Below are positions 1-44,904 of a DNA stretch of 44,904 nt, piece by piece. The DNA is taken from IMG/VR virus record IMGVR_UViG_3300020180_000033, positions 1 through 44,904 of that record; one strand, written 5' to 3'. This DNA comes from a virus. The translations under genes and the position numbers were made by a program. Under the pieces are notes generated by a model that saw nothing but the letters and a program-made list of their open reading frames with translations, had not been told where the DNA came from and did no database searches. How positions within the stretch are numbered: the stretch's first letter is position 1; each line of letters starts with the position of its first letter.

Positions 1-49
1 CCATCGTCATTCCTTGAGCGTTTCGAAAGTTTACGTTAGGGTAACCAAC

Positions 50-580
50 ATGGATCGTGGTTTTAATGACGGCATCCCCATGCGGGGCGACCTTACGATC
101 GTCGTGCGCGACGCCAAATCAGGCAAAGAGCGCAAACGAATCGAAATCCGCAACAAGATCACTTTCCTTGCTGCAGACGTTTTGGTCGAGCTGCTTGCAC
201 AACGCGCGACCGATCCTGCCGCGAGCGCCAACACCATCTTCTCGATGCGGATGGGCACGTCGAACACGGCTGCGTCTAGGGCAGACACCAACCTCGGGGC
301 TTACATCATCGGCAAGGAGCTGGCCGATGTCGACAAGGTCACCGGCGTCCCCGGCGAGCTGCAATTCTCGTCGACCTTGGAAGCAGTGGACGCCAACGGC
401 AATACGCTGCAGGAAGCGGGGCTGTTCACGGCGGGTGACGCAGTTACGCCAACGCCCAGTGACACTCCTGGCGTAGCTGCGGGTGACCCGCGCATGTTCG
501 CACGTCAAACACACCCCGCGATCATCAAGACGGTCGCAATCACGGTCGAGTACAGCTGGCGAATCGCCTTTACCGCGTAA
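50..580 (+). CDS. Short phage virion protein (tail/baseplate-like), start uncertain
   Basis: I do not recognise a named family with certainty. The product of about 176 residues is mainly beta and turn-rich. It has an N-terminal stretch around RGDLTIVVRD and an aromatic, basic end (YSWRIAFTA), which looks like the small structural proteins lying beside tail fibers in tailed phages. It is followed after 15 bp by the tail spike gene on the same strand, which supports a tail or baseplate role. The reading frame is open to the left edge of the window. A TTG at 14 is in frame and the gene could begin outside the window. I chose ATG 50 because the conserved-looking protein starts there, although it has no good ribosome binding site. 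Role is inferred from position. Confidence 0.6.
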   Translation: MDRGFNDGIPMRGDLTIVVRDAKSGKERKRIEIRNKITFLAADVLVELLAQRATDPAASANTIFSMRMGTSNTAASRADTNLGAYIIGKELADVDKVTGVPGELQFSSTLEAVDANGNTLQEAGLFTAGDAVTPTPSDTPGVAAGDPRMFARQTHPAIIKTVAITVEYSWRIAFTA

Positions 581-595
581 TCAAGGAAATCCACG

Positions 596-3595
596 ATGTC
601 TACAGGCACCTACCGTCAATTTCCAGTTTACGCCGAAGACGAGACCGGCTTCAGCGATTCTGATGCCGCCGAGCCCATTGTCGACGGGGAGGCTGTAAGC
701 GCGACGATTTTCAATCGTCCGATTGACAACCTGCGTCTGCGCACCGAAAAGGTGCGCGGTGCCATCGAGGACTTGGCGTACCTCGCTGACGCAGACCGCG
801 CGCTGATCGTCGCAGGTCCGGGCAAGGTCACCTGGCCTGGCTCGGTGACGGCAGGCGCGTCCGGTATCTTTGTCCTCAGTGATGTCCTCTATGTCATCCC
901 CGCGCTGACACGGGGAGGCGTGCAGGTTTCGCCCGTGCCTCCGACCGCCTCGTCGTTCGGCACCCTATCACTCGACAGAGCCACAGGCAGCTCTGCCGCA
1001 ATTCTGGTGACCAGTCTCCTCCGTGACTTCCAGGGGGGGCACAAGCTCAACATCACGGTCGTATCGGGCACGGTGTACAGTTGCGTGCTGGCGGATGAAG
1101 AGACGATGTCCATCGTTATCACCGCGACCGCCTCGACGGACTTGACGACAATCATCAATTCGCTCAACGCATTGGTGAATGCGAACACGGACAATATTTG
1201 TACAGCAGCGTTGCAAGGCGGTGCCTTGGGCGCTGACCTTATCGAACGCCCGCAATCCATTCGTCGTCAAACGGGAAACCATGACGCGGAGGCGCACGCG
1301 ATCACGCCGGCTCAACTCGCGGCGTTCTTCGCAATCGGCGGGAACCCCCTCCTGGAGGGTGACTCGCTCTGCGTCCAGTACAGCACATTGATCGATACTT
1401 CGCCTGCCACTGACGGCGGGCGACGCCAATCGATCCCGGAGAATTCCAACACGTCGGTTCTCACCGCGTCGTTGTTCAACTCCCGTGTGAGTCCGGATCG
1501 GTTGGTCAACGCGATCCCGGTTTGCAAGGTGGTTGACGGACGCCTTTGTTTCATTTCAGGGCAGCAAATTTTCGCGGGGGCTATCGCCGTTGACCTCGGC
1601 GGTGGCGTCGGTTCCGTCGCGCTCACGGACATCATGAGCAGCGTCGTCATGAACGACGGCAGCCTCGAATTCAGCCAAGGTGCGCACGCTGGCTTGACGT
1701 TCTCGGTGAACGGCGGCACGTACTGGATGAACGGCATCAAGACCACTAAAGCCGTGGACACCACGCTGCTCGCGGATGCGACAACGAACTACGTCTACAT
1801 CGACACCGACGGCGACCTGAAGGACACAACATCGGCGTCGACCGCGACTACGCTGCCTCGTTTGGTCTTGTACAAGGCAGTCACGGCAGGCGGCGCAATC
1901 ACAACTATCACCGATTTGCGTCGGTTCCACACGCGTTTCAATAGCCGAAAGTTTATCACCGTAGGTACTTACGGGGACTTCCAAATGCTCGAGAACGCCG
2001 TCGCATGGGTCGTCATGATGCGTTCTGTGGGTGAGGACTCGCCGTTGGAGATCGTCATCCAAGGCGACGTCACGATGACGTCACAGATCGTGCTCACCGA
2101 CAGCGTGACTATTCGTGCCAACGAACCAGGACAAGGACACATCAACACACCGTCGGGTGTTGCCGCGTTCTCTGTTCAATCGGGAACCGTTGACGACGTC
2201 ATCTTCGAGAACATCCGTTTCAACGTTCCTACTGCCGTCGGATCCGGGTTGATTGACATCGGCGGTACCGCCGCGTGCAATACGTGGGAGTTGAATCGTT
2301 GCCGCATCAACGGCGGACGCGGCGTCCACGCGATCGAGGTTATCTCAACCGCTGCGCACAACGGTTGGAGGATCCGTGATTGTGAATTCTTCGGCATGGC
2401 GCACACAGCGATCACGCTGTCTATTGCACTAGAACAGATGTCCAACGCTGTCATCAGCGGCAACAAGATCACGGGCGGGTTGGGTGACGCGTTTGACGCG
2501 GGTATTTTCGTTGGCTACGACTCACACAACAACTGCATCGAAAAAAACCACATTGAAACAGGCGGAATCGCGATTGCCGTGTCGGACGATAACCTCGCGT
2601 CTTCGTTGACCGCGGTATGCACAGGAAATCAGGTCTCAAACAACTACGTCACGGGTGCTTTCAACACAAACGCAGTTCAGATTTGCGGTGAAACCCTTCT
2701 CGAAGGAAACCACGTTTCCGCGTGTGACCCAGGCTCGAGCACCAACGGTGTTGTTAGTGTTTGGGGAAACGGCGGCCCCGTCGTTATCCAAAACAACCAC
2801 ATCCTTAACTGGGCGCAAGGCGCTGCGATCGAGTTTAACGACGATTTCTACAGCTCGCTCGTCGCGAACAACGTACTTCGTACGACTCTCGAGACCGCTG
2901 ACTTTGGCTTGTACGACGTAACCAGTAACCTGGGGCCGATGACAGTCGTTGGAAACATCATCGACCTGTCCGGCGCGGCTGTCCCCGCCGGATCCCCTAG
3001 CGGGGTTGCTGTTGGACTCAACGCGCGCCAGGGTGTCTCCGTGTCGGGTAACATGTTTCGCGGCGTGGGCACCGTCGGCCTTCCGTCAGCCGGAATCATC
3101 GCGCTGGGCGCCAACGCTAGTATCGTCGGAAACATCTTCAACCACTGCTATGGCGTGCCTTACGCGGTTGGTACGACCCCGGTTATCGCAGGTAATCAAG
3201 GAAACAGCGGCGGCAGCACTAACGCGGATGTGTCTCGGCTGGATAACGCTGGCGCTGTTTGCCATTACGGCTTCCAGCGTTCCGAAGCGTTGGCCACGTT
3301 GACCACTGCTTCGATTACGCTCAATCAGAACTGTTCTACTCTGTTCGTTGCATGTCCCGGAGGAACAACACACGTCATCGGTGGATTCACGGGAGGGCGA
3401 AAGGGGCGTCGTATCGAGGTTTGGAATACCGGCACCACGACGGTTGATATCGGACACGAGGACGGTCTCATCGGGACTGCGACGGACCGCATTCACTGCT
3501 CGGGCACGGCAGACATCACCGTGCCGGCAAAGAGTTGTGTGGTTGTAACCTACGACGACGACATCAGCCGTTGGCGCGCAGCCCGGTTGACCTAA
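596..3595 (+). CDS. Tail spike / tail fiber with parallel beta-helix domain
   Basis: A 999-residue secreted-free structural protein. The first 120 or so residues look like a particle-binding head. A beta-rich middle with Gly/Ser/Thr-rich strands follows. From about residue 450 there are many short repeating turns of the form xxISGNxI, xxVSNNYV and xxVVGNII, typical of right-handed parallel beta-helix (pectate-lyase-like) tail spikes. Such proteins trimerise and bind, and often depolymerise, host surface polysaccharide. No catalytic residues can be assigned by eye. The C-terminal 100 residues (after about 900) resemble a beta-sandwich cap. The start ATG at 596 follows AAGGAAA with good spacing. 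It ends against the minus-strand gene, sharing the tetranucleotide CTAA at 3592-3595. Structural class is well supported; the receptor and any enzyme activity are unknown. Confidence 0.85.
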   Translation: MSTGTYRQFPVYAEDETGFSDSDAAEPIVDGEAVSATIFNRPIDNLRLRTEKVRGAIEDLAYLADADRALIVAGPGKVTWPGSVTAGASGIFVLSDVLYVIPALTRGGVQVSPVPPTASSFGTLSLDRATGSSAAILVTSLLRDFQGGHKLNITVVSGTVYSCVLADEETMSIVITATASTDLTTIINSLNALVNANTDNICTAALQGGALGADLIERPQSIRRQTGNHDAEAHAITPAQLAAFFAIGGNPLLEGDSLCVQYSTLIDTSPATDGGRRQSIPENSNTSVLTASLFNSRVSPDRLVNAIPVCKVVDGRLCFISGQQIFAGAIAVDLGGGVGSVALTDIMSSVVMNDGSLEFSQGAHAGLTFSVNGGTYWMNGIKTTKAVDTTLLADATTNYVYIDTDGDLKDTTSASTATTLPRLVLYKAVTAGGAITTITDLRRFHTRFNSRKFITVGTYGDFQMLENAVAWVVMMRSVGEDSPLEIVIQGDVTMTSQIVLTDSVTIRANEPGQGHINTPSGVAAFSVQSGTVDDVIFENIRFNVPTAVGSGLIDIGGTAACNTWELNRCRINGGRGVHAIEVISTAAHNGWRIRDCEFFGMAHTAITLSIALEQMSNAVISGNKITGGLGDAFDAGIFVGYDSHNNCIEKNHIETGGIAIAVSDDNLASSLTAVCTGNQVSNNYVTGAFNTNAVQICGETLLEGNHVSACDPGSSTNGVVSVWGNGGPVVIQNNHILNWAQGAAIEFNDDFYSSLVANNVLRTTLETADFGLYDVTSNLGPMTVVGNIIDLSGAAVPAGSPSGVAVGLNARQGVSVSGNMFRGVGTVGLPSAGIIALGANASIVGNIFNHCYGVPYAVGTTPVIAGNQGNSGGSTNADVSRLDNAGAVCHYGFQRSEALATLTTASITLNQNCSTLFVACPGGTTHVIGGFTGGRKGRRIEVWNTGTTTVDIGHEDGLIGTATDRIHCSGTADITVPAKSCVVVTYDDDISRWRAARLT

Positions 3596-3870
3596 ACCTC
3601 CCGGATGATCGATTCGCCGCCACCGCCGATGTAGTGGCAGCCGAACTCGACCCATCTAACGCGCTCCCCCAAACGACGGAACTCAACGACCATGCCCCCT
3701 TTCGGGGGCATTTTCTTGTCCGGCGAGTGCCAGTCGTACAGCTCGCGCACCACGACTTCGTCGTAGACGTGATGCTCGATCGAGTGGGAGCCCTCGCCCT
3801 TCTTGAGGTAGTAGAAGGCTAGCCTCTTGAGGACCTCGGTGATGCCGAGCTTGTGCTCGACCCGGCTCAT
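3592..3870 (-). CDS. Small hypothetical protein (92 aa)
   Basis: No family recognised. The protein is 92 residues, basic and soluble, with no membrane segment or cysteine cluster. It starts helical (VEHKLGITEVLKRLAFYYLKK) and ends beta-rich with a GGGGES segment near the C-terminus. The start ATG at 3870 overlaps the stop of the upstream small cysteine-rich gene (ATGA), which indicates translational coupling and decides the start. A longer in-frame extension upstream lies inside the neighbouring gene and is not needed. It ends head-on with the tail spike gene. Confidence 0.65.
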   Translation of the reverse strand: MSRVEHKLGITEVLKRLAFYYLKKGEGSHSIEHHVYDEVVVRELYDWHSPDKKMPPKGGMVVEFRRLGERVRWVEFGCHYIGGGGESIIREV

Positions 3871-4094
3871 TCGGATTTCCCGAACGCCTTCTGTTCCATT
3901 TCGAGCGCGGAGTACTGGTTGTAGATCAGCCGTCCGATTTCGTTTTGCTTCAGCACGACCTTGCAGGTCTTTACACCGGAAATGCACTCCGGACAGATTG
4001 CGCCCACGACGACTTCGCCTTGACGGATCACCAGACCATCGGTGATGCTGACGCCAGGCCCGAACTCACTCTCACAATTGTTGCATTTGCGCAT
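3867..4094 (-). CDS. Small zinc-ribbon-like protein (75 aa)
   Basis: Starts MRKCNNCESEFGPG and carries a second pair, CPECISG, about 30 residues later, giving two CxxC knuckles typical of a zinc ribbon. The rest is short and helical at the C-terminus (IGRLIYNQYSALEMEQKAF). Small zinc ribbons in phages often bind nucleic acid or act as adaptors of transcription proteins, but nothing here fixes the role. A TTG at 4130 would extend it through the terminator hairpin, so I chose ATG 4094 although no strong ribosome binding site precedes it. It is coupled to the next gene by an ATGA overlap. Confidence 0.65.
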   Translation of the reverse strand: MRKCNNCESEFGPGVSITDGLVIRQGEVVVGAICPECISGVKTCKVVLKQNEIGRLIYNQYSALEMEQKAFGKSE

Positions 4095-4118
4095 TTTGTG
4101 AATGTACCAAAAGAAGAA

Positions 4119-4144
4119 GGGTCCCTTCAATCAAGAAGGGACCC
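4119..4144 (-). terminator. Rho-independent terminator after ribonucleotide reductase
   Basis: Perfect 10-bp inverted repeat (GGGTCCCTTC / GAAGGGACCC) with a 6-nt loop. On the minus strand it is followed by TTCTTCTTTT. It lies 20 bp past the stop of the reductase gene. Confidence 0.85.
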
Positions 4145-4164
4145 CAAATCAATCGAGTTGTTCG

Positions 4165-6486
4165 CTAGAACTTGACTTCGCAAGCACCGCCGGCACAGGC
4201 CGCCTCGCCGGTGAGGTTCGTCCCGTCTTCCAACTCCAGGATCGCCGTGTAGTCGACAGGCTTGTAGTACGCGATGAGCTGGTTGTATCGCGCTTCATCC
4301 GCCTCGGTGACCACGGCTTCATTGGGAGCGAACGCGTAGTCCTTGTCACTCGTCGCGGCGATCAGGCTGACGCCTGTAAAGAACTCCCGGTTGTCCCAGA
4401 TGTAATCTGCAACCGCGTCCCATTCGTCCGGATGCACGTGAACCGTGTTGGACACGTTGTGCGTTAGTCCAGGAGAGACGCTCGTGTCCGCGGTGCCTGG
4501 AAGCACCCAGTTTTGTTGGGTGCTGCGTACCATGTCGAGGAACGTGAGCGCCGTCAGGTCCTCCTTGAGGACCGCACCGGGAGGAGCCTCGACAGGGAAC
4601 TCGATGACGAATTTCCCGTCGGGCTTCTTTACGCACATGTGCGGGTTGACCGCCTTGAACGCGAGGAAGACCGTTTCCATCTCGTCGGCAGTCACGCGTC
4701 GAATGTAGCGACGGGCGTGGTGCGCGTGATGCCCAGATCCAACGCAGCCCAGCTCGAGGGACGTGGTCCCTGACGGCTTGACGCAGGTGGTTCGCGCTGC
4801 GGGACGAATGCCGATGCGGGCAGCGTATTCGGCGTTCCACTGTTTTACCTTGAGCGCCATCTCGCGCTGCAACTCCGGGTCACACGAGATCTCGCTAGCG
4901 TCGAGCATTCCGGTCATGCCGATGCCGAGAAGCGCCTCACGCTCTGCGATGACCTCGCTCTGCCAGCCCAGGTACGCCATGTCCGTGTACGCCGCCTGCA
5001 GGGTTCCGATGATCGCGGCGGCCTTGGCGGCGACCTCGAAGTCGGCGGGCGACTTGAACATCGCCGCGTTGATCTCGCACAGGTTGCAGAACGCCCAGCC
5101 GGTGATGACGTCGCCCATCTTTACATCGGGAATCGACTTGCCTCGATCGGCACGCTGCGCGAGCAGTTCGATGAGCTTGCCGTCGACGACAATCTTGGGG
5201 TTGAGGCCGATCTCGGCACAGGGGTTTGTGCCGTGGTCGAAGTCGCTGCAGAAGTAGAAGCCCGGCTCGCCCCACTCCTTGGTCATCTGGATGATCCGCT
5301 TGAACTGTTTCTTCTTCACTTCGTCACGCTTGAGCATGACGCTGTTGTTCGCGTTCGAGCGCCACGGGTGGGTCTTCCACCAGGAGCCAGTCTTGGCGTT
5401 GACCATCTCGCTGTCGTCGAGCGAGAACAGGCAGATCATCGCGGAGCGTCGGATACCGCCGCTGAGCACAGCGTCAGCTGCGTGACACATGACATCGTGA
5501 CACTCGATGGGGCGGAGCTTTCGGCCCTGCGCTCCGTCGAGGATCTTGCGAACCTGCTCGAGGGACTCCTTGAGCCTGCGATGCCCGGGGGCGCGTCCTC
5601 CGCTGGTCTTGAGCGGCGTGCCCTTCTTGCGGATCAGCGCGTAGTTGAACTCGATGTTGTAGCCCTCGACGTAGCTCATCATGAGCGCGTAGAGCGCATC
5701 GGCCCAACCCTCGATCGAATCCGCGATGGTGTGGTGCACGACGTTGTCGACGTCGATGAACTTCAGCGGGGGCAGCTTGTCGACGTGCTCGAACTGCACG
5801 GAATAGCCAACGCCGGAGCCGCACAGGAGGAGGAACATCGCCTCCGCGAAAACACGAGGACGATCGATGAACGAAAAAGTGCAGTTGTAGATGCGGTTGT
5901 TGACTGCTTCAACGGCCGCGCCGCCGAACTGCATCGAACGCATCGACGGCAGCACCCGCTTCTCGAGCACCTGATCGAACGCCCAGCAGATGTCTGCGTC
6001 GAGGCCTACGACATGGGCGAACTTACGTCGATGCATCTCCCGGACTCGTACCACCGTCTCGTGGTACAGCTCGCGCCGCATCTCTGCTTGGATGTGGCGG
6101 GCGTACTTCGAGTGGTGGATGTACTCTGACACGGCAAGCGGGTCAGGCGTGTGGCGTTGCTGTCTGCGCTCCGCGTGCTTCTCCCGGTAAACGATGTACG
6201 CCCTCGCCACGGCGAAGTGGCGGAACTTCATCAGCGCGATTTCGACGGCGTCTTGGATCTGCTCGACGTCGGCCACTTCGGCGCTGAGGGTGTTGATCGC
6301 GAGTGCAACGACCTTGCGTACCTTCGCTTCGTCGACCGTGCCTTCCGCCTCTTCCCATGCTTTCCGGATAGCGCACTCAATCTTGTGTGAGTCGAACACC
6401 TGCAGCGTAGCCCCGTCACGCTTCCGGACCTGAAGAGGTTCCGCTGTTTCCTTGAATGCCGGGTGATTGAGCACGCTGATGTCCAT
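4165..6486 (-). CDS. nrdJ: Adenosylcobalamin-dependent (class II) ribonucleoside-triphosphate reductase
   Basis: Reduces ribonucleotides to deoxyribonucleotides for phage DNA synthesis. At 773 residues it matches the monomeric class II size. An ATP-cone occupies about residues 18-110 (VRKRDGATLQVF then helices), normally the allosteric activity switch. Catalytic features: C202 in RIYNCTFSF, C423 and E425 in NPCAEIGL, the cysteines of CNLCEIN, the GSGVGYSVQ segment, and a YIRRV motif typical of the monomeric class II group. The tail ends with C764 and C769 (CAGGAC), the pair that passes electrons to the active site. No class I small subunit or class III activase is present, in keeping with class II. 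The start ATG 6486 has TAGGAAAAG upstream and follows the resolvase gene after 11 bp, so the two are co-transcribed. No thioredoxin lies in the window, so reducing power probably comes from elsewhere. Class II assignment is from motif memory, not a search. Confidence 0.9.
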   Translation of the reverse strand: MDISVLNHPAFKETAEPLQVRKRDGATLQVFDSHKIECAIRKAWEEAEGTVDEAKVRKVVALAINTLSAEVADVEQIQDAVEIALMKFRHFAVARAYIVYREKHAERRQQRHTPDPLAVSEYIHHSKYARHIQAEMRRELYHETVVRVREMHRRKFAHVVGLDADICWAFDQVLEKRVLPSMRSMQFGGAAVEAVNNRIYNCTFSFIDRPRVFAEAMFLLLCGSGVGYSVQFEHVDKLPPLKFIDVDNVVHHTIADSIEGWADALYALMMSYVEGYNIEFNYALIRKKGTPLKTSGGRAPGHRRLKESLEQVRKILDGAQGRKLRPIECHDVMCHAADAVLSGGIRRSAMICLFSLDDSEMVNAKTGSWWKTHPWRSNANNSVMLKRDEVKKKQFKRIIQMTKEWGEPGFYFCSDFDHGTNPCAEIGLNPKIVVDGKLIELLAQRADRGKSIPDVKMGDVITGWAFCNLCEINAAMFKSPADFEVAAKAAAIIGTLQAAYTDMAYLGWQSEVIAEREALLGIGMTGMLDASEISCDPELQREMALKVKQWNAEYAARIGIRPAARTTCVKPSGTTSLELGCVGSGHHAHHARRYIRRVTADEMETVFLAFKAVNPHMCVKKPDGKFVIEFPVEAPPGAVLKEDLTALTFLDMVRSTQQNWVLPGTADTSVSPGLTHNVSNTVHVHPDEWDAVADYIWDNREFFTGVSLIAATSDKDYAFAPNEAVVTEADEARYNQLIAYYKPVDYTAILELEDGTNLTGEAACAGGACEVKF

Positions 6487-6497
6487 GGGGTCTTTTC

Positions 6498-7046
6498 CTA
6501 GATGGAGTTTTTAACGACGCGTCGGATACGGCGCGCGGGTTTCTTCGGCTTTGGAAAACGCAAGGAATGCAAAACCTCGAGTTGCGCTCGGTTAGGAGGC
6601 GCTAGCTCGAGGTGATAGCAACGGGCGATCTGCGACAGGAAAAACGCGTCCGCCTGGTTGTCGTCGGACGTGACAAAACCAGCCCGCTTGGCTGCCTCAA
6701 CCATGTCTTCTTTTTCGGCACTGGCGTTTCCCGTGGCGAATTTCTTGAGAGAGACCGGCGGCACGACGACGTATGGGACTTCGTTTTCGAACATGAGCAG
6801 GCGAAGCACCCCGCCTACTTCGCCTAGTTCGAAAACTCGGCCGACACTATTATAGGAGTAGCCCTCGACTGCTCCAAACAAGACACTGAGCCCGAGTAAA
6901 GGCGCCACGCGGCTCTTTACGTACGCAAGGCGTTCAACGTCTCGGCATTTCCCAGGGATCACCGTCTCATGGTGTTCTACCTGTCCGTTCGGGCGGACCC
7001 GGCACAAGCCGGTTGCGTTCAAGCTCTGGTCGATCCCCAAGTACAT
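6498..7046 (-). CDS. RuvC-like Holliday junction resolvase
   Basis: A 182-residue RNase H-fold nuclease. It opens with MYLGIDQSLNATGLC, where the aspartate of GIDQS is the first metal ligand. E (VEGYSY) follows, then SAEKEDM and a DDNQADAFFLSQIA segment giving the last acidic residues, the usual D...E...D-D order of RuvC. It resolves branched DNA during recombination or before packaging. The C-terminal end is very basic (KPKKPARRIRRVVK), fitting DNA binding. Start ATG 7046 has GAGG eight bases upstream; longer in-frame extensions are rejected for that reason. It leads the two-gene operon with the reductase. Its start codon lies in a CATG that is also an ATG on the plus strand. Confidence 0.85.
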   Translation of the reverse strand: MYLGIDQSLNATGLCRVRPNGQVEHHETVIPGKCRDVERLAYVKSRVAPLLGLSVLFGAVEGYSYNSVGRVFELGEVGGVLRLLMFENEVPYVVVPPVSLKKFATGNASAEKEDMVEAAKRAGFVTSDDNQADAFFLSQIARCYHLELAPPNRAQLEVLHSLRFPKPKKPARRIRRVVKNSI

Positions 7047-7062
7047 GAGCGAAACCTCGGTG

Positions 7063-7068
7063 TACCAT
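7063..7068 (+). promoter_or_regulatory. Candidate -10 box (TACCAT) for a leaderless gene
   Basis: TACCAT lies exactly six bases before ATG 7075, which lacks a ribosome binding site. This is the same geometry as at 12332, 13325 and 41073. No clear -35 element is visible. Confidence 0.4.
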
Positions 7069-7074
7069 GCGGCA

Positions 7075-7446
7075 ATGGCGGTTTCATTCAGTTTGCGACA
7101 AATCACGTCGGTTGTTACGGGACCTCTTTACCGCGTGAACAATACGGTTGACGCGGCCACCGACGCCTCCCTGATGATCTTCGTGTTCAAAACGACGACA
7201 CAAGAATTCAGTCACTACGCAACGGTGGCAGACATTGAAACCTACCCCGATACGTACGCACAGGCCGTCTCAGACGGCGCAGCGTTCTATCGGCTTGCTT
7301 CAGTTGTTCGAGATTGGGGAACCGTCGAGGAAATGGAAGCAGATGTCGCGATGACCCTGAGTCGCACGCAGTTTCTCGCGAACGAGCTGAACGCCGTGCA
7401 AGTGGGCGTTTCGTCCGATACAACCACCGTCATCGTACCGGAGTGA
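7075..7446 (+). CDS. Small phage structural protein (123 aa)
   Basis: Not recognised as a named family. It is 123 residues, acidic and soluble: a beta-rich N-terminal half (TSVVTGPLYRVNNT, LMIFVFKTT) and a helical C-terminal half, with no signal peptide. It is followed after 3 bp by a coiled-coil gene, and both precede a terminator hairpin, so they form a two-gene plus-strand unit. In tailed phages such pairs near tail genes are usually tail or virion components; here that is inference. An ATG at 7045 is also in frame. I prefer 7075 because a TACCAT box sits six bases before it, which would give a leaderless mRNA; neither start has a ribosome binding site. Confidence 0.6.
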   Translation: MAVSFSLRQITSVVTGPLYRVNNTVDAATDASLMIFVFKTTTQEFSHYATVADIETYPDTYAQAVSDGAAFYRLASVVRDWGTVEEMEADVAMTLSRTQFLANELNAVQVGVSSDTTTVIVPE

Positions 7447-7449
7447 TTC

Positions 7450-8445
7450 ATGGCTACCCTTGAACAAACACGTCACGTTGAACTGGTTTCGGGAACGCGT
7501 CAGAGATTCGTCGTAACCAGTACGATGACGGGAGCCATCATTCCAGGACAGCTTCCCCACTTGGGCGTGTTCGTGATGCGTATCATCACGCGAGATGACC
7601 CCCAGGACGATACTTTCCAGCGTGTCGCTCGAATTGCAGACCTGAGTGAATTGCCGCTAGGCCGCGATGAGGGTCTCGACAGCGATGATGGTGTCGATAT
7701 TGACTACCTCGCCAGTATCGTAGTTTTGAACTACGACACGCTCTCTGAAGCGAAGCTGGCCTATGTCGCTATCAAAGACCGCGTCAATGCGTTGGTCACC
7801 GACTGGGTTGACTACATGCTGAACTTCGATGCGCCGATCATCTCACCCGAGATCTTCACGTTGCCGGATGTTGATGATTCGCAATTCGAGGTTCTGGCGG
7901 CTACATACAAGATCGCTAAGCAGGACCGCTATCAAAAGAACTTGCTGAAGCTCGAGGCCGACGCTGTGCTGACGCGTGCGACCGCCGACTACAACTACAA
8001 ACGTGCTCGTGAAGTCGAGCTGGATTCGATGGTGGCCAAGGGCATCATCGTCGATGCGGACATGAGCGCAGCGTCGAGCTTTCACGCCGCGTTGTTGTCG
8101 GAGGGAACGACCTTCCTGGCGGCAGCCGCGTGTGCAGCCGCGGGTGACAAGGCAGATTTCCAAGACGCGCTTAACACAGGGACAAACGAGACGAGCATCC
8201 TCGCTGCGTACGATGTTGACGTTGCGACCCTTACGGGACTCATCAACGGTTACGACGCGGCGCGCGTCGTAGAAGTGGCCGCCGCCAGCGCCGCGTTGGC
8301 GACCGCGCAGGCGGACCAGATCGCCAAGGCGCAGGCCTACACGACGGCGCAGACAACGGAGACCACGGCCCTTGCCGCCGTCATCGCCGTGTGTCCCGAC
8401 TTCGAGAAGAACTCGATCCCGTTTGTCGACGACACTGAGGTGTAG
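7450..8445 (+). CDS. Probable virion/tail-associated protein with C-terminal coiled coil
   Basis: 331 residues, no recognised enzyme motif. The first 110 residues are mixed alpha/beta. Residues about 110-180 are long charged helices. From about 200 the protein is Ala-rich and helical, with an Ala/Gln/Thr-rich segment (about 270-310) that reads as a coiled coil. Such Ala-rich helical bundles occur in phage tail, fiber-adaptor and head-tail proteins. It starts at ATG 7450 after CGGAGTGATTC, a normal ribosome binding site, directly behind the 123-residue gene. The next feature is a strong hairpin. Alternative: an internal virion protein. The role is inferred from composition and neighbours. Confidence 0.6.
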   Translation: MATLEQTRHVELVSGTRQRFVVTSTMTGAIIPGQLPHLGVFVMRIITRDDPQDDTFQRVARIADLSELPLGRDEGLDSDDGVDIDYLASIVVLNYDTLSEAKLAYVAIKDRVNALVTDWVDYMLNFDAPIISPEIFTLPDVDDSQFEVLAATYKIAKQDRYQKNLLKLEADAVLTRATADYNYKRAREVELDSMVAKGIIVDADMSAASSFHAALLSEGTTFLAAAACAAAGDKADFQDALNTGTNETSILAAYDVDVATLTGLINGYDAARVVEVAAASAALATAQADQIAKAQAYTTAQTTETTALAAVIAVCPDFEKNSIPFVDDTEV

Positions 8446-8457
8446 AAGCTAAAAAAA

Positions 8458-8489
8458 GAGGGCGCCGGGATGTTGTTCCCGGCGCCCTC
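8458..8489 (-). terminator. Strong terminator between convergent genes
   Basis: A 13-bp GC-rich perfect stem (GAGGGCGCCGGGA / TCCCGGCGCCCTC) with a 6-nt loop. A run of seven A on the plus strand becomes a U-tract for minus-strand transcripts, ending the gene at 8493. The hairpin may also stop plus-strand transcripts, but lacks a U-tract there. Confidence 0.9.
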
Positions 8490-8492
8490 AGA

Positions 8493-9020
8493 CTAAGTGC
8501 GCATACGAATGCTCGCGGTGAGCAAGTCAACGTAAGCCCGCACACGTCGGTGCGCGGGTGCTCGCAGAGTTCGGATCTTGCCGCCTAGCCGACGGCTTGC
8601 GTGCGCGAAAGCGTTGCACCTTGCGGTGTAGCATTTGCGACACCACTGCCTTGGTCTACGCGGAACAGGTTCCCGTGCCGCGCGTTCCACAACACCACAA
8701 GGGCAAATCACTATGCGTGTCTGGGGTCGAAGCGACGGCTCTGTATTCAATGTCCTGCATCGCTTACTGCAGTAGTCGCGGACGGCATCGCGCTGGGCAC
8801 ACCCGAACCCGACCACCAAACGCTCTTCCTTTCCGCAGTAATGACAGATCAACAATCTCAGTCGTGGTGGGTTGGAAAGAAACTCCAGGTGGGTGATGTT
8901 GCAGTATGCGTTGCAGAAGTTACTACTTCGTTTGTAATGCATGAACCGCATCAACGGTTTACCGCACCACAGACAATTACGTCCGTTAGGTGTTTTTCTT
9001 GCCGGTCCTCGTTTTTGCAT
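8493..9020 (-). CDS. Cysteine-rich multi-zinc-finger protein (175 aa)
   Basis: A very basic protein with three successive cysteine clusters. Cluster 1 is CLWCGKPL with FCNAYC. Cluster 2 is CHYCGKEE with DYCSKRC. Cluster 3 is CPCG with CRKCYTARC. Each reads as a treble-clef or zinc-ribbon pair of knuckles. The C-terminal 45 residues are Arg-rich (GGKIRTLRAPAHRRVRAY). This predicts nucleic-acid binding, possibly an HNH-like fold, but no HNH catalytic triad can be seen. The start ATG 9020 overlaps the end of the upstream 66-residue gene by 35 bp; an upstream in-frame extension to 9050 is possible. A strong terminator follows. Function unknown. Confidence 0.65.
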   Translation of the reverse strand: MQKRGPARKTPNGRNCLWCGKPLMRFMHYKRSSNFCNAYCNITHLEFLSNPPRLRLLICHYCGKEERLVVGFGCAQRDAVRDYCSKRCRTLNTEPSLRPQTRIVICPCGVVERAAREPVPRRPRQWCRKCYTARCNAFAHASRRLGGKIRTLRAPAHRRVRAYVDLLTASIRMRT

Positions 9021-9186
9021 TTTGATGCCTGAACTCTTCCATGTAAGCAATCTCCAGCCAGCCTAGATACGCAATTGCTTGTGCTTCGGCGGGGGACAGG
9101 CTTCCTCCGTATACCTCTTTCTGCCATTTCGCGATTTCGGCGCGGATCTGGTTTTCAGTTCGAGGCTTGGTTGACTTCTTCTTCAT
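8986..9186 (-). CDS. Small basic hypothetical protein (66 aa)
   Basis: A 66-residue lysine- and arginine-rich, mostly helical protein. It begins MKKKSTKPRTENQI and has a central helix around LSPAEAQAIAYLGWLEIAYME. No family recognised. Start ATG 9186 follows GGTGAAGG with good spacing and overlaps the stop of the preceding small gene by 4 bp, so it is translationally coupled. Its 3' end overlaps the zinc-finger gene, suggesting one polycistronic message from 10495 down to 8493. Confidence 0.6.
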   Translation of the reverse strand: MKKKSTKPRTENQIRAEIAKWQKEVYGGSLSPAEAQAIAYLGWLEIAYMEEFRHQNAKTRTGKKNT

Positions 9187-9320
9187 TCGACCTTCACCCC
9201 CTCGAGCCGAGACAGTACATCGGTGAGGCGGACCTCTTTGTCGATGCGCAGCATGTCGTTGATGAATTGGAGGTGCTTCTTTTTCCCTGCGAAGCGCTTC
9301 CGCATCTCTGCGACGTTCAC
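9183..9320 (-). CDS. Very small hypothetical protein (45 aa, GTG start)
   Basis: A 45-residue basic helical peptide (core MRKRFAGKKKHLQFIND, then RLTDVLSRLEGVKVE). The GTG at 9320 overlaps the stop of the DUF932-like gene (GTGA) and has GAAGG seven bases upstream, so I chose it over the internal ATG at 9305. Position in a tight run of coupled genes is the main evidence that it is real. No function can be assigned. Confidence 0.5.
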   Translation of the reverse strand: MNVAEMRKRFAGKKKHLQFINDMLRIDKEVRLTDVLSRLEGVKVE

Positions 9321-10495
9321 GCAGTTGCCTTCTCTTTCTCCTTCCGCTTCTTGCTTTCGGTCATGTACTCGCCTGCCGCGATCTCCAGCTCCATGCGCCG
9401 CTCCGGCGTTTCGGCGGACTTCGCGAACCACGAGATCGCGTTGGCCAGGCGTGCCCGCGTGGTCCCGACCGGCAGCTCTTCGACACCGCCGTTCATGAAG
9501 ATGTCCTGCACCTTTTCGACCTCACCCTTGAGCAGGCCGAGCTTGGGCAGCTCCTGCCACGCCTGCTTCGGGTCGATGCGCTCCTCGAGCGCCTTGCCAA
9601 TCAGGCCGACGGTCTGGTTGATCTTGCCAGGGCCGAGGGCGCCTTTGACGATGTCCTTGACCATCGACACCATCGTCTTGGTGTCGAGGTTGTACGTGTC
9701 CTGGCTGAACTCGATGTTGTCGTCGAGCCGCTTTCCGAGGTGGACCTGACGGAGCGCCTCATCGAGCGTCGCGTAGTTGGTGCAGACGATACGCATCATG
9801 CCGATGCGGAGCGACAGCGCGCCCTTGCCGAAGTCGGAGTTGGCGAGCTGTGCGTAGAACGCGATGACCTCCTCGGTGCCCGCCTTCTTCGAAGGCTGAA
9901 ACACCATCGGCAGGATGGCCTTCACGGCCCAGCGGAGATCGCCGCCCATGCCCTCGATCGGCACGGCACCGATCTCCTTGCAGGTCTTGGCGAACGCCTC
10001 GATCACCGGAATCGAGTCCATGCGGCGGAACGAATCCGACAGAACACCGCGGACCTGATCGTCGACCGAGCGCACGAGGAACCGCTGGTTCTCCTCCTTG
10101 GCGTAAATGGTGGTCAAGTTTTCGATCAGCAGCTCGCGGCCGTAGGGTCGCGTTGGATTTCCGTTGTCGTCCTTCTCGAGAAGGCGGTTGAGGTAGGTCT
10201 GGGGAACGCCGGCCCGGTCACAGACCTGGTTGAGCGCGTGCTTGTGGAGCCCTTCGCGGAAGTGGCCCTTCGCCTTGCGGTCCTTGGTTCCCATGAGGAT
10301 GGTGTCGTCGTCGATGGCGAACATCATTGCCTGCGACTGGACGATTCGATCTCGGGGGACCTCGCTGCTGACCTTCTCGATGACCGTCATCGCCGAGCGC
10401 TGGGATTTTTGGATGGTCTCCTCGAGCTGGGCTTGGAATCGCTTGACGGTCTGGCCGACCGCTACGTCGTAGTCTCGTGCGTCGTGGTGAATCAT
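9317..10495 (-). CDS. DUF932-like phage/plasmid protein (392 aa)
   Basis: Resembles the DUF932 / TIGR03299 family of phage- and plasmid-borne proteins of unknown function. The recognisable part is the middle, around FLVRSVDDQVRGVLSDSFRRMD, where the family has a conserved segment on altering or reading out a 'SDRYRR'-type motif. About 100 helical residues then precede a charged helical C-terminus (ESKKRKEKEKATA). Family members are often large, early-expressed accessory proteins on mobile elements. The first 60 residues here are helical and polar. Start ATG 10495 has a purine-rich AAAGAAAGA upstream. It heads a chain of coupled small genes. The family call is from motif memory and moderate in certainty; biochemical role unknown. 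Confidence 0.55.
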   Translation of the reverse strand: MIHHDARDYDVAVGQTVKRFQAQLEETIQKSQRSAMTVIEKVSSEVPRDRIVQSQAMMFAIDDDTILMGTKDRKAKGHFREGLHKHALNQVCDRAGVPQTYLNRLLEKDDNGNPTRPYGRELLIENLTTIYAKEENQRFLVRSVDDQVRGVLSDSFRRMDSIPVIEAFAKTCKEIGAVPIEGMGGDLRWAVKAILPMVFQPSKKAGTEEVIAFYAQLANSDFGKGALSLRIGMMRIVCTNYATLDEALRQVHLGKRLDDNIEFSQDTYNLDTKTMVSMVKDIVKGALGPGKINQTVGLIGKALEERIDPKQAWQELPKLGLLKGEVEKVQDIFMNGGVEELPVGTTRARLANAISWFAKSAETPERRMELEIAAGEYMTESKKRKEKEKATA

Positions 10496-10528
10496 TTGAT
10501 CTTTCTTTCTGTTTTCAACTAGCGAATG

Positions 10529-10545
10529 CGCGTTTATTAAACGCG
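10529..10545. repeat. 17-bp palindrome upstream of the DUF932-like gene
   Basis: CGCGTTTA-T-TAAACGCG is a perfect inverted repeat with a one-base centre, about 35 bp upstream of ATG 10495. It has no U-tract on the minus strand, so it looks more like an operator for a dimeric regulator than a terminator. The 72-bp gap holds nothing else. Confidence 0.5.
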
Positions 10546-10567
10546 GGGTTTTGCTTGAGCGCAGCCT

Positions 10568-10876
10568 TCAGCCAAGATACTGGTCGACGTCTGCCTGCGT
10601 GACCGTGTTCGACTCGACTATCCGCGTACCTACGTACCCATCGTTGGCGGCTGTGTGAAACGCACCAAGCTTTTCTACGAACCCAGGCTCTTGCACAAGT
10701 CCTTGGTTAACGACATGCCCTATGTCTTTAGGCAGTGTTACGTTGAAGTGGTGAATAGCGTGTCTCGCCTCCTCGAGGTCCATCGCAGCAAACAGCGCGA
10801 CGAACCGTTTGAGTTGTGAAGGACGCGAGCTTTTGGCTTTCTTGATTTCCTCGATCAAGGTTTCGAAGGGGGTCAT
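10568..10876 (-). CDS. Hypothetical helical protein (102 aa)
   Basis: 102 residues, mainly helical, no cysteine cluster and no membrane segment. It has a basic N-terminal third (EEIKKAKSSRPSQLKRF) and a C-terminal TQADVDQYLG. No family recognised. Start ATG 10876 overlaps the stop of the HExxH/VWA gene (ATGA), so the two are coupled. This may mean it works with that protein, though this is inference from position only. Confidence 0.6.
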   Translation of the reverse strand: MTPFETLIEEIKKAKSSRPSQLKRFVALFAAMDLEEARHAIHHFNVTLPKDIGHVVNQGLVQEPGFVEKLGAFHTAANDGYVGTRIVESNTVTQADVDQYLG

Positions 10877-12282
10877 GGCGCCTCATGTGCATACCGCCAC
10901 ATGGCGTTCTGGTTGGCGTCACAGACGATGATCTCTCCGTAACCGCGGATGTAGTCCACCGCGTGCTGCTTCGTGACGAGCCAGATCACCGGCACATCCG
11001 ACGGAAACCGGTTGTCCGGATGAACCCCCGGGGCGTACCCGTCGGTGTAAACGATGACCAGATCCGGTGCCGTTTCATCGTTGCCCAAGTACTTCCCCAT
11101 GTAGCGGAAGTACTCGTTGAAGTCCGTACCGCCGCGTCCGTGTACTTCCTTCGGCAGCTCCTCCCCGCTCCGGAACACTTCGTCGAAGTGCGTCGTGCAG
11201 TCGCCTTGCATGTAGCGAACCTCGAGATCCTCGTCCGTCTTGAGCATGTTGCTCAACTCGCCGCGAGCGATGGCGAGGCTCTCGCTGTCCATCGACCCCG
11301 AGGTGTCGACGTAGAAAAAGACGCGGTACATCGGGTCCCGGATGATGCCGAGCGCAGGGAGGATCGTACCGTCCTCCTCCGACATAGCCGTCAGCATTCG
11401 ATTCGGCCGTGAGATTCCTCGGTCTGGCTTCGACCGCTTGGTGGACTTGATGCGCGTGGTGAGGATCTCCCACCACGGGATGACCGGGTCTTCGAGGTAC
11501 TCTTCGAGCCATTCAGCGATGTTCGCCGGTACCGTGCCTCGACCCTTCTGCTGGTCCTTGACCGCCGTCTTGAGCAGCGACTTGAGCTGTGTCCGCAGCT
11601 GGTGCGCGAGGCCTTGGGCTTCCTCGGGGAGCATCTCTCGCTTCTCGCCGTCAGGGCTCTCATCAATCCACTTGGCGTGGGTGCCGCCGAGCTGGTGAAG
11701 CCAATCCTTTAGAATCTGATCAACTTCCTCCGGCGTCAGGAGCTTGACGCGTTTCATCAACTCCCTTTGATAGAAGTCATACGACTTGCCTGGAGGTAGA
11801 TCGTACTTCTCCGGTAGCACGAGCCCCATCCGCTCCAAGCGTTCTGGTGTCATCGCAGCGCGGACCTCCGGAGGCAGATCCTCGATCTGCATCGCGCGGA
11901 ACTCAGCTTCCGCCTTGTCGAAGAACTCCGTCTTGCGCAACAGGTCATTGTCCGCGCAGTCCATCGCGATGTTGTAGACAAGCTCTGCCTTGGTTCGCTC
12001 GTCCGCGTTGGTGCCGATGGCGGCCAAGACCTCGAGGAACCTTGGGATGTGATCAAGCACCACGTGCATGATCTCGTGTTCGACGGTGAGAACGCCGAGG
12101 GCCATGCTTGCCCGTTTGACGAACACGGGGTCGTAGAACAGCTTGATGCGCCCGCCGCGGATGCCGACGCCCATGGTTCCGCAGCCCTTTTCCTCCACGC
12201 GCTGCAGGCTGTTGGCGACCCGTCCGAAAAAGTTCTTCTGGGTCAAAAGATAAAGGAAGAATTCCGAAAGGGTGACGTTCAT
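10873..12282 (-). CDS. VWA-domain protein with N-terminal HExxH metallopeptidase-like domain
   Basis: 469 residues in two parts. The N-terminal part carries HEIMH at residues 69-73, a zinc HExxH motif, followed by an Asp and a His (LDH). The C-terminal part holds a von Willebrand factor A fold with a MIDAS metal site, DTSGSMD, with D326, S328 and S330, then a later acidic loop (VIVYTDGYAPG). This architecture matches the DUF2201-like VWA metallopeptidase proteins that pair with MoxR-type AAA+ ATPases, and such an ATPase is at 14047-15294 on the same strand. The pair probably acts as a chaperone or remodelling machine on an unknown substrate. Start ATG 12282 has AAGGA eight bases upstream; a start 24 bp further up is rejected. 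Whether the protease centre is active is unknown. Confidence 0.8.
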   Translation of the reverse strand: MNVTLSEFFLYLLTQKNFFGRVANSLQRVEEKGCGTMGVGIRGGRIKLFYDPVFVKRASMALGVLTVEHEIMHVVLDHIPRFLEVLAAIGTNADERTKAELVYNIAMDCADNDLLRKTEFFDKAEAEFRAMQIEDLPPEVRAAMTPERLERMGLVLPEKYDLPPGKSYDFYQRELMKRVKLLTPEEVDQILKDWLHQLGGTHAKWIDESPDGEKREMLPEEAQGLAHQLRTQLKSLLKTAVKDQQKGRGTVPANIAEWLEEYLEDPVIPWWEILTTRIKSTKRSKPDRGISRPNRMLTAMSEEDGTILPALGIIRDPMYRVFFYVDTSGSMDSESLAIARGELSNMLKTDEDLEVRYMQGDCTTHFDEVFRSGEELPKEVHGRGGTDFNEYFRYMGKYLGNDETAPDLVIVYTDGYAPGVHPDNRFPSDVPVIWLVTKQHAVDYIRGYGEIIVCDANQNAMWRYAHEAP

Positions 12283-12303
12283 GTCTGATTTTCCTTGTGA
12301 ATT

Positions 12304-12328
12304 CACGCACCGCGAAAGGCGTTGCGTG
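12304..12328. repeat. Inverted repeat in divergent promoter region
   Basis: CACGCA at 12304-12309 and TGCGTG at 12323-12328 form a perfect 6-bp inverted repeat. It lies between the divergent VWA gene and the 12344 gene, next to the TATACT box, so it could be an operator. Confidence 0.3.
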
Positions 12329-12331
12329 GCC

Positions 12332-12337
12332 TATACT
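12332..12337 (+). promoter_or_regulatory. Candidate -10 box (TATACT) for a leaderless gene
   Basis: TATACT is preceded by GGCC (GGCCTATACT) and lies six bases before ATG 12344, with no ribosome binding site. Transcription would start at the A of ATG. No -35 match is visible. Confidence 0.5.
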
Positions 12338-12343
12338 TAGGGC

Positions 12344-13327
12344 ATGGTCGACCAGTACCGGGACCCTACCTTGGCTGTTCTCGTTCAACTCGTGGCGGGC
12401 AGGCCGAAGCTTGCCGCCGCCGTGGGGGATGTCGACATCCAACCTGACGAATTGGATGCATTGCCGTCTTCGGCCTTCGCATGGCCTGAAAAACGTGCGT
12501 TCCCGTTGCACACGCGCGAGCATGCGATGCTGTCGCGGGTTTACCGTGAAAATTCGCCGAGCGTTCCAGGCCATGTCGACGCCGCCCTCAAGGAGGCGTG
12601 CGACCTCTACGGAATCGACGAAGACCTGTTCGCCCGCGTCAAACAGGCGGCCCCGGTAGACGACCCCGAGAACTACCTCATCCCCGACCGCAAGCTGATC
12701 CCCGTGCGTAATGCGGCTGAGGTCAAGCTTGCCGAAGAGAAGGTTGTCTCGGGGTACACCAAACTCGCGGTGGAAACTCGCGCGCTGGTGTGCACGCGCC
12801 TCGTCGAGAAGGCAGCCTACTTCGGTGTGACGCTCAAGCCGCTTACCCACAAGCTCGCAGGCTTCACAGTAACGTCGACAAAGATCCTGAAGGATTGGCT
12901 TGGCGCCAGGACCGAAGCTGCCCCGGAGCAGTACAAGGAAGCTTTCCAAAAGCTGGCGGAAGCCGTCGGAACACTGCCCGCCGAGATCCGCGACCGCAAC
13001 ACTCAGATCAAGCTGGCGGAAGTCATCGACGCGCTGGACAAGAAGGCGGGCCTGGTCCGGCACTACGACCGCAAACTCCCTGACCCGATGCTCTCGGTCT
13101 TCAACACCGATAAGGTCGCAGGCGAGGGCGTGAACCTCGGTAACAAGTTCGTATCGATGACCCGCCTGGCGTCGTATCCCGCGTCGTTCTTTGGCGATGT
13201 CATCGGCGACGACCTCGTACGAGAAGCTTCCGACGGGCATGGTGGAATGGACCCCTACAAGCTGGCGGCCATTCTCGAGACGCTTCCGCTGGACATGAAG
13301 AACGTGCTCGCGCAGCAAATGCGCTAG
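12344..13327 (+). CDS. Hypothetical phage protein (327 aa)
   Basis: Not recognised. It is 327 residues, mostly helical. Its N-terminal third has a conserved-looking segment around HTREHAMLSRVYRE, its middle is a charged helical bundle, and its C-terminus has few cysteines. There is no membrane segment, nucleotide-binding motif or zinc cluster. It is transcribed away from the VWA gene and followed after 9 bp by a second unknown plus-strand gene. Plus-strand genes in this genome are mainly virion or late genes, so a structural or assembly role is plausible but unproven. ATG 12344 has no ribosome binding site; the TATACT box six bases upstream points to a leaderless mRNA. Confidence 0.6.
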   Translation: MVDQYRDPTLAVLVQLVAGRPKLAAAVGDVDIQPDELDALPSSAFAWPEKRAFPLHTREHAMLSRVYRENSPSVPGHVDAALKEACDLYGIDEDLFARVKQAAPVDDPENYLIPDRKLIPVRNAAEVKLAEEKVVSGYTKLAVETRALVCTRLVEKAAYFGVTLKPLTHKLAGFTVTSTKILKDWLGARTEAAPEQYKEAFQKLAEAVGTLPAEIRDRNTQIKLAEVIDALDKKAGLVRHYDRKLPDPMLSVFNTDKVAGEGVNLGNKFVSMTRLASYPASFFGDVIGDDLVREASDGHGGMDPYKLAAILETLPLDMKNVLAQQMR

Positions 13328-13330
13328 AGT
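13325..13330 (+). promoter_or_regulatory. Candidate -10 box (TAGAGT) for a leaderless gene
   Basis: TAGAGT overlaps the stop codon of the upstream gene and lies exactly six bases before ATG 13337, which lacks a ribosome binding site. It matches the TANNNT geometry seen elsewhere in the window. Confidence 0.35.
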
Positions 13331-13336
13331 CACTGA

Positions 13337-14050
13337 ATGACCTCCGTCGAACAGGAGCTTCACCGCTTGCGTGGACGCACCAAGCTGGCGTCGTCGTCGA
13401 CGGGAGAAGCCCGTCGTTTGCTCGCGCAAAACGGTACCTCGGCGGTGGCGCTCATGTTGGCCACCCGACACCTGTACGGGGACTTCCACGACTGGGAGCC
13501 GGAGACCTTGTGGGTCACCCTCGAGCGTGAAGGGGTCGCGGTCCCTCCGTGTAACCGTGACAAGCTCCAAGCAGGGATCTCCTTGTTGTTTGTTCCGTCG
13601 TTCTATTGGGATGGCATCGTGTTCGAGAAGACCGCGGTTTCCTTTGATTGCTTCGAAGCAAATCCTGACGCCCTCGAAGAAGCGTCGTCCGCGCAGCTTG
13701 CCTGGGCAGTCAAGGAAGCCGAGTGGATCATCACCCAACACGACGGAGTCCCCCACGGCTTCGAGCACGAGCCGCGCGCGTACGCATCCGTGGTGATGTT
13801 CCGAGAGGGGCTCGTTTATGCGCCTGCACAGCTTCTGTTCGCTCAGGAAGCGCTCGACCGCATCAACGTCAACAACACGTTGAGGACCCGCGTCGAGGAG
13901 AGGTGGAAGGCGCTCGACAAGGCCAAGCTCGAGGCCTCGAAGTTCGAAGAGACCGAAGAGGACGTGCAGCTGGCGCGCCTCGCGGCGATCGAGCTGCACG
14001 TCCGGAGCAAAGAGGCCGACGCAGCTCGAGACCTAGCGCTGCTTCGCTAG
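13337..14050 (+). CDS. Hypothetical phage protein with C-terminal helix (237 aa)
   Basis: No family recognised. The N-terminal 170 residues are mixed alpha/beta (FHDWEPETLWVTLE, SFYWDGIVFEK) with some aromatic richness. The C-terminal 65 residues are a long charged helix likely to form a coiled coil (RVEERWKALDKAKLEASKF). It follows the 327-residue gene on the same strand. It ends head-on with the MoxR-like ATPase gene, with stops overlapping in CTAG at 14047-14050. The large terminase begins about 1.25 kb further on, which makes a head or packaging role possible. Confidence 0.55.
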   Translation: MTSVEQELHRLRGRTKLASSSTGEARRLLAQNGTSAVALMLATRHLYGDFHDWEPETLWVTLEREGVAVPPCNRDKLQAGISLLFVPSFYWDGIVFEKTAVSFDCFEANPDALEEASSAQLAWAVKEAEWIITQHDGVPHGFEHEPRAYASVVMFREGLVYAPAQLLFAQEALDRINVNNTLRTRVEERWKALDKAKLEASKFEETEEDVQLARLAAIELHVRSKEADAARDLALLR

Positions 14051-15294
14051 GCCTTAGCTTCGGCCTCGCCCTTCTTCTGGGACACCTGCATGTTGGACAC
14101 CGCGGTGATGTACGCGGGAAGCTGCGCGAGCACGCGGTTGAGGTCCTGCATGTACCTCGTCCCGTCTTGCACCGTCTTCGACTGCGCGAAGATTTCCCGG
14201 ATGAAGACGATATTGTTTTCCTCCGGCAGGTCGCTCATGAAGTTCGATAGTTGTGAAGCGTAGCTCTCGACCTTGCGCTTCGTGTTGACGAACATCTGCA
14301 TCGCGACGTTGGAAGCCAGCGCGGTGATCTTGTCCTGCCGTGCGTCCGTCAGGAGCTTCTTGAACCGGTCCTGAACTGTCGATCCGGTGTGATAGCTGCC
14401 GAGCACTTCTTCTGGCGTGATGACGATGGTCGCGTCGACGATGAACTCCGCGAACACCTCGGCGGAGGTAGCTCCGATCGCGCCCGCAAAGGCCGCCCGT
14501 GCCTCAGACGACGTCAACGGAACCCCCGCATCATCGAATGCAGCGCACAGCTTGGACACGGTGTCCCAGCTCGCAGGGCACGCGAATGCTTTTCCGGCTC
14601 GCGCAGCGTCGAGATCGTACAAGAGCAGCGGCTGTGCCTCGAGGTGCTCGATCACCTTGACGTGGAACTTGTCCTTAGCGAAACGCATGAAGTCTCCGTA
14701 AGACGCCGCCACACCTACAATGACCAGACGTCGCCGCATGGCGGGGTCCTTTTCGAACTCGTTCACCGACATGCCACCCCCGGCGGGGTTCATCGTGACG
14801 ATGATTTGCACCTCGTCGGGGAGCGTCATGTCTCCGATGACGCGATCATCAAGCAGGGTGAAGGTAGCCCTGGACACATGCTTATCGACCGTACGATTCA
14901 GCTCCTCGATGGCAAGGATCGGGCAGCGCCCCTTGGGAATCTTCCCGTCCGGGTGACGAAGGCGCTCCGCCTCGATGTACTCGAAGAGGGGTTGAAATCG
15001 CCGAGGAATTCGACGATCGTAGTAGTGTTTGGTATCCTCAGCCTTCGTCGGAACATGAAAGTCCTCGATCGACATCGTCGGCATGTGCAGCGCCACGTAG
15101 GGGACGTTGCGGTCGGCGGCAGCTTGCTTCGGGATGGCGGTCTTGCCGATGCCGGATGCGCCCATGGCGGCCAGGACGAGACGGCTTCCTGCCATCGACT
15201 CGATCAATTTGCGGAAAGTGCTGGTCGACACCATATGGATGTCAAGCTTCTCGGTGAAGGACTCACCCGCGGTCTCGGTCTTTACGGTGGACAT
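14047..15294 (-). CDS. MoxR-like AAA+ ATPase
   Basis: 415 residues. Walker A is GASGIGKT (residues 45-52), Walker B is ILAIEELNR, and the sensor 1 region is IVTMNP, as in AAA+ proteins of the MoxR/RavA or dynein-related group. The arginine pair in DPAMRRRL fits the sensor/arginine-finger region. The C-terminal half is helical, with a predicted lid and a Lys-rich tail (QKKGEAEAKA). Such ATPases partner VWA-domain proteins, and one with HExxH lies on the same strand at 10873-12282, separated by two plus-strand genes. Start ATG 15294 has AGGAG upstream; the TTG just before is rejected. The substrate is unknown. The CobS/CobT cobalt-insertion option is weaker because the partner carries HExxH. 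Confidence 0.8.
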   Translation of the reverse strand: MSTVKTETAGESFTEKLDIHMVSTSTFRKLIESMAGSRLVLAAMGASGIGKTAIPKQAAADRNVPYVALHMPTMSIEDFHVPTKAEDTKHYYDRRIPRRFQPLFEYIEAERLRHPDGKIPKGRCPILAIEELNRTVDKHVSRATFTLLDDRVIGDMTLPDEVQIIVTMNPAGGGMSVNEFEKDPAMRRRLVIVGVAASYGDFMRFAKDKFHVKVIEHLEAQPLLLYDLDAARAGKAFACPASWDTVSKLCAAFDDAGVPLTSSEARAAFAGAIGATSAEVFAEFIVDATIVITPEEVLGSYHTGSTVQDRFKKLLTDARQDKITALASNVAMQMFVNTKRKVESYASQLSNFMSDLPEENNIVFIREIFAQSKTVQDGTRYMQDLNRVLAQLPAYITAVSNMQVSQKKGEAEAKA

Positions 15295-15305
15295 CAAACG
15301 CTCCT

Positions 15306-16964
15306 GTGGTGGTTCTAGTGGCTCAGCACGAGGCTGAAGAATTGGTAGCCCTGCGTTCCGACTTGGCGCAGGCGCTTTTTCACGTAGAGGGAAAGCAGCT
15401 TTCCCTGTCGAACTACCCGATGTATCTCGCGATCTATGACGGCCAGTTTCCCAAGATCCTGTTGAAGACGGGGCGGCAGGTCGCCAAATCTACAACGATC
15501 GCGTGCTTCATGATCGCCGAAACGATCGGCGCTCCCCACTTCAAAACATACTACATTTCTCCTTCGCAAGAGCAAACGCGCAAGTTTTCACATACGCGTA
15601 TTTCGAAGATTCTGGCATACAGCCCCGAGCTGCGTCGATACTTCGTCGGCCCCGAATCGATCGACAACGTTCTTTTGCGGATGCTGCGTAACGGGTCGGA
15701 AATGGCGTTTACGTACGCTCTCGATGACCCCGACCGTGCACGCGGTTACTCCGCCGACCGCTGCGCTTTCGACGAGGTCCAGGACATTCTCTTCGAGCCG
15801 GTCATCCCGGTCATCGAGGAGTGCATGAGTAACTCGAGCCACGCGTACTCGATGTACTGTGGCACGCCCAAGACAATGGAGAACACCATTGAATTCTTGT
15901 GGTCGCTGTCGTCACAAACCGAGTGGTGCATCAAATGCGATGCGTGCGGGACGTCAACGTTCATCGACAGCATCAAGGCGCTGGGCAAGTTCGGACCTAT
16001 TTGCATCAAGCCGGGCTGCGGACGCCCTCTCAACCCGAGGCGCGGACGCTGGGTCGACATGAAGCCTTACGGACGCGGGGATGGAAACGCACGCATCAAG
16101 GGTTTTCACATTTCGCAACCTATGATGCCGGAAAACGTCCCTGCTGCGTGGAATCCTTCCGACCCTGAGTACGCCAAAGCGCTTGAACGCTGGGAACGCA
16201 TCCTGTTCAAGATGGAGAACTGGGGCGAGGTCAAATTTATGAATGAATCTCTCGGCGTTTCGACATCAACCGGTACTCGGCTCCTTACCAAGGAAATTCT
16301 CGAGTCGCTGTGTGACCCCAACTTGGTTATCACACGCTTGCCCGAGAAAAACTCGCTCCAGGGCGTCACGCGAACCGTCGCGGGAGTCGACTGGTCTGGC
16401 GGTGGTTCCGAGGTGAAAGGAACCGAAGGGCTCGTCAAGTCCCGCACGGTGCTCCACATCTGGGGTGACACCGGTGACGGACGCCTCAAGACCCTCTTCT
16501 ACAAGATCTTCCCGAACGGCCATGCCACCGGATGGATCGACGAGATCGTCGAATTGTGCAACGCCTGGCAGGTCCAGATGGTCGCCGGTGACGCAGGGGA
16601 AGGAGCCCTCGCCAACTCGATGCTTCGTGAAAAGCTCGGTGCGCACCGCGTCATCCAAGTCCGGTACATGGCTCTCTCCAAGCCGGTTGAATGGAACCCC
16701 AACGCGCAGACGTATCACACAGACCGCACGACGCTGATCGACAACTTCGCTACGTTCTTGACCCATCGTCGTGCGATCTACGCGATGCTTCCTCAGATGC
16801 AGCCGGCCATCACCGACATCCTCAACGTCTACGAGGAGGTCACCATGCAAGGTCGTAAGGTGTGGCGACACGCAGCAACGCAGCCTGACGACAACCTGCA
16901 TGCGCAACTTTTTGGATGGTTCGCCTGGAAGCTGCTGAGTAGCGACCTGAAGTTCTACACCTAG
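15306..16964 (+). CDS. terL: Terminase large subunit (TerL)
   Basis: Packages DNA into the prohead. Residues 54-63 (KTGRQVAKST) are the variant Walker A of terminases. CAFDEVQD gives Walker B with its catalytic glutamate. A zinc-ribbon insert follows (CIKCDACG with CIKPGCG about 40 residues later), separating the ATPase from the C-terminal RNase H-like nuclease, which begins around AGVDWSGGG (first metal aspartate) and continues to acidic residues near VAGDAGEG. The length of 552 residues fits. The start is ambiguous: GTG at 15306 or 15318, neither with a clear ribosome binding site. It begins only 11 bp from the divergent AAA+ gene. It ends head-on with a minus-strand gene, the stops sharing CTAG. 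The small terminase subunit was not identified. Confidence 0.88.
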   Translation: MVVLVAQHEAEELVALRSDLAQALFHVEGKQLSLSNYPMYLAIYDGQFPKILLKTGRQVAKSTTIACFMIAETIGAPHFKTYYISPSQEQTRKFSHTRISKILAYSPELRRYFVGPESIDNVLLRMLRNGSEMAFTYALDDPDRARGYSADRCAFDEVQDILFEPVIPVIEECMSNSSHAYSMYCGTPKTMENTIEFLWSLSSQTEWCIKCDACGTSTFIDSIKALGKFGPICIKPGCGRPLNPRRGRWVDMKPYGRGDGNARIKGFHISQPMMPENVPAAWNPSDPEYAKALERWERILFKMENWGEVKFMNESLGVSTSTGTRLLTKEILESLCDPNLVITRLPEKNSLQGVTRTVAGVDWSGGGSEVKGTEGLVKSRTVLHIWGDTGDGRLKTLFYKIFPNGHATGWIDEIVELCNAWQVQMVAGDAGEGALANSMLREKLGAHRVIQVRYMALSKPVEWNPNAQTYHTDRTTLIDNFATFLTHRRAIYAMLPQMQPAITDILNVYEEVTMQGRKVWRHAATQPDDNLHAQLFGWFAWKLLSSDLKFYT

Positions 16965-17218
16965 CTGCGCGCAGGGCGGCCGTTGCCACCGCCGCTCATG
17001 CCAGCCGCGGTCGACATCGCTTCGTTGTACGCCTCCTTGGCCTTGGCGTTGTCGACGGTCGACTTGGCCAGCTCGGTCTGCGCGGTGAGCGCGTTGACCA
17101 GCTGCGTCTTGGTCGATGCCAGCTCGCTCTTGAGCGACTCGATGGTCTGCCCGTGGTGCGCGATGTCCTTGGTCAGGTTGGAGATCGTCGCGTCCGTCGC
17201 GGCCTTGGTGATCGCCAC
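16961..17218 (-). CDS. Small coiled-coil protein (85 aa, GTG start)
   Basis: Almost entirely helical with heptad-like spacing (IAHHGQTIESLKSELASTKTQ, and so on), ending in a Gly-rich tail (GMSGGGNGRPARS). No family recognised. The GTG at 17218 lies two bases past the stop of the exonuclease gene, so the two are probably co-translated. It lies next to the terminase on the opposite strand, but that does not prove a packaging role. Confidence 0.55.
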   Translation of the reverse strand: MAITKAATDATISNLTKDIAHHGQTIESLKSELASTKTQLVNALTAQTELAKSTVDNAKAKEAYNEAMSTAAGMSGGGNGRPARS

Positions 17219-17219
17219 C

Positions 17220-17816
17220 TCAGCTCGCCGGCTCAGCCTTTGGAAGCATCGGAACAATGGCCCCGTCGTAGATCTCCATCAGCTTGACGTAAACCCCTCT
17301 GCAGGTCCGAACGTCCGAGAGCGCCTCGTGCGCATTGCCCGGATCAACACCGAAGTACTGCGCCAAGGTCCCCAACTTGAGATTGGGTACGAGCCCGTTG
17401 CGAAGCAGCGGCATCGACAAGGCCACGGTGCAGTACTTGTGGTAGTCGCTCGCCCAGCGCATGAGCCGCTGCTGCATCGCGTACTCATAGAACCCCCAGT
17501 CGAACGGCGCGTTGTGCGCGGTGAAGATCGCGTTGCGCGACATCTGCGCCATCTTCTGCATGGGGAGGTCAAGTTCTACGGCCCCCTCAGCAGCCCACTT
17601 CTCCGCGGAGTAACCATTGACCTCCGCTGCCTTGGGGTGCACCGGCTTCTTGGGGATCACCTTTGCGACGTACTCCTCAAGGACCTTGGAACCGGAAGGG
17701 TCGGTGCGGATGCACGCGACCTCGACCATGTCGGCGACGAATGGACTCAGTCCGCCGGTTTCGCAGTCGAAGAAGAACAGGTCGTATTCTCTGAAAGTTG
17801 CCGGACGTGAATGCAT
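17220..17816 (-). CDS. DnaQ-like DEDDh 3'-5' exonuclease
   Basis: 198 residues with the three Exo motifs of the epsilon/DnaQ fold: FFDCETGG (D17, E19), HNAPFDWGF (D106) and HEALSDVRT (H163, D168). This is the DEDDh subtype. Such proteins proofread or trim DNA, or degrade RNA in some phages. The DNA polymerase next door has its own exonuclease motif, so this may be an additional nuclease rather than its main proofreader. Start ATG 17816 has GAGAG upstream. The stop is two bases before the coiled-coil gene. Confidence 0.85.
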   Translation of the reverse strand: MHSRPATFREYDLFFFDCETGGLSPFVADMVEVACIRTDPSGSKVLEEYVAKVIPKKPVHPKAAEVNGYSAEKWAAEGAVELDLPMQKMAQMSRNAIFTAHNAPFDWGFYEYAMQQRLMRWASDYHKYCTVALSMPLLRNGLVPNLKLGTLAQYFGVDPGNAHEALSDVRTCRGVYVKLMEIYDGAIVPMLPKAEPAS

Positions 17817-17864
17817 CGGTTGCTCTCTTGTTGTTTTACCAAATAAACGGGAGTTTTTGTTGAT

Positions 17865-18455
17865 TCAGACCTGGACGGACAGCGGGTGCGGTGGCTCGTA
17901 GTTCGGGTACTTCTCCTTGAGCCCAGGTACGCGTAGCTCGCAGGTCCACAGCTTCTCCTCGAGAACCGGGTAGTGGTCCTGCCAGTCGGCGACTGAGGCC
18001 TGACACCCGGGGCACGTGACAACGTCACTGTCGTCAGTTTCGCCCTCAACAGGGACGCTCGGCGACAGTTCGACGGCGTGCTCGTCGCCTTCGATCTTCG
18101 CGCGCATCACCACCGGCTGCATCGCGTAGCCGCCCACGATGAAGTTTTCGAAGTAACCCTGGTAGCCCTTGATGATGATTTCAGGAGGTTCGTTGGTTCC
18201 GATGACCGACGACAGGTAGAGGTCGAGATGGTGCTCGACAAACGCGATAGGCAGGAAGACTACGCTGCTCGGCGGCATGAACGTCACCATCGCAGGTGCG
18301 TACAACCGAACGGCGTCCAGCTTGGAACCAGCGGAGTTCGCAGCACGGTCGAAGTAGCCCATCATGGGTCCTCGAGGCGTTTGAAACATCAACAGGGGTT
18401 TTTTGCGGACGTCACCCCACGGCAGCTGCGACAGCTTCTCGTTCTTTGATTTCAT
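17865..18455 (-). CDS. Hypothetical protein with C-terminal cysteine cluster (196 aa)
   Basis: No family recognised. It has a beta-rich N-terminal two-thirds (MVTFMPPSSVVFLPIAF, then ENFIVGGYAMQPVVMRAKI) and a C-terminal stretch with TCPGC and a later WTC that may be half of a zinc knuckle. ATG 18455 has GAGG upstream but overlaps the polymerase gene by 44 bp. ATG 18389, just after the polymerase stop, is an alternative, giving 174 residues. It is in the replication operon behind the polymerase, so a replication accessory role is possible. The spacing to the next gene is 48 bp. Confidence 0.55.
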   Translation of the reverse strand: MKSKNEKLSQLPWGDVRKKPLLMFQTPRGPMMGYFDRAANSAGSKLDAVRLYAPAMVTFMPPSSVVFLPIAFVEHHLDLYLSSVIGTNEPPEIIIKGYQGYFENFIVGGYAMQPVVMRAKIEGDEHAVELSPSVPVEGETDDSDVVTCPGCQASVADWQDHYPVLEEKLWTCELRVPGLKEKYPNYEPPHPLSVQV

Positions 18456-21411
18456 CTTCATCCTCGCGTAGTTCGTTGATCGCTTCTTCATCAAGCGTGT
18501 ACAGCAGCGTCTCGTCTGGGGTCAGTTGCTTGAGCCCTGTTTTTTCAATGTAAGCTGCAATCGACATCTGCTCGCCGTAACTCGGGCCGACGCTGATATC
18601 ACACGCGAACGAAACAGGGAGCCAGGGGTACTTCTCTGCGACTCGCTTGACGCAATAGTAATCCAAAAAGGCTTCCAGTTCATGCAGATGCTTCTTTTTA
18701 CACGTCGCCACGATTGAGTCGTGGACCGTGATAAGCAGGCGCCCGCCCATCTTGTGGATGTGTTCATCCAGTTCCACGAGCTGACCCAGCACGATGTCCG
18801 AAGACGTCGACTGGATCTTCATGTTCTTGCCGCGGCGCTCCGCTTGGCCGCGGAAGAAGCCGTTGACGCCCTGGAGCGGGAACCGACGGCGACGGTAGAA
18901 CAACGTCTCGACAAATCCCGTCATGTGGATCTGGGCGACCGTCGCGTCCATGTATCCCTTGAGCGACGGGAACCGGATGAACAGCTTGTCGATGACGTTC
19001 TGCGCTTCTTCTTCCGAGATGCCGGCGGTCTCGGCGATCTTCTTCGCCATGGCGCCGTAGAGGATGCCGAACACGACGCGCTTCACCGTCGTACGCAGCG
19101 CTTTCATCTTCTTGTCGGACTCCTTCTTGAGTTCGACCTCGTCGTACGGAATCCCGAAGATTTCCTGTGTGAACCAGCTGTGGACATCGAGACCTGCGTT
19201 GAGCGCCTCGATCAACTGCGGGTCAGGCGCGTACGCCGTGAAGACACGGATCTCGGCACCTTTGTAGTCAAGGTTGACGATGACCTCTTCTTCACTGTCG
19301 TCGGGGATGAAGATCTTTTTGATGTTGAACCCCGCCAACCACGGCGGGAGGTTCTGCATGTTCAGGTTGTTAGACGAGAGGCGGCCGGTCGACGTTCCGT
19401 GGAGATGGAAGTTCGTATGCAGCATGCCGTCGTACTCGGCAAGCAGCTTGATATCGTGTACGAACCCCGAGAGCGCCTTGTGTGCCGAACGGTACTCGAG
19501 CAACGTCTTGGTGAAGAGGCACCCGGTCTTTTCGGCAATCGCGCGCAGTGTTTTTTTGTCCGTCTTCCACTGCTCTGACTTCTTGTTTTGTTCGACCCAC
19601 GGTCCCAATCGTGTTTCGGGATACCCAAGCTCTCCTGGTCGTCTTGGGTTAGGTGCGTCAGGGTTCCAAATTCCAGATACGTAAAGAACGTGCGCCACGT
19701 GTTGTGTGGAGTTGGGGTTGAACTCTTCATCGCGACGTTTGTTCGACGACACGTCCCAGAAGGACCGTAGAAACGAACCCTTCTCAGCGACGACCTTCGA
19801 TAGCTCGGTCTCGAGAAACTCGAGGTAGGGCTTGTCAACCCTCATGCCCTTGAACTCCATCAACCCGAGCGAACGTGACCCAGGTACACAATGCGAGTTC
19901 ATTAGGTTTTTGGCGGACATGAAGTTTTCAGACTTCATACGCATGAACTGGTTGCGTAGCAGCCGTCGAGTTAAGTCGGTATCGATAGCGGCGTATTGGA
20001 GCAAGATGTCGATGTCGACGCGCTCGTAGCCTGAATCGAATGTTTGTTTCTTTCGATCTTTCTTCGCCCCGAACAGGTACTTCTCGAGATCGGCCTTACC
20101 CATCTCCGCGACCATGCCCTCGTCGAACCCTTCCGTACCTTTCTTGATTTTTCCCTTCTTGCAGCCTGCAACCACCGAGTGGACGCTTTCCTCCTCGATT
20201 GTCAACGTTGTCGCGAGTTCATGGACCTTATCGGCGTAGTTCGCGAATTGAGGAAAGTAGCTACGTCCCAAGATCTTTAGGGAGTACGCGCCTGTCATGT
20301 CCTCACGCAGGAGATGCTCGCCGAGCATGGTATCCCACATGACGTTGTGAACTCTGAAACCATGCCGCAGCTCAAGGAACTTGAGATCGAACTTCGCGTT
20401 GTGAAAAACCTTAGGCTTGGGACAGGCGAGCACGCGTTGGACATGCGCGATAACCTGTTCGAGTTCTTCCGGAGTCCAAGGCGAGTCCTTGTGGTACAGG
20501 GGGATCGCTGTCGATCTGCCTATATCCCACGCGAACGAGATGCAGAGAACCTTGGCGTCTTCGCGGTGTGGGTTGACTGTATTGGTCTCAGTATCCACCG
20601 CGAGCGCGCACTGAGAGGCTTTGGCGCCCTCCGGTGCATCCTTCGTGACGTAGTCGATGATGAGGTCGCAGATGTCCTTGACCTCCTCGACCGTCCTGGG
20701 GATTTGGTACTCTTTCGTCAGTTCTTCGATCGTAATGTTGGACGCAGCGTCATCGATGCCAGCAGCGATGCGTACTGCCCGAACGAAGTCGTTGTAGAAC
20801 AGGTTAAATAGGCCGGTCTTGGCCATCAAGTGTTTCGTCGAGAACGACGGAATGACCTTTACGTGGTGACCCGCGATCTCCATATCAAGAAGGCGCCCAC
20901 GCGCCTCCATGAACTTTTCGCCTTTGTAGCCGAGCGCCTTGAGAGCATTCGACCCCATCACCATGATGACTTTCGGGCGCTTGTTCTTGATAGCGCTCCG
21001 CAAGTACACCGAGCAACGGTCGATGACGGCCTTGGGCAACGTCGCAGATTGGTCCCGTCCTTCCTCGACCTGACACTGGACTGCGTAAGTATCCCACTTG
21101 CGCATGTTCTTCATGCGCAGCTGACCTCCCGACTTCTCGTCGAGAATTCTCAGGTCTTTCCAGGTCTGGCGGATGATTCGACCTCCGCGTCCGTAGAACA
21201 CTTCCTTGTTGTTCACGGACCAGGAGGACGGGGACTCGGACACGAACATGATGTCGACTTCGCCGGGAGCGCCCGCGCCCGCGACACGTCCCTTGCGCTC
21301 CAGCGCACAACCTGCGCAGGCCATTCCCTTCTGTCCCGCGATCTGGCAGTCCGGCGAGAAGGCCTCGTCGTTTACGTCGAACAACGGCAGCTGTACTTTT
21401 TTGCCTGCCAT
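18412..21411 (-). CDS. polA: Family A DNA polymerase fused to UDG-like Fe-S domain
   Basis: 999-residue replicative polymerase. Residues about 20-215 look like a uracil-DNA glycosylase superfamily domain of the family-4 type. It has cysteines at 32, 35, 113 and 133 in the pattern that holds an Fe-S cluster, an IMFVSESP segment in place of the usual GEAPG motif, and VIMVMGSNALKAL. The final motif, normally HPS/HPA, is replaced here (PSFSTKH). The DnaQ-type exonuclease follows with D273/E275 (ALAVDTETN), FHNAKFD and YAAIDTD. The polymerase palm and fingers have motif A DYKGAEIR (D715), motif B KRVVFGILYG and motif C VHDS (D898, S899). Serine replaces the usual glutamate of HDE, a change seen in some phage polymerases. 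Fusion to a UDG domain is known in SPO1-type phages. Start ATG 21411 lies just after the primase-helicase gene. Confidence 0.92.
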   Translation of the reverse strand: MAGKKVQLPLFDVNDEAFSPDCQIAGQKGMACAGCALERKGRVAGAGAPGEVDIMFVSESPSSWSVNNKEVFYGRGGRIIRQTWKDLRILDEKSGGQLRMKNMRKWDTYAVQCQVEEGRDQSATLPKAVIDRCSVYLRSAIKNKRPKVIMVMGSNALKALGYKGEKFMEARGRLLDMEIAGHHVKVIPSFSTKHLMAKTGLFNLFYNDFVRAVRIAAGIDDAASNITIEELTKEYQIPRTVEEVKDICDLIIDYVTKDAPEGAKASQCALAVDTETNTVNPHREDAKVLCISFAWDIGRSTAIPLYHKDSPWTPEELEQVIAHVQRVLACPKPKVFHNAKFDLKFLELRHGFRVHNVMWDTMLGEHLLREDMTGAYSLKILGRSYFPQFANYADKVHELATTLTIEEESVHSVVAGCKKGKIKKGTEGFDEGMVAEMGKADLEKYLFGAKKDRKKQTFDSGYERVDIDILLQYAAIDTDLTRRLLRNQFMRMKSENFMSAKNLMNSHCVPGSRSLGLMEFKGMRVDKPYLEFLETELSKVVAEKGSFLRSFWDVSSNKRRDEEFNPNSTQHVAHVLYVSGIWNPDAPNPRRPGELGYPETRLGPWVEQNKKSEQWKTDKKTLRAIAEKTGCLFTKTLLEYRSAHKALSGFVHDIKLLAEYDGMLHTNFHLHGTSTGRLSSNNLNMQNLPPWLAGFNIKKIFIPDDSEEEVIVNLDYKGAEIRVFTAYAPDPQLIEALNAGLDVHSWFTQEIFGIPYDEVELKKESDKKMKALRTTVKRVVFGILYGAMAKKIAETAGISEEEAQNVIDKLFIRFPSLKGYMDATVAQIHMTGFVETLFYRRRRFPLQGVNGFFRGQAERRGKNMKIQSTSSDIVLGQLVELDEHIHKMGGRLLITVHDSIVATCKKKHLHELEAFLDYYCVKRVAEKYPWLPVSFACDISVGPSYGEQMSIAAYIEKTGLKQLTPDETLLYTLDEEAINELREDEDEIKEREAVAAAVG

Positions 21412-21419
21412 GATTCGCT

Positions 21420-24400
21420 CTAAACGATCATACCATCGACTGATTCGGGCTTGTCGCCCGTTTGCGCAGACCCACCCGGAAGAAGAGCGATCGGGGCCGC
21501 GACGGCAGTTTCTCTGTTTTTGCGTACTTCATCGAGGACGTGCTTGACGTTGAACACACTGATCAACGCGAGAGACTGGCAAGGCCCCATCGTATCAACG
21601 AGACGTTCGAGTACCTTGTTTTGCTTCACAAGTTCATTTTCGACATGAAACGGAGACCGCTCACTGACCTGTTTGAGAAAGGTGGGCGTCTCGTTCTTGT
21701 ACTTGGTGTTGGCCAATACGCCCTGAGTGGCCTCGATCCAGTTGACCACGAGCCACTCCATTTGTTTGTCGAGGTAGACACCCTTCTTTGTTTTGTTGAT
21801 GTCGTCCAGTTTGTTAATGTCCCCCAGCATCGAACGGATGGTCGTTACGTTGGAAATGCGCTCATCTGAATTAATGATCTGAATGCCCGAGCTGAGGATC
21901 GACTCGAATATTTGCTCGTTCTCCGACGTAGTCTTGAGGCGCGCAAGTTGGTCCTTACGGCTATCCGCAAAGTCGTAGCCAAACTGCTGACACTGTGGAA
22001 TGGCAGGATTGCGCTTTCCGTGCCGCCGCTCGCAGTCTTCTTCGATCAGACGGATCATCACCATCGCGGGGTAGAGCGCCTCCCGAAACCGCGCCGATAC
22101 GTGACTCGGCATCATGCCGTTGCCCGAGTACTCGTTTTCTATCGTCGACTGAATACGTCGAATGGCCGGCATGTGTCGCATCAAACCAACGGCCAGTTCG
22201 TGTCGCGTGTTCTTGATGCCTGATTCACCGAATTGTTTAAGGAGCGAGACGACCGGATCAATCCGAGTATCGTCTTTCACGAGTTCGAAGCTGACGAAAC
22301 GAGAGAGTGATGCTGCGTCGCGCAGAGGACGAATCGCGCACGTCACCAAAGGAAACCGGAGGTGGTAAGTCCGACTTTCACCGCTCGTCGTACCGATCGA
22401 CCAGCTCACCGCGTTCTCCGAAATGAGGTCGCGACACAGCTCCAATACCTTGCGCACTGCCAAGGACTTGGCGTCGTTGGTGCCATAGTCCTCGAACTCT
22501 TCGAGACATAGCGTCAACGAACTGTTGTTTCGCTGCTGCCTGATAGAGGCTGCGGTATATCCCTGCATCGCGAGTGCATGCGCCACGATGTTAATACTAG
22601 AAAAGCCTGTTCCCCCGATGAGCCCTGACGTGATGCGGCTTTTGCCTGAGGCGTGCTCGCCGTTGAACATGATCGCAGTCTGCCGGGTGAACACGGCCAT
22701 CACAGGTAGACACATGATGTAGAGCGCAAGGAACGTGCAATCGAGAGCCTGATACTTGAATGACCACGAGCCTTCGAGCATGGCGCGAATACGTAGATAC
22801 AGCTCGGTCAGGTCGATGTCAGCTTCCTCGATTTGATCCGCTTTCTTTACGGAGTGAAGCCACGCTTCGCCGTTGTTGTCGAAAATGATTCCCCGGTCGC
22901 TAGGTCCATCAAGTAGGCGAACCTCGAACTTCGATTCCTCTCCGTGCACAAGATGAAAAACGTCGCGCCCGTTGACCATGTACGAGTGCATCTCACCGTC
23001 GCCTGACGTGATGTAGTGGAGGCCCTGCCCCTTGGTCGGAGCGTTATCCATCGACGGCAGCCCTTGTGCCAGCTTGAGCAACGCAAAGTTGAGGTACTCG
23101 CGGTACTTCTTCACCCGCACGGTGATTGCGAAGAGCGAGTCTTCGCCCTCGAGCGACATGAAGGCGGGGTCACCGATCTTGTCGCGGATGAACTCGTAGA
23201 GAGCGCCGAAGTAACGAGCGAACACGGTCTCGATGGACTTCTCGTCGTTGAGCACGATCGTGTCCATTTGCCTCAGCGCTTTGATCCAAATCACCAAAAG
23301 ACGTTTCCGACCTTCGGCGTGCTGAATGCCGATGAAGTGGATGTGCTCTTTTAGGATGTCGCAGGTGCGTTCGATGAACGCTTCTTCGTCCTCGTCCTTG
23401 GCCCGGATTTCACGGAACAAGATCGACTTGTCGAGGCCGAAGTGCTTCTCGATGATGTCGCAGAAGGTGTTGCACTCCTGCGCGCCGCGAAGGAGCTTGC
23501 CCCACTCGGTGGCAACGCGGTTTCGCTGCCTGACGTCATCCGCATCGACACGAGTGATCTCACGTGACGCTTGATCGAAGCACCACTCGTGGAGGTGCCA
23601 GTAGCAATCGGGGGTGTTGACGTAACGCGCCCAACGCGGGTAGCCAACACAAGCAATGGCTTCGTCGGGGTCCTTGATCCGTTTATCCGGGTTGGTCGGA
23701 TCACGCCACTGAACGTATTCGTCGGGCCAGTTGAACGCCGTGATCGTGATCTTGTCCGTCGTCGTTTTATCAGCACACTTCTGCACGATGTTGTCGCCGC
23801 CACGGTCACGGTCTTGGAGGATACGCGCCTTGGTGATGCCGTAATTAACGAGCGGATCGAGCGACTGCACGGAGGCGCCGCCTAGCGAGAACGCGATGAA
23901 CTCGTCGGACTGACGGCGGACCTGCTGCGCGATGCACGCCAACGTGTCGAACTCGCCTTCCGTCAGGCACACCGTGTCTGCGTAACTCTTGCCCTCGATC
24001 GATTGAACACCGAGCATCGTGCGGTAGTAGTGCAGCCCGTAGAAACCACGGAAACCCTTCATCTCCGCCTCGTAGGCATCGTCGACGAAGAACATCTCCT
24101 TCTTGTCACGGGAGGGGCAGCGCAACTTGAACCGGCATACCGAGTCTGGCTCGTCGTGTAGAGGGAATACCAAAAAGCCGGGGAACTTCGCGTCCTGGGT
24201 GAATGCTGCGAAGTAGCTCTGAAAGAACTTGGATTCCTCGGAATCCATGCCGAACTTTCCCGCAACCGCGGCGATGGGAGGAAGCACGCCAAGGAGTTGA
24301 TTCGATGTGATTACATGCCAGATGCCGTGCGGATCGGCCTTCACGCCGGTTCCGGTATCCTCGTCCTCTGCTTCATGTGCAGGACGTGCCTCGTTCGGCG

Positions 24401-24965
24401 CGTAGCCGCCCAACCCTCGTGCAATCAGGTATTCGACAGCAGGGATGGTGTATCGAAGGTGTTGCGCAATCTCGATCGAGCCGTCCAGGTTCTTTCGATA
24501 ACCAGCAATCCCCTCAAACAACTCGTCACAGAAGAATTTGCACAGCGTGTTCTTGGTTCGCTGGTATTGCTCGTGGTCGCGGACTTTCTCAAAGAGCGCT
24601 TCCGGGATGGAGCCCTTGAGCCCAAACCGCTTGCGCATAAACAAGAGCGCGTCCCCAAAGCTGCACGACTGGCTCTTGGCCTTGGAGGTGAGTGCCGCGA
24701 CGAACTTGATCGGGTCGTAGAAGGACTTGTGGCACCCGAAGCACTTCACCATGCCCTTGCCCGGCGTGATGACGAACGAAGGCCCTGGGTCGTCGTGGAA
24801 CGGGCACCGTCCCTTGATGTGCGGTCCTGACCGCGTGAAGCCCGCCTCGGGACACAGGTCCGAGACCAACAACAACCAGTCTCCGAATGTCAGGTCTGTC
24901 CAAATCGCCTTGAGGCGGGAAAATTGGACCTTCTTGTCGGTGGCTTCTTTAGATTTGCGCGCCAC
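21420..24965 (-). CDS. Giant DNA primase-helicase fusion (1181 aa)
   Basis: An N-terminal zinc-binding CHC2-type primase domain (CPFHDD...CFGC, about residues 53-80) is followed by a TOPRIM catalytic region: LTEGEFD (E336) and RILQDRDRGGDN with its acidic pair. About 300 less recognisable residues precede an ATPase with Walker A GEHASGKS (K775) and a possible Walker B LTLCLEEFED. The ATPase does not look like the DnaB/RecA type and could be a D5- or AAA+-like helicase. The protein is larger than usual single-chain primase-helicases. It primes and unwinds DNA at the fork with the polymerase that follows. GTG 24965 has GGAGG nine bases upstream and overlaps the nuclease gene's end by 17 bp. Helicase type is uncertain. 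Confidence 0.82.
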   Translation of the reverse strand: MARKSKEATDKKVQFSRLKAIWTDLTFGDWLLLVSDLCPEAGFTRSGPHIKGRCPFHDDPGPSFVITPGKGMVKCFGCHKSFYDPIKFVAALTSKAKSQSCSFGDALLFMRKRFGLKGSIPEALFEKVRDHEQYQRTKNTLCKFFCDELFEGIAGYRKNLDGSIEIAQHLRYTIPAVEYLIARGLGGYAPNEARPAHEAEDEDTGTGVKADPHGIWHVITSNQLLGVLPPIAAVAGKFGMDSEESKFFQSYFAAFTQDAKFPGFLVFPLHDEPDSVCRFKLRCPSRDKKEMFFVDDAYEAEMKGFRGFYGLHYYRTMLGVQSIEGKSYADTVCLTEGEFDTLACIAQQVRRQSDEFIAFSLGGASVQSLDPLVNYGITKARILQDRDRGGDNIVQKCADKTTTDKITITAFNWPDEYVQWRDPTNPDKRIKDPDEAIACVGYPRWARYVNTPDCYWHLHEWCFDQASREITRVDADDVRQRNRVATEWGKLLRGAQECNTFCDIIEKHFGLDKSILFREIRAKDEDEEAFIERTCDILKEHIHFIGIQHAEGRKRLLVIWIKALRQMDTIVLNDEKSIETVFARYFGALYEFIRDKIGDPAFMSLEGEDSLFAITVRVKKYREYLNFALLKLAQGLPSMDNAPTKGQGLHYITSGDGEMHSYMVNGRDVFHLVHGEESKFEVRLLDGPSDRGIIFDNNGEAWLHSVKKADQIEEADIDLTELYLRIRAMLEGSWSFKYQALDCTFLALYIMCLPVMAVFTRQTAIMFNGEHASGKSRITSGLIGGTGFSSINIVAHALAMQGYTAASIRQQRNNSSLTLCLEEFEDYGTNDAKSLAVRKVLELCRDLISENAVSWSIGTTSGESRTYHLRFPLVTCAIRPLRDAASLSRFVSFELVKDDTRIDPVVSLLKQFGESGIKNTRHELAVGLMRHMPAIRRIQSTIENEYSGNGMMPSHVSARFREALYPAMVMIRLIEEDCERRHGKRNPAIPQCQQFGYDFADSRKDQLARLKTTSENEQIFESILSSGIQIINSDERISNVTTIRSMLGDINKLDDINKTKKGVYLDKQMEWLVVNWIEATQGVLANTKYKNETPTFLKQVSERSPFHVENELVKQNKVLERLVDTMGPCQSLALISVFNVKHVLDEVRKNRETAVAAPIALLPGGSAQTGDKPESVDGMIV

Positions 24966-25776
24966 TCGTCGACTCCTCCACCATCGCTTGGTAGTCGGGG
25001 CAAGACGGGCGATAGCTACACCATTCGCAAGGCCACCTGAGCTTAGGCTTTGCGGGGAACGGAGCTACGAGACGTTCCGCAGCATTGTTGAGCGTTTCGA
25101 ACAACCACGGAGTAAACAGCTTCTCGATTCGATTGGACTCCATGTAGTCCAGCCACTGAATCTTCGGGTAGCGCTCTCCCTGGAGGAAGTTGATACCGGA
25201 GCGCACCCCCGCAAGTCCGTCAACGTTGACCAATGCCATCACGGCGTACGACCAAAGTTGCTTCTTGAACTTGTCGCCTTGCTTGATGTCCTTCGACACG
25301 CCGGACTTGTGGTCCATGACGATCAAATCGTTGTTTGGTGTAACCGCGCAGAGGTCGACTTTCCCGCGGAAATAGACGTCAGGGCTAAAAAAACCAGTCT
25401 TCTTGAAATCCGCGGTGAATCCCCACTCAGCCTCGAGGAGCACTGTCTGAATCCGTTCTCTTTTACAGAACGCGTCCCACTTTCCAAGGAAGTCCTCAAT
25501 CGCGTCGTCGAGAACGCGCAAGTCTTCCTTCTCCGTCCCGGTGAGCGGGGTCTTCTCTGCTGCAATTTTACGCGCCTCCGTGTCTGATCGTCCGCCGACT
25601 CGATATTCAAGGATGGTGTGCGCGTGCGTGCCCACGGTGTTGGCGGAGTTCACGGACTCCTCGACGGTCTTGAGGATGTACTTGTGCTTGAACTGTGCCG
25701 CGCAGGTTTCAGCGACTCCGGCCTTTGAGATGGACCAAGGTGAAAACTGCTTAGCGAGCGGCGTAATTTCGTACAA
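24949..25776 (-). CDS. Cas4/AddB-like PD-(D/E)XK nuclease with Fe-S cysteines
   Basis: 275 residues. The catalytic core is around FRGKVDL with LIVMDHKSG, giving the D...DxK pattern of the PD-(D/E)XK fold. Cysteines at 25, 250, 253 and 259 (CEWCSYRPSC at the C-terminus, one cysteine near the start) match the four-cysteine Fe-S arrangement of Cas4 and AddB nucleases. Such proteins trim DNA ends in recombination. There is no CRISPR array, Cas1 or Cas2, so it is a phage RecB-family exonuclease rather than an adaptation protein. The start is a TTG at 25776 with AGGGGG six bases upstream; no good ATG exists. It sits ahead of the primase-helicase, in the same operon. Confidence 0.82.
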   Translation of the reverse strand: MYEITPLAKQFSPWSISKAGVAETCAAQFKHKYILKTVEESVNSANTVGTHAHTILEYRVGGRSDTEARKIAAEKTPLTGTEKEDLRVLDDAIEDFLGKWDAFCKRERIQTVLLEAEWGFTADFKKTGFFSPDVYFRGKVDLCAVTPNNDLIVMDHKSGVSKDIKQGDKFKKQLWSYAVMALVNVDGLAGVRSGINFLQGERYPKIQWLDYMESNRIEKLFTPWLFETLNNAAERLVAPFPAKPKLRWPCEWCSYRPSCPDYQAMVEESTSGAQI

Positions 25777-25843
25777 GGCAACCCCCTGGAAACGCGTTCA
25801 AGCTAAAAAAAGGGATGTCCCCTCTATGCCGAAAAGGACCAAA

Positions 25844-25876
25844 GTCCCCGTTGTTACCTAGATGAACAACGGGGAC
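25844..25876 (-). terminator. Terminator after the 356-aa cysteine-containing gene
   Basis: Perfect 12-bp stem (GTCCCCGTTGTT / AACAACGGGGAC) with a 9-nt loop. On the minus strand it is followed by TTTGGTCCTTTT, a weakly interrupted U-tract. The surrounding 113-bp gap contains no gene. Confidence 0.75.
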
Positions 25877-25889
25877 GAGGTCCGCAACG

Positions 25890-26960
25890 TTACATGGGTT
25901 TGGCGGACGAACGCACTGCCGAAGCGGGCGGAGGCGCCGACAGATCCGGCTCACCAGAGTCGTCACCGCCGAGACCTGCCGCCAGCTTGTTGCGGTCGAA
26001 CTCCGCCTCTGCGAGCGCGGCAGCCTGATGGGACGAACCCGCCTTTAGGTAGTAGTCCCCGAGGAAGCGCTTACGGTTGGCAGAGAACAGCCGCGAGAAC
26101 GCTTCGGCGATCTTGACGATGCTGGCGGGGTTGTCCTTGCCCGTCGGCTCAATCTTGTAGACGTAGTACACGCCCAGTTCGCCCGTCTTCTTTTCCGTGG
26201 AAAGCAGGTAGCTCTGCTTCCACGCATAGGGGTGAACCTTCGCCAGCGACATCAGTGCCGAACCCGCGCCTCGAGACGTCTTGCCGAACTGGCACAGATA
26301 GACCTGGGACAGGTCGTACGAGAGCAGCGCTACGACGATCTGGTTCTGACAGTCTGTCTTCTTCTGATCGCCACGGCCGCCGTTCTGCTGACCGAAGGGC
26401 AGGTGTGGACACTTCTGGCAGACGCCGTAGGGCTGTCCCAATTTTGCGTCGGGCGCTTGGCACTCCGGTGCCTTCTCGCCCTGCTTGAACATGATGTGTT
26501 CGTAGTTGAAGTGGAGTGCGATGAACTGGAACGGCTTCTCGAGAAGCGTTCCCGCCGTGGTGTACATGTCACCCTGTTTCGCAGACTCCGGCTTGGCCGC
26601 AGACTGCGTGGTCGGCTGCGCAATCGAGATGCGAGGCACAGACCACGTCGTGATGACCTCTTCCATGCCTTCGCGAACCGGGTTGGCCTGATCAACCAGC
26701 GCCTTGATCTTCGTGCGCTCCTCGTCGGTGAACGTGGGGTCGTTAAGAAGCTCCCGCACGTCGCCAAGTTTCTGGGCTGTAATCAGCTCGAGTTCTTCGA
26801 CGTCTGCGATGGTCGGGATGCGGATGCCCAGCGCGTTGGTGGGCGGTGCTGTTACGCGCGCGGTTTGAGTGGGGGCCGACTCAGATTCCCGTGTCGTCGT
26901 TTCGGTCGCAGTCGTATCAATAACTGCGGTCTTGCTCTTGTCGTTTTTCTTATCTGCCAT
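25890..26960 (-). CDS. Possible ssDNA-binding protein or replication accessory with cysteine cluster
   Basis: 356 residues. The first 50 are Thr/Ala/Lys-rich and disordered. A folded middle follows, with a stretch of four cysteines (ECQAPD..., CQKC, DCQNQ) that may bind zinc or an Fe-S cluster. Then comes an aromatic/polar segment (LCQFGKTSRGAG, HPYAWKQSYL). The C-terminus is Ala/Pro/Ser-rich with an acidic patch (GGDDSGEPDLSAPPP). This order, disordered tail with acidic residues and a nucleic-acid-size core, recalls some phage ssDNA-binding proteins. However, I recognise no OB-fold signature and the call is tentative. Start ATG 26960 has GGGAG eight bases upstream. It lies at the head of the replication region and its own terminator follows. 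Confidence 0.45.
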   Translation of the reverse strand: MADKKNDKSKTAVIDTTATETTTRESESAPTQTARVTAPPTNALGIRIPTIADVEELELITAQKLGDVRELLNDPTFTDEERTKIKALVDQANPVREGMEEVITTWSVPRISIAQPTTQSAAKPESAKQGDMYTTAGTLLEKPFQFIALHFNYEHIMFKQGEKAPECQAPDAKLGQPYGVCQKCPHLPFGQQNGGRGDQKKTDCQNQIVVALLSYDLSQVYLCQFGKTSRGAGSALMSLAKVHPYAWKQSYLLSTEKKTGELGVYYVYKIEPTGKDNPASIVKIAEAFSRLFSANRKRFLGDYYLKAGSSHQAAALAEAEFDRNKLAAGLGGDDSGEPDLSAPPPASAVRSSAKPM

Positions 26961-27058
26961 TGGAAATCTCCCTAGCCTGTGGAACAACGGTTGCCGTTGG
27001 GGTTGTCCGCTATCGAATCCTCCCCCTGAGGAATCAGACAGTTCGTTCGATTAGCGGA

Positions 27059-27071
27059 AGTAGACTCTACT
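27059..27071. repeat. 13-bp palindrome in the region before the sigma gene
   Basis: AGTAGA-C-TCTACT is a perfect inverted repeat about 107 bp before the sigma factor start. The 217-bp non-coding stretch 26961-27177 between divergent genes holds this, a second short repeat (CAACGG at 26985, CCGTTG at 26994) and, as a weak candidate promoter for sigma, TTGCTG with TACGGT 17 bases later, ending just before ATG 27178. I see no gene there. Confidence 0.35.
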
Positions 27072-27177
27072 GTTATGTATTTCATCCGGGCAAGCTCTTT
27101 TGCTTACGAACTCATGGAAAGGCCGCGTAAAGAAAAGTTGCTGTCCCCAATACAGACTGTTACGGTGGTGGGACCGT

Positions 27178-27972
27178 ATGTCACAGGGACTTAGCCGAAG
27201 CGCGTCCGCATACTTCAACGAAATCTCCAAGGTGTCGCCCATCAGCGATCCTCAGGAGGAACGCCGCCTGATCCTGCGGTGGCAGAAGCACAAGGACGTA
27301 AAGGCTAGGGACACTCTTGTCCAAAGCCATCTACGCTTTGTCATCACGGTTGCTCGGAAACGTTGCCGCGACGCGGACCGACTACAGGACCTCATCGCGG
27401 CAGGAAACATCGGGCTGATCAAAGCCGTCGACCGTTACGACCTGTCCCGTCGCCCTGCCCCGCGTTTCCTCACGTACGCCGGATGGTGGATTCAGAAAGA
27501 GATTGCGGACGAGGACTACGCGACCACCACCGTCGTACATGTCCCGACGCACCGGCAGAAGGCGCAGCGCAAGGCTGCCAAGCTCTTCCAGAAGGCTGTA
27601 CAAGCCCACGGCCCCGAAGCACGTCAACTCAAGAAGATGGACCCAGGGAACCCAGAAGGTCTATCAGTCTCCATCGACGCCGTCCAAGAGACGGTCGAGA
27701 GCGAGGGCCCTGAGGAACCCAACGGCGTCGATGTCGAGCAGGCCAACAAGGTGCTTCGCGTTGCGATCAGTCGACTCCCCGTGCGCGAGCAAACAGTCTT
27801 GAACCTGTATTACGGCGTAAAGGACGAACCGCGTAACTTCGCACAGATCGCGAACATCCTCGAGATGTGCCCCGAGCGCGTACGCCAAATCAAAATTAAC
27901 GGCGTGAAGCTGCTCAAGACAGACCTCACAAACCACCCCCTACTCACTTGGGAACATCATACGTTCCGCTGA
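27178..27972 (+). CDS. Sigma-70 family RNA polymerase sigma factor
   Basis: 264 residues. Region 1.2/2.1-2.4 is clear: a YFNEISKVSPISDPQEE start, LRFVITVARK, DLIAAGNIGLIKAVDRYD (the core-binding helix) and RFLTYAGWWIQKEI (the -10 reading helix). A charged, shortened region 3 follows, then region 4 with LPVREQTVLNLYYG and an HTH (FAQIANILEMCPERVRQIK) for -35 contact. It most resembles RpoH/RpoD-type group factors. It may redirect host polymerase or serve the phage-coded beta/beta' polymerase. ATG 27178 is chosen over upstream in-frame ATG 27100 because homology begins at about residue 5; only a G-rich (GGTGGTGGG) site precedes it. It ends overlapping the convergent 162-residue gene by 16 bp. 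Confidence 0.9.
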   Translation: MSQGLSRSASAYFNEISKVSPISDPQEERRLILRWQKHKDVKARDTLVQSHLRFVITVARKRCRDADRLQDLIAAGNIGLIKAVDRYDLSRRPAPRFLTYAGWWIQKEIADEDYATTTVVHVPTHRQKAQRKAAKLFQKAVQAHGPEARQLKKMDPGNPEGLSVSIDAVQETVESEGPEEPNGVDVEQANKVLRVAISRLPVREQTVLNLYYGVKDEPRNFAQIANILEMCPERVRQIKINGVKLLKTDLTNHPLLTWEHHTFR

Positions 27973-28445
27973 CCGGCGTCGACTGCGTCCTTCATGTGTT
28001 TTTGGATGAGCCTTAGAATGTGTGTTTCGGTAGTTCCTGGCGTTTGAAGCTGCGCTACGAAGTAATCCGCTGTGATGACGGATTTCTCGACGAGTTGCTT
28101 CTTTTCTAGCGCAACGAACGTCATGTCGTTTGACATCAGGTCGATACGCATCAGTGCGATGGGTTGGTCCCCTTTCTTTGCTAAGACCTGAACCATGGTG
28201 AAGTCGAGCGGCGAGAACGCCCATGTACCCATGTGTTTCATGGCCCCGTAGATTCCCAGGGGATCAATCGGAGCCTGTGCCAACAACGACACCACGACCT
28301 CGTCCGTCAGGAGTTCAAGCCGGCGTAGCGCCTTCAGGTTTTCGACCAATCTAGGAGGTACCGGCGCCAGGACCTTGAGGGCCACGTGAGCAACCTCAAG
28401 GTCCTCGGCGCTGTCTACAAACTCGCCGAGCGAGAGCGATTTCAC
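27957..28445 (-). CDS. Hypothetical protein (162 aa)
   Basis: A 162-residue protein, mainly alpha/beta, with no recognised motif, cysteine cluster or membrane segment. It has a proline-rich turn (VLAPVPPRLVENLK) near the start and a GTTETHILRLIQKHMKDAVDAG C-terminal helix. The start is GTG 28445, overlapping the ParB-like gene stop (GTGA), so it is translated with that gene. It ends overlapping the sigma factor gene on the other strand by 16 bp. Its link to ParB may reflect shared partition or regulatory function, but this is inference from position. Confidence 0.55.
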   Translation of the reverse strand: MKSLSLGEFVDSAEDLEVAHVALKVLAPVPPRLVENLKALRRLELLTDEVVVSLLAQAPIDPLGIYGAMKHMGTWAFSPLDFTMVQVLAKKGDQPIALMRIDLMSNDMTFVALEKKQLVEKSVITADYFVAQLQTPGTTETHILRLIQKHMKDAVDAGQRNV

Positions 28446-29401
28446 AGCGTGTCGCGCAGGCCTGCCGTGAACTCGAGCGCAGCGATGTAGTTCTTGGTCT
28501 TCGCCTTGGTCTCGTCACTGACGTTCGCCTTCTTGAGGCGCTCGTTCAGGATGCCGAGCTGCTCGAGGATGGCGGTCTTGGGGCGAAGGTCGATCTCCTT
28601 GCCTTCGTAGATCTCCTTGGCGACCGCGACCTTCTCGTTGTCGTACTCCGGCTCATTCCCCTTCTTCTTCTTCGGCTTGTCACGTTTGATGCCCAACTTC
28701 GTCTTGGCCTTGTCAGCCACAGCCTTGACGTCTTCGACGGACATCTTCTTACCGCCCGCCTGCCTTTCTTGGATTGCGTGCAGGACCTCGGTCTGCTGTG
28801 CCTTGGGCAGCGTGACGATCTCGCGCACCTGCGTCGGCGACACTTCGCCCTTCTCAAGCGCGTCCTTCACCTCGGACGCGGTGTTCTTGAGCAGTGAGAG
28901 ACGTTGCGAGATGTACGGCTCAGACTTGCCCAGCTTGTGCGACAGCTCCGCCTGCGTGACCTCGTAGGTCTCGATGTAGTTCTGCATCGCCTGCGCTTCC
29001 TCGAGCGGATCGAGATTCTCACGCTGGAGATTCTCCACCAGGTTCAACACAGCCTGCTGTTGGTTGCTTCCTTTGACCTTCTTAACGTCGACTTGCGCCC
29101 AGCTGGCAGGTGACGTTTTGCGCGGAAGCTTCTTGCCGCTCTTGTCCACGGGCGCCCAGTCGGGGTCGCGGAGTTTCTCGATCGCCTTGTAGCGACGACC
29201 GCCCGCAACCAAGAAGTACTTCCTCTTGCCTTCCTTATCTCCGCCGCTTTCACGGACGACGAGTCGCGAGATCATCCCATTCTCGTCCATGCTGGCAGCC
29301 AGCTCGTCGATGTTGGTGAAGGTCTTGCGGCTGTTGAATCCTTCGGGGATGTGGATGTCGCTAAACGCGACGCGTGAACTATCCTTGTTTTGATCGGACA
29401 T
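28442..29401 (-). CDS. parB: ParB-like DNA-binding protein
   Basis: 319 residues. The N-terminal ParB/sulfiredoxin-type domain shows FLVAGGRRYKAIEKL (the GERR-type CTP-binding motif with a Gly in place of Glu) and ENLQRENLDPLEEAQAM (the second motif, which carries phosphate-binding residues). A helix-turn-helix DNA reader follows (TQAELSHKLGKSEPYISQRL). A basic linker (KRDKPKKKKG) and a helical C-terminus come last. In plasmids and chromosomes such proteins bind parS and load on DNA with a ParA partner. No ParA or visible parS is in the window. Here it may serve plasmid-like maintenance, replication or transcription control. Start ATG 29401 has AAGGG upstream. It is followed on the same strand by the 162-residue gene. 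Confidence 0.85.
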   Translation of the reverse strand: MSDQNKDSSRVAFSDIHIPEGFNSRKTFTNIDELAASMDENGMISRLVVRESGGDKEGKRKYFLVAGGRRYKAIEKLRDPDWAPVDKSGKKLPRKTSPASWAQVDVKKVKGSNQQQAVLNLVENLQRENLDPLEEAQAMQNYIETYEVTQAELSHKLGKSEPYISQRLSLLKNTASEVKDALEKGEVSPTQVREIVTLPKAQQTEVLHAIQERQAGGKKMSVEDVKAVADKAKTKLGIKRDKPKKKKGNEPEYDNEKVAVAKEIYEGKEIDLRPKTAILEQLGILNERLKKANVSDETKAKTKNYIAALEFTAGLRDTL

Positions 29402-29432
29402 GTAATTCCCTTGTTCGTGAAGTAGAAACGCA

Positions 29433-29463
29433 AAAGGGGCCCGGCGATGAACCAGGCCCCTTT
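29433..29463 (-). terminator. Terminator between the 112-aa gene and parB
   Basis: Perfect 9-bp stem (AAAGGGGCC / GGCCCCTTT) with a 13-nt loop. On the minus strand the second arm runs into TTTTGCGTTT. It ends transcripts of the gene at 29472, and parB probably has its own promoter in the remaining few bases or reads through. Confidence 0.75.
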
Positions 29464-29471
29464 ACGTATCG

Positions 29472-29810
29472 TTACGAGTGGTCGGTGACCAAGTCTACAA
29501 GCGCCTCGACCTGTGCCTTCAATCTCTCCTGTTCGGGCTGCGTTGCGGCAGTCATGCGACCGCGCAGTTCGCGAATCCGCTGCAGGATTGCTCCCACGTT
29601 ATTGGGATCCTCCACGGATTCCCGTCCCTCGGTGGGCGCGAGGAGAGTTGTAAGCGCTGCGTGCAACGGCGCTAGTGATGGACGCTTCGTTACGAGGACG
29701 GCGACCAATTGCGACATGATCGACACTGCTGCGACGGCCCTACCCTTGGTCCAGAATTTCTTGCGCCTGGACGCACTATCAAACAGCAACGTGATCAGAT
29801 TGTTTGCCAT
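29472..29810 (-). CDS. Hypothetical helical protein (112 aa)
   Basis: No family recognised. It is 112 residues, with hydrophobic helical segments in the first half (AVAAVSIMSQLVAVLVTK) and a C-terminal region rich in Glu/Arg that may form a coiled coil (ILQRIRELRGRMTAATQ). The central hydrophobic stretch is only moderately long, so a membrane segment is possible but not clear. Start ATG 29810 has AAGGA upstream and begins one base after the stop of the upstream 82-residue gene, so the two are coupled. A terminator follows its end. Confidence 0.55.
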   Translation of the reverse strand: MANNLITLLFDSASRRKKFWTKGRAVAAVSIMSQLVAVLVTKRPSLAPLHAALTTLLAPTEGRESVEDPNNVGAILQRIRELRGRMTAATQPEQERLKAQVEALVDLVTDHS

Positions 29811-29811
29811 G

Positions 29812-30060
29812 TCAAGGTTCCTTGATGTGCTGCAACACCCTCCGCCGATCGATCTTCCGAAGCTCGATCTCGTTGAGGGGTTTCCCTTCAAGCAGTTCAC
29901 CTATGGCAAAGTAGAACTCCACCGCGACATCCTGTACGGAAAGTTCGGGGTCGTTTTGGATCGCTAGCCAAAGAGCACGCACGCCGCCGTGGCGGCGAAT
30001 CACATCCCCGGTTATCTTGGTTGCGAGCCCTGTGCGCGGTTTACTCCGCGCTTTGGGCAT
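29812..30060 (-). CDS. Small basic hypothetical protein (82 aa)
   Basis: 82 residues. The start is very basic (MPKARSKPRTGLATKI) and a helical body follows (VAVEFYFAIGELLEGKPLNEIELR), ending IDRRRVLQHIKEP. It may bind nucleic acid, but no motif is recognised. Start ATG 30060 is chosen because GAGGGAG lies just upstream; the much longer in-frame upstream extension lies over the neighbouring zinc-ribbon gene and is rejected. It overlaps that gene by 20 bp. Confidence 0.5.
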   Translation of the reverse strand: MPKARSKPRTGLATKITGDVIRRHGGVRALWLAIQNDPELSVQDVAVEFYFAIGELLEGKPLNEIELRKIDRRRVLQHIKEP

Positions 30061-30220
30061 CGGCTCCCTCAAAAGGTTTCGTGCCGCACTTGGGGCACTG
30101 CGGGACGTTCGTGTGCGCGCGATGCCCGAGGGCGGACCCGCACTGCGGGCACGTCGTTTTGGGTTCACCGGACGCTTCCTTTGTTTGGCTTTCGTCAACT
30201 TCGACGCCGAGCTTTTCCAT
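30041..30220 (-). CDS. Very small zinc-ribbon protein (59 aa)
   Basis: 59 residues. The N-terminal 20 are acidic and polar (EKLGVEVDESQTKE) and two zinc knuckles follow: TCPQCGSALGH and QCPKCGTKPF, fifteen residues apart. This is a minimal zinc ribbon. Start ATG 30220 follows GGAAAGG. Such tiny ribbons can act as nucleic-acid or protein-interaction modules. It is between two terminators and heads the run down to 29472. Confidence 0.6.
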   Translation of the reverse strand: MEKLGVEVDESQTKEASGEPKTTCPQCGSALGHRAHTNVPQCPKCGTKPFEGADAQSAE

Positions 30221-30238
30221 GGGGACCTTTCCAAAGGA

Positions 30239-30284
30239 AAGGCCACCTACAGTCTGCCGCGGGCGGAAGACCATAGGTGGCCTT
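30239..30284 (-). terminator. Terminator after the 114-aa gene
   Basis: Perfect 10-bp outer stem (AAGGCCACCT / AGGTGGCCTT) around a 26-nt loop that itself can pair. On the minus strand it is followed by TTCCTTTGG, a short U-rich stretch. It ends the gene at 30291 and precedes the small zinc-ribbon gene by 19 bp. Confidence 0.6.
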
Positions 30285-30290
30285 CTTAGT

Positions 30291-30635
30291 TCAGCGGAGC
30301 GAGACCTTGGCCTTCTTTTCGATCTTCTTGCCCTTGATGACGGTGAAGTCACCCTTGGGAGCGTCGTCGCTCTTGTTCAGGAACTTCTCAGCCTCGCCGA
30401 AGCTCTTGAACTCGTGGATTTCGCCGACCACGATGTAGACCTTCGGGGGGTTCTTGGCCTCAGCCGCCGCCGCGTCCGTTCCGTCGGTGTTGTTGAGCGG
30501 CGCCGTGTCAGTCTTCGGTGCGATGTCCGTCTTGGGGATCGCGCCACTCGGCGCAGCCGTCGTCGCTGCGGCGGGAACCGGAGCGGGCTTCTTGTCGGCG
30601 GTCTTGGGGCTGGTCTGGGTCTGCTGCGTGGTCAT
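30291..30635 (-). CDS. Low-complexity protein with C-terminal folded segment (114 aa)
   Basis: The N-terminal 60 residues are Thr/Ala/Pro/Lys-rich and disordered (QTSPKTADKKPAPVPAAATT). The last 45 have a compact beta-alpha-beta look (VYIVVGEIHEFKSFGEAEKF). The C-terminus is Lys-rich. No family recognised. Start ATG 30635 has AGGAG in its upstream region. It lies between a RecB-family nuclease gene and a terminator. A linker-plus-module build suggests a protein-protein interaction role. Confidence 0.55.
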   Translation of the reverse strand: MTTQQTQTSPKTADKKPAPVPAAATTAAPSGAIPKTDIAPKTDTAPLNNTDGTDAAAAEAKNPPKVYIVVGEIHEFKSFGEAEKFLNKSDDAPKGDFTVIKGKKIEKKAKVSLR

Positions 30636-30674
30636 GTGTGTTGGTCTCCTGTTTCTTTTCTACGGGGTTCGTGT

Positions 30675-31634
30675 CTACTTTTTTCCGCGGCAGTGGAACC
30701 ACATCGAGCACCATTTCTCGCTGCACCACCAGTTGCCGGGGTCTGTCCTTGGGAAGTGACCTGACGCGATGGACCTCGCGACGTCCTCCATCACTTTCAC
30801 TGTGTGCTTCACCGTATGTGAAGAAATCACACCGTTGAGAACTTCATACCGAGGTCTCGCGACTTTTGCACGACCTTTCACGACCTGATCGACCTGGACG
30901 TCGGGTGTATTCTCGACCCCGGCGTACAATGCGAATTGCAAGTCGTTGTCGAGGTCCCCTTCGGACCATTTGTCCGTAACGACCTTGAGGTCGTGGACCC
31001 GCTTGGGCTTACGGAGTACTGCCGGAAGAACCGGTTGCTTGACGCCCGCGGCCTTCTGTTTGGCGAAGTTGTCAACCAGCTCCTCGCGGATCGACTGGTA
31101 CTCTTTTTCGTTGAGAGCTTGCACCTGGATGCTGTCGATGCGTCCAAGCACCGGCAGCCGAATCTTCCCATCCTCCGTCTCGATCACCGTGTGGAACGGC
31201 TTTTCCACGTATACCGGCATCATCTTGGGTGCAGCTTCGTTGTAGAAGACCTTGGTGCAGGTGATGCCAACGTCCTTGAAGGATTCCGGGGGCTGGTCTT
31301 CCCAGTCTTCGATGAGCGGCTTCTGCTTCTCGAAGGCGGTCGAAAACACGTCGGTCGCGTCGTCAAGGGACGGCAACTGCCCCTTGAGGAACCGATCCGT
31401 CATCATCATTTCGACAGCGGCGTGCACTTGGATTCCTTGAAACATCCGAGCAGATGGTTTGCTCGGCTTGTTTTCAATATAACGAAGGTACCACTGTCGT
31501 CCGCATTTGAGGAAGGTGGTTGCTTGAGAAACCGACAAATATCCTCGCGGAAGAACATCGACCAGTTCGATATCTTCGGGGATGGGGATTTGAGGATCCA
31601 GACAGTCTTCGACTTCTTCCATTCCGTTCGACAT
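30675..31634 (-). CDS. Second Cas4/RecB-family PD-(D/E)XK nuclease with Fe-S cysteines
   Basis: 319 residues. The first part carries LSVSQATTFLKCGRQWYLRY with C44, as in Cas4/RecB-type nucleases. The catalytic core is GRIDSI, then HDLKVVTD, giving the D...DxK signature. The C-terminus holds three cysteines, C304, C309 and C315 (WWCSEKWCSMWFHC). Together with C44 this fits a four-cysteine Fe-S cluster, though the C-x4-C-x5-C spacing is wider than in the nuclease at 24949. It is a separate gene from that one, and probably a diverged paralog or an independent acquisition. Start ATG 31634 lies two bases after the stop of the upstream 118-residue gene. Likely role: end processing in recombination or replication. 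Confidence 0.78.
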   Translation of the reverse strand: MSNGMEEVEDCLDPQIPIPEDIELVDVLPRGYLSVSQATTFLKCGRQWYLRYIENKPSKPSARMFQGIQVHAAVEMMMTDRFLKGQLPSLDDATDVFSTAFEKQKPLIEDWEDQPPESFKDVGITCTKVFYNEAAPKMMPVYVEKPFHTVIETEDGKIRLPVLGRIDSIQVQALNEKEYQSIREELVDNFAKQKAAGVKQPVLPAVLRKPKRVHDLKVVTDKWSEGDLDNDLQFALYAGVENTPDVQVDQVVKGRAKVARPRYEVLNGVISSHTVKHTVKVMEDVARSIASGHFPRTDPGNWWCSEKWCSMWFHCRGKK

Positions 31635-31636
31635 AT

Positions 31637-31993
31637 CTAATAATCCTTCGGAAAGTCGAGCGATTCATTGGGGCCGAGCGCCCGCACCTTCCCTGTAGCA
31701 TCGTTCTTCACGAGCCGATTGGAGGCGGCGAGCACGCTCGACATATCAGGTTCATCCACGGTCACGGCGGGGGTTGTTTCCGCCGTAACCGTCGGTTTGG
31801 GTGCGGTGGTTGTTGTTGTTGTTGGGTGCGCCGCGACGAGCGCATCGTCTTCTGTTTCGACGGAAAGCTTGACTTCGAGGGCTCCTTTGTATTCGAGAGA
31901 TGTTCCGTTTTTGAGCTTGAGGCCCTGCGCCTTGAGGTCTTTCTCGACGAGGCGAAGGATGTCCTTTTTTTCAAAAGTAACCGAAATCTTCAT
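31637..31993 (-). CDS. Hypothetical protein (118 aa)
   Basis: 118 residues. A basic N-terminal 25 residues (ISVTFEKKDILRLVEKDLK) look like a small beta-alpha unit. A Thr/Pro-rich low-complexity middle (TTTTTTAPKPTVTAE) follows, then a short folded tail (LAASNRLVKNDATGKVR). No family recognised. It overlaps the SNF2-type helicase stop by 1 bp and is directly followed by the second nuclease, which suggests a helicase-adaptor-nuclease gene group. Confidence 0.55.
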   Translation of the reverse strand: MKISVTFEKKDILRLVEKDLKAQGLKLKNGTSLEYKGALEVKLSVETEDDALVAAHPTTTTTTAPKPTVTAETTPAVTVDEPDMSSVLAASNRLVKNDATGKVRALGPNESLDFPKDY

Positions 31994-33933
31994 TACCGCT
32001 CCCGGATCTGGATGAGCTGAGCCTTCGCGACAGGACGTGCCACGGAGCGTGGATACACGCAGGCAGGGTCAAACAAGGAAACACCCTCCGCGATACACCT
32101 CAAACTATGCACACACACGACACAACTCAAGCGCTGGGTGAGGAGGCGATCGACGTCAACCTTGTTATCGAGCAAACGCATGATAGCAGGCTCTACGGTG
32201 TTACGTCCCAGCAAACGGTAAACAGTTACGTTTTTCGTTTGCCCAATCCGGTAATTTCGGTCGAGGCTTTGGAGGTACGCCCCCAGGGAATAGGTCAACG
32301 AGAAGTACACCATGTACTGCGCCGCGTTGAGCGTGATACCCACGCCGGTCGAGACCTGCGCCAGATAAACACGTACGGAGGGATCTTCGTTGAATCGGTC
32401 CGCGAGGTCCTGGATACGTGAACCGGTCTTGCCGTCCACGCGCACATAGGACGTGCCCTGGCTGACAAGCTGAGCTTCGACGAGATTCAGCTCCCACTGG
32501 TAGTAACACCAGACGATGACCTTGTTGGGCGGGTCGATAAGCAGGGTGTCGAGCAGCTCGACCAACGCGTCCAGCTTCGGATTCTCATCGAACAACGTAA
32601 CCGTGTCTGGGAGAGGTTCCGGCGCGACCTTGCAACGGTCAGTATACGGGCTCACGCCGTTGGCAACGCAGTCCAACAGATGTCGACAGCCGCCCATCTC
32701 GACGTCGTTGCAGAGGGTCTTGGGGTTATTGTTCTTGATCAAGAACCCTGAGCTGATCTGCAACAGCTTGGTCAGCATCACCGCGCGGTGTGGGAGTTCA
32801 GCTGCGGGCGGCAGTTGGTCATGTGCCGTACCTCCAAGTTGTGCAATGAGCAGTTCGATATCCAGCGCCATCTCAGACACGAGCTGGTTATAGATGACCG
32901 CTTGATGGCGAGACAGTTCGTATTCGATGTCTACGAACGTTTGCTCAGGGAGGTCCAGGCACTCTGACTTCTTACGACGGAGCGAGACGAATAGCGTACG
33001 GGCGTTCAATATATCTAGGTTCTTATAACCCAAAACTACGTGGGAATTCGGACCGGCCATCTCCACGAACCTACGCTTGTACGCGACCATGCTTTCCGGC
33101 ATGAAGTGGTCACCCAAGAACCGGAACTGTCCGTATAGATCGAGGGGTGACCCTAGTGTTGGCGTTCCGGTCATGATGACCTTCCGGGTCGCCTTCTGTC
33201 CCAGCTCGTGCGCTGCCTTGGTACGAGCGGATTCCCATTTGGCGATCAGGTGGCTTTCATCACCGATGACCGTTCGGTAGGGCACGTTATCGACGATGGC
33301 GTCCACGAAATTACGTGCCGTGTCATATGTCAAAAGAAGGATGTCTACCTCCCCGGCAGCCGCACGGTCTACCGCGGCGGTCTTCTCCTTCTTGGTCCCG
33401 AGAAGGGCGGTCCAACGCAGCTGCTTACCTGAGTGTTTGTCGATCTCCTTGCCCCAGTTCTTCACGGTCACCAACGGACCTAGAATGACTGCAGGTTGAC
33501 GCTCTCCAAGGAAATGCTGGAGGCGTAGAAGATCGATGGCGATCTTCGACTTGCCTAGTCCCGGGTCCAGGAAAAGCGCTGACCTCAGGAAATAGAACGC
33601 ATGACAGAGCGACTCGACCTGGTGCGCGAACGGGTTCGTGATGAACGTAAAGCCGCCTGGAAGGATCCTGTCCTTGTACTTCCGTTCGATCTCATCGAGG
33701 CTCGTGATGTAGTCCTGTGCTGTAGGTGAAAATTCGACCGCCATACGCTGTGCCAAGACCTTCAGGTCGTCGACCACTTTCAACGCGGCCGGATAGTACG
33801 CGGGGTACATCCAAACGTGGCGATCCGCGTCCCACGTAGCGCCGAATGGGCGGTCGAGGTCCTTGAGGTGTCCGGCCGCGAGAAAAACAGGAACTCCGTT
33901 GCTGGAAGTCCCCATGCGAATAATGACTTTCAC
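31993..33933 (-). CDS. SNF2-type DNA helicase/translocase
   Basis: 646 residues. The two RecA-like lobes are clear. Walker A/motif I is LDPGLGKSK (around residue 128). Motif II is the DEAH-like VIGDESHLI, motif III is MTGTP, and the second lobe carries VSTGVGITLNAA (motif V) and LDRNYRIGQ (motif VI), as in SNF2-family ATPases. The first 70 residues (WDADRHVWMYPAYYP) resemble the small N-terminal domain of phage-type SNF2 proteins. It probably moves along duplex DNA to assist recombination or replication. The start is GTG 33933 with GGGG upstream. Next genes on the same strand are an adaptor-like protein and the second PD-(D/E)XK nuclease, which suggests a helicase-nuclease set. A TTTACG-17 nt-TATCAC promoter candidate lies in its upstream region. 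Confidence 0.85.
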   Translation of the reverse strand: MKVIIRMGTSSNGVPVFLAAGHLKDLDRPFGATWDADRHVWMYPAYYPAALKVVDDLKVLAQRMAVEFSPTAQDYITSLDEIERKYKDRILPGGFTFITNPFAHQVESLCHAFYFLRSALFLDPGLGKSKIAIDLLRLQHFLGERQPAVILGPLVTVKNWGKEIDKHSGKQLRWTALLGTKKEKTAAVDRAAAGEVDILLLTYDTARNFVDAIVDNVPYRTVIGDESHLIAKWESARTKAAHELGQKATRKVIMTGTPTLGSPLDLYGQFRFLGDHFMPESMVAYKRRFVEMAGPNSHVVLGYKNLDILNARTLFVSLRRKKSECLDLPEQTFVDIEYELSRHQAVIYNQLVSEMALDIELLIAQLGGTAHDQLPPAAELPHRAVMLTKLLQISSGFLIKNNNPKTLCNDVEMGGCRHLLDCVANGVSPYTDRCKVAPEPLPDTVTLFDENPKLDALVELLDTLLIDPPNKVIVWCYYQWELNLVEAQLVSQGTSYVRVDGKTGSRIQDLADRFNEDPSVRVYLAQVSTGVGITLNAAQYMVYFSLTYSLGAYLQSLDRNYRIGQTKNVTVYRLLGRNTVEPAIMRLLDNKVDVDRLLTQRLSCVVCVHSLRCIAEGVSLFDPACVYPRSVARPVAKAQLIQIRER

Positions 33934-33993
33934 AGGAACCCCTTTGGTACCACGTCTATGTGATAAACCTGAAACATTCCGACGTAAACCAAG

Positions 33994-34011
33994 GGAAAGC
34001 GCTACCTTTCC
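33994..34011. repeat. Short inverted repeat in divergent promoter region
   Basis: GGAAAG (33994-33999) and CTTTCC (34006-34011) pair across a 6-nt loop, between the divergent SNF2 and portal genes. This may be an operator; it has no U-tract. Confidence 0.3.
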
Positions 34012-34026
34012 GCGCCGTCGGTGGCC

Positions 34027-34032
34027 TAGAAT
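34027..34032 (+). promoter_or_regulatory. Candidate -10 box (TAGAAT) for the portal operon
   Basis: GGCCTAGAAT lies upstream of the portal gene, with a start predicted near 34039. GAGG is just before ATG 34051. GGCC directly before the box is also seen at 12329 and 44412. Confidence 0.5.
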
Positions 34033-34050
34033 TCAACCGAGGTCCTGTCG

Positions 34051-35823
34051 ATGTCCCAAAACGATCCCACCCTCGGCGACTTGTACGCACCGTCGAGTTC
34101 CCACGGCTCGCCGTTGTTCGACTTCCTCACGGCGTTCGCGCCTCGGAAGCTCAAGGACCTCTTCAAGCTGTGCGAGTACCTGTACTTCAACAGCTCGCAA
34201 ATCTACGCGGCGCTGCAGAAGTTCTGTACGTATCCTGTCACTGACATCACCTACGACACGACCAACGAAGCACTGAAAACAAAATACAAGAACCTCCACG
34301 ACAAGACGATCAAAACCAAGAGACGCCTGATTCAGGCGGCCACGGACAAGTTCGTCTACGGAAACGCGTTCTTCTCGATCTACATGCCGTTCGTGCGTTT
34401 CCTGCAGTGCAACCACTGCAAGCAACTGACGAACATCGCGGCGGTGGACTACAAATTCAAGATCAAGAAACTTGAATTTACGTACAGGTGCGCCGCTTGC
34501 GACAAACAGGCCACCGGGGACGTACAGGACCGCAAGGTCACCCGTCCTGACAAGGTGGCCATCATTCGGTGGGACCCGAAGCTGATGGACATCGACTACA
34601 ACCCCATCACACAACACAGCGAGTACTACTACACGATCCCGAAGGAATTGAAGGACCGCGTCGTCAAGGGAAACCACCACGTCATCAACACGATGCCGAT
34701 GGAATTCCTCAAAGCGATCAAGGAGGACAAGATCTTCAAGTTCTCTGAAGGTCAGATCTTCCATATGAAGATGGATGCGCCTGCAGGCATCGAAGCCCAG
34801 TGGGGCTTCCCGCCGCTGGCATCGACGATCAAATTGTTCTTCTACGCAGCCGTGCTGCGTAAGGCGAACGAAGCCATCGCGCTCGACTACATCGTCCCTC
34901 TCCGTATCGTCTCGCCCAAGGTCGCGTCCAGCAACGCAGACCCGTTGCTCACGATCTCGCTCGATAAGTGGGCGAATGAGATGAAGCACAGCGTCAAGCG
35001 TTGGCGGCGCGACCCTCTCCACATCATGTGGTCGCCGATTCCTGCAGAGGTCACACACCTAGGAGGGCAGGCGCGTGCACTGATGACCTTGGGTGAAGTG
35101 CAAGCGGCTGAGGACAACATCATCGCGGCGCTGGGTTTGCCGAAGGAGTTCATCTACGGCGGCTTCTCCGCGATGGGCTCAGGCATCCAGTTGCGTGTTC
35201 TTGAGAACCAGCTGATGCACCAAACCAATGACCTCAACGATTTGCTGCAGTGGATCACTGACAAGTTCGCGAAGCTGCTCGGCTGGCCCTCGGTCAACGT
35301 GGAATTGGCGCCGTTCAAGTTCATCGACGACGTGCAGCAGAAGACCCTGCTGTTGCAGCTCCACATGTCCAATCCCCAAGACCCCATGCTGTCGAAGGGG
35401 ACGTTGGGCGAAGCGTTCGATGTCGATCCTGCTGAAGAGCGGAAACGCAAACATCAAGAAGCGTTGGACGACATGAGGGCACAGCAAGAACTGCAACAAG
35501 AAATGCAGAAACTGCAAAATACGCTCGCGCAGCAAATACAGGCCCAACAAGCAATGGGTCAACAGGGGTTGCAGTACGACCAACAACAAATCATCGCGCA
35601 AGCGGACACCATGGTAGAGCAGATGATGGGCATGGACCCTGGAACACGGCGCTCACAAATGCATGCACTCGAGGTCGAGGACTTCGTCATGTTCTCCGTG
35701 GTCTCGCGCCGCATGGAAAACATGCAGACGGCGCAAAACCACGAAGCAATCACGGCGGCGCGGCAGGGGGGAGACCCAAGCGGAGGTGGTAGCGGCGGCG
35801 GTCCTCCTGGGATGATGGGTTGA
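34051..35823 (+). CDS. Probable portal protein with zinc-ribbon insert
   Basis: 590 residues. N-terminal half: a helical start (PLFDFLTAFAPRKLKDLFKL) and a YGNAFFSIYMPF region, with a zinc ribbon (CNHCKQ then CAACDKQ) inserted at about residues 125-155. The middle contains the AALGLPKEFIYGG signature and an RVLENQ helix, as in portal proteins of tailed phages with long genomes. The C-terminal 120 residues are Gln-rich and helical (the barrel), ending in a Gly/Pro-rich tail. The portal forms the dodecameric DNA gate of the head and docks the terminase, whose own sequence also has a zinc ribbon. Start ATG 34051 has GAGG upstream. It heads the long plus-strand cluster containing the RNA polymerase genes. 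Portal assignment rests on motif and length only. Confidence 0.72.
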   Translation: MSQNDPTLGDLYAPSSSHGSPLFDFLTAFAPRKLKDLFKLCEYLYFNSSQIYAALQKFCTYPVTDITYDTTNEALKTKYKNLHDKTIKTKRRLIQAATDKFVYGNAFFSIYMPFVRFLQCNHCKQLTNIAAVDYKFKIKKLEFTYRCAACDKQATGDVQDRKVTRPDKVAIIRWDPKLMDIDYNPITQHSEYYYTIPKELKDRVVKGNHHVINTMPMEFLKAIKEDKIFKFSEGQIFHMKMDAPAGIEAQWGFPPLASTIKLFFYAAVLRKANEAIALDYIVPLRIVSPKVASSNADPLLTISLDKWANEMKHSVKRWRRDPLHIMWSPIPAEVTHLGGQARALMTLGEVQAAEDNIIAALGLPKEFIYGGFSAMGSGIQLRVLENQLMHQTNDLNDLLQWITDKFAKLLGWPSVNVELAPFKFIDDVQQKTLLLQLHMSNPQDPMLSKGTLGEAFDVDPAEERKRKHQEALDDMRAQQELQQEMQKLQNTLAQQIQAQQAMGQQGLQYDQQQIIAQADTMVEQMMGMDPGTRRSQMHALEVEDFVMFSVVSRRMENMQTAQNHEAITAARQGGDPSGGGSGGGPPGMMG

Positions 35824-35833
35824 AAGGATTTCC

Positions 35834-36229
35834 ATGGGAAAAAACGACGCACCTCCGTCCTTCGCGGACCTCATCGAGAGCGCGCAGAAGGCGCCAGAGC
35901 GCAACGTCATGCGCGGGGCCGAACTGTCGAGCCCGTTCGGAACGCCTCTGCCTCCCGAACACCGGGTTGTCGATGACGACCCTAGGTCAATCGCCGGAGT
36001 TCCCGAATTCGATTACCGAGCACACGTCAAGTACCTGACACTCCCTACGGACGCAGGGGACTACGAACAGATCCTCAACGATGCGTTGTCAGGTAAGTGC
36101 ATCATCCGATCGGAGCAAACGACCTTTACTAAGGAAGGCGATTGCATCGTCGTGGTCATTTATTTGACCAAGCTGGAACAGCCGCGTCGTCCGAATCGAC
36201 GTCGTGAAGAGGACGACTACAGGCGCTAG
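35834..36229 (+). CDS. Small hypothetical protein (131 aa)
   Basis: 131 residues. N-terminal half is polar with Pro-rich patches (PPEHRVVDDDPRSI). The C-terminal half has a beta-rich core (CIIRSEQTTFTKEG, CIVVVIYLTKLE) and a basic tail (PRRPNRRREEDDYRR). Not recognised. Start ATG 35834 has AAAGGA upstream and follows the portal by 10 bp. The polymerase fusion begins 35 bp downstream. A role in the head, or in docking to portal, is possible from position alone. Confidence 0.6.
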   Translation: MGKNDAPPSFADLIESAQKAPERNVMRGAELSSPFGTPLPPEHRVVDDDPRSIAGVPEFDYRAHVKYLTLPTDAGDYEQILNDALSGKCIIRSEQTTFTKEGDCIVVVIYLTKLEQPRRPNRRREEDDYRR

Positions 36230-36264
36230 TTGGGTCTTTTACCAAGAGCCACGGGAGAATTTGA

Positions 36265-39200
36265 ATGGCAAACACGCCCCTCACGCCTGTAATGGTCGAC
36301 TCGTTTACGCGACGGGTGGAGATTCGTCGCAAGGCGATCGAAGGGCTGATGCAATCCTTCCCGCTCAAGGCCCGGTCGTACACAGTCGAGTTGTTGAATC
36401 CACGAGTCGAGGCACAGGAGTTCTCGTCCCGAGAACAGAAGGCCGCGATTCTCGAGGGCCGGTCGTTGAACGAGCGCGTCCGCGGCGACCTGATCGTACG
36501 TGACGCGCAAGGCAACATTACGAGCGACGCCAAGGGGTTCACCCTTCTCCACTTGCCGTACTTCACGCCGCGTCACACGTTCATCGTCGACGGCACTGAA
36601 TACAGTGTTTCCAATCAGATCCGCACGAAGCCTGGCGTATACACCCGACGGCGCGGCAACGAGGACCTCGAAGCCTCGTTCAACCTGTCGAAAGGCGGCA
36701 ACTTCCGTGTCCTCATGGAACCAGAGAAGGGGCACCTCTTCGTCCAGCCAACGCACTCGACGACACGGATCCCGTTGTACCCCGTCCTACGTGCGCTCGG
36801 CGTGCCGCACCAGGACATCGCAGGGAACTGGGGCAATGAAGTAGCTACGCTGAATCGCGACGCATTCAAGAACCCCGAAAAGCACGTCGACAAGTTCTAC
36901 GCGAACTTCATCCATCCCGCCCAACAGACGCACACGTCGCTCGATGAGAAGGTCCGTGCGCTTCACGGATATCTCGATACGACCGCGATGGACCCGCACG
37001 TCAACAAGGTCACGCTGGGCCATGGTTACGAAAAGGCGTCACCTCAAGCAATCCTGGCCGCCTCGAAGAAGCTTCTCGACGTCCACCGTGCTGCGGACGA
37101 CACCGACGATCGAGACTCTCTAGCGTTTAAGACGTTTCACTCTGTCGACGACTTCATCAAGGAAAGGCTCGCGCTCGATGCGCGGTCGCAACGGATGAAG
37201 ATGGGCATCAAACTGGAAGCCCACAAGGGAGACATCCGAAAGGCGCTACCGTCTGCGCCATTCACACGAACCATCAATTCGTTCCTGACGGGATCGTCGC
37301 TGTCCGCAGTGCCGACGCAGATCAACCCAATGGAACTTATCGATCACGCGGTTCGAGTCACCTCGCTCGGCGAAGGCGCCATCTCGTCCGAACGCGCGAT
37401 TCCGCTGGAGGCGCGCAATCTGCACGCGACTCACTTTGGGATCATGGATCCGGTAAGAACCCCGGAGAGCTTCAAAGCGGGCATCGACATTCGCGCAGCT
37501 CTGTCTACCCGCCGGGACACGCAAGGCAACCTCTTCTCGACTTTGCGCAACCTCAAGACAGGGCGCACCGAGCACGTCAAGGCCGAGGACATTATGCACT
37601 CGGTCGTGGCGTTCCCTCACGAGGACGTGCGACCAGGCAAGATGGTGGACGCGCTGACTCGAGGTCACGTGCAGCGTGTTCCCGCTTCGCAGGTGACGCA
37701 CCAAGTCGTGCACGTGTCTGACCTCTACGGACCGACGACGAACCTCCTGCCGTTCCTCAACGGCATGCAGGGCAACCGCTCGTTGATGGCATCCAAGCAC
37801 CAGAGCCAGGCGCTGTCCCTGATTCATCGGGAGGCGCCGCTCGTGCAGGTTCAGTCGTGGAAGCCGGGCTCCTCCGTCGAACAGGAGATGAACAAGCTCA
37901 TCGTCCCGACGTCACCGGTGGCAGGGATCGTGTCGCACATCGACGACGACTACATCCACATCACGCCGGACAACCACAAAGCGGCGTCGAGCCCCACTGC
38001 CGTCGTCGTGAAGGGGAACCCACGGTTCATCGAGGGGAACGCAGAAGCCACGCGCTTCTACGATGAGATCAAGAAACATCTTGAATCTGTCGGCTACTCC
38101 GTAACGTTCGACGCGGGAGAGCCCTACACACAACCCGTCAACGCCGACCTTTGGGTTGGACATAGCCGTGGGGCAGACCGTCTTCGTTTCGCGCCCAACA
38201 CAACTCGAACCGTCGTACTGGGGAGCCCTCACCCGGATGCAATCAATCACCCGGACGATTCAGTTAACGCCCATTTGACGAATACGCCTCCGTCTATCGC
38301 TCACTTCACGTTGACGCCAGAAATGAAAAACGCGTTGTCAACGATGCCGAGCAAAGGCGCGTCCGCTCCTTGGGAAGACCCCGGCGACGTCTATTCCGAC
38401 TTCGTCAAGGTCGGCGACAACGGCAACATCAAGCTCCACTACGACCAAAACTTCCCGCTAGCGGCCAAGACGTACCTGCACAACGACATCAAGGTGAAAG
38501 CGGGTGACCGTGTTCGCGTGGGTCAGGTTCTCGCAACGTCCAACTTCTCGAAGGACGACACTCTAGCGCTCGGCACCAACCTGAGCGTTGCGTACATGCC
38601 GTACCGCGGCCTCAACACGAACGACGGCATCGTCGTGTCGCAGGGAGCCGCAAACCGTCTCGTCTCCGAGCACATGTACAAGCATGTCATGATCTTGACC
38701 GGAGGCGTGGAAGCGAAGCGCGAGAAGCACCGCGCGTACTTCGGTAACAAGTACACCGCAAAACAGTACGATAACCTCGACGAGGACGGTGTCGTCCGTC
38801 CCGGGGCGATCGTACAGTCGCACGACCCGCTCATTGTGGCCGTTCGTCCGAATCAAGCCACAGGCAACGCAGTGCTATTGGGCCGCTTGTCCAAGTCGTT
38901 GGTCAAGCCGTTCTCCGAAGAAGTCGAGCTGTGGGACCACGATCGACCAGGCACGGTCATCGACGTGGCCAAGACGGGCGACCGCGTCACAGTCACCGTG
39001 AAGACAGAGGAGCACCTCAACATCGGCGACAAGCTCTCCGGACGCTACGGCAACAAGGGCGTCATCGCGAAGATTGTCCCTGACCACCAGATGATTCAGG
39101 ACGAGAAGGGAAAACCCATCGATCTGCTCTTTACCTCTGCCGGCATCATCTCGCGTATCAACCCGGCACAGGTCATCGAGGCGTCTCTCGGCAAGGTCGC

Positions 39201-41055
39201 AGCGCACACAGGTAAACCCATCGCGGTCGAGAACTTCGCACCGCACGACAACGTGCAGTACGCGAAGGACATGTTGAAGAAGCACGGACTGTCCGACAAG
39301 GAGACCGTCTTCGATCCGGTCACCAATCGGTCAATCCCCAAGGTGTTCGTCGGCAAGAGCTACATCCTCAAATTGTTCAAGACCACGGACTCGAACTGGT
39401 CAAGTCACGGAGCGGACCGGTACGACTTCAACCAGCAGCCATCGCGCGGCGGTGACGATGGCGCCAAGGCCATCGGCAAGATGGAATTTGACGGTCTCGT
39501 CGCACACAACGCGCGCAACGTGTTGAAGGAAGCTGCGTCTCTCAAGAGCCAGAAGAACGACGAATTCTGGCGCGCGATTCAGCTTGGCCTTCCGACGCCG
39601 ACACCGCAGACCCCGTTCGCCTACAACAAGTTCCTCACGATGCTCGAGGGCGCAGGTGTCAAAGTCTCGAAGAAGGGGTCGCGCCTTTCGCTCGGGCCCC
39701 TCACGGACAACGACATCGCGAAGATGTCGTCGGGAGCGCTCAAAGAGCCGCACAAGATGATTCGCGCTAAGGACCTGCACCCTGAAACAGGAGGCATGTT
39801 TGATCCCGCGACCACAGGAGGGATGAGCGGAACGAAGTGGTCGCACGTCGAGCTGCACGAACCGCTCGTCAATCCCGTGTTCGAGGAGCCTGTGCGGCGC
39901 CTCCTGGGGCTAACCCAGAAAGAGTTCACGGACCTGCACAGCAGGCACGGCGGCGCATGGTTTCGACAGGAGCTGGGACGTATCGACGTCGACTTCCGTT
40001 TGAAAGAGTTGCGTGACCGAAGCCGAACGCTCAAAGGCACTGCCCTTGATGACGTTGTCAAACAGATCAAATACCTCAATGCGTTGCAGGCTCAGAAGCT
40101 GTCGCCAGACTTGGCTTACGTGCTCACCAAGATTCCGGTGACGCCCCCGATCATCAGACCCATCCTCCCCCTCAAGGACGGCCGCCTGCAGGTCGGCGAC
40201 GCCAACCTCCTCTACCGCGACGCCTTCCTCGCCAACGACAAACTTCACGAGGTAAAGGGTGTGTTGCCCGCGAATGAACTGCATGCGCCGCGCAAGCATC
40301 TCTACGACGCAATCAGTGCCGTATTCGGTGTGGGTGATCCAGTGAGCCCTACCACGGAGAAACGCGAGGCCAAGGGCTACCTCGCGATGATCACGGGTAC
40401 ACGCCCGGGAAGCGGATTCTTCCAGGGCAAGTTGATGAAGCGACAACAAGACATCTCAGGACGCGCGACCATCGCACCTGACCCGACGTTGTCGATGGAC
40501 GAGATTGGCGTCCCGGAAGACATGCTATGGGGCATGTTCGGAAAGTTTGTTATCGGGCGTTTGGTTAAGCGCGGCTACACGGCTCTGGACGCACAGAAGA
40601 TGGTGGAGGAGAAAGCGCCGCTCGCCCGACAGGAACTGCTTATCGAGGCGAAGGAACGTCCGGTCATGGTGAACCGTGCACCATCGCTCCATCGCTTCAA
40701 CATCATCGGAGCCTTCCCCCGCATCACGACAGGCAAGACGTTGATGCTGAATCCCTTCGCTGAAAAGGGAACGAACGCAGACTACGATGGCGATGCAATG
40801 CAGATCCACGCGCCTGTGACCCCCGGAGCGGTCGAAGACGTCAAGCGGATGACGTTGTCGCACCTGCTATTCAATGACCGGCGCCCCGGCCAGTTGAACG
40901 TGGCACCAGACATGGAAGCCATCATCGGGCTCCACCGCGCCACAGGGGCCAAGTCCGACAAGGTCACAAAGCACTTCGCTTCGAAGGAGACCGCGTTGGC
41001 CGCGTACCACCGCGGGGAAATTTCCCTGGCGGACACGATCGAGATTGCCAAGTAA
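36265..41055 (+). CDS. rpoBC-like: RNA polymerase beta subunit fused to N-terminal part of beta'
   Basis: 1596 residues, cotranslating two catalytic subunits. Beta part (1 to about 1085): TFIVDGTEYSVSNQ; HATHFGIMDPVRTPES (387-401); RSLMASKHQSQA; LSVAYMPYRGLNTNDGIVVS; GDKLSGRYGNKG with active-site lysines K923 and K931; and the beta C-terminal DDGAKAIGKMEFDGL. An insert at about 577-700 carries GHSRG (632-636). Beta' part (from about 1165): GGMFDPATTGGMSG and SHVELHEPLVNPVF without the first zinc-binding domain; RQQDISGRATI; RPVMVNRAPSLHR; NADYDGDAM with catalytic D1506, D1508 and D1510. It stops soon after, at about residue 600 in E. coli numbering. The rest of beta' is at 41820. Start ATG 36265 has GGGAG. 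No alpha or omega is visible. Confidence 0.95.
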   Translation: MANTPLTPVMVDSFTRRVEIRRKAIEGLMQSFPLKARSYTVELLNPRVEAQEFSSREQKAAILEGRSLNERVRGDLIVRDAQGNITSDAKGFTLLHLPYFTPRHTFIVDGTEYSVSNQIRTKPGVYTRRRGNEDLEASFNLSKGGNFRVLMEPEKGHLFVQPTHSTTRIPLYPVLRALGVPHQDIAGNWGNEVATLNRDAFKNPEKHVDKFYANFIHPAQQTHTSLDEKVRALHGYLDTTAMDPHVNKVTLGHGYEKASPQAILAASKKLLDVHRAADDTDDRDSLAFKTFHSVDDFIKERLALDARSQRMKMGIKLEAHKGDIRKALPSAPFTRTINSFLTGSSLSAVPTQINPMELIDHAVRVTSLGEGAISSERAIPLEARNLHATHFGIMDPVRTPESFKAGIDIRAALSTRRDTQGNLFSTLRNLKTGRTEHVKAEDIMHSVVAFPHEDVRPGKMVDALTRGHVQRVPASQVTHQVVHVSDLYGPTTNLLPFLNGMQGNRSLMASKHQSQALSLIHREAPLVQVQSWKPGSSVEQEMNKLIVPTSPVAGIVSHIDDDYIHITPDNHKAASSPTAVVVKGNPRFIEGNAEATRFYDEIKKHLESVGYSVTFDAGEPYTQPVNADLWVGHSRGADRLRFAPNTTRTVVLGSPHPDAINHPDDSVNAHLTNTPPSIAHFTLTPEMKNALSTMPSKGASAPWEDPGDVYSDFVKVGDNGNIKLHYDQNFPLAAKTYLHNDIKVKAGDRVRVGQVLATSNFSKDDTLALGTNLSVAYMPYRGLNTNDGIVVSQGAANRLVSEHMYKHVMILTGGVEAKREKHRAYFGNKYTAKQYDNLDEDGVVRPGAIVQSHDPLIVAVRPNQATGNAVLLGRLSKSLVKPFSEEVELWDHDRPGTVIDVAKTGDRVTVTVKTEEHLNIGDKLSGRYGNKGVIAKIVPDHQMIQDEKGKPIDLLFTSAGIISRINPAQVIEASLGKVAAHTGKPIAVENFAPHDNVQYAKDMLKKHGLSDKETVFDPVTNRSIPKVFVGKSYILKLFKTTDSNWSSHGADRYDFNQQPSRGGDDGAKAIGKMEFDGLVAHNARNVLKEAASLKSQKNDEFWRAIQLGLPTPTPQTPFAYNKFLTMLEGAGVKVSKKGSRLSLGPLTDNDIAKMSSGALKEPHKMIRAKDLHPETGGMFDPATTGGMSGTKWSHVELHEPLVNPVFEEPVRRLLGLTQKEFTDLHSRHGGAWFRQELGRIDVDFRLKELRDRSRTLKGTALDDVVKQIKYLNALQAQKLSPDLAYVLTKIPVTPPIIRPILPLKDGRLQVGDANLLYRDAFLANDKLHEVKGVLPANELHAPRKHLYDAISAVFGVGDPVSPTTEKREAKGYLAMITGTRPGSGFFQGKLMKRQQDISGRATIAPDPTLSMDEIGVPEDMLWGMFGKFVIGRLVKRGYTALDAQKMVEEKAPLARQELLIEAKERPVMVNRAPSLHRFNIIGAFPRITTGKTLMLNPFAEKGTNADYDGDAMQIHAPVTPGAVEDVKRMTLSHLLFNDRRPGQLNVAPDMEAIIGLHRATGAKSDKVTKHFASKETALAAYHRGEISLADTIEIAK

Positions 41056-41072
41056 ACTCGCGCCGGTTCACC

Positions 41073-41078
41073 TATAAT
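41073..41078 (+). promoter_or_regulatory. Candidate -10 box (TATAAT) for a leaderless gene
   Basis: A perfect TATAAT lies exactly six bases before the GTG at 41085, with no ribosome binding site. This would start the beta'C cluster as a separate, leaderless transcript. No clear -35 element. Confidence 0.55.
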
Positions 41079-41084
41079 TCCGAC

Positions 41085-44904: not shown

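Follow-up and report, generated by a model that had tools for sequence, protein, structure and literature searches.

Why should the β-subunit of a phage RNA polymerase (RNAP) be interrupted by a segment carrying GHSRG, and is that segment an enzyme, a docking module or a working part of the polymerase? The question arises from an IMG/VR virus record (IMGVR_UViG_3300020180_000033, positions 1-44,904; 44.9 kb), the whole of which was analyzed and is referred to here as the window.

The polymerase gene and its inserted domain

The polymerase is encoded in two parts downstream of a probable portal gene:

34051-35823, plus strand: probable portal protein, two genes upstream of β (gene order as in Salmonella phage Arash)
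36265-41055, plus strand: fused RNA polymerase β and N-terminal part of β′, 1596 aa (Pfam, Arash gp206 match, model)
41820-43616, plus strand: C-terminal part of β′, separate ORF, 598 aa (phrog_3015 RNA polymerase subunit, E 7e-11; phrog_25354, E 4e-40)

The 36265-41055 frame encodes β followed by the N-terminal part of β′ and stops after NADYDGDA. It matches Rpb2_2, Rpb2_3, Rpb2_6, Rpb1_1 and Rpb1_2 in Pfam, with the Rpb2_6 match beginning only at residue 754, and it aligns with Arash gp206 at 35% identity across 91%. The order portal (gp204), gp205, RNAP (gp206) in Arash is the order found around 34051-35823; a profile search with this ORF gave no direct portal match. The small ORFs around the β′ C-terminal part (41085-41420, 41420-41812, 43616-44167 and 44360-44902) share an N-terminal pattern, AYxxGxxxALxRFGxKEA(A), and a similar pattern follows the RNAP gene in loci L072 and L083; it is possibly a capsid-targeting leader with a K-x-A motif at its end.

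Residues 577-700 split β between ...DDDYIHITPD and KLHYDQNFPLAAKT... and are a separate inserted domain of this 1596-residue polymerase, as the preliminary description had proposed with coordinates that are right to a few bases and with correct positions for GHSRG (632-636) and VVLGSPH. The domain itself spans about 37996-38346, or 37978-38364 with the short motifs that bracket it:

37996-38346, plus strand: inserted hydrolase-like domain, β residues 578-694 (phrog_30942, absence in relatives, AlphaFold2, VIA-align)

The segment is missing from Arash gp206 and from Vibrio phage D69, and in most of the 80 IMG/VR β relatives collected by a β alignment search residues 566 and 729 are joined by a linker of about 9-49 amino acids. 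The insert recurs unchanged in two further IMG/VR records (L001/L052, 95 kb; L002/L051, 14.7 kb), which makes an artefact of a single metagenome assembly unlikely. While a Pfam search with the insert matched nothing up to E 1, the phage family phrog_30942 was matched at E 3e-15, covering positions 3-124 of the 156 in the profile, and by this sequence measure the insert is a member of that family, which was already present in PHROGs with no assigned function. This match, together with the invariance of the residues described below, rules out a chance GxSxG motif.

Alignment to chain C of 7l7b places the insertion point in a short loop of cellular β, after the strand aligned to DEIIIKRED and before LLKFKRSNSGTC. 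The model of β residues 331-1095 has a canonical core (Z of 37.8 to a solved cyanobacterial β), and the stretches flanking the insert are of low confidence and are read as tethers; the insert itself was poorly modelled in the joint model of β and insert owing to alignment depth, and its fold was therefore taken from a model of the isolated domain. The segment could have been an extension of a normal β domain, the outcome that the preliminary description had named as refuting its proposal, and this is ruled out by the canonical surroundings, the relatives lacking the segment and the short loop in cellular β. Nor is the site a natural split of phage β, the C-terminal β chain of AR9 (7s00_C) beginning about 95 residues upstream of it. 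An intein is likewise unsupported for an insert of about 120 residues with a phrog_30942 match. Elsewhere in the β/β′ relatives, large insertions (about 1-1.6 kb) close to window residues 400, 925 and 1510 (beside NADYDGD) are probably inteins (carriers: L058, L060, L064, L066, L067, L094-L099, L104, L106, L107 and L111); locus L048 has a similar large insertion that starts with Cys after NADFDGD.

Fold and candidate catalytic residues

The residues on which an enzymatic function would depend are as follows:

38158-38172, plus strand: GHSRG, residues 632-636, predicted nucleophile elbow, with S634 at 38164-38166 (model, family conservation)
38257-38259, plus strand: D665, candidate acid partner (28/29 in alignment A3)
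38302-38304, plus strand: H680, candidate base partner (29/29 in alignment A3)

The VVLGSPH stretch begins at residue 650, and the two candidate partners lie within HPDD (662-665) and IAHF (678-681). All residues invariant in phrog_30942 (G-N-P, HS(R/K)G, Asp and His) are present in the insert (alignments A2 and A3). Across the 29 sequences of A3, His633, Ser634 and His680 are found in every member and Asp665, Arg635 and Arg639 in 28; the lone exception at Asp665 is L048, where an Asp two residues off may be misaligned. The alignment thus supplies conserved candidates for the Asp and His partners of S634 that the preliminary description had left to be looked for, and their order along the chain, Ser-Asp-His, is that of α/β hydrolases.

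AlphaFold2 modelled the isolated domain from the 29-sequence alignment with a pLDDT of 92.2 and a pTM of 0.86. The chain runs strand, helix, strand, strand-Ser-helix, strand and then short helices. In the model GHSRG takes the nucleophile-elbow shape earlier read from the letters, with the Ser (model residue 62) as the first residue of a helix (62-70) that follows a strand (57-61); the first Gly of the GxSxG elbow is Ala in several family members. A second look with VIA-align returned α/β hydrolases in all of the first ten rows, among them cutinases (Z of 8.6, 8.2 and 8.1, the best with an rmsd of 3.3 and 117 aligned), Bacillus LipA (7.7), esterases, PETase and a thioesterase, with RBBP9 following at 7.3. 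Receiver and other flavodoxin-like folds score only a small margin below the α/β hydrolases (Z of 7.0-7.3).

The central sheet of α/β hydrolases has eight strands, and minimal members have about five to six, whereas the model has four (of at least three residues) and so falls short of the strand count of that fold. Foldseek alone gave no match to the domain model better than E 0.01, comparison with PDB sequences found none that is related, and hhalign against Ser_hydrolase (PF06821) members gave a weak 8.5% probability with the nucleophile region alone aligned. Structure prediction and fold search support the hydrolase idea in part, through the strand-Ser-helix elbow and the head of the VIA-align list. 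Since the sheet has too few strands and no kinship was detected at the sequence level, we call the insert hydrolase-like, with putative activity, and do not assign it to the superfamily.

Carriers of the domain and occupants of the loop

A tblastn search of phage records found stand-alone homologues at 32-48% identity (PhiPA3 gp373, 201phi2-1 gp429, Psa21 (Psa21_236), Viktualia, RVTF4, D6 and FLC9 (gp115)), and a family alignment search widened the set to 31 IMG/VR loci and three in bacterial MAGs; no homologue was found in plasmids. In L025, L029 and L030 the domain lies N-terminal to a second domain judged by eye to be acetyltransferase-like (GNAT), in L018 and L019 it forms part of an ORF of more than 3300 residues with ART-PolyVal, GNAT, cREC_REC and ParB-like matches, and in L031 it shares an 865-residue ORF with DUF192. 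L048, a proteobacterial MAG contig, has one open frame (3826-7923) upstream of β′ in which the hydrolase-like domain comes after InPase and HAD and which also includes a ParB-like region; such domains can therefore be carried by β′ as well. The closest relative of the insert (58-60%) belongs to another protein, in the phage contig L017, where it is flanked by two KTAA motifs and adjoins a segment that is InPase-like by eye; the same contig also has genes for a prohead protease of the S78 type, for a capsid-type protein and for this RNAP type without an insert. The gene beside the carrier protein (L017 4058-5317) shows by eye a pattern resembling 2H phosphoesterases, flanked by HKTAA and TKHAG. 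The domain is mobile: it stands alone in jumbo phages, is a module of polyvalent-type proteins and is inserted in β. Several effector-type domains in one polypeptide, a mark of polyvalent proteins, are found in L018, L048 and L076, whereas the window protein joins RNAP to one effector-type domain.

The same site in β holds other domains in the relatives. GNAT acetyltransferases occupy it in L053 and L127 (Pfam E of 1e-8 and 7e-10), and InPase (PF18823), the commonest occupant, in L071-L074, L077, L078, L090, L099 and L110 (E of 1e-20 to 3e-33 in the members scanned); L076 has a ParB-like segment (by eye, unmatched in Pfam) followed by InPase (E 3e-31). On a β tree from which the insert columns were excluded, the insert labels change five times, GNAT being gained twice at separate supported places, and the nearest relatives of the window, L054 and L055, have no insert; a second tree of 79 rows agrees with the first. 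These changes imply that enzyme domains of different kinds entered one loop on at least four separate occasions, which makes it a hot spot for polyvalent-type enzyme domains in this phage clade. The InPase of L099 (9740-10219) looks more like the InPase-like segment of L017 than like the InPases of its own clade, which may reflect the exchange of a cassette at this β site.

Short motifs of the form K-x-[AGS]-[ASE] lie at the two ends of the insert:

37978-37989, plus strand: left bracket KAAS, residues 572-575, possible processing site
38353-38364, plus strand: right bracket KGAS, residues 697-700, possible processing site

The motif lies near both ends of the insert in each of the 13 sequences that carry one, compared with a mean of 0.30 and a maximum of 3/13 when the inserts were shuffled 2000 times, although 10 of the 13 come from one clade and the independent observations number about four or five. 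A single copy of the motif, in many cases KTAA, KTGA or KHAS, is present in the linker of insert-less members of the same clade, and the linker of distant Arash-like members is mostly without one. In L018, KTAA is found 9 times (0.075 expected) and separates the domains of a giant polyvalent-like protein (2494-12396, an open frame that runs for at least 3301 aa, and for 3855 aa in the contig). The nine copies use nine different codon spellings, so KTAA appears to be kept as protein and not as DNA, and a DNA-level recombination site there is unsupported. By itself the motif is a weak signal, the rest of the window β having four copies, as many as chance would give; we accordingly infer processing at the brackets rather than assert it, and K-x-[AGS]-[ASE] could be ordinary linker composition. 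An S78-type prohead protease was found only in L017, the capsid-type protein beside it has no clear K-x-A-A cleavage site, and a search for a Gp23 capsid found none.

A proposed cargo in a polymerase loop and its known counterparts

The account that we favor, and consider reasonably probable, is that a mobile minimal serine-hydrolase-like domain rides as cargo in a permissive loop of RNAP β. The loop has taken up this domain in the window lineage, and GNAT (twice), InPase or a ParB-like segment plus InPase in relatives. The domain may act on a small ester, thioester or peptide; the K-x-A-A brackets would be protease sites at which it is excised during head maturation, and polymerase and domain would then enter the host together. 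Were the brackets uncut, the same reading would have the domain stay tethered to the polymerase. The results suggest that, in the manner of a polyprotein, the RNAP gene carries exchangeable effectors, which may be excised at the brackets. A bolder form, in which β is a polyprotein throughout a large-phage clade and its K-x-A-A-marked loop takes interchangeable effectors (the minimal hydrolase, GNAT, InPase or a ParB-like domain) that are packaged with the polymerase, cut free in the head and injected, is conceivable but doubtful; the location of the RNAP gene near the probable portal gives the packaging idea a gene context.

The domain need not be a catalyst. A degenerate α/β fold that binds a virion or host protein, its Ser, His and Asp kept for structure, would account for a sheet of only four strands in which the canonical last strands for acid and base are missing, and strong conservation of Arg635 and Arg639, close to the Ser, and of positions occupied by Y, T and P would be expected of a specific binding surface. 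We nevertheless judge such docking unlikely, since the nucleophile-acid-base order is kept, the His is invariant in 29 sequences from PhiPA3 to the window, and GNAT and InPase, which occupy this β site in relatives, are families of enzymes. It is very unlikely that the insert is instead a Rossmann-like enzyme of the SLOG/YAcAr or nucleoside deoxyribosyltransferase type, binding the phosphate of a nucleotide or other ligand through RGADR and the conserved Arg: Pfam has no match for it, the Asp of RGAD is Gly, Ala, Ser or another residue in many members, the His-Ser pair is invariant and VIA-align ranks α/β hydrolases first. These points outweigh the listing by Foldseek of the CMP hydrolase MilB (prob 0.84, TMq 0.47) and, at low rank, of viral nucleoside deoxyribosyltransferases, as well as the RGADRL of the insert, which we take to resemble the SLOG glycine motif.

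The insert might also remain on a working polymerase and serve transcription, in the way that InPase has been proposed to clear pyrophosphate (PMC5512222). InPase is the most frequent domain at the site and removal of PPi would help a polymerase, but neither GNAT nor the hydrolase-like domain has an obvious part in nucleotide addition, the two-sided brackets suggest separable units, and most relatives carry no insert; a role of this kind seems improbable to us.

A narrow literature search found no description of a multisubunit RNAP subunit that serves to carry exchangeable enzyme domains of the polyvalent type, and the RNAP loop as a site for such domains and the bracket motif appear undescribed. 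On the cargo reading, the β loop is a concrete place for seeking new phage effectors, the bracket motif is a testable candidate for effector release, and a testable function is gained for an uncharacterised protein family of jumbo phages that form a nucleus, PhiPA3 among them.

The phrog_30942 proteins of these phages (PhiPA3 gp373, 201phi2-1 gp429, Psa21_236 and FLC9 gp115) are 31-39% identical to the window domain over nearly all of its length and have the same invariant residues, but they are stand-alone proteins of 127-156 residues, whereas the window domain lies inside RNAP β. With fungal cutinases, Bacillus LipA and RBBP9/YdeN the domain has in common the strand-Ser-helix elbow, (G/A)HSxG and the order Ser-Asp-His; it differs from these minimal α/β hydrolases in its 120 residues, four strands and two conserved Arg beside the Ser, and no sequence-profile relationship to them was detected.

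The polyvalent proteins of phages and conjugative elements have the same partner domains (InPase, GNAT and ART-PolyVal). InPase, GNAT, ART and N4-type virion RNAP modules were described in them by Iyer et al. (2017), who argued for injection and whose main text mentions no hydrolase (PMC5512222). Unlike these proteins, the window carrier is a multisubunit β/β′ RNAP with its domain in one internal loop. SPN3US packages a multisubunit virion RNAP in its head and ejects it, and its head proteins are cleaved at A-x-E (PMC5694885), a motif that counts against the reading of K-x-A-A as a cleavage site. This phiKZ-like virion RNAP is likewise a phage multisubunit enzyme with β and β′ split or rearranged; in contrast, the window RNAP has β fused to the N-terminal part of β′ and carries the insert.
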